Shown here: one piece after another, positions 1 to 64,000 of the stretch
Numbering within the stretch: the first letter of the stretch is position 1
How the letters are laid out: each line of letters opens with the position of its first letter
Source of the DNA: Haliclystus octoradiatus
Taxonomy: Eukaryota > Cnidaria > Staurozoa > Stauromedusae > Haliclystidae
Assembly (NCBI GenBank): GCA_916610825.1
Contig: OU744449.1
Coordinates: 20,491,344 to 20,555,343 of the forward strand
DNA length: 64,000 nucleotides
Direction: 5' to 3'
Program-made: the position numbers and the translations under genes
Notes under the pieces: generated by a model
What the model was told of the DNA's origin: nothing
Database searches by the model: none
The model's input: the letters and a program-made list of their open reading frames with translations, nothing else

Positions 1-1180
1 CTTACAATATTTTCAATGTCGTTTGAGATGCCAGGCCAAAAGACACATTGTCGCTCACAAGAAAGGGTCCGATCTCTGTCTTTGTGGGCAGCATGTAAAT
101 CTTTTAGAATTCCAGATCAGAGGGACACTGGTACCAGAAGTCGATCTTTCTAAAGGATGACTTTGTCGTTGAGAAAATATAGATTACGCCTCCGTTGCCA
201 AAAATGACTTAGCGAAACATCAAGCTGCTTTTCCTCAGAAGAGAAGCCTTGCTTGACCAAACTGTAGAGATTAACGTATAATAGATCTACACTAGCAGCT
301 TGCTTCATATGGTCTAGTGCAATGTCTTTGGTGGATGTGACGGCATTTACTTCATGAGTTGACTGAAGATGGATGTGTGAAATTGCCAGGAAATCATGAA
401 CTTTGTTGCTGTCATCGGCGTTACTGGCCTCTGGTTGTCCTACAGGACAGAGAGAGAAGCAATTCACAATGGTATGCTGGATTCCTTGTCGCCAAACGGT
501 TGTAAGCTGATAACTTGATAGCTTTTCTTTCAATTGGATGAGACCTGTGATGTCAATGTCACTCAGGGCTTTATGATTTAAATGAGAACCAATGGTTTAT
601 GGTCTACCACCAATGTGAACGGCGTGCCACGTACATATAAGTTGCATCTCCGAACTACACAAACAACTGTGCATAGTTCAATTTCTGTTGGGAATATCTT
701 GACTCAGCGTCAGTGACATATGTTGAACCGCATTTCAACATTTTCCATGTGTCATTGTGTTGCTCACTCCAGAGGGCATACCCTAAGCCTTTAGATTGAG
801 CAGCATCGGTTTCCAATCTTAGCTTTGCTATTGGATCGAAATGAGTTAGAAGTCTTTTACCAGTGAGCGCTCCAATTATACTCTCAAATGCTTTTTGCTG
901 AGATCCTTCCCAAATATATTACTGCTTGGGGGAAAGAACGTAGCGTGTTAGTGTATCACGTAGATGTGTTGTCAATTGAGCGGCATCTGTTAAAAAGCTT
1001 CAAATTTCTGAACTAAGCCCCAGAAGGATCTTAGTTCACTGAGACTGAGGTGCTGGAAATTTGACCAAAGCATCAACTAATCCAGGGCTTACTGTATAAC
1101 CATCACTAGTTACTGAGTAACCACACCACTGAACAGTTGGTTGAGCGAACACAAATTTCTTAGGGTTACAACTGGAATCT
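1..1180 (-). pseudogene. Ty3/gypsy-type retrotransposon pol relic
   Basis: Read on the minus strand, this stretch resembles the RNase H to integrase part of a Ty3/gypsy polyprotein. About 630-910 gives an RNase H-like segment (QKAFESI, then LTHFDP and LETDAAQSKGLGYALW). About 150-533 gives a connection segment, running into LYKDRLLVP, LHAAH and VFWPGISNDI near 1-150, which is typical of the integrase zinc-binding region. About 1090-1160 gives QWCGYSVTSDG, as in the end of the reverse transcriptase. Stop codons and frame changes interrupt it, so it is dead. The integrase core would lie left of the window. No LTR was found inside the window. Confidence 0.7.
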
Positions 1181-2130
1181 ATAGTACGCAATCTCTTGCA
1201 GAGACATGATAGCATTTCAATGGTCTTGAATGTAAAACATCAGTTTGAACATCCCACCCATGGATTACTGGTTGTCGTATCTCCTCACTGGCATTGGTAA
1301 ATCTTCTCCATATTGCAGCCTGGCAATTGGCATGCATTGCATGAAGTCTCGATGTTGATTTACATGGTGGAAAAGATTCTGGATGAACTTTCTCACCTTC
1401 AACGCAATATATCTCATATCTAAGAAGATCAACACTTGTACTACATTTTTCATACAACGTAGACAAGCCTACAAATTTCTCAAATTTTTCAAGTAATTCC
1501 TCTTAAAGGTCCCAGCAAGTGTCACGTTTCTCAAATGCCTCTACAAAGGACAAATTTTCACGAAGCAAGTCAAACCACTTTATTTTTTCCTTTCCAACAA
1601 GGGCGGATACCGAATCACACCCAGCAATAGCATAAAACCGCTTAGAAATTTCAAAAACGTATCTAAATCTATTCTTTGTGGTAGTACTATTGCAATTGTC
1701 TGTATGATGAGATGAAGCTGCAATATATTATACAAGTTTTACACCTCTCCCAACTTTCATAAACCCATTGCGGCAAAAAGAACTACCTTGGCTCAATAGA
1801 ATTACCAAAAATATCAGTATCATCTGCATGCACAACAAAGTTTCCTATTGTATGTTTAGCGTGGAGGATTATTCTAGTGTCAGCCTCCTTGTGATTACAA
1901 CACAGTTCTCTGACAATTACTGAGCAATCAACCTTTACCTCCCAACATTCAGATTCTCCTGTAGTGAAAAACCTTACTTCTTTGGCCTAATCTCGCTAAG
2001 TAGGCCGGATCTTTCCATCAAGAAACAAGAAATTTGATGACCTCTGTCTTGTTATTAGAAACAGCATAGTCATAAGAAGACAGTCTGGAAACGGACAGTA
2101 GCTCATTGTCAAATGCTTTTGTGAGGAAAG
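1179..2130 (-). pseudogene. Relic of an invertebrate repeat-associated protein family (EADTR / GCDS motifs)
   Basis: The minus strand carries, in order, HKEADTRIILHAKH with HADDTDIF (about 1815-1900), YAIAGCDSVSALVGKEK (about 1580-1640) and LLRYEIYC followed by ANCQAAIWRR (about 1300-1430). This motif order matches a large uncharacterised family that is repeated in many invertebrate genomes and is probably transposon-borne. Stops and frameshifts separate the pieces. The function is unknown. The longest uninterrupted stretch is the 95-codon frame at 1179-1466. It directly abuts the gypsy relic, which suggests nested insertion. Confidence 0.55.
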
Positions 2131-3045
2131 TTAGTACTCATTCCTTTGGTTTTATCAATTTTTTTTTAAAATGGCTGACTAAGATATGATAATGAATGAT
2201 GTTAAAAACGCACTTCTCAACGGCGTTGCAAACAGTCGGAAATTCTCTTAAAATGTGTAAAACTCATAAAATGTGTACGTACAACATTTTAATGATTATA
2301 GCATATAAAAGATAACTTCCGTCTATATTATTCGGTATGAAATTGATTAAATTGTAATTTGATAAGTAAATTCCCACAAATACACGTGGCTTGCAATTTC
2401 GCAAGAACTTGATTTCTAGTTTTGTTGATTCAAAGACATGTCACATTGGTTTTTGCACTATTTATTTTATGTAGTACGATGCACCCTGAACCCTGGTACT
2501 ATCCCTACATTGAATCTGCCAATGAAGAGTGTCCTACCTTTATCTACTGTCAGTAAACCTACAGATTCAGGAAGTACTATACAGCAAAAAAAGATGCTAC
2601 AATCTCTTTCGGATCTGAAAATCAAACCCATCAATTGTTATAAATCTTTTAAAAAATTCTCATCCAGAATTCAATCTCTCAAGTTAACGGATAGGAATAT
2701 TATATCTAATACAGACACTTTTGTTTCGGTTGTATATTCGGATAATGTCCATTAGTCCATGTCCAAGAAGAATTCAATGTTACTGCTTGCTTAGTACGCA
2801 TATAGAATGTAAACTAATTAATCTAATTTATATAATATTTTAGATAACACGAGTCTATAGGAAATAATGAACTTTTACGCATCGTGTCTGAGAATCGTTT
2901 TTTTTTCTTCCTAGAACATTTTCTAAAGTTTTTTGGAGTTTTTGTTGAAGGTTGTTGAAAGTTTGGCCTATAAATTAGAAAAGTATCAATTTCTTCTGAA
3001 TTTGCTCTACCCCCTTCCGAGATCAACACTTCAATCACACCTGTA
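2131..3045. other. Non-coding stretch, nothing recognised
   Basis: AT-rich sequence with no recognisable gene. A 105-codon open frame at 2438-2755 on the plus strand has no motif I recognise and no supporting splice or start context. Confidence 0.4.
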
Positions 3046-3049
3046 TATA

Positions 3050-4250
3050 GAATAGAATAGAATAGAATTTTTTTCAACAACATGATAAAAAGATATTTAC
3101 AGACTAAAGACATTGATTTGTGAAATATGATTTACAGTGGTTGACGTCATCTCGTAAGCAAAGTTTGCTTGTCTATTGAGAGACGCTATAGAGTTTATGA
3201 ATGACATGGGTAAAAGGTTAAAATAAAAATGATGAATTTAAACTACAGTAAAAGAAAATTAAAAAATTAACTGTAATTAAGAAGTTAACATACTATACAA
3301 AAAAAATAATACAATTTAACAACATACGTAACAGTCTTTGTAAGTGCAAACAGAATAGTAGGATTTTATAATGTTCTTTCGAATATAGTTAATGAAAGTG
3401 TTGGACAATGAATATAAATTTTCAGGAAAGGGATAAGTGAAACCATTCCAAAGTGTTGGAAATCTATAATTTGGTAATGATTGTAGCATTTTTTAGTTAC
3501 AAAAGGAATTTCAAAAACATTCAACTTTCTGAATCTGGATTCATAAAAATTAAACATTGAGAGTGAAAAAGATAGGAATGAATCATTGGCAATTAACAAT
3601 CTATGCATAAAAGAAACCACCTTTAAAATTGTATAAATCTTTGAATTTCAAGATACCCAAATATTTCATCAGTGGCTCGGCATGGGATAGGTACTTTGCG
3701 TTCATTATAATCCTCACACACTTTTTCTGCAACAACTCCAACCGTGAAACATTTGTATGACCCCAAATCTCAATACAATACTCAAAGTGAGGTTTGCATA
3801 AAGAATTGTAAATTATTAGTTTATACTTCAAAGTTAAGAAATTTTTCAGACGAATTAGGGTAAAAATTGTTTTACGTAATTTGGAAGCAACAAAATTGGC
3901 ATGGGCTTTCCAACTGAGATCATCATCGATCAGTACACCTACAAACTTAATGAAATGGTTCTTTTGTAGAGAACCGCAATGTTCCAGAGCATGACCATCA
4001 AGTGATAAAGATAAAGATAAAAGTCTGGCATGGTTGAAAAGCATATATTTACATTTGTCTGGGTGTAGAGTCAAATGATTTTCGTAAAACCAATGTACCA
4101 CAGATTTCAATTCTTTGTCTATTTCATTTTCAAGTTCTTCCTTGTTATTTGAGGACCATTGTAAAGTTGTATCATCAGCAAAAAGGATTACTTGGAATTT
4201 TGTTGAATTGGGTAAATCATTTATGAAAATCAAGAATAATAGGGGGCCGA
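3050..4250 (-). mobile_element. 5'-truncated non-LTR retrotransposon (LINE) fragment
   Basis: A 210-codon frame (3601-4233) encodes the second half of a LINE reverse transcriptase. FADDT, the catalytic YxDD-equivalent, sits near its N-terminus. It is followed by the LTLHPDKCKYMLF and KFVGVLIDDDLSWKAH thumb-type motifs and the HFEYCIEIWG segment. Reading continues in a shifted frame to about 3366. The 3' end at about 3050-3070 is a short GAATA microsatellite on the plus strand, the kind of simple-repeat tail seen in CR1/L2-like elements. The 3' untranslated part (about 3140-3190) resembles that of the LINE at 30547-36100. The 5' end is truncated at about 4250. Confidence 0.8.
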
Positions 4251-4557
4251 GAATACTGTTATGTTATGAAAAATGTTATGCCTCAAATGACAAGGAGCAC
4301 ACAACATAGACAAATTCAATAATATGTAAACTGTAAGAATGTATTTCTTAATCCGTCTTGTAGTGATACAACGCTCTCTCTAACTCTGAGAAAACCTACA
4401 TTGGGTATTTAATGCTGTGCAATAGCTAACAGCCAATCACATTATAGTTATTGTTAAAGTAATTGTTATAGGTGAGCACCAGGCTTATTACATAATATAT
4501 ATATATATATATATACATATATAATAATAATATATGTAAAGTACTTGAGTAAAAAAT

Positions 4558-4600
4558 CTGTCTGAAGATCGCTGTGAAAAGCGTGAAACTTGAGTAACAG
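4558..4600 (+). ncRNA. Hammerhead-ribozyme-like motif
   Basis: Stem I CTGT (4558-4561) pairs with ACAG (4597-4600). The conserved core CTGAAGA (4562-4568) and GAAA (4585-4588) are present. Stem II is a CGC/GCG pairing flanked by a U-U. Stem III is a tiny ACT/AGT hairpin, followed by the GTA cleavage triplet. This is the minimal type I architecture known from Penelope-like elements. It lies in a retroelement relic ending in an ATT-rich tail near 4625-4650. Activity is not shown. Confidence 0.55.
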
Positions 4601-4710
4601 TAAAGAATGTGTATTTTTTGACTCTTTCGCCATATATTATTATTATTTACCGCTCTGTCAAATGAAGACATAGAACCCTATATTATCTGCTATTAGATAA
4701 ACATAAATTT

Positions 4711-4832
<122 letters not shown>

Positions 4833-4914
4833 ACTTATATTAATAATACTGTCTGTTTATATATCCCAATATTTCTATATTTCTATATTTCGATATTTCG
4901 ATATTTCTGTGTCT

Positions 4915-5065
4915 GTCCGCGACTTATGTACGTCTTACTGGCGAAATAATACAGATAATCCGTTGTCGGGAAATTATGCAAACATTTGTGTCGAGATAAC
5001 CGTGTACAGTAACAAAGTTGTTGTATGAAAAGTATGGGTCTATGACGTTGTTTTAAAATTATATA
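4915..5065 (+). repeat. Dispersed repeat, inverted copy at 37755-37920
   Basis: Segments such as CGAAATAATACAGATAATC, TTGTCGGGAAATT and the run towards ACAACGTCATAG-type sequence recur as the reverse complement at 37755-37920 with scattered differences. No coding content is visible. Confidence 0.6.
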
Positions 5066-5069
5066 CTTC

Positions 5070-6655
5070 ATCTGATATTTTATTTGATATCATTGTATTA
5101 AAAAATTCAGAGATTTTGAAAAATTTCATAGGTCGATAATCTAGCGGGCAGCCAAATCAAATTCAAATTGAAATCTCCAGAACAAAAATATTTTGCTTTG
5201 AATTTAAAAGCTGCGTGTAAATTGTTTGAACAAGTGAAACTTGAAACTGAATCAGTTTTATGATAATTAAAACAATACGAAATACTGAATTACATTGAAT
5301 TACTAGTATAACTAGGCCAAACAAAATATGTTTTGAAATCAAAGAAACGTAGACCTATTTCATGTAGTGTTGATATCAGCAATACATATAGCGCTGCACA
5401 AACGCTATGAAAATTAAAGAGACTTTAGGTCTTTAATCTATTAATGAAACAAAATGCCGTTCATTACTTTTCACAAAATCGAGATACAAAACATTTCACT
5501 TTTAAAATGGATATTTTGATATATAATTTGTGAGAACACTGAGCAAACAATCTGTTTTGAAATGAATAATCTATCGCGGGGCATAATTAACTTGCAAGAA
5601 TTTTCAAAATGACGTTGGCGTTCGATCAATTCGAAAAATATTCAAAGTTCGAATAGATTATCTGTCTACAGTATAAAATTATAGAGTTTAGAATTAATCA
5701 AGGCATTGCACAAAAGTATTTCTATAATTTATTATTTACTATAAAAACATGAATCATTTGGTTTTGAGCAGGCAGGCTTTTATTTTCAGATTTTGCTTCC
5801 ATAATTAACGAAGGAATTATAGGCATCGATTAAAATTAAAATTTCATTTTGTTGACTTGCTATACGAATAAGACACAGTATGTTACTACAGTTTCGAGAA
5901 TAAAAATAGCGATGTCTTGTTATTATCTTTGATCAACATTTAATAAAGTTAATTTCAGGTATATCAAATTTAACAAAGTTAAATTGAATTGAGCGTGTGA
6001 TTTGTGATAAATAATAATAATTATAATATTTTCAGCGTTCAAAAATTTTGCTTTGAATTTAAAAGCACAAAAACATAATTCAAAAACATTTTTAAATAGT
6101 TAATACATTTTGGATGAGTGTAACAAACCTTGTGTTACAAAAATGAAAAGTGAAAAGGTTGCATGAAATAATCGATCATAGCAAACAATATTTATTAAAA
6201 TACAACTTACCATTTTCCAAATGAGATCCAAATAAAAACTATACGAGCGGCATAATCTCCGAACAACATTTAAATACATAATAGCGGGTTCTCTGAGTTA
6301 ATACACCAATCAATAATAAGTTAACAACCATATTTTATCGAAGGAGAATGTACGTCCGATAAGAATAAAATAAAGATTGTCTTTTATTCGAAATAATTCT
6401 GACAAAAATGATCATTTCATATCGCGATCAAATGCAAGGTAAAGTAGATTCATTTTCTATATAAGTAAATCCTTTTCATCAGACATCATAACATGAGCAT
6501 TTAAATATTACCATCGGCTGTGGTATTTTATATCTTTGAAGCTGCACTAAACATTTCCACTCTATTGTAATGTACCAGAATATTCCAATTGAAAGCAATG
6601 ATAAAAGCAGTTAGTACTCAAAGACAACAACAGTAATTTCTCCTTACTAACAGCT
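5070..6655. other. AT-rich non-coding stretch
   Basis: No gene is recognisable on either strand. A 21-bp word around TTTTGCTTTGAATTTAAAAG occurs at about 5195 and again at about 6046. The sequence becomes abruptly C-rich at about 6660, where the viral block begins. Confidence 0.5.
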
Positions 6656-6660
6656 CCTTA

Positions 6661-8205
6661 CTAGCTAAACAATCCCTTCCTTATAGGGGAAATGCATAGG
6701 TTGCCCCTAAGGACGCCCGTACTCAAGGCAGATCCACCGAAAACATTACTAATCGATAAAGCAGCAAGACACTTCGACTTACCCTCTCTCATTAAACGAC
6801 TCCCTACCTCTTCTTCCACCCACAACAATCTCCTCTCAAACATCTTCTCCCCTAAGTTACGAGCGGAGAACAAACCAGACACGACACTCTCAAAGGAAGA
6901 CACCAAAAACCCGGCAAAATCAGATGAGAAATAATCAGTAAGGGGGATCGGCACCTTCCAGTCACCCAATAACCATCTCGCATACATCCTCTTCGTTAGC
7001 CGCTTCTTCATCCTCTCGACGTGTGGCAAACTCTCTACATCCACGAATCTCTCCTCCTCACCCCTATCTAAAGCTATCCTCTCCAGCACACCACGCACAG
7101 CCCCCGACAACTCCCTGCTCTTCTTAACCTTCACCGGTCGATCAAGCACTTTTCCGATCCACCTCTCCCCTACTACAGGTTCGAAGAATTCCTTCTCCAC
7201 CTCAATACGACCCAAGAGAGCAGATTCCCCCAGACCCCACCCCCTCACTACGGCCTCTCTCACTCTGTCCCACTCCAAAAAAGACAATTTCCACCCGCTC
7301 AACCTCCCCTTCCATGCCCCGAGATCAGTAACTATCCTCTTCAAAGGCCGCAACACTCTAAACCTCAACCACAAACCACCCCACCCTTCTCTCAACACCC
7401 TTCCAAAAACACACCCTCCCCAAACGCCCCCGCCCCCCATACTCACAGGTGTTAGACAAAAAGACCTCATCTCTTCCTCACTCATCCCTGCCTCCACCCC
7501 ATCAGCAAGCATATGCCCAACCACCTTCCTCCAGACGCCACCCCTTACCCCCAGATGATGCCACTGGCTAAGCCTACTACTTACTCTCATCCAACCGGTA
7601 GGTGCCACAGCGAGGATAGGATTGCGCCATAAAAGACTCACTATACTACGCGCCACGTACCCGCTAATCCTTTTCTCACTTATCACTTTTCGCAAAAACT
7701 CTCCTCTCTCCCTACTGAAAAATATCTTCCCGGGATTCACTTCATACCCGATCTTCTGGTAACAATCTATCATATAACGCACCTGCCTGAGATTCTCCAG
7801 ACCGAATATGATATCGTCACATTGGGCACAAAAACCGTGGACACGAACATTCTCACCCAACCTCTCTTGTACCATATTTCTCACAACTCGAAACGACCCG
7901 ATGTTTAAGAGTGTATCCAATAACCCGGTCCAACGCCAACCACTCCCGACCCCATTTTCCCACACACTCCTTTTCCCCATGTACTCAATCAAAGGTGGCT
8001 TTTGCTCGAAACAACGCACTATCACCTCTGCCACTTCACCGACCTCCCCTCCAACCTTCTCCTGGATAAAATCCGCGATTACTCCTAGACACACTAGAAC
8101 GCTGCTTTTCGACTGATGTTGGTCGAATTGAGATTGGTCGAAAGGAATTTTCCAGATACTCCTATCCCCACACATTAACCGTTCCTTTTCCATTACCCTG
8201 TTCAC
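6661..8205 (-). pseudogene. Viral fossil, RdRp catalytic part (motifs A-C)
   Basis: The frame opens upstream of any ATG: the codon at 8205-8203 is GTG and the first ATG is at 8193. Motif A is FDQSQFDQHQSK (residues 22-33), carrying the catalytic Asp. Motif B is SGWRWTGLLDTLLN (88-101). Motif C is QCDDIIFG (128-135), where the usual GDD reads CDD. VNPGKIFFSRERGEFLRK follows as the motif D/E region. About 310 further residues form a thumb and C-terminal extension. The motif A and B style is that of toti-, megabirna- and related dsRNA virus polymerases. One long open frame of ~510 codons remains, so the copy is either young or constrained. Confidence 0.8.
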
Positions 8206-8981
8206 GCCACTCGCCCCCCGAATAAAGTAGACACATCACTGCCGAGCAATCCCCCTTCCAAAACGTGACTCACATAATCCATCTTCCGAAATAACTTATT
8301 CCCACTTTTTACTACCGCCCGAACCTTCCCACTCTCTGATTTTTGCATAACTTTGATCACATCTTGAGTCACCTCCTTCAGCTCTTTACCAACATCAGCA
8401 TCACTCAAATACTTAGCATCAATGGTCTTATACCCCCTTGTCCGCCTCCTCTTCCCATCTAACCACACTTCACTCTTCAATCCGTCACCTGCTCTACCTC
8501 TCGTCCATACCCCAGTATGAACCCAGTCCTTAATGCTAAACACATCCTTCGGCCTGTGCCACTCTTCCTCTAACACCCCGCGGATCTCTTTCTCCAAATA
8601 GGACAGGTACGTCCTCTCGCCCAACGGTCCGCCTAGCAATAACTTCCTTTTCAACCAGAAAGTTACATCATCAGCTAGGTCCTCCTGCTTATATTCCCGA
8701 TAACCGAAGAACGTCTCCCAATACACTAACCACTCATACCACTCACTCGCAAACCGACCCCCCATCTTAAACACTATGCTGACCTCCTTTAACGTCTTCC
8801 TCCCCTTACAACTACAACAACCGCTGACCAAACCCCTCACACTCTCCATGACGCTTCTTGCCCCTCTAGGTGCTATACTGTACAACAACCGGTAACACTG
8901 GGAGAAAACCCCTCCACACCGATCACCCTTGTACCTTCGTAAACCCCTAGAGAAGGCATTCTCTTCCTCGTCCTCCATCAA
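8202..8981 (-). pseudogene. Viral fossil, RdRp N-terminal part
   Basis: A 259-codon frame resembling the fingers region of a toti-like RNA-dependent RNA polymerase. Residues about 219-227 (KVRAVVKSG) fit the basic motif F that contacts the incoming nucleotide, followed by KMDYVSHVLEGG. The WHRPKDVF...DWVHTG segment upstream also fits this family. It ends at a TGA (8202-8204) just before the frame carrying motifs A to C, in a different phase, so the polymerase is split by one frame change. Low similarity to other RdRp groups is expected. The toti-like assignment rests on the combination with the downstream motifs. Confidence 0.7.
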
Positions 8982-9352
8982 CCCCCCTTACACTCGCAAT
9001 CCAAACCCTCTATCGAGACCCTCACCTCCTTACACGCCTTATCCCACGTATAATCCTCCTCTACCGCCAACTCTACATCGCAACCACCCCACTCTACACC
9101 TCCATCTTCTCTTCTATCTCCTTCTCTATTGCCAACCCACTCGCTTCCGGTACCAACACTTTGTCTATCCCGGACTTCGATAGCTCGCGAGACTCGATAG
9201 CTGCAGAAGTCCTGTCCTCCGTTGACTTCTTCACCTCGGTAACCTCCCTTACCTCGGCGCAGCTTACACGCCGAAAATCCGGCACGTCCACATCCCCTAC
9301 CATCAGCTGATCCTCCCTTCCATACCACCGCCGTTCCACGCGGCGCCCACAC
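8978..9352 (-). pseudogene. Viral fossil, linker frame (124 codons)
   Basis: A frame lying between the capsid-side and polymerase frames, rich in Gly, Arg and Glu. Its stop (8978-8980) overlaps the ATG of the polymerase N-terminal frame (8981). A second frame in another phase covers 9094-9339, and either could be the original one. The overlap may reflect the old viral gene junction or simply decay. Confidence 0.35.
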
Positions 9353-9357
9353 CCAAC

Positions 9358-9609
9358 TCAGCCGAACCCTCTACCGTTATTGTTGAACGTTTCGCACCTC
9401 CAATCGCTAAACCCCAACCATCTCATCTCCCCTAGATAGGCGTTGAACCACTGGCTGACGCACCCCCAACCAACTACTGGCTGTCCATCCCCCGGACACC
9501 CACCGGCCGGGAACGCCCAGCCTCCGAGAGTCCTGCTCTGGATGTTGCCCGCGCTGATATAACGCCCAGCATTCGCCTCACTCACCGCAAAACCCATCTC
9601 AGCAGACAT
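9358..9609 (-). pseudogene. Viral fossil, capsid-side fragment (83 codons)
   Basis: A short frame in the same phase as the 294-codon frame. It has a GGWAFPAGG-like Gly/Trp-rich stretch and a WFNAYLGEMRWLGF segment. It stops near 9358 and the same phase reopens at 9339-9094. It is probably the C-terminal part of the capsid protein, broken by a stop. No motif supports a specific function. Confidence 0.4.
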
Positions 9610-9679
9610 CTTCAGGCCTCCCTCCGTCCAATCTAACTTCTTTGAGATCCTGTCGATCTCCCTCCAGTCTGCGGGTTTT

Positions 9680-10636
9680 TCACGCCTCCTCCATAGCCAA
9701 CTTTCTCTCTCCCCCCCCTAGCAAAGAACCTTTCTCTAACCCCAAGTCTTTAAACTCGCAATCCTCACCCACTTTACTATCTACCCACCTGCAAATACCC
9801 GTCCTGATTCCCGTACGACTTTTCACGAAATCCTCACCCAGCAACTCATTTACAGCGTAGGACCACCTACAATCACCACACACCACCTTCAACACTTTAC
9901 AAGCGATTCCGTTGTCGCCTTTCAATCCCCTGAGCCGCTGTGATCCTCTACCCAACCTGTCAGCACCGACCAACCCATCCACGATCCCTAGCCCGACCTT
10001 CACGTCTTCAAAGGCATGCCTCAGCGCACATACCCGCTCCTTTATCCCGCTCGGACTGTCCAAACGTCTCTCCACCAGACCATCTCCACCCCATATGACC
10101 TCGGAAAAGTCACTCCCAGCTAACCAGTTGGCCAGAAAAGGCCAACAGCCCAGCTCCAAACTTTTCCTGGCGATACTCAATTTCCTGCTACCTCCAACCG
10201 AATCACACCAGGTCACCGCCTCACCTTCAACACCCAGAATCCCTCTATCCCAGCTCACACGCCCATCCCTGCCTAACCTTCCCTCCTCAGGTACCTTGAA
10301 CCAGGTGCACAGCAGACCTCGTAGAATATCTACCTCCGACCACCTGGCCCCAATATCCACCTTCCAGGTCCTCTTCAACAACTCACCATATACTTTCCTC
10401 AGATCGAAAGGACTACTCATTGCAGACTCCAGGGACGCGCTCAACTCATCACTGACATCCCACGATGTCACCACACCCTCGATCCCAGTTCCGGCCCGGT
10501 TCGACCTACAGACATCAAAAAGCCTGCCCCCCAAGTCCACACTCCCAGCCCCATCATCTCCACTAACGAAGACAAGCTTGGTGACCTCCTCCCCCTCAAA
10601 AGACACAAAGCCTTCATTAAACCCCTCGAACACCAC
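9680..10636 (-). pseudogene. Viral fossil, capsid-side frame 2 (318 codons)
   Basis: A second long minus-strand frame, in a different phase from the 294-codon frame upstream. The composition is similar (Gly, Val, Leu, Arg, Glu and Trp rich). There are no motifs I can name. A capsid-protein continuation is the most likely reading, given its place between the 5' frame and the polymerase. The plus-strand frame over 9912-10709 is its antisense shadow. The frame is lost near 9.68 kb and coding appears to resume in another phase at 9609. Confidence 0.5.
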
Positions 10637-10674
10637 ACCACCAACATCCTCACTCCCCTGGACACTTATCCCGC

Positions 10675-11559
10675 TTAAACGTTCGATGAAACCCCCCCCC
10701 CCCCGATAAGACCTCCATCCAACTCCGAGATCAAGGTTACTGCCAGCTCCTCACGGCTCAACCCCCCGTTCAACCAGAGGACTCTCAAACTTGAATCTGC
10801 CAAGTCCCAATCTATACCGTCTACCTCCAGCTTCCAACCTCTAGCAGCGCACAACCCCACCACCGAACTGCTAACAAAAACAGCGCGTACGCCCTCGCGC
10901 TGCATGGTGCGATCCCAATACACCTTCCTCCTGTTAGCCTTTATGGGAGCGATATTCTCCTCTCCTATACAGAAATCCCTTTGGGCACTCCTCATCCCCT
11001 CTGCTAAACCCACTTTCAGCATCGGCACCCGCAAGTCAACCTGCACGTCGCTTCTCTCCTCAATCACCTTGGCCTCCACAACGCCACCCTTCCTACTCCT
11101 CACGTACTCGTGGCCCTCTCTAAGGCTAGTCCCGGCATCTGTCTCCCCTCTCCCCCGAGCTGCAGCTAACAGCTTCAAACCTGCGGGATTCAACCCTATG
11201 ACATCCTCCCCAAACTTCCCCTCTTGCCCGACTCCAACCCACCTACCTCCAACCGTTGGGACTTCAACCCACGTAGGAGCATAGTCACTACCGCCGTCAC
11301 TCCTACTTAACCCCACTCTACCCTCCCGCTCCGGGTATACCCGTCGCACATCCTCCGCTTCAGCCCCCCCAATGTTCCGATCCCCGATCTTGATCTCATC
11401 CGGGGTCACGATCAACTGGTTTGCTAAGTCAGTTTCTTCAGTGTCAGTGTCAGTCAGTTTCTTCAAACCTTTTCTCTTAAACTTCAACAAGGAACTCAAC
11501 TTAAAAACGATTGTGAAATCTCTCACAAAGTACAAAAATACATAAAGGGGAATGACCAT
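10675..11559 (-). pseudogene. Viral fossil, capsid-side frame 1 (294 codons)
   Basis: This is the most upstream long frame of the viral block. The first ~25 codons (MVIPLYVFLYF...) are AT-rich and may be chromosomal flank read through, because the G-rich coding style starts only after about residue 30. The rest is rich in Gly, Val, Arg and Glu, with no signal peptide or membrane segment and no recognised motif. Its position upstream of the RdRp suggests the N-terminal part of a capsid protein. It ends near a run of 13 C (about 10691-10704) that could have caused the frame change to the next piece. The function is inferred from position only. Confidence 0.5.
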
Positions 11560-11699
11560 CTACATGGGGATTCCCTTATAATAGGAATCCATTACATCAT
11601 CCCCTCCCTTGAAACAATTGGTCATAGATAATTAATTATAGAGCTAACGTATTGTAGATTAAAGCATATTGAATTAAAGTAAATTGGCATTAAAAATTT

Positions 11700-12480
11700 T
11701 AAATCAGTATCAATCAGAATCACTGACATCAGTACTGTAGTCCGTTAAGTGTTTTGGTCGATTTGTTCGACGGGTGGATTGGCGTCTCGTAGGCGAGGCT
11801 GGTGATGTTGCATTCATGCAAATTGCAATCCATGTTCAAGGGTAACTGGCGATCCTTTGACTTAATCTTAGAAGTTTTATTTCAAATCTTCAAATCAATC
11901 CATTTCTCTTTAATGGGCCAAAGAAGTCAAGTTCAGCATCCTCCAAACAATGATTTGTCATAAAAAGTTTGCAAGCATTTGCTCCTGTTGCTTTTGCATT
12001 TATGCGCTCATTCCTCACTTTAATAGTTGCTGAAATACCACTAGACAAACTCACAAGTGAGCATTCAATCCATGGATCGATAAAAAGATTTTGAGGACTT
12101 CCATGATCTTAAAAGCTGCATTTGTATCACTCTTGACTCTCCCCATAGCCAATTCTTTGTGCTTATATTTTCTAGACACAACAGATAAGTGCTCCCTAAG
12201 GAATTTACTGTAGATTCCCCGCCTCGATGCATTCAATGTCCATCTTTGTGTTGCCAAGAAACCAATGAAGCCATCTCCTGTTTTGCAGTCACAATTGATG
12301 GTATTTTCAATTGTCGTGTCAGCCTCATTTCAACTGAAAATTATCCATTCACAAACTTCATATGAACATCTGACATACAAGAGGGTAAACTTCAAGTACT
12401 ATTTTTAAAAGGAATCAAATAACGAGAATAATTTTGACGGTCATAAACAAAAGCCCAAGGAACAACTGCTTCCACACTAG
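11700..12480 (-). pseudogene. Decayed repeat-associated gene fragment (NYSRYLIPF type)
   Basis: Minus-strand pieces include VPWAFVYDRQNYSRYLIPF (about 12420-12475) and a 68-codon frame at 12051-12257 (ATQRWTLNASRRG). These resemble another portion of the same uncharacterised invertebrate repeat family as the EADTR relic at 1179-2130. Multiple stops and frameshifts are present. Assignment is by motif resemblance only. Confidence 0.4.
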
Positions 12481-12499
12481 ACAAGGAATTTCCAATTGC

Positions 12500-13700
12500 C
12501 TGTACTATAGAAAAAATCAAGTTTAAAAGCAATTCACAAAGTTCTATACCGGTATATGATAACAAAAAACTGTCAAATCACCACATTTTCCCTTTTTGAA
12601 TTCACTATAATGCGTCATAGAACATCACTGTTTAGTACAATTTCATAGCTTGTATGGCAAAGTTCTTCTTTTAAATTTGTTAGAGCTGTCTTAATCTAGT
12701 CCAAACCCTTACTACACTGGTTAATAAAGCAAGTTTCAAGTTTTGTCTTCCACCTTGTTTCACAACCTTGCAGTACCATAGTGGATAATTAATCAGCCAG
12801 ACCACTATTCTTCAAACATCTTATAAGGTGCTTTGTTGCAGACAGTAACTCTGACACAGATTCAGATAACTCCCGCTCCTCCCAAATTTCAAGATAATCT
12901 TCATCTGGTTCTTCATCATCTGGATCTGGCTTCAATTTAAATGAGTAAAATAGCAAAATATTTAATATATGGCAACAACATGGCAGCCAAAGGCCTACAA
13001 ATCTTTTAAGGCCCTCATTATGTTTGTTCACAAGAACATTACCTCCTTGGTTTAGCAGCTCTTTCATTAGTTCATTTTAATATATAAACCAGCTTTGGCA
13101 GAAGAAAACATAAACGGTTTACAGAACATGGTACATTTTTTAATATCATTATCAGCAAGCCAATGCACTGTACATGCAATGCAAAATATGATTCCTTTTT
13201 ATGGTTATCAGTCCACATGTCTGTTGTTAATCCTACAACTCCTTTGTCTTCGATAGCTTTTCAAATGTCAACTGTCTGCATTGATTTATCCTTTGTAGCA
13301 GTGTCTTTAAGCTTTTTGCTTACTTGACGTCGACTGGGTGACACCTCAGAGCAGCATCTACTTTGCCTTATGCTGCACCCACATGGATGAGAGATTGTGC
13401 AATTGATTTCATGCCAATCCTACGACTGCTAGGAAAGGCCGCATGTCTTTTACTGCAAAGTCTACAGCTCCATTTAATACACTGTCATTGATCTGCTTTG
13501 GAATTGTTGTTTTTTTAGCAAAAAATAGTTTGCTTTAAATTGACTTTGCTTGCCCAGTGCACTTTTCAATATGTCTCTTCAAGTGACTTGTTCCAGTATT
13601 ATGGCTTTCATAATTGAAGCAAGTGAAATAATTTTTGCATGAAATCACTGGGAATTTTTATCGTAGTTCTCCCACACCATTTTCCACCTGCCGTTACTCT
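12500..13700 (-). pseudogene. hAT-like transposase relic
   Basis: The minus strand carries LTTDMWTDNHKKESYFALHVQ (about 13165-13235, split here as LTTDMWTDN and SYFALHVQ), typical of the start of the hAT catalytic domain. It is followed by CCHILNILL and SELLSATKHLIRCLKNSG (12789-13067) and ETRWKTKLETC (about 12740-12770). A cysteine/histidine segment near 13560-13640 (SALGKQSQFK region) could be what is left of a BED finger. Several in-frame stops are present and no hATC dimerisation domain is visible. It is a dead hAT-superfamily element. Confidence 0.6.
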
Positions 13701-13737
13701 GTTGCAAACGTCAACCTGATCGTTTGGCTCTTATCTT

Positions 13738-14139
13738 TTGGGTATGGTTGATAAAACCAAAGTTTACATTCTATTAGTTGGTATATTGAAAATTGCGGTA
13801 TTTATAAAGAATTTACTGCCTGGTAATTTGGTTTTGGCCGACAGAAGATTCACAATCCAAGAGAGTGTTACAATGACACATGCAAAACTGGCCATTCCTG
13901 CCTTCACCAGGGGAAAGGACCAACTTGATGTTGAAACGACAAGAACAATTGCCAATGTGCGTATTCATGTAGAGAGGATGATTGGACTGTTACGTCAGAA
14001 AAATAGTATTCTACAGAGAACCCTGCCAATTGATTTCATGACTGCAAGTGGACAGAGTAAAGTACCTACAATTGACACGATAATAAGAGTATGTGCTGCA
14101 CTGGTGAACTTATGCGCACCGATAGTCCCGTTTGATTAA
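13738..14139 (+). pseudogene. Harbinger/DDE_Tnp_4-like transposase C-terminal fragment
   Basis: A 133-codon plus-strand frame. [15 protein letters not shown] contains the second catalytic Asp region of DDE4/HARBI1-like nucleases. [10 protein letters not shown] and [19 protein letters not shown] carry the final catalytic Glu (HVER). [19 protein letters not shown] is the usual C-terminus. The N-terminal half is absent: the frame begins abruptly next to the hAT relic on the opposite strand. A true start codon is therefore unlikely. Confidence 0.75.
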
Positions 14140-14149
14140 TATAATTAAT

Positions 14150-14965
14150 TACAGCTCTATATGTAACTCGTTGCTGGAGTATGTTAATATCTAGCTTTGT
14201 AATGCTGAATTTCATTTGTAAATTAAATATAATAATAAAATGTGATGTTACGGTACAGACAATCTGTTTCTTTATTTGATATGATTGTGCAGTGTTGTGA
14301 TACATTAATAATTTTCTCATGGTTTAGTAGGCTAATTAAGTTTTCAATGTTGTCATTTATGATATCACCAAACCTCTGTAAATGACCACCTGGACACATT
14401 TGTGAAAAGGAGATATTGCCTTGTATTTAATATTGCAAGCCTACCTGTCTCAAGTGTCTGGGTGCATGACCAAGCTATCCGACCTTTAGTGCAGAGAATT
14501 TCCTTTTCAGGTCTCATAAAAGTTACTTACATATTTTGATTTGTCATAGTAATGTAGACCAGGACACTATTCAGCTTGTCAACTCAGATTGAACAATGTT
14601 AAGACTATCAAATCATGATAATTAATTAATGTGTGTGGCAGCTTGAATTATTGGTTGGTGCTTGTGAAAATTTAATTGATAAAATAGGAATTATGGGCAA
14701 CTGGGTTATAATAGTTGGCACGCACAGGTAACCAGTTATAGGACAGGGAAATCAATCCTAGCAGGTGACAGAAATAACCAAGCCTGTTATATTCGTCACC
14801 TCTATATACTGGCCATCTGTCTACAGTGGTCACTCTTGCAGTGTCGTAAGATGATATTTTCTATTGTATATAAAGGCCATCTGGATATTGGACCATTTAT
14901 CTACCTCTCGTAGCTGGCTGTTATAAACAGGTTCCCTTGTACATGAATTGATATCAACACATAAG
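14150..14965. other. Non-coding stretch, nothing recognised
   Basis: No gene or repeat structure recognised. It ends at the left terminus of a MITE. Confidence 0.4.
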
Positions 14966-14968
14966 ATG

Positions 14969-15864
14969 TAGGGGAGACCGAGGAGACTTGGACCTAGGGA
15001 GACATGGGACAAGAGCATTCCTGATTACCCATTTAAATTATCTTCTAATATGCTGTATATCACTTCATTTCATGTTGTTTCCCTAAATTTCAATAACCAA
15101 CAATAACTAATTATCAAGAAATTTTAATGTACAGCTTACGATGATCGACATGCATTTTGCGGTTCCTCTTTTGACTCAATTAATTTTAGAATACGTGTTT
15201 AATTGTCATTTTGAAAGGTGCCATTGCAACGGTTTTACTTTGATGAATCTTTTGATATAAAATGATCTGAATACATTCCTGTTGATGAGGAGTGCCACCT
15301 CATTTTTTGCTGGGAAGTCAAACGGGGAGACATGGAACAGCGCGTTTTAGCATCAACCACGAATAGGTAACCAATCGCATTTGGTTGAGATATGAGTTTA
15401 TTTTCATTTATATGCGCTGTATTTGACTTTTTTACTTTGTGGAGATAAAGTTGCTAAATCAAGTACAATTAGATTGATGACAGGTGTGTCAAAAATTGAT
15501 GTTATTTATTAATGCTAAATTTACTTGTTGCTGGCTTAATTTTGATCAAATAAACTTCCTAAGTCAAAGCAACAGATGTAGTGTCTGGTACTGGAAAGTA
15601 AATTTGTCAGTTATTTAATCAAATTTTGAGAAAATATGCCTGATCCATGTCACCCCACCGTGTCCCAAGTCTCCCCTCTAAAATGGTCGGTCTTCCGCAC
15701 TAAATATTTGAAAAATTGCTACATTTATGTAATTGATATTCTTACCCTTTTGAATTGAGCATGTTGGCTAATTAATGACATAAAATTTGTTACATTTGCA
15801 CAACCACAATAATTTTAATAATTGAAAATGTGAAAAGTGGTCCAAGTCTCCCCGGTCTCCCCTA
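14969..15864. mobile_element. MITE with TAGGGGAGACC terminal inverted repeats
   Basis: The left end TAGGGGAGACCGAGGAGACT (continuing TGGACC) recurs as the reverse complement at 15837-15864 with one or two differences. Internal copies of the same words occur at about 15327 and 15650-15680. The outer TA may be the TA target duplication of Tc1/mariner-type elements. The element is 896 bp and AT-rich inside, with no transposase. Confidence 0.75.
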
Positions 15865-16196
15865 TTCAATTATTTGGTTTTATTAGATACATATGGATTC
15901 ATGAAAATCATCTACTAGTGCAATAAAAGCATAATATAGTTTGAATGTTACAGCTGATTGTACTAAATGCTGCTGTTATTAATTAAAATCTAAGAACTTG
16001 ATTACAAATTTAAAGTGAGACATGTGGTTAAAGACCACATTTTATGAAATGACATAAAGGGGAGAATTTTAATTGAAATGAAGTTACAATTTTGTATGGT
16101 GATTGTAAATATTATGTAAGTTGATAGAAATTTAGAGATTTAAGGACTGTACTGGTATATAAATAAATATAAAAATAATGATGGTAAATAAAGTAG

Positions 16197-18830
16197 TCAA
16201 CTTTTGTATTTAAAAAAATGAAATGCATTAAATAATTCCTTAACCTTCGCGACAAGACAAGTTGCAAATGCAATGACATACAAACCGCAGTCATTGAGGT
16301 TGCTTTGTTGACATACTGGAATATAACAAACTTTTTTGTAAATATCACCGACAAGGTTCTTTGCTTGATTAATTATATCTTTGTTTATCTTCCTAGAATA
16401 CATGCTGTCATACAAATAAATATTCCCAGGTTCATCACAAGAGCCGACACATACCCAATGATTGCCTCCAGTGTGAATGATTTGCACAAATGGGTGTTTG
16501 ACAACGCTAAAATTCATGTACTGTTCAAGAGTTGGCCGCTGGAGGCCTTCAATCGATGACTATTCAGTTTATGTAGAATAGCTTGAGACTGCTGTACGAT
16601 GTCACTGTCTATCCATTTATTGTCGAGGATGATTGAATAGTGTTCATCAGTCAATCTGACTAGGCCTGCTCTTTTGCGAGAAACGCCAACAGTCTCAAGG
16701 GTAGCAATTAAATTTCCTCTTCACTATCTGATACATGTATGTGTACTGGTGCGGAGACATCAGTTTCAGCTACACATTCATTACAATACCAATTTGAACT
16801 ATATGAAAAATAGTATCATTACTACAGTTTACATTACAACATTTCATCATTTTTTCGCCTTCAGTAAACATCTTTTTACATGTACAAATAAATGTCATTT
16901 CATCAGCCAGCTTTTCTACCAAATCTACTTTTTTTCTGTGGCTTAAACTGAGGTAGCCGTGAACAGTTAATAGGACAAAGCCAAGATTTAGGTAAATTGT
17001 CATTGTCGATTTTGAGACAGGAAAGATGGTAACTTTTGAAATGACATTGATTATTCCTGCAAACAATAATTTTCTTGTCCTTGTTTTGTTGGCAGAAACA
17101 AGGTAATTGCACTTTATTAGAATCATCATCTTTTCCTAGAAAATTGTCCTTTCTGGTATACCACCTGGCCAATATTTCAGGTGAAACACTAAATGTCCAA
17201 AATTTCTGTAACTTTTGGAAGATAGCATTCCAATGATTACCGTCAAATTTAATGCAATCACTAATAAATTCAATCTGATTATTATCAAATCGATAAGCTA
17301 CAAAATCACCAAAATTAACACTAATCCTAATAGCTATTTGCTGCTGCACTTGGTAAAAGTAAGAATGTGCAGGGTCTAGATGGTACTCATCACCTTTTTT
17401 AATTAAACGTCAATTTTTATTTTTCATTTATGATTCAAAATCGACACCATCCAAGCAATAAGGGCATTTAACCTCTGCGCATCCTTTTCCACAGCAGTCG
17501 CAATATGATAGAAAGTCGGGGGTAGCTTGGATAAAAGGATGTTATTTGCTAACAAATAAACCACATGATTTGATGACATAAAATGCTTTTTCATTACAGC
17601 TACAAATGCTAACACAGCCAGCTTTTCATGTTTACATCCAAAGTCAGTAGCAGCTGTGTGAAATTTGAACAGTTCTGGATAATAAATATTTTTATAAGGG
17701 ATTGTGATGGTTGTGCTGGGTTTGAGTGACTGACACTATAACTAGCAGATGCACCAATTTTTTCAAGCTCTGTGAAGGTAGAATCCTTGCCCTTGAGATT
17801 GCTCTCTAGTATCTTCTTCGATCAATTTAACTTGATGTTCATCAATATCACTGCATTCAATTCAAAGTTTATCATATAATTTGTCCAAAAATTCCACGTT
17901 AAACAAAGCCATGATAGTAGTGAGGTCTCTTGTTTTCTTTACAAAACTATCAGCGTATTCAGAAACCAAACTAAGTGCCATTGATTTAATTTTGCATTTA
18001 TTTAAAGCAGTATAAAAGGCATCAAGCTCAGATGGAAGGAGATATGGGACATCCTTATTAGACTTGGTTACTGATATTAAATCGTCCGGTCAGCTATATG
18101 ATTAGTGTGTTATTTGATAAATTCTTTTGAGCTTCTTTGATAGATTCATTCAACTTGTTTTTTTATCTTTTTGACGGATGAAAAGTTAATATTTTTAATC
18201 GGAGAGTAAGTAATTTCTTTGAGCTGTTGTGAGAAGCCAGGTACATTTAACTTGAGTATAAGAAAGCTTATTGTGTATCCTATTCCAGAATTCAACGTAA
18301 GAGAGAATACTTGCTACGTGTGAGCACACCTCACCTAAGCCAGCTTTATGTCTGATGCAATGTGTACATAATATAGTCCCACGTTTCTGACACAATATCC
18401 ACAGAGGCACAGAAGGGTTGTTCATTCGCTGAAAATGCCTAACTTTTCCAAATAATATAAACGTTTCTTTTATAATGCACCCCATGACACAAGTTATAAT
18501 ACCAGAAACCATTTGGTTATAAACTTCCAGACTTATGCTTTAAATTTCTGTCTTGTTTAATGACTTGTGTCAAGAACAAGATATGAAAAAATATCTGTTG
18601 CTTCGAGAGGAGGAAGGCTATTCCCATCAAAGTTTTCTTTGGGTATTAAAATAGGATCAACGCCAATAACAGTAATTTTTTGTAAATATCGATCTTGCAC
18701 ATTCTTTTCCAACTTCTGTGCATAAGTAGATAATGGTATATCGATAGATAAATCACAGTTTTGATGTTTGACTACATTCGATCCTTCGTTCGCCATTGCT
18801 AATATTAGTGAACACAAACGGAAGGGAACA
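16197..18830 (-). pseudogene. SWIM-PHD-Ulp1 repeat-associated gene relic
   Basis: Reading 5' to 3' on minus, an N-terminal segment (DPILIPKENFDG...FSYLVLDTSH, 18557-18817) is followed by a SWIM-type zinc finger (CTHCIRHKAGLGEVCSHV, 18195-18512). Next comes a PHD-type finger (CFCQ...CRNNQCHFKSYHLSC...WLCPINC, 16903-17349), then a Ulp1/C48-like peptidase segment with the HWVCV histidine and NDCGLYVIAFAT cysteine motifs (16197-16517). This architecture belongs to a multicopy invertebrate family, probably transposon-borne. Frame changes and stops between the modules could be decay or unrecognised introns. Autonomous function is unlikely. Confidence 0.65.
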
Positions 18831-19735
18831 CAAACATGGCTGGTGTGAGAATTTTAAGGGTGTGTGACGTCAGAGGAAACCACTCTATTACATAAAGCTT
18901 TTAAAATGATATCCTTACTCTCCAGCCCCTTCCTCGTTCTAGCTGTACTAATAGTTTAGCCGTCAAAGAAAAGAAACATTTCAAGTAGGCATCATTTTCG
19001 TCATTCTCGCGTTTGTAAATGTCCCCAATAATTGGAACATTTACCCTTTGCTTTCTTCCTTGAAACGTATGCGGGTAAGAGATTGGTTCTTGTGTCAAGA
19101 TAAATATCAGGTACATCTTCTAATGACACTGTGGCACCTTTTGGATATCTGTAGGCATTATGCAGACACCAATTATCATACCCACAAATTCAATTCTTTT
19201 CTGCATAAGAGACGCTTTGGTAAACAGCATAGAAATTAATTTAATCGGCTTAACACTAATGAGAGATTCAAGCCATTACATTGGTCGCGCTGTGTGTGAG
19301 TTGTCTGATGGTACATCTTTCATGCTAGACCTCTGAACGTGTTGAAGCAAATAAGCCAACCCAAGAACATTGGAGTACTGGCCATCAACACCAGATATAC
19401 ATAGGCAATCTCCCTTGGCAGTATCGGAAACATACGTTTTTCCCCCATGTTACCTGATTTCTTTTTTGACTTGTCTTCATTTGTTTTTCGATATTGTTGC
19501 ACTAAGGTGTGCCATGTAGTTGTAAATGTTAGCATGACGATATCACCATGAACGGCTTGTCTTCCTTTTTTAATGTAAATTGTTTAATTGATCCACTGTT
19601 ATATGATGTTAAATCTGTTATACGAAGGCAAGATTGTACATTAAACTGCCCTGAAAAATTCATTTGCATTTCATATTTTATTGTTTTCAGAAGTTAGAAA
19701 ATGGTTGGAAATTATAAATTAAGCACAGTCATTAC

Positions 19736-19837
19736 CCCTGTCAAAAACAGTTCAGGAGTTCATGAACAGTTCTTGGAAATTAGGGCCATTTAACATTCAT
19801 GAACTGTTCATGAACTGCTGAACTGTTTTTCGCAGGG
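19736..19837. mobile_element. Short palindromic MITE (GTTCATGAAC family)
   Basis: The left arm CCCTGTCAAAAACAGTTCAG with AGTTCATGAACAGTTC (to 19772) matches the reverse complement of 19801-19837 with two or three mismatches. The loop is only ~28 bp. Related, more degraded GTTCATGAAC palindromes lie at about 19995-20065, 23034-23090, 25840-25900 and 26205-26340, all in or next to the ENGase gene. Confidence 0.7.
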
Positions 19838-20187
19838 ATGGTTGGCGTCATGAAGGGCATGCAGCCATAAAACGCAACACACTTGAAATAATAACCAATT
19901 TGCGAAGACACCCTGTTGAAAAATAGCTACCAACTTACGTGGTTTGTGGAAAATTGATATTTTTAATGCCCCACAAAGGATGATAATGAAAAATCAATCT
20001 AACAGAACTGTCCACAAAATGTCCATGGACTGTCCATATACAAGTGTTCATGGAATGTTTGTGGACTCAGTAATTGTTATTGAAATTTTTAATTGAGATT
20101 CAAATTCATAAATGTTGCTTTTTCCTACAGAGTATATTTTTTAATGCTTGTAATTGTAATGATAAATTGTTTTAAACTTCTTTTCAG

Positions 20188-23100
20188 ATTAAAGATGGTT
20201 CTCATTTACCTAGTAACATATCATTTGATCAAAATTCATCTCCAATTACCAAACCATTAAAGTCTTTATCAGAGCTACAATCTTGGATTCCTGGCTATGA
20301 TGAGTTTAATGTTGCTAAAGTAAAGCTACGACGTGTCAAGAGTGAAAATCCATCAAAGCCAAAGACATTACTTTGTCATGATATGCAGGGTGGCTACACA
20401 GACGATAGGTAAATCTAATATTTAACTGAAATGCTACCAAGATATTATAATTAGAACTACGATAGTAGGCCTACAATCCAAATTTGCATTTTCAAGAGTT
20501 TCAAAAAGGTCATGTACATGGCTGTTTTATACCTTAATTTTGAACACATTTCCGTTGTCATTCATGTCTAGTTATTAATTAATTTCAAAAGGTTAATGGT
20601 CTTGAGTGTCCACAACCTTTTTATTGGATCCTTATAGTTTTCATTATTGATATTATTTTATTTTGACATCCTTTCATTTAATCCATCGCCTTGTTATCCA
20701 ACCGGGACTGAGCATGCAAAACATGCACCAATGTTATCAGCTGTGCGATTCATGTACGACATCGAAAAGTTTTCTAATTAGTCTATCTGCAAGGACGAAA
20801 CACCTGTCAGACCAGCCACCTTACCAATTAATATTCTTCATTTATTGTATTTTATTTCAAGATTTCCGCAAGGAATTGCTTCCAACACATGCTATACATT
20901 TGACTACTGGAATTTCATAGATACGTTTGTGTACTTTAGTCATAATCTTGTGACGATCCCACCTCCGTGTTGGGTCAATGCTGCGCATTGTAATGGTGTC
21001 AAAGTGTTAGCAACATTTATAACTGAGTGGAAAGATGGATCTGAGACCTGTGCTGAATTTCTTGATAATAAATATAGTTGTAAAAGGCTGGCAGCTCGTT
21101 TAACTGAAATAGCATGTTATTATGGGTTTGATGGTTGGTTGATTAATCTCGAAAATGAGATTAAGGTACCGTATATATTTCTTTGCATTTGTACTTCTAC
21201 TGTTTTACTGTACATCTTAAGTTTGTGAAGGTTGCCATTTGCATGCTATGTTTGTTATACATTTTTCCTGAGGTAAATTTCCTCACTTGTCACCTACTTA
21301 TGGTTACAATTTCACATCATTGATTAGTCAAGGCAGTTTCTGTTCCTGTGTAATATATTTCAATATAATGTTTGCCTATAAGAAATCCACTGTAAGTATT
21401 TGTATAATAACTAATTCGATTTCATCAATTTGATTGGTTAATTGCTACTTCACCAAATTACCGTATCAACACAACCAGAAACCTCGGAGGTTTAAAAACG
21501 CAATAAATGCAATTGATCTTGCAATTCAATCTTAGATGAACCAAATGGGAATTTCAATTTAATCAGGAATTCATGTCATGTAAACCACTTACCTGCCTGC
21601 AATTTATATGTCATTATTGTTGGGATTGTAACAATAAAGAATTATACAACCTCGATATTTGATAAGAGAAAATGTTAAGAGCCAGAATATATATGGGTTC
21701 TTTGTAAAAAGATGAATAAGATAGAAAGTAATACCTTACATTTCTCTCTGGGCTACGACCTGTCAAGTTTAAGTTGAGCATATAAATATATTGCTAGTAA
21801 CATATATCATCTATAATACAATATTTAATTTTTATAATAAAATACCAAGCCTAATCTCTAATCAGTCTTTTGAAAGTCCCACTTAGAAGTCAATCTATGG
21901 ACAGTTGATGAACATTATTACACTCCGCGTGCATGTTATGTAACTTTCCTGAACTCTAATTGACTGACCTCTTTGTCAAATATTATATGCATTCAATCTT
22001 TGGTAAATTGTGATGTAACCTTTATAATTATTTATTTGCATTGATGAATATTAACACCATGTTATTTCACCATTCTGTTTTCATATCTGCAGCCTTTACA
22101 AGTTGATAACTTGCGTTACTTTGTTAAAGAGCTTACTGAAGTTATGCATCACCGCATACCTTTGTCTCAAGTTATTTGGTATGATAGTGTTACGTATAAA
22201 GGGAATTTGAAATGGCAAAATGAATTGAATCAAGACAACAGGTAGACTCTAATAACAACCTTTTCGTTCTGTTCTTTAATATACTAATGAGACTAACGAA
22301 GGATAAAACAATTTTGAATGTTTTATCTTTAGTATTGTCGTCACTTTATCATGCTTCTATGTTCCCTGTTTCAACTTACGTTCTCGGTTTGAAATCCTTA
22401 AGAGCCATTTCCTCTATGTAGGATAGGATTACTGTCATACATTGGTAATGTTGAACAATTGATTTTCGTTTATATAAGCTGAGGAACCGCAGGAGTTTAT
22501 AAAACTGTAGAAATTGGCTATTTAACATATATTACATATCCAGACATGACAATTTTTACACTTTCGACAGATTTCAGATTATTTCCACACTTCAAATTCT
22601 ATCAAATAGCTAGATACAGTCAAACTTGACCAGAGGGAGAATATTAAGCAAGTTCGACTTTAATCCCTGATTTCAAACTATTTTATATTTTATTCAATTT
22701 TTTGTTTGCATATTGGTTCATCTTCAGGATGTTTTTTGATGTGTGTGATGGTATATTTCTTAATTACAATTGGTCTGTTCATCATTTGGCACGGTCAGCA
22801 ATTATTGCTGGAGAATCACGCCATCATGATATTTATGTTGGCGTGGATGTGTTTGGCAGGGGCTGTTTTGGTGGTGGAGGATACAATTCATACAAGGTGG
22901 GTTTCACTACCTACAGTACCATTCTGATAAGTTTGTTTACTGGAATGTCTTGAATATTAAGCAGCCATGCTCTTGCTCAAACAAATCTTGAATATTTAAT
23001 AACAGCCAACTTCAAAATTGAAAAAACATGCCTTCCAACAACTGTTCATGAACTGTTTACACGTTATTCATGAGGTTCATGAATAGTCCATTAAATTGGT

Positions 23101-26100
23101 AATTAAATTTTGAAAATCATTAAATTTTTATCCTCTTATTGTATTTTTATTCCAATTCATCTTTTTCAAATTAAATGATAACGACAAGTAAATAGTAGGA
23201 GGATTATTGACTTGCCCAAGTCTCACTTTTACTATGACGATTTTGATATGTTGGTAAGTGACCGCGCGCTTACCGCTCGTCAAATTGCGGTATATCAAAG
23301 CGGGACTTATATATCAGTCAAGGAGGATTATTGCAACGTTGTTATTATTCACTTTGAAATGTTTTACTTATAAATTGAACTTTTGCTTGCCTATTTGTTG
23401 ATTTAAAACAATAAATATTTTCAAAAAAATTATCTTGCAAGTTATCTTTATGTTCCTTTTTTAGAACATTTGATTTTAATTGTCAAATTATCTACTTTTC
23501 TGTCTCTACTTCAGGCAATGCAGGTAATTAGAGATCAAAAATTGTCTGCAGCAATATTTGCTCCTGGATGGGTCCTGGAAGTACATGGTATACCAGACTT
23601 TCAACAAAACCAAAAAAAGTAAGCAATCCTCACATTTGTAATAATTGCTAATCATGCATCACAAATCAAGTACATGGCATTTCAGGATATCAGTATAGGC
23701 CCTTTGTTCTTGTATATTGTGTTGTTTGGTGAAAGGAATAAGTAGGGTGCGATAAAATGGGGGATCTCAGTCCTGGAAAGCTAGCCCAAATTCAGAAAGA
23801 AGGGTTGGAATAGTTCAATAGTAACTGTTGTAATCAAGTTTTTATAATCAGAAGAAAGCTAATGTGCTTTATTTTCTATGGAAGATCTGTAAAACGATTA
23901 TCATGAACTTGTATTAGAATGACCCCTAAATAAAAGCTGTGAAAAATTTACTTGATGTAATCACGGGGAAAACTTTTTGAATTCCGGAAGCAAGAATATT
24001 TTCTGTAGGCAAACATATTTAAATCATGCTAACTAAGTTTGATATACCAATGTACCATTACTTATTTAGTATTTTTGGATTAAATTTGATTGGTAATGGA
24101 ATCATAATATTAATTAGAATGTGTTTGAGGTACTACTCTAAACTTAAACTTTTATATTTTTAGATTTTGGGGGTTATTACTTTCGTATTTATATCCTCAT
24201 TGTCCTTCATCTCTTCCTGTGTCAACGTCATTTTGTAGTGGGTTTGGTAATGCAGTCTCACTTAGAGGAGAGGTATACTATCTATGCCCTTTCAACATCA
24301 TTCTCAAAAATGTATTATATAACATCTGTATGCGTGGCTCCTGGCCGCAAGGGAAAATTTCAGGCCTTGGGGAATTTGTAGTAGGGGATTTTTGCAAATT
24401 TAATTCTGAAATATGTTTTCCCACTCCACTACGGAATTTTTCAGTAATGCATCTGCAACCAAGGCTTGAATAGACAATCAGAATGTACTAAGTAAACCTT
24501 TTGGGTCCTATAAATTGGCTGTGTGCTCAGCAACTCCTTCCTCTTTAGGCCATTGCATTGCCTGGCATATCAAAGTCAATGTCGTTTTTACACAACCGTA
24601 TTCTATTGTTTCTTGATCAGGTTGTGTCTTCATCCCCATGGACTAATATCAGTACTCAGCAACTACAACCTACTTTTGTTAGTAACGTTTATCAACTTGG
24701 AAAAGGTTGTCATCCAACTATTGAAGCAGTTGGTCCATCAAACCATCATGCATACAATGGAGGTGGTTGTATGACTGTAAATGGTATAATTAACAAATCA
24801 GAGAATAAGGCATCATCTGTTACAGTAGTAAGGTACGTATGTAGTATTATTATCTACCTCTAATCAACAACAACAAACAGCTGTTTCATCAATTGTAACT
24901 ATAAACCCTAATTCGATTTTCACTTTAAAGAAAAATTCTGTGATATTTACCCTTGAACAATATATTATTTTCATGGATAGAAGTTAGCTGGGCTATATGT
25001 AGATATAGCTAGTGCCAGATTTAGAGGTATTATAAGCACAAACTTTAGACCCAAGCAAGATGAGGCCTTTTCAAATAAAAACGGCCTGTTTACAAAAAAG
25101 AACTTTGCACATTGATCTATTGTTTGACTTAACAAAATGATGAGAACTAAGCAATTTATAAATTATATAATAGATATTTAAACAAACAGAGAAAGGCTTT
25201 TGCATACCGGTAGTCCATTATGTAGCTCCTTTCTTAGTAATTGAAATGGAACTATTTCACAGTAACTTTTAAGCACTTGTAGTTTACTATGAACGAATCA
25301 CTAAAAAATATCACATTTATTGTTTGAGTTTGAAGTGAATTGTTAATAATTTAATAAACGCCATATTAAATTCAGTAGAAACTTCCGTGTAACATTATAT
25401 TTACACTTGGTACAATGAGATGTATTCAATAATCTAATACTTACTTGCTTGGCAAGCAGCTTTATTACCTACCTTGCTGTTTTCACCACAAAACCAATTT
25501 CATTTGATGTGTTAATTAAATCCTTCTAAAGGTTCCATTACATCGTTGTATGTCTAGTGTCCCATTTTAAATTTTGAATTTTTGCGTTCAGACAGAATAT
25601 TTGATTGTCAAAATAACGTTTTACTAGGTACCCCAGCTTCCAGAAGGCATTAGCAATAGCAAACATATTGGAATTGTCTACATCTAGCTTAAAATCGATG
25701 TGATGTTTGTTTACCTTGTACTGTAACCGGGTCCGTGTAAAAAATTGATGGATCCATAAACAATTTTTTCAGAGTTCAAGAGCAATTCATTTGCCTAAAT
25801 TTCCATGAACATATGTCTTCATGGAATTTTCATAAAAAGTCCATAATATTTGGAAATGTTCATGTTCATGAACTCATGATCTTTTGTTTTACAAGGGATA
25901 AACCCTATGTAACGCCACATGGGTGAATTCCATATTATTCTGTCGTATAACCAAACTACGACTTGGAGATTGAACAATGAGAGATAAGACAGATTTGGTT
26001 TAACTTCAATAATGTAATTCAAACATAACATTACAACTCCCACTAACCGACTGATTATATTAGCTTAGTCGAGTTGCTTTATAGTTAACGCTATTCTAAA

Positions 26101-29100
26101 TATAACAATTACTAATTAAACAGAAACGAGGATTACAACATTAAAACGAGGATAGTCAGTAATAAGACATATTCAAAATAGGCTATTTATTCAAAATTAC
26201 AATAAACTGTTCATTAAAAAGTTCAAAATATATAGCGTTCATGAACTTATTATTTTACTTTTTATGAGCTGTTCATGAAATATTCAGGAACTGTTTCTTG
26301 TTCGTGGACTTTTTAGGGATTTCCTTACCATGAAGAGTTCAGCAAGTCCATGGATGTATGGACTTCTTTTCATAGGCATATTATGTGGACTTGAAGTAAA
26401 TGCATGCAACATTGCAATAAGTAAGCAAAACGTTGCCAAGATATAGACTCTTAACAAATAATTATTATATTTATACCAGATTGTTCCGTACTAACATTGA
26501 AGTCCCAAAGAAGCCTTTTTTCATCTCGTACACTTATTCATCGACATTGGATTTAGATATTTTGGAGCCATATCTCATTGTTTTACTGGAAAAAAGTGGT
26601 TCATTTCGCTATCTAGTATTCCAATCGTCAGATGATAGCATCACCAATGGAGATAATGACCTGAAAAAGGACTGTAAAAGTGTGCAGCTCTCATCTGTTT
26701 CTAGTAAACTTACTTACCCAGTCAATGATTCACAGAAGGACTCTTACACAGCTTTTCAGCCTGTTGATTCAGCTTCTCTAGATTTGATTGCAATGGTTAA
26801 CGAAGATGTTTATAATGGAGATTGGCATTCGAGGTGAGCTATTTACACGTTAGCAGTATGTTTTTACTATTTGTTGACCCTCGACAATATGTTGCATTGC
26901 AGATTCATTTCTTTGGCCACTTAACTTCAAGTAGTAATCTTTTGATCACCGACATGCATATCGACCCTTTTTCAGAACTTGATTGCATAATAGCTCAGTG
27001 GCAGAGTGTCTGCACTCTGTGCGGGAGGCTGGGGTTCGATTCCTCGTCGGTGCACACATATTTGTATTTCTCTGTAAATGTGTTCATGTCCTCCAATAAA
27101 CAAGTACTTGTGCTCACGGGGTGAATAGCAGTTATATTATCTGTAGTTAACTGAAAATGTAATATTATTATTATTATATTAATAACTGTCCATACAAAAT
27201 TCATATACAACAGTAAATTATTTTTATTAGTGATTCGAACGACGTTTCGACAGTTTAATACTTCTGCCATTTACAAGTTAAGAGAAAATCAAAATACATG
27301 TTATCTATTTACGCAAAATATTATGAACATTTTTTATTAAAATAAACTGACAAAGTAAAATAGTTTTGAGATGCTATTCATAAAAAAGATGAAACCAACG
27401 CTCAATACACAAAAGGACTCCATTGAAGTCAAAAGTTTTTGATAATATTTTTTAAAAATGACTCTTTTGTTAATATTTCTAATGTAGTTGTTTTTGTTTT
27501 GTTATTAATGTAAATACTTGTAAAAATTGTAAATTTGTTCAGTTATTTTGAAAATGATCACTAGTGATGATCGAAACTTTGTCCTTCATAAATCTTGTTG
27601 TCACAAGTCGCTTTTTCTGTCAAATGTTAGAGTAGTAGATAAAAAGAGATCTAAAAAATGTTTGAAAAGTGGTTGCTACATTTATCAGAATTCTAAATAG
27701 GTCATAGCTTTCCTAACCAATGTCTTATTTTACTTCAGGGCGTATTGTGTACCCGAAGAACATTTTAATAATGATGAAATCATCAAAGAAGTGAGACTTG
27801 GTCTTGTTTCTCACTCTACGACAGGTAAACAAATATATACTTAGCTTCTATAAGAAAGATAACAGTAAAGATGTTCATTTCGAATATTTGAACAAAGGTT
27901 TGATTTAGGATAAAATGAAACAGCTATCTATAGGCCTACAGTATGAAAATCTCAATTATCAGCTTTTTAAAATATTCCGTTATAAGGTTTTTGTTCATTC
28001 TTGCAAATGTATATTCACAGGTACGGATTATTTACACTTTGATTGCCTTCCAACATACGCATAAGCCGAAGGTTGTGGACATTCTTCCGTATCATTACTT
28101 TTTTACTACTGCATACACCAAACAGTGCTCACGCTAATGTAGAAACATTTACTTCATTAGAGAAATTTTTTAATCAAGATAATATAACTATAAGAAAATT
28201 TGCACTTGCAGTAAGAAAGTCTTTTCTTGCTATGTGGACAAGTTTGAATTCCTTAGTTTCAATTAACAATCTAATCATTCGGAGAAAAGGTTTTACTCAT
28301 CCTCAAACATTTTCAGTAAAACAGTTAATTTTTCTAACGTTTTTCATATAACGAGAGTTGAAGATGAGTCTTACTAGATGGCAGGATTTATTACAAATAT
28401 AGAATTAATTTGATCATTTTGTATGTGTTTAGAACCATGTTGAGAGTCTATAGGCACGCTGCCTCTTTTGATGCCATCCAACGATGACACATTGCTTGCT
28501 TCTGCTATTTTACTATCCCATTTACTTTTCAATTGCCAAACAATCATGGCAGTCATCATTATACGATGGCCCAAAATACATTATTACAACTATTTTGTGC
28601 TTGTGATTTCTGATTCAGCCTTGTCAATGTCATCATATTTGTTTTTAGATTTAGATGTTTCTGACTTTAGTTTTGATTTGGGCGACTTCAAGGTCAGTGG
28701 TTTGATCTTTATATTTATTCTAAATTGTTGCAATATACTACTTACTTTATGTATGATACCCATAGACTTTGAATAAGTCTATGATAATACCCTAATATCA
28801 TGTCATCTTCATTCCAAGCATTTTCAAGCAAATCTACCACTCACAAACTCAACAAATTTCCAAACTTACATCAATTAATTCCCTAATCATTCGGGTTGAC
28901 TTGAATATAGATATTTTACTTCTAAATCATGAAGAATACCAATGTTTAGCCTGCTCGCAGACTCACTGTCAAAATGTAAACTTAGTAAACAGTAGAGTCT
29001 GCTAACTCGAGGACAAAAGCTTGCTATTGCTGATTCAGCACGGGGCGTGGAAATTGGCTGCCTCGCTTTCGCCATAGATTATATAATACAGGGATTGACA

Positions 29101-32100
29101 ACTCTATTGTTCTCGGCCGCGCGGTCAGATTATGTCGAATTTGGCGCGAAACGGAGTCACGTAATCTTGAGCCGACACAAGATTGCAACGATGCAGTCAA
29201 AACCTTGTAATCGTCGTAACTTTGCATACTATAATATCCTACTTTGCTTAATATTTTTTCCAAGTTTTATGTTTTGACAATGTTAAATAGAGCTTACTTT
29301 AAATGTCCATGACAATTTAATTACGTTTAAACAAAATAGCGAGTAGATATGGCGGTATATTTCACCAGTGCAAATATCGATAACTGGTTTGGTAAAACTA
29401 AACACCCTTAAAAACATTCAGTGTCGATGTATTACATTTATAATTACGTTGTGTTACACTTACATATACAATGCATTTTACTAGACATGAGAATTGAAAT
29501 TTCAAAAATAGTCTGAAATCTACAATAACTATATAAATTTCAATGGATTTGAATGCGAAAAAGCAATAACTAGAGTTTCACAAGGTCCAAAATAGTCTGA
29601 AATCCGCTAAAAGTCTGAAAATTCTCATGTCTGATTTTATACAATATCAAATTATAGACGTTCACCTTATCATTCAAATTAATGTTGAATTAATAAGAAA
29701 AGTCAACGAAAAAATGTTTAAATTTTTATTCATATTAACAAACAACGTTTCGATTGCATCATGCAATCATTTTCAATCAAATAAAAGAATAAATAAAATT
29801 GACAAGAAATATCTATTTAAACACTTTAGGGACTTTAAAGAATCCTTGTCAATTTTATTTATTCTTTTATTTGGTATTACTATATTATTATCCTTTGTAT
29901 ATTGTATTATTATCCTATGTATATTGTATTGAATTAGCCCTTATAAATAATCCTATAATAAATTTTACCTTTTTTTAACTTGAAAATGATGGCCTGATGC
30001 AATTGAAACGTTGTTTGTTAATATGAATAAAAATTTAAACATTTTTTCGTTGACTTTTCTTATTAAATCAACACCAAAGAAGCTTTTCATAAGACTAATG
30101 TTGAATTGCTGTTACTTTAAAGTTTGAATTTTCTTTTAATTTGTACCTTAGCGATTTCTTTTTCAATTCCAGTTTCTCGTTTAAGTTACAAGCAGTAAGC
30201 CCATGCCGTTCGTGTCCGATAAGTATCCCACTTCATATATTAAATTATAATACCTTGTAGACAAATAAAAAATAAATAGTCAGTATTGATTGTTATCTTC
30301 TAAACCAGAGTGTTGTACTGCTACATCCCAGGTAGATTAAACTTTTGGCTTTTGCAAAACATTCAAGCGTGTTTACTTCAAGAGTCCATCTGATCTCCTT
30401 ATGATAAATCAGGAAATTCTTTTTCACAGTTCCACAACAATAATAAATAGACTTTCCGAAGGTGCTCATCCACGCAATGAATTTCAGATAGATGTTTTTA
30501 TTACTGACGAGCAGATTTGCAGGGAATAGATCAAAATTGTTGAATATAGATAGATAGATAGAAGTTTATTTCAATCATTGAAAAGTACATACCGAGTAGG
30601 CAAGTTTTACATTGAGTAATTGAATTTACAATGATTGTTGTCACCCCTTAAGCAGTTTTGCTTGTTTATTGGGGGACAAAGTTATTTACATTTTGATTTA
30701 CTTAACAATAAAAACAAATGAATAAAAAGAGAAAGTCATAAAAAGAAAGTAAAGTGAAAAAATAAAAGCAAATGTAAAAGGAAGAAATATGTATATAGGG
30801 CCTACTGTATATATATATATAATATACATATATAAATAGTAGATCAATGATCACGAGTTTATTCCGTTACTCTGAGTTTCGCGTAAAGACGCTCTTCAGA
30901 CGGTTTTATTAAATGAAAAATCATTACGGTGTGCTCAAGTATATACATGACTTAATGAAGCGTTTCTATTGTTTAAATATATTTATTACATTCTATTGTA
31001 TTATCTATGCTATTGTTAAATATCTACTTGTTATTCTTATAGTTTCTTAAATAATATTTGTTCTCGTGGCGGCACTTAGAAATGAGTTCCGTTCTTTTAT
31101 TTAGTAAATTGTCATGTTTATAATAAATTATATGGAATTTCTCCGTTAGGCATAGGTTACATTTTTTAGTTTTGTTACTATAGGCAGCCGCTGTGGCTAG
31201 TATTGACCATTTTATGCTGTAATTGATATGCTTCTCCTTGAGCTTCCAAATGTGTTTGGATAACTCTGTGCTGTTTGCATATTTCTTTGTTTTGAAGGAC
31301 ATCTTATGTTGGGCTGCGCGCTGCTTGAAAGTGCCTTCCGTCAAACCGATGTAGTTTTGGCCTACGCTGTCATGTGTCGTTGTGACGTTGGCCTTGTAAA
31401 CGAGACTTGAGGATAGGCATTTTTTGTCCAATGGGCAATTGTCTTTGTTGCGGCAGTTGCAAGTCTTTTTAGGTTTAGTGCTGCCATTGTCACTTAGGAC
31501 TTTATTGTTATGGCTTCTAATTATAGTTTCGACATTAGCCATACAGCTGTAGGATACCTTAACATTATTTCTATTAAAAATTTTGTGGAGTCTATGGGCC
31601 TTCGGAAAGTGTTTGTCAATCATCGCTAAAAATTTCTTTGCAATGTTGGTATCCACATTTTGGCTGAACGGCGGGTTAAACCAGATTATATTCCTTTTCC
31701 TGTTAATGGCCGGCGTTGTTGAAGGGCTGCGTTGCTTGTAGGTGAACTCTGGGTTATGCCCGCTGGATTTCAATGCAGATACGTATGGGCCTTTACAATT
31801 ATCGAAGACATCCTGATTGATGGATAGATCGGAGATTCTTTGACTTACTGCTATCGGTATCTGCTTGATAATGCTCCGGTAATGATTACATTCTGCGTTA
31901 TTGTAGGACGGATGGTTGTTTGGTTTTGTGTAAGGCTTGTAAGATCCATTACTCAAGTCGAGGGTAACATCTAAAAAATCTATTGTTTTCAAGTTTGTGT
32001 GGATAGTAATGCCTAGTCCGTTGCTTTTGAAGATTTTCACAATACCTTTTCTAGTTCTTTCCGCTTGTGGTCCTGACGTATTCTTTAATAATGCAATACC

Positions 32101-35100
32101 GTCATCTCTGTATAGGCCAACGTTTTTTATGCCATACTTTTTCGCAATTTTTTCTAATAAGAAGAGGCCGACTAGTTCGCAGATTTCAGCCCCATCGTAG
32201 CTACCCATCGTAGCGTCAAATAAATTGCCATTATTTTTCTTCATCCAAGCAGTGTCGTTGTCAAATAGCAGTGACTTTCTCGCGTGCATTATAGTTTTTA
32301 TATCCTCGGTGGTGATGGCCATTAACAGGAAAAGGAATATAATCTGGTTTAACTTGCCGTTCAGCCAAAATGTGGATACCAACATTGCAAAGATATTTTT
32401 AGCGATGATTGACAAACACTTTCCGATGGCCCATAGACTCCACAAAATTTTTAATAGAAATAATGTTAAGGTATCCTACAGCTGTATGGCTAATGTCGAA
32501 ACTATAATTAGAAGCCATAACAATAAAGTCCTAAGTGACAATGGCAGCACTAAACCTAAAAAGACTTGCAACTGCCGCAACAAAGACAATTGCCCATTGG
32601 ACAAAAAATGCCTATCCTCAAGTCTCGTTTACAAGGCCAACGTCACAACGACACATGACAGCGTAGGCCAAAACTACATCGGTTTGACGGAAGGCACTTT
32701 CAAGCAGCGCGCAGCCCAACATAAGAAGTCCTTCAAAACAAAGAAATATGCAAACAGCACAGAGTTATCCAAACACATTTGGAAGCTCAAGGAGAAGCAT
32801 ATCAATTACAGCATAAAATGGTCAATACTAGCCACAGCGGCTGCCTATAGTAACAAAACTAAAAAATGTAACCTATGCCTAACGGAGAAATTCCATATAA
32901 TTTATTATAAACATGACAATTTACTAAATAAAAGAACGGAACTCATTTCTAAGTGCCGCCACGAGAACAAATATTATTTAAGAAACTATAAGAATAACAA
33001 GTAGATATTTAACAATAGCATAGATAATACAATAGAATGTAATAAATATATTTAAACAATAGAAACGCTTCATTAAGTCATGTATATACTTGAGCACACC
33101 GTAATGATTTTTCATTTAATAAAACCGTCTGAAGAGCGTCTTTACGCGAAACTCAGAGTAACGGAATAAACTCGTGATCTTTGATCTACTATTTATATTG
33201 CTCTGCTTTTAGCATTGAGCACTCAAATTGATGTTTTGCCCACACAATTACTTTATTAATATACATATATATATATATAACTTTTCTAGGCCTACGGATG
33301 TTAAATACATGATGTATATAATAGTTAAGTTAAAAACATTAGTTGAGATATGGTAAGTAGCATTAGTTAATAGATTATCTAGATACGGCTGTTAAATAGA
33401 GTATGTATAATAGCAATGTTGTAAAGTATTAGTTGATATATAGTAACATTAATCATCTAAATTCGGATGTTAAGTTAAGTTACAGACATAACAGTCATGT
33501 ATCACACAATCAATGACATAGTTGTCAAGCATGTGATCTTTAATTAAATGCCGGAAGTCTGTTGAAGAAGGGTCGATGTCATAGAACTTTTTGTTGTTCC
33601 AAAGGTAAGGTAGTCTATAATTTGGGAGGTTTTGCAAGAAGGTTGTTGCAGCGAATGGGATGTGAAAGATATCACGTTTTCTCTTATCAATTTTAATGTA
33701 TAGAAAGTTAGAAGATACAATTTCAGGAGCAGGTTTGAAAACAACTTTTTGTAGGACAGCAAAAATTTTCAAAAGATATAAATCTTCTGATTCCAATATT
33801 CTCAAGTTTTTCAGAATTGGAGTTGTGTGACTCAAAAATTTAGCATTAACAACAATGCGGACACATCTTTTTTGGAGTTTGCTCAACTGACTAAGATTTG
33901 AAGCATGACCCTAAATAGGAATGCTGTATTCTATGTGTGGTTGAATTATTGAAGAATAGATTTGTGCTTTATGACGGGTGGTAAGAAAGTCTTTGAGTTT
34001 AATCAAGGTGTAACAGAGTCTGCGTACTTTCTTACAGACGAATTCAACGTGTTGTTTAAAATTAAGCTTGTCATCAAGAAATATGCCAAGGAATTTAATA
34101 GACGAGTTGGAACAATTAGTCCACATCGTTCAATAGATAAGTTGTTCAGTGAGATATCGAGATTTCTTTTCATTGGGTTGTTGAATATCATATAATTTGT
34201 TTTGTTTTCGTTTAATGTTAGTTGATTATCAAAAAACCACTTGGAAATAATGTTAAGTTCATGATTTACATTGTACTGGAGCTTAGTGAAATCAGATTCT
34301 GATAATTGAAGTGTGGTGTCATCAGCAAACAAACTTATATGGAATTTTGAATTTGAAGGCAAATCATTTATGTAAATTAAAACTAGAAGTGGTCCAAGTA
34401 TGCTTCCCTGAGGTACACCACAGGTAATTGTCTGAGGCGCAGATGTAATATTGTCGATTGTGACAGCCTGTTGCCTTTGAAAAAGATAATTTGAAACCAC
34501 TGGAACTCTACATTGGTAAAACCATAATGGCACATTTTTTGTAAAAGTATTTTGTGGTTGACGGTGTCAAACGCCTTTTTTAGATCTAGAAAGATGGCAA
34601 TATGGTGTTTGCTAGATCGATTGGAAAAGATGTTGCTCAAAAAATTTAAAATGCAATGAGTAGTTTCATATGACTTGCGGAAACCAAATTGAAATTTAGT
34701 TAGAAAATGTTCTTCGAAATATGGGTAAACTTGGTTATAAACTATTCTTTCAAAAATTTTGGAAAAAGTGGTTAATAAAGAAATGGGTCTGTGATTCGAG
34801 AGGATGTGGCGATCACCTGCTTTAAAAATGGGTAAAATTTTTGCGAGTTTGTACTCGCTTGGAAAATATCCTGTTTTGAGTGATAAATTGATAAGGTAGG
34901 TTAAGGGTGATAGGATTTCAGCATGGACATATTTCAAACATTTATTGGAGACAGAGTCAAAAGACGTACTGTTTTTATTTTTCATTTTTTTTATAGCTTT
35001 GGAGACAGTATTTTGAGAAACAAGTTTGAATTTAAATGATGTATCAGGATTGGGAGGCAAATAGCGCTTGAAATTGTCAGTGTTTGAAAATTTACTGGCA

Positions 35101-38100
35101 AGCTGAGGTCCAACATTTGTAAAAAATTCATTAAAGGCTTCAACAATTTCAGATGTGTTCACGATTTTTCTGTTATTTACGTGAAAGAATTCAGGAAAAC
35201 GATTTTTCTTTTTATTTCTGCCAAGGAGGTTGTTTGTGGTTTTCCATAAAAGTTTAATGTCATTTTTGTAGTGTTTGTAAAAATAGTCCCAATATAAGAT
35301 TTTTCTTTTACGAACAACTTTGAAATAAATTTTTGTGTAAATGTCATACAAATTTTTAGTTTCAAGATTTTGAGTTGTGATCCATTTATGATGTAATTTC
35401 ATTTTACATTTTCTAGAAATTGGGATTCCTTTGGTCATCCATGGGTTAATTTTTTGTTTATTTTTGTTTAAATTTGTGTGAATAATTGGACATGCATCGT
35501 TAAGACAAATTTGAAATTGGGTATGGAATTGAGAAAAAGCTAGGATCATCTAGAAGGTACCAATTGCACTGTGAAAGGTGATTTCTAAGAATTTCTAGAT
35601 TGGTATTACTGGTATTGCGAAAAGAAACAGATGTTGATATTGTCTTTTCTTTAGATTGAAAATAAGCAAAAGGACTTAGATGATCGGACAAATCAGTTGT
35701 GATAATACCTGTTGTTAAGTTATTTTTGTAATTCGTAAAAATATTGTCTAGGAGAGTGCATGATTTTTTAGTGATTCTTGTTGGTCGAACAGCGAGTGGA
35801 AAAAACTTGAAATCCATGCAGCTTGTGATTAGATCGTTCAGTTTTGGAGATTCAAGCAACATGTTAACATTGAAATCACCACCAATGAACACTGTTCTAT
35901 GGCAATAGGTAGATAAAACATTTCTCAAAATTGAAATTGCATTCGGAAAATTTGAATGTGGAGGAATGTAAACTGATACAAACACAAAACGTAAGGATTC
36001 AGCTACAACAATTTCGATGTCACTATTAATTTTTGATAATAATTCGTTTTTAGTGCAGTTTAGAGAGTTATGGACAACTAATCCAATATATTAGACACAT
36101 CTCCAGAAATGTACGAGGAAATAACTCATTCGTAGTAACTTTTGAGATGAGCAGATTCATTTGGTCGCGAACAAACCTTCATCTTCATCGATTCGATGGA
36201 TAATTTTATATCAGTGTGTTTTGATCGTGTGTGAAGGGTTACTGACACCGTTAAACCACCTTTAGTTTTCCGAATCCTTCAGCAATATAAGCATTAACGT
36301 AAACTTCTCTGTAGGCGCGCTTTTCTAAACTTTCACCGATTGAGTTCGCCATTTTCTTCATCGCCTTCCACGTTTAAGAAATTCGAAGTACTGAAAGTCA
36401 TTGCCATTTAATTGACCATCCATTGCAAAATAATGAAATAATCAAGCGTACATTTATTACTAGCCAGCTTAAACTCTTGAAGATATGAACGATGATAACA
36501 TGAGTAAAAAGACCAGTCTACCGCGTTGTTGTAATGACACTTGTGAAAATTTGTCACAAAATTCTTTGTCGGCTCAAGAACACGTGTTTCCGGTAAATCT
36601 CAAACAAAAACATATTTCATGCCCAGACCTCAGTTGCCAATCCCTGTATTCTATAATCTATGCTTTCGCTAAGAATGCTTGGCCATGAAAGTCAAGCCCA
36701 GAAAAAGACCAACGACTCCAACCATATTAATATTAATTTACTTGAAACTCATTTACGGCAAGTAATTCACAATTAGATTTACGGAAGATTTCTAGTTTTC
36801 ATTAAATCTGAATTAGACTTTAACATCAGTAATGATCAAATGGTCTACTGCATTAATTCATGCTTCAACGGAATAAAACTCTAGCCGCTAAAAATTAAAA
36901 TTAAAATTAACGAATTTAAATTAGACGCGTGATAGACTTATTTTGTCGAAAGAACGAAGCAAATATAGAGTATAACATAATGAAAATAAGAAGACGACCA
37001 AATACAATGGCTCAACAATATCTTCCTTTCTATAGCCATTAAATACTGCGGCTGAACTAAAGTGTTTGTTGTTTGTTGAATTAATTTTCCTTGCCATGTT
37101 GTTTTCGTGTCCCGCCTCTCCGCTTGAATACTGTAGCTTTTGAATAAAAACACTGTCCAAAACATTTCATACATTTATGAGACTAATCCGAGATATTACT
37201 AAACATAATTGATGCAATTACGACAGTTATTGGTTCCAACACGTCTTGGAAATGATCTTAATTCTCAATTCCTGTCATTGATTTTTAATCGCAAATGTTC
37301 AAAACGATTTCGAAAGGCATGCAACTTGATAGAAAGTAATAAGGAGGGGAGTTATTGCAGTCTAGCCCACCAAGCTTCTCTTTGAAATACTCTTCGCTGA
37401 TTCGTCGCCAGAAATCATGGCGTCGATGCACAGCACTTATAAGACAATATTTTTTACACCTTTCCACGCCCCATGCTGAATCAGCAAAGGCAAGCTTTTG
37501 TCCTCAAGTTAGCAGACTCTACTGTTTACAAAAATTTATATTTTGACAGTGAGTCTGCGAGCAAGCTAACCAATGTTCAGTTGTAGAAAATTATATCAAA
37601 TTCACTTGATTCACTAATTAATTGGTTGAAAATTTGGATAGTATCCTATCCTATCCATCTGAGCGTCTTGTATCATTCATTTTTCTGTGAAACAATTGAT
37701 AGCGGGAAATCATTTCTGTTATAGCTGATGGAATATGTCAAAGGATGTTTATTTTTTTAAAACAACGCCAGAAAATCATAATATTTACCACACATCTGTT
37801 ACTGTACCACATTATCTCGATACAAATGTTTGCACAATTTCCCGACAACAGATTATCTGTATTAGTTCGCCAGTGAAACGTTATTTATTTACAAACAGAC
37901 AATACTATTAATATAGAGATGATAACTTAGGTAACACGCTCTACGCACGATAGGTTTCAAGATCTATAGCTGTTATAATAGTTCAGCTGGTCACCGTTAG
38001 GTTGAGGACGAATGAAGGTTAATGTGACCGTTGATAAACACAGCCTATATATTTGGGGTCCTCTATAAAGGTGGGCCAGTTTTGATTACATTACGGACGG

Positions 38101-38809
38101 AGTCTTTACAGTTTTCTGTTAACAGCCAATAACTTTTTTTGCACTAATTAAAACATTATTAAACAAACATTAACCTTTCACAATAAAAGCTATACATTAA
38201 CTTTAAAACTAAACTACCATCTAAAACTTGAAACAATGATCCCATAATGCTTAAAGGATTTCCTCTTTGAATTGAAAGGCTTGAAATACTGATTTGTTGT
38301 AGAAATTTCATACATTTAACAAAATATACATTATGACAAACAATATATAAAACAACCAATCTTCACGCCTGCACAATTCCATAGCCTCATACCTCACTTG
38401 CCACCACTACGATCATTTTCTTAATTTTTTTTTGTAGATGACATCTGTCGATCGTTTAACCAAACCTATCGCGTCAGCTATCAATTTTCGTTGCCGTGAT
38501 AGATGTTGGCATAATGATGATAAAAACACCACCTTGCAGATAGGGCCCCTTTTTAGTATTACGTTATCATGGGACTATTCTAGCAATGAAGATATACCAC
38601 TTTGTTATGATGTGTTTTGGTCTCTACCCAAAGAACAAGATCAACAAATCCCTGAGACGTGGATATTTCTTGGACGTACTTACATAGATTCATATCGTAT
38701 AGTGCAATTGGCAATTAATAATGAACCATTCTATGTGAAATTAGTACCAATATCTACCGAAAATGTAACACTGATAAAGAGACCTAACTATATTAAACTA
38801 ACCATGTAA
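20188..38809 (+). CDS. ENGASE: Cytosolic endo-beta-N-acetylglucosaminidase (GH85), partial gene
   Basis: Cleaves the chitobiose core (GlcNAc-beta1,4-GlcNAc) of N-glycans released from misfolded glycoproteins in the cytosol. Exons in phase: 20188-20408, 20862-21165, 22093-22241, 22728-22896, 23515-23618, 24164-24272, 24621-24832, 26480-26833, 27739-27824, 28649-28692, 38438-38809 (stop TAA). Landmarks are TLLCHDMQGGYTDDR, WVNAAHCNGVKVLATFITEW, and the GH85 catalytic Asn-x-Glu in FDGWLINLENE (Asn codon 21145, Glu codon 21151). LIWYDS-like VIWYDSVT, YVGVDVFGRG and FAPGWVLE complete the barrel. The C-terminal exons form the beta-sandwich domains, ending in a WIFLGRTYIDSYRIV-type segment. All introns are GT-AG. 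The first coding exon is not found, so the N-terminus (a few dozen residues) is missing. The last intron is 9.7 kb and full of retroelements. Confidence 0.93.
23210..23320. mobile_element. Palindromic element with ~12-bp target duplication, copy 1
   Basis: Begins (T)GACTTGCCCAAGTCTCAC and ends in CGGGACTTATATATCAGTCA, an imperfect inverted repeat. It is flanked by perfect copies of AGGAGGATTATTG at 23197-23209 and 23321-23333. It lies in an ENGase intron and has no coding capacity. Confidence 0.65.
26985..27054 (+). tRNA. tRNA-like sequence (tRNA pseudogene or SINE head)
   Basis: A box-A-like TAGCTCAGTGGCAGAG and a box-B-like GGTTCGATTCC lie at normal spacing. A D arm (CTC/GAG) and an anticodon stem (TCTGC/GCGGG) can fold, with a 7-nt loop reading TCT at the anticodon position. 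The acceptor stem pairs at only about four of seven positions, and the universal U33 is C. It sits inside an ENGase intron. It is best read as a decayed tRNA or a tRNA-derived SINE head, not a functional tRNA. Confidence 0.5.
28948..29110 (+). repeat. Dispersed repeat, inverted copy at 36614-37590
   Basis: The part around GTCTGCTAACTCGAGGACAA through GCTGATTCAGCACGGGGCGT reappears as the reverse complement at about 37464-37590. The part around CATAGATTATATAATACAGG reappears inverted at about 36614-36662. In the second copy the two parts are separated by ~800 bp of other sequence. Both copies lie in the last ENGase intron, flanking the retroelement cluster. Confidence 0.65.
29683..30070. mobile_element. 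Fold-back (long inverted repeat) element
   Basis: About 95 bp beginning GTTGAATTAATAAGAAAAGT (29683-29780) recur as the reverse complement at about 29978-30070. A further arm (CAAATAAAAGAATAAATAAA, 29777-29806) pairs with 29843-29872. The arms include AACGTTTCGATTGCATCATG-type sequence. There is no transposase frame. Confidence 0.7.
30864..30903 (-). ncRNA. Hammerhead ribozyme motif of the Penelope-like element (minus copy)
   Basis: On minus: stem I CCGT/ACGG, core CTGAAGA, stem II GCGT-CTTT-ACGC, core GAAA, a minute stem III formed by CTC-A-GAG, then the GTA cleavage triplet. All conserved hammerhead positions are present. The stem III is too short for a stable monomer and is almost self-complementary, which matches the dimer-dependent minimal hammerheads known in Penelope-like elements. 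Confidence 0.8.
31024..32325 (-). CDS. Penelope-like reverse transcriptase / GIY-YIG endonuclease, 5'-truncated
   Basis: The open frame formally begins at 32445, but its first ~41 codons are antisense to the neighbouring inverted copy. Genuine element sequence starts around MAITTEDIK (about 32322). GLYRDDGIALL, with the YRDD catalytic box near 32112, is the palm of a PLE reverse transcriptase. The linker is followed by the GIY-YIG nuclease: LVYKANV and QNYIGLTEGTFKQRAAQH, then a Cys/His-rich CNCRNKDNCPLDKKC just before it. The N-terminal RT motifs are absent. The frame is otherwise uninterrupted to the stop at 31024, suggesting a recent insertion. Confidence 0.85.
   Translation of the reverse strand, partial: LMAITTEDIKTIMHARKSLLFDNDTAWMKKNNGNLFDATMGSYDGAEICELVGLFLLEKIAKKYGIKNVGLYRDDGIALLKNTSGPQAERTRKGIVKIFKSNGLGITIHTNLKTIDFLDVTLDLSNGSYKPYTKPNNHPSYNNAECNHYRSIIKQIPIAVSQRISDLSINQDVFDNCKGPYVSALKSSGHNPEFTYKQRSPSTTPAINRKRNIIWFNPPFSQNVDTNIAKKFLAMIDKHFPKAHRLHKIFNRNNVKVSYSCMANVETIIRSHNNKVLSDNGSTKPKKTCNCRNKDNCPLDKKCLSSSLVYKANVTTTHDSVGQNYIGLTEGTFKQRAAQHKMSFKTKKYANSTELSKHIWKLKEKHINYSIKWSILATAAAYSNKTKKCNLCLTEKFHIIYYKHDNLLNKRTELISKCRHENKYYLRNYKNNK
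32317..33004 (+). CDS. Penelope-like GIY-YIG endonuclease part, truncated inverted copy
   Basis: Encodes the last ~228 residues of the same polyprotein as the minus copy. INRKRNIIWFN, the zinc-binding-like CNCRNKDNCPLDKKC, and QNYIGLTEGTFKQR of the GIY-YIG domain are all present. The sequence ends CRHENKYYLRNYKNNK and then a stop. Upstream codons of the open frame (from 32225) are antisense sequence of the other copy, so there is no real start codon. It differs from the minus copy at four residues, for example NLPF for NPPF and AQHKKSF for AQHKMSF. Confidence 0.85.
33125..33164 (+). ncRNA. Hammerhead ribozyme motif of the Penelope-like element (plus copy)
   Basis: Identical in layout to the minus-strand copy: CCGT (33125-33128), CTGAAGA (33129-33135), stem II 33136-33147, GAAA (33148-33151), CTCAGAG, and the GTA triplet with predicted self-cleavage after A33160. 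ACGG (33161-33164) then closes stem I. Confidence 0.8.
36110..36480. other. Unassigned sequence next to the LINE 5' end
   Basis: Minus-strand reading gives short peptide-like runs (SLEKRAYREVYVNAYIAEGF, about 36275-36345) that look protein-derived but match nothing I can name. Frames are broken, so this may be an exon relic or a further repeat. Confidence 0.3.
37755..37920 (-). repeat. Inverted copy of the 4915-5065 repeat
   Basis: Words such as TTTCCCGACAACAGATTATC and the neighbouring TGTTACTGTACCACATTATC correspond to the reverse complement of the 4.9-5.06 kb segment. Confidence 0.55.
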
Positions 38810-38984
38810 ATATAATTATAGTATTTATTAATTTATAATTAAATATTTAAATCAATCATCAGGTAGGGTATATCTGATATAGAGCCAATGTTGCCCTACT
38901 GTAGGCACCAAAACCGCTCTTCTGTATCTAGATGAACGCCTCTTTTCGCTAATGATAGAGCATCTTTAGAATAGGTATATTTTG

Positions 38985-39065
38985 ATTATATTTCATGATG
39001 TATAGATCAGCGATAAATCAAAAACACAGGTATTTTCGATAGTTTCGATATAATCTTATATCGTT
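38985..39065 (+). repeat. Dispersed repeat, inverted copy at 61935-62025
   Basis: ATCAGCGATAAATCAAAAAC and AGTTTCGATATAATCTTATA occur here. They recur in reverse complement at 61935-62025, and the second word recurs again in direct orientation at about 61775-61800. Confidence 0.65.
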
Positions 39066-39069
39066 TATA

Positions 39070-40935
39070 TCACTGGATAGATCAAATTGATAATATTTCA
39101 TTATAAATAGGAATTGATTTTCAAAGCGAAGTGGTGCACCGCAGTTCTTCATATTAAATGCAATTTTGCAATTATGCTATATTGCAATTATGATTCAATC
39201 AAAATCGAGACTCGTGGATCTCGAATACAGTAGATACAAACAGACATACATCGACAATTATATAGCAAATATCCACGTTGCTTTTCAAATGTATTAAAAT
39301 ACCCGTATTTGTAGGTTTTCGGTAAACTGTATTTCAAATGTAATGTTCAGCGGTAATGTTTTATTAACTTCAACCTCCATTGTGAATTTTATGGCTGAAG
39401 GAATTCCGTTGAGATCTGATTGCAGCTCTGTCAGGTTTTAGTTTTTTATCTAACCATTTTCCAAGCTTGTTAATTATAACCATCTATAGCAGATAATACC
39501 GGCCTCATTTGTAAAACAGGTTGTTATTACTACTGTAAAGTCGATCTTATTTAGATACCCCCCTCTGATGCAAATGAAAAATGAGATATTAATCAGAGAA
39601 AAATACAAGAGTACATTTACGAATAATAGAAACTGGAAATCAATTTTTTGCTGAGACATTAGGCAAGCGAGACATTAAAAGGAGATATATATATAAAGTT
39701 CGATTGTATATCTACACTTTCTATTTAACTTCCTTTCCTCATTGATCATCGATTTCACGTTGAAATGAATTCATCTGAAAATAAGTCAAGGTAGAGATCC
39801 AGTTATTTGCATCACAAAGGCATCAACACAAACGTGCATATAATAGTATGATTTCATAACTATACAAGCTTGAAGCAATTTTGTAGAAATATATCCAGCA
39901 GCATAAACAAAAGAAAAACATTTCCACGTTTTTCCCCTTATTCAAGGCCAATCCAAGCATAGGTTAATATAGATCATTAGAGTAGATAGTCCGTTTATTA
40001 TAGACATATAAACTTTATGATAAGTACAGGGTGTTTTTAATTTAATAATTTATATTACCATTTTGGCTCCATGCTGGCAATTTCCGGGTATCAAATTTAC
40101 AATTTTGGAATCCAGCTGTGAAATTTCCGACGTCCAGCTGTGAAATCGGGAAATATCCTGATGTGTGGTGCCCAGATCCCTACTGTAATACGCCATTTAC
40201 GGGATTTTTACCGTTACAAGAAAGCTCTGAAATTTACAACTTTACACTCTCGAACTTGGAAAGTGGATATCATACAACAATTCAACCAAATTCAAATTCG
40301 TGGTCGTACCTCCTCTCCTAATACTTTTATTCGCCGATCGGTGTGATGAAGGTTCTCCAACAACATTTGTCTTTCATCTTCAATTGTGAAAACATCTGAT
40401 GACGTGCCAGGTATTGAAGAGGCAGATCCACGACAGGCATGCACAGATGGCTGCAGCTTCTTTAAGAAACGAAAAATATATCATCTCTACATGTATAAAG
40501 TTGAAATGATATGAAGATGAGTACGTGAACAAACTTTATTCATTGACTGATAAATGTGAGATGAATTCTGTTCGCTTGTGAATTTTTTTTTTTGGAGATT
40601 TAGTACCGAAAAGGAATTTAGCAAATAAAAAATATTTGATAGAGCATGGCATTTTTATAATTCACAGACTATACAATAGTAGTGCTTACTTCATTGGAAC
40701 TATCTCTCTCACATTTTCCCTTGGATTCCGAAGAGAGTTCCTTTTTTTCTTGACCTGCGAACAAACGCAAAGAAGAACTTCCAATTCACAAATATACAGG
40801 ACGATGACCTATTCCATGACCAAAGAATTCTAACTTTGGTGCCAATAAATTGGATACACAATCAAAATGCTGAAAAAGTGAAACTCCCAGAAACACAATC
40901 AAATAAAAGATGCAAACATCTCAACATAGATACAG
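39070..40935. other. Non-coding stretch, nothing recognised
   Basis: AT-rich sequence downstream of ENGase. Only short open frames without motifs are seen. A 13-bp word CCAGCTGTGAAAT is repeated about 22 bp apart near 40110-40146. Confidence 0.4.
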
Positions 40936-40941
40936 CTGACA

Positions 40942-41356
40942 TAGACCGAGCGCCACAGAACTAAACGGCAGGTTTCTCCGGGCAACTTGAAAATCGCATA
41001 AAAGTGTTCATAAAAATATGCTAAACAATTCCCTATTTCTTCTTTCAATTAAATTTTATTGTGAATCCTTCAAAAATCCAATTTATATCTCATGATTCAC
41101 AGTCAAAGCCTTCTTTTCGTTTTGAGAAAATGCTGCATGCGAGCTTCATGGTCTTTGATTCTTTTGTTCTCCCATGATTTTGCGAATCCATAGAAGCATG
41201 ACAAAAACATGAAATGTATGAATTAAGAGGGCTCTGATCGTGAAATGATTTATAAATTCATCGATGATGAGCTCCACAATAAAGTTGGACTTAATTTATG
41301 TAAATTTCAAGTTGTCCGGAGAAACCTGCCGTTTTGAATATATGGCGCTCGGTCTA
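40942..41356. mobile_element. MITE with ~53-bp TIRs (TAGACCGAGCGCCA)
   Basis: The left terminus TAGACCGAGCGCCA continues into AAACGGCAGGTTTCTCCGGG and CAACTTGAAA (to 40994). It is matched by the reverse complement of 41304-41356 with few differences. The outer TA on both sides suggests a TA target duplication. The element is 415 bp with no coding frame. Confidence 0.8.
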
Positions 41357-42710
41357 TCATATTTGAATGGTAATTCACGATACATGGAATTTCAACCAAA
41401 CATAGTTAGATTAGACTTTAAGCTTTAAGGCATAGAGTTGACCATCATGCCTTCCATTTTCAAAGTTAAAAAATGAAATCATTTTCTCTAGCAACAAGAC
41501 GTAATGTATAGTGAGTCAGTAAACATCACGCATCGCCATCGAAGACCGAGCGAAAAAGCCGTCGCTCAATTTTGTACATCGAAGGATGATATCTATTATA
41601 TTGGAAATATTGTCTTTACCACTTTCATTTTCTGGCATCTCCGTCATCTTTTTCTCCATCATTGCGATCACCTTTCAGTAAGAAAAAACAATAGACTGTG
41701 ATGTGTCAACAGAAGTCAACGTTGAGATACAATAAAACGACTCTGAAACTACTGTTGCCTTTGATTTTTGTAATAAAGTGTTATACAAAGAAGCTACTCA
41801 TAAAATAATGACATTTATAGAACTATCTATCTATCCATATAGATTGAATCATTTTATGTGGTTAGAACATTGACTCGACGCAAGGGAGATAGAAAAAAGG
41901 CAATCGTTACACAATATAAATTTAATGATTCTTCAACGCGAACCCAAAGCAAGAGGGCAAAACAACAGGCATTCAAAATAAATATAACAGTTACTAATCA
42001 TATGACAATACGAAGCACCAATTACAACACATTACTGATTATCACATTGCATCACATGCATGCACTCAAGCAATACAATCACGTGAACAACATGCACAAT
42101 ACCTAAAATACTACATGACATCACATATTCAACACATCGTAACTACCAGAGCCATCTATTTAAAAGAGTTGGGACCACTTAAATCAGTGATTGGGACACA
42201 CATGCCATTTTTGTTTTTTGGCCTGGACCCGAGCACGTTTTTAACAGCAGTGCGCATGTGCAAGAGAATGTTGTGTTTTTTCAGCCATTTTGGAACTGTG
42301 TGAAATGGTTTGCGATCGTTTAACAAGAGTAATACAACCATTTATTAGTTGTCTTTCTCCATATTTATTTGCTGGACTCTCAAAATAAGAATAACAATTT
42401 ACTTCAATGTATACTTTGTTATCGATCTCATCAGCATGTTGTTCGAGAGTAAATCAGATGAATGCTATTGGAATTGCTAAACGGACAAGGAGCTTGTGGA
42501 GTATGGACTACATCTCTTACGCTCTTACGCTTATTCTTTGCAGTCAAAGACAACTTTTTCTAGTTCTTGTCCCCAGTTGGAATAGTAAACAATACTTTAA
42601 TTTCGATTACTATTTCGTCTAGTAACACAACAATTAATATTTTAATAGCCTATTTTTTTTTTAGTGATAAAAGTTGTATTTTTCCGCGCACTTCGCTTAA
42701 AACAGGAAAC

Positions 42711-42772
42711 CTGGTGCCAAAAGAACAAGAACCCTGGTGCCAAAAGAACAAGAACCCTGGTGCCGAAAGTAC
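42711..42772 (+). repeat. 24-bp tandem repeat, ~2.5 units
   Basis: The unit AAGAACAAGAACCCTGGTGC plus CAAA is repeated, with the last unit diverging at CCGAAAG. No open frame of interest. Confidence 0.7.
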
Positions 42773-43834
42773 GAAAATGGCGTCCAAAAATTACATGAAT
42801 GGCATCTATCCAATAGGAGACGATAGCGACACATGAAAGCGTGTCACAACTCTTTTAAATATATGGCTCTGTAGCTACGACACTCCACACAGATTACAAC
42901 TGAAACCAGGAAGACGTGTTACCATAAACAATATCATAAATAAATCCTACATCATACTTTTTCTTGATCTTCGCATGTCCTTTGCAGGCACTTGAACTTT
43001 GCCACACGTTCCTAGATTAATGAGATATAGTAAGAAACAGACCAAAGGGAGAAATGTTTGTGTTTCACCTCTATCTGCCTTGTTCATAAAAATAACTTGC
43101 TTAACACATATACCTGAAGGCGTTGCACTAGCATTTGTTGAGAGCAATGGGCTTCCCGCAAATTGAAGTATTTCCTTTCAAATCCATCACTCTTTAAAAT
43201 AACATAAATGAGTACAATTAGTTAATAGTGACATAGATAAGTTATTTAACCCCCGTTTCACACCAAAGTCTTCATTCATTAAACCAATCGAATATGAATA
43301 AATTCCTTTTGTGTCCACGCTGCATAGGTGGGGGATTATCCCAGGGATTCATCATTACTTTTGTACGACAGTGTAAATGTGCCATTTGAGATTCTTGCTG
43401 GCATCAAACTATGCCTGGTTTTGTTAGACATCATATACTTCACCAAACTTGACAAAACAAAAGTTTATTCAGCCTTCATAAAACTATTATTTTTAATTTC
43501 TTAAATATAAAATGCCAATTATGGCACTTCACAGCAAAATGTCCAGCAGATTTACAAATTGAAAATGGAAGCCAACAGGAAGCCAAACACTAAAATTTGA
43601 TACCTCCAATGATGCCAAATGGTACCCCAGACAATATGTCACATGTTTGTGTAGCACCTATTTGGGAGTACTCCCAAGATCCTGCATTTTTTTACATTTT
43701 CAGAAATTTATTACCAACATATTTATGCATTTTCATGCTTTTTGTTGTCGCTGGACAGAAAACCAAGCTTTGATTTACGATACTCCATGGATTTAAAAAC
43801 AACACTATATACCATATACAGCACTTTAGGCAGG

Positions 43835-56991
<13,157 letters not shown>

Positions 56992-57057
56992 TTAGTGTAC
57001 TATCGTGGTATTGTTTTTCACGAAGTGAAGTTGAAACATTACAATTATTATGATAAC

Positions 57058-57113
57058 ATGATATATATATTATATTATATTATATTATATATATTATATT
57101 ATTATATATTATC
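57058..57113. repeat. TA-rich low-complexity tract
   Basis: Mixed TATAT/ATTATAT repeats just upstream of the coiled-coil gene start. Confidence 0.8.
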
Positions 57114-57679
57114 ATGACAAAAAAATGTTATTTGTGTATCGTTCAACTGTAGTGAATCGTGAATATATTTCTCGAACATGAATAATTAATTCATAGGTGA
57201 ATATAGACGAAGTCATTCGTCATTCATGAAAATATGCAGTACAGAAATCAGACCAAGGTCCAGACCGGGGTTCAGGCAGATATGAGTCTGTGATTGGCTA
57301 TTACGTCGAAATTTAATGTCGAAAAAATAAATGGCAAAGATGAATGTTAAATATCGAACAACTTGTTCTGAAGCAGCAGGATTTTTGGGGATCTTGATTT
57401 TATTACGCCTTCTTCGTTCCTCATGACGCAACACTAGTGTTTATATAACCCATATTGCACAGAAAGTACGTGTTACATATAATTGTTTGGTTGCTCTGCT
57501 TGTTTCCACCATGGGATTCAGCACGGGAGTATTCAAGTATCCCTGCGCGATTAATAAACGGGTTTTCTTGGAGATCGTGTTTTCGACTGACATATAATTG
57601 CATCATGGTCAAAGTTGTACATGGATGCTAATGTTCTTGTAAGTGGCTAAGTAAGTGTAAGATCGTTCTTGTGTCAGGA

Positions 57680-58620
57680 AGTTAATCAAAGTACTTGAAG
57701 TACCTATACAGATGAGACCTTTTGTAACGATGTAACGTGTTCATTAATGATTCTATATATACCTGGTGCTTTGTACTTAGCTCAGTTGCAAGTATGACCT
57801 CCAAAATTTCAGTTTCAGTGAATGGGGCATTGAACCAAGCATCAGTTGATTTATAAGTCTTGTTCACCATATTCGGGGAATGATGCTCTTTGTAGGGATC
57901 GAGCAGTGATTTGAAGTGATTTTCCAGACTCCGTTGGTTTATTGATGCAGTTTGACGAGAATTGTTCTTTTCAAATAAGGCCTAGGGCTTATTCTCTATG
58001 ATGTCGAGCTGCTTGAGCAAAATATGCTCATTATAGATTTTTCGTTTAAATTTTATTAGGTTTGTGTATTGTCTTCTCAATGCTGTGGATTGGATTCGAG
58101 CTATCTGATTTTCAGGGTGCTTCATTACCAGATCAAACAGAGAAAAAAAGAAGGATTTTCAATGTAACATTCATTATCAAACCATGGTTTGTGTTTTCTT
58201 TTTCATTTTCATAACGCAAGGTGCAGGAGACAAAAAAGCTGATTCCAAATGTTGAAGAGCGGCATCAATGTCTTCATTTTCGATTTCTTTCTCGGCTTTA
58301 GCCAATGAAGGGTGATGGTATAGCTTTTCTGTGTCGCAGTTTTAATGGCATTGAATCTTTTTGAGTGTCAGAGTTAGGGAAACGCCAGGTAGTGGTCACT
58401 GCATGGCTGATGTTTTCTTGTAATTTCTGCTTTTACCGAATGTGCTAAAACATGTTCACTGTGGAGACTAGAGAATACTAAATAAATTATGCTGCTGCCA
58501 TTTGGACCAATGTATTATGTAATCACTTCATTTGTTTAGGAGCTTAAACTCAAGATCGTGAAGGTTTGATGTGAGCTACTTTCCACGATTACCCTTATCG
58601 ATTCAGCAGTTAAAATCTCT
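57680..58620 (-). pseudogene. LINE relic (endonuclease-RT linker region)
   Basis: Minus-strand pieces KPWFDNECY (about 58160-58190) and SPNMVNKTYKSTDAWFNAPF with TETEILEVI (57780-57880) resemble the region between the endonuclease and the reverse transcriptase of a LINE. Many stops are present. It lies between SMURF and the coiled-coil gene. Confidence 0.5.
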
Positions 58621-59281
58621 AAATATTAGAGTCGGAAAGCAATTTGATGTCTTCGAAAGGGCACTAATTATCGTCAAAAGGATATCAGCAACGCCTGTAC
58701 TGGGTGTAAAATAGAAACAAAACATGTTGCAATGTATTGTTTGTAAACCAATAAAATGTTGATCTTTTTAGTGATAATTGAAAGTTATAAATAATCCTTG
58801 CATAGAATTAAGAGTCAAACAAACACGATAAGACTATAACTTTTGAATAGAAAGGATTATATAATTTTCAATTCTAATAATATACTCTAGTTTTAATGTA
58901 CAAAGTAGATATATTTTTGGAACGTAGTTAAACAATATTATACACATAAATGATAAATATATACAACAGAATATTCATAAGTACCTTCAAAATAGAGCGT
59001 CTTTGCAGTTATTCTGTATTTATAGAGAATTTATGTAGAGTATTTATAGAGTGTACCTCATATTTTTCGAGTTGAATAATTGACAAAGTTTTCTTCCCGT
59101 TATCGTGTTATATGCTTTGTCTTTAGATATATAGATTCATTATTAATTCAATTCAATTAATTTCTTTGCGAATATTTTTAATGCTTTCTTGAAAATGCAG
59201 GAATGAATGCTACCAAATTTTAATTTAGTCCATAACAATTTCAAGTTTACTTTTCCATAAGCACCATTTTGTAGGTGTGAC

Positions 59282-63635
<4,354 letters not shown>

Positions 63636-64000
63636 CTAAAACGCAATTGAAACAGTAGATAAGAGATTACGTATAAATATATATCTGATCATATGACTTA
63701 ACTGACTCTTGTATAGAATGACCTTTTTTTCCAGTCATCTGACTGTTAGCATGGATGGGAATTCAGGGACCAGGTTAGGGTAGGCTATACATTCTAGAAG
63801 GTTCAGTCTATTATATAGCCTGTTGAATTAGATTTATAGTTTGCTTCGAGATTTTCAGGTAGCATTATCAATATTAACGTGTTACAGTATCCCATTTGAG
63901 GGTCCTTTTAGTATTTTTTGCTTGGTCAGCCAACCAGCCAATCGACAATGTAGATCATAAAAATGATGCGAGATATGGGTCCATCAACTTAAGAGTCCAC

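What the first reader, a model, noticed from the sequence alone, without database searches (positions are those of the whole stretch)
6661..11559. Near genome-length endogenous toti-like RNA virus
A 4.9-kb GC-rich block in an AT-rich animal genome carries RdRp motifs F, A, B and C in the right order and a long capsid-side region upstream, all on minus. Most endogenous copies of dsRNA viruses are short fragments. One this long, with a ~510-codon polymerase frame still open and only about five frame changes, is unusual. It has no reverse transcriptase of its own, and the genome around it is rich in LINE and Penelope retroelements that could have supplied one.
Basis: partly seen in the sequence, partly recalled or inferred. 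Interest (0 to 1): 0.88.

Follow-up and report, generated by a model that had tools for sequence, protein, structure and literature searches.

The report
Fossil RNA virus in cnidarian genome
A 4.8-kb piece of a toti-like RNA virus, holding nearly its whole polymerase gene and probably part of its capsid gene, lies in a chromosome of a jellyfish-related animal, where relatives of the same virus have been written into the DNA several times, once inside a mobile element.

Summary
Window 6655 to about 11,417 (minus strand) is an endogenous copy of a toti-like RNA virus: a nearly complete RdRp (all 15 protein hits match both of its pieces, the widest over 8966-6763; best E 3e-73, Shuangao toti-like virus 3.6e-71) and about 2.3 kb of upstream coding sequence, capsid by position only. 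It is 3'-complete and 5'-truncated, roughly two thirds of a genome. By one gene tree the host is a medusozoan cnidarian. The 262-Mb assembly holds at least four more related loci. One on contig 7 (96% nt) shares the exact 3' end but not flanks or 5' end. Between these two copies 100 of 123 coding differences are silent (random mean 38), so they diverged as virus and entered separately and recently. Neighbouring repeat units show the empty contig 7 site: 88-92 bp of target lost, no duplication, no poly(A), TTTT/A context; LINE-type target-primed reverse transcription fits best. On contig 2 a capsid-side piece of a related virus is fused in frame to the gag of a BEL/Pao element with two identical 431-bp LTRs and a 5-bp duplication. 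Frame changes sit at C runs and may partly be assembly errors.

The parts
6655..11417 (-). whole toti-like endogenous element (5' part of the viral genome missing; 3' end complete)
   Evidence: 3' limit = point where homology with the second copy starts; 5' limit by composition change point, 11,402-11,422
6664..8235 (-). RdRp, C-terminal piece with motifs A, B and altered motif C; reads on past the relatives' C-terminus
   Evidence: PF02123 1.2e-11; 15 protein hits; tblastn
8205..8987 (-). RdRp, N-terminal piece with motif F
   Evidence: 39-42% identity to P0002/P0001; 15 of 15 relatives by tblastn
8981..9370 (-). start of the RdRp frame, overlapping the end of the capsid-side frame; continuous with the N piece in the contig 7 copy; selection not clear here
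   Evidence: open frames of both copies; 10 silent/10 replacement differences over 9001-9370
9097..9717 (-). end of the capsid-side coding region (one in-frame stop near 9.36 kb, absent from the contig 7 copy)
   Evidence: open frames; 14 silent/3 replacement differences over 9361-9702, but 4/8 over 9100-9357
9683..10750 (-). capsid-side coding piece, 356 codons
   Evidence: 24 silent/9 replacement differences in this frame over 9712-10303; no family match or homologue
10678..11430 (-). capsid-side coding piece; 81% aa to a fragment on contig 2
6641..6663 (.). 3' junction: the terminal 9 bases of the insert occur twice with 5 bases between
   Evidence: sequence
11427..11465 (.). 5' junction zone: 14-base direct repeat, 25 bases apart, at the composition boundary
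3604..4263 (-). neighbouring LINE-type reverse transcriptase fragment
   Evidence: RVT_1 8.4e-10
34383..36090 (-). neighbouring LINE-type endonuclease and reverse transcriptase frames
   Evidence: RVT_1 4.7e-14, Exo_endo_phos_2 3.5e-09
20176..26837 (+). host ENGASE gene (GH85), used to place the host; exon limits approximate, read by eye
   Evidence: Glyco_hydro_85 7e-42 in 20782-21225; homologues; tree

Best explanation
Shown: the block is a chromosomal, broken DNA copy of the 3' part (roughly two thirds) of a toti-like RNA virus, nearest by RdRp to the insect clade of Shuangao and Linepithema toti-like viruses but on a long branch of its own, in what one gene tree places as a medusozoan cnidarian. 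Shown: at least one sister copy from a different strain of the same virus lies elsewhere and its differences built up under viral-type selection, so it entered independently. Inferred: viral RNA reached germ-line cells; a LINE-type reverse transcriptase used a nicked chromosomal 3' end as primer, started at the exact 3' end of the viral RNA, which has no poly(A), and stopped early, leaving a 5'-truncated copy. The copy cannot be working as a virus and is most likely an inert relic, or at most a source of antiviral small RNA (untested).
For: RdRp homology in 15 of 15 hits, up to residues 28-780 of 781 in one of them. Best viral folds are toti-like RdRps. Chromosome-scale contig with a host ENGASE gene in a medusozoan clade, 100/99. 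Second copy on contig 7: same 3' end to the base, unrelated flanks, different 5' end. 100 silent, 23 replacement, 0 stop changes between the copies against random means of 38, 79 and 5 (2,000 shuffles, maximum silent 54); 125 of 142 differences are transitions. Empty site for contig 7 from neighbouring tandem units of about 1.92 kb, insertion after ...AAAATTTT. LINE-type RT frames in the window.
Against: No target-site duplication was found: in the window the longest word shared by the two end zones is 8 bases, reached in 460 of 500 shuffles; the contig 7 site lost 88-92 bp and shares 4 bp with the insert, which non-LINE repair could also give. The window's own empty site was not seen. Of the five loci, three (contig 7 at 13.2 Mb, contig 5 at 22.1 Mb, contig 2) do not show the viral 3' end, so the 3'-anchored pattern is 2 of 5. 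A BEL/Pao element captured related viral sequence, so another reverse transcriptase is available. Capsid identity rests on position. No reads, expression or small-RNA data.
Confidence: 0.87

Rival explanations
1. The copies arose by one integration followed by duplication inside the host genome.
For: 96% nucleotide identity; two of the frame changes (about 8.21 and 9.71 kb) have the same phase in the copies that cover them (2 of 2 and 3 of 3).
Against: Unrelated flanks, different 5' ends, same viral 3' end. Differences sit at third codon positions, 96 of 123, and dN/dS per piece is 0.05-0.16, which drift of broken copies does not give.
Confidence: 0.05
2. An LTR retrotransposon (BEL/Pao), not a LINE, supplied the reverse transcriptase for the window copy too.
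For: On contig 2 a fragment of a related virus is fused to BEL/Pao gag between identical LTRs. The family has at least 31 loci with an open frame of 1,832 codons.
Against: blastn of the BEL/Pao frame and of the contig 2 LTR, leader and gag found nothing in the window or in the contig 7 flanks L009 and L010; no long direct repeat flanks the window copy (500 against the window); both copies start exactly at the viral 3' end.
Confidence: 0.15
3. The frame changes are mostly not decay: they are run-length errors of the assembly.
For: The overlap zones of all 4 frame changes of the window contain a run of 6 or more C, while the frames on both sides are constrained.
Against: Such runs are also natural slippage sites; the run near 8.98 kb differs between copies, and the stop near 9.36 kb and the altered motif C are not run-length changes.
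Confidence: 0.4
4. The shared frame changes at G runs of the viral strand are a feature of the virus (programmed or polymerase slippage).
For: At about 9.71 kb three copies keep one phase although the run length differs by a multiple of three; at about 8.21 kb both copies agree.
Against: Relatives read through the 8.21-kb place in one frame; no exogenous relative close enough was available.
Confidence: 0.1
5. The element is a domesticated host gene kept by selection.
For: Long open frame and low dN/dS between copies.
Against: Constraint covers RdRp and capsid-side frames alike and both copies are broken in several places; motif C is altered in the window copy.
Confidence: 0.03

Closest known systems
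Toti-like EVEs of planthoppers and other arthropods (PMC10636211, passages read: 5,686 in 593 species from 1,188 genomes screened)
   Same: Non-retroviral toti-like capsid/RdRp sequence in chromosomes, frames usually broken, several per genome, lengths to 10,814 nt.
   Different: Host here is a cnidarian; separate entry of strains is shown by the excess of silent change; the exact viral 3' end is seen twice.
Black soldier fly TotiEVE T1 (PMC9231314, passages read)
   Same: 3,750 nt with partial capsid and RdRp; close to a virus of the clade with Leptopilina, Linepithema and Shuangao toti-like viruses.
   Different: Insect host; the RdRp here is nearly whole.
Shuangao toti-like virus and Linepithema humile toti-like virus 1 (exogenous)
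   Same: RdRp homology over nearly full length, about 32-33% in the C piece and 34-39% in the N piece.
   Different: Exogenous insect viruses; the window element is on a long branch outside the 14 relatives in a midpoint-rooted tree, where long rows are unsure.
LCMV-IAP chimera in mouse cells (recalled, not looked up)
   Same: RNA virus sequence joined to an LTR retrotransposon during reverse transcription, as proposed for the contig 2 element.
   Different: Contig 2 has an in-frame gag-virus frame of 650 codons between two complete LTRs in a genome assembly.

Membership tests
Non-retroviral endogenous viral element | Significant homology to an RNA virus that has no reverse transcriptase stage | tested here: met
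Non-retroviral endogenous viral element | Joined to host chromosome on both sides | tested here: met
Toti-like virus (Ghabrivirales) | RdRP_4 polymerase with motifs F, A, B, C in order | tested here: met
   motif C altered in this copy
Toti-like virus (Ghabrivirales) | Capsid gene upstream and overlapping the RdRp gene on one RNA | tested here: inconclusive
   Upstream coding region overlaps the RdRp frame; no capsid homologue or usable fold found
Toti-like virus (Ghabrivirales) | dsRNA genome in isometric particles | not testable with these tools
   only DNA is available
LINE-type target-primed insertion | Complete 3' end, variable 5' truncation | tested here: met
   2 of 5 related loci, with different 5' ends; the other 3 are fragments without the 3' end
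LINE-type target-primed insertion | Target-site duplication | tested here: not met
   88-92-bp deletion at the contig 7 site; none seen in the window
LINE-type target-primed insertion | T-rich nick site at the 3' junction | tested here: inconclusive
   AAAATTTT/A on contig 7; AATTTC in the window; the consensus TTTT/AA is recalled
LINE-type target-primed insertion | Poly(A) tail | tested here: not met
   absent in both copies; that toti-like RNAs are not polyadenylated is recalled
BEL/Pao LTR retrotransposon (contig 2 element) | Two LTRs with TG..CA, short target duplication, gag of the family | tested here: met
   431 bp identical, GTGTT on both sides; gag part 99.5% to another locus; a related 1,832-codon frame has Peptidase_A17 1.7e-41 and Integrase_H2C2 6.4e-09, RT and integrase core below Pfam cut-offs
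BEL/Pao LTR retrotransposon (contig 2 element) | Own pol gene | tested here: not met
   no pol domain found in the 650-codon frame and no other long frame seen between the LTRs

The most novel reading that the evidence does not exclude
A toti-like RNA virus has infected this cnidarian lineage over a long time and entered its germ line again and again by two routes: direct 3'-primed copying of viral RNA (window, contig 7) and capture by an active BEL/Pao element, which fused viral capsid sequence in frame to its gag and inserted as one LTR-bounded unit with identical LTRs.
Probability: 0.62. Interest if true: 0.82.

Novelty: new member of a known kind. Interest (0 to 1): 0.64.

Why it matters
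It extends toti-like EVEs, which the papers I saw describe from arthropods, to a medusozoan, and suggests that viruses close to the 'insect' clade had cnidarian-infecting kin. Because two strains entered separately, virus evolution and later decay can be told apart. The exact 3' end and the empty site make the integration route testable. The contig 2 element is an LTR retrotransposon-like unit carrying RNA virus sequence in frame with gag. My searches showed no paper on toti-like EVEs in cnidarians (2, 7 and 1 papers, judged from listings; one search was too wide to judge); subscription journals are not covered.

Tried and rejected
Capsid homologues: protein search with piece 9680-10750 found none at E 0.001 among 7,995 scored (its length filter excludes proteins over about 620 aa). 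Single-sequence fold of that piece: pLDDT 34.5, unusable. IMG/VR scans with the Shuangao RdRp and with alignment A1: 5 and 117 stretches matched, 0 confirmed. PDB sequence searches: the N piece gave 29 rows, 28 of TAL-effector type and 1 isocitrate dehydrogenase, taken as spurious although E reached 3e-07 (no stretch passed on its own in the 28); the C piece 1 chance row; profile A2 22 weak RdRp rows at 0.011-0.047. PDB fold search: none at E 0.001, rank 1 a cellular Abi-P2 polymerase. PHROGs: none. Direct repeat at the window ends: no more than chance. tRNA and Rfam scans of the window, and Rfam of L009 and L010: none. Pfam rows above E 0.1 and DUF5382_C at 0.009 were below the curated cut-offs and set aside.

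A Pfam PF02123 count over the whole genome was asked four times and never answered, so other toti-like loci may exist. DNA searches of the window flanks for an empty site were planned and not run.
Full report
What is there. The block is rich in GC and in C on the plus strand against a background near 33% GC. Its minus strand carries an RdRp in two overlapping open pieces, 8205-8987 and 6664-8235. Pfam RdRP_4 matches the second at 1.2e-11. A search of 5.8 billion proteins scored 7,996 candidates and kept 15, led by a Logan protein (3e-73) and Shuangao toti-like virus (3.6e-71), with Linepithema humile toti-like virus 1 fourth; 3 of the 15 are from the moth Scirpophaga incertulas. All 15 match both pieces by tblastn, to differing extents; Linepithema virus residues 39-306 and 323-795 of 796 fall between 8966 and 6763. 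The fold of the C piece (pLDDT 72, 14 rows) matches toti-like RdRps best among viral models; the PDB search gave nothing at E 0.001 and its first row is a cellular Abi-P2 polymerase at 0.009, so the PDB alone could not decide.

Capsid side. No family, homologue or usable fold identified 9097-11417. Most of it is nevertheless coding: codon statistics trained on the RdRp prefer one minus frame over most of it, and comparison with a second copy shows selection in those frames. I call it capsid by position and by the usual gene order of toti-like viruses (recalled). The stretch before the RdRp, about 9.0-9.36 kb, where frames overlap, shows no such excess of silent change (over 9100-9357, 4 silent and 8 replacement in frame 0, 5 and 7 in frame 1).

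Host. An ENGASE gene lies at about 20.2-26.8 kb. In a tree of 29 of the 120 listed homologues (1,376 found) plus the window, it falls in a clade of 8 rows (100/99) with Hydra, Hydractinia, Clytia, Rhopilema and 3 unnamed rows; its place inside is weak (86/56). The genome is 262 Mb in 33 contigs and the window starts at contig 5, 20.49 Mb. A staurozoan would fit, but that is recall only.

Other copies. Own-genome searches found: contig 7 at 15.771-15.775 Mb, 95.7% nt over window 6774-10304 plus the last 118 bases at 94.9%; contig 7 at 13.245 Mb, about 94-95% over 8995-9849; contig 5 at 22.113 Mb, 65% over 7192-7728; contig 2 at 11.983 Mb, 72% nt over 11123-11405. These are lower bounds: only best candidates are scored, and the PF02123 search did not complete.

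Independent entries. The window and the contig 7 copy differ at 142 places over about 3.5 kb, 125 of them transitions, with 5 indels of 1 or 3 bases. In four piece frames I counted 100 silent, 23 replacement and 0 stop changes; the same changes scattered at random gave on average 38, 79 and 5, and at most 54 silent in 2,000 runs. dN/dS by piece is 0.05, 0.10, 0.16 and 0.07. The divergence therefore built up while the sequence was in use as virus, and little has changed since entry: with 5 replacement changes on about 1,020 sites of the RdRp C piece, post-entry change is at most about 0.25% per copy if all of these came later and fell evenly (inference). I do not turn this into years.

Junctions. 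Both copies begin at the same base (window 6655) beside unrelated flanks, the mark of the viral 3' end. The window repeats the last 9 bases once more. The contig 7 copy lies in an array with a period near 1.92 kb; neighbouring units show the empty site: the left flank stops after AAAATTTT, 88-92 bp are missing, and the right flank resumes with 4 bases shared with the insert. The 5' ends differ, about 11,417 against the equivalent of 10,304. A LINE-type, target-primed start fits; the deletion and missing duplication are atypical. The contig 7 copy has about 300 more bases between the RdRp end and the last 118 bases than the window copy, so the window copy seems to have lost that stretch together with the normal RdRp end.

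State of the genes. In the window copy the capsid-side frame is interrupted near 10.69, 9.71 and 9.36 kb and the RdRp near 8.98 (at its start) and 8.21 kb, and motif C departs from the 12 aligned relatives, a change not shared by the contig 7 copy. The contig 7 copy is broken too, partly elsewhere. Positions invariant in 11 relatives (of 15) are kept at 61 of 76 (C piece) and 19 of 22 (N piece), against 93-100% and 54-100% when each relative is left out in turn; given the low post-entry change most of these departures are probably viral. The overlap zones of all 4 frame changes contain C runs, and two keep one phase in every copy that covers them. Assembly error, slippage at copying, or a viral feature remain open.

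A second route. The contig 2 locus is an element of 3,673 bp with two identical 431-bp LTRs (TG..CA), a 5-bp duplication GTGTT, a purine tract before the 3' LTR and a TGG start after the 5' LTR (reading these as tract and primer site is recalled knowledge). Its frame of 650 codons joins gag (PF03564, 3.6e-12) to about 310 codons, of which about 109 match the window's capsid-side piece at 82%; the rest of those 310 is taken as viral because gag homology ends at residue 336 and composition shifts there. The gag part is 99.5% identical to another locus up to the joint and has 112 scored matches of 461 candidates in the genome, 31 with a frame of exactly 1,832 codons. One such frame carries Pao peptidase (1.7e-41) and an integrase zinc-binding domain (6.4e-09), with RT and integrase core below Pfam cut-offs. 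The matching capsid-side part was found only once outside the window. No BEL/Pao sequence was found in the window or in the contig 7 flanks held.

Relation to print. Toti-like EVEs are common in arthropods and can be long (PMC10636211, PMC9231314; passages), and ants hold coat-protein EVEs near Shuangao toti-like virus (PMC6540820; passages). Other papers were seen in search listings only. The element is thus a new member of a known kind, in a host phylum for which my searches found no toti-like EVE, with unusually clear evidence on how it got there.

Noticed in passing
G000 contig 2:11982269-11985941 (L017 1443-3392 minus for the frame): LTR-bounded element, LTRs identical, with BEL/Pao gag fused in frame to toti-like virus sequence; no pol found.
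   Followed up: yes
G000 contig 7, about 15.7687-15.7788 Mb (L009, L010): Tandem array with a period near 1.92 kb around the second viral copy; one frame looks Penelope-like by eye (recalled), but Pfam gave no match.
   Followed up: partly
G000, 31 loci listed with open frames of 1,832 codons: A BEL/Pao family with many intact long frames, which looks recently active.
   Followed up: partly
window 51209-51961 and 59416-59789: Very long TTA/ATA trinucleotide arrays of about 750 and 370 bases.
   Followed up: no
P0012, P0014, P0015 (Scirpophaga incertulas): Moth genome proteins related to the same RdRp; P0012 has 683 aa on a 2.3-Mb contig, suggesting long toti-like EVEs there too.
   Followed up: no
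window 13720-14136 and 16197-17409: DDE_Tnp_4 transposase (4.9e-18), and neighbouring frames with Peptidase_C48 and a weak PHD match, perhaps DNA transposons.
   Followed up: no
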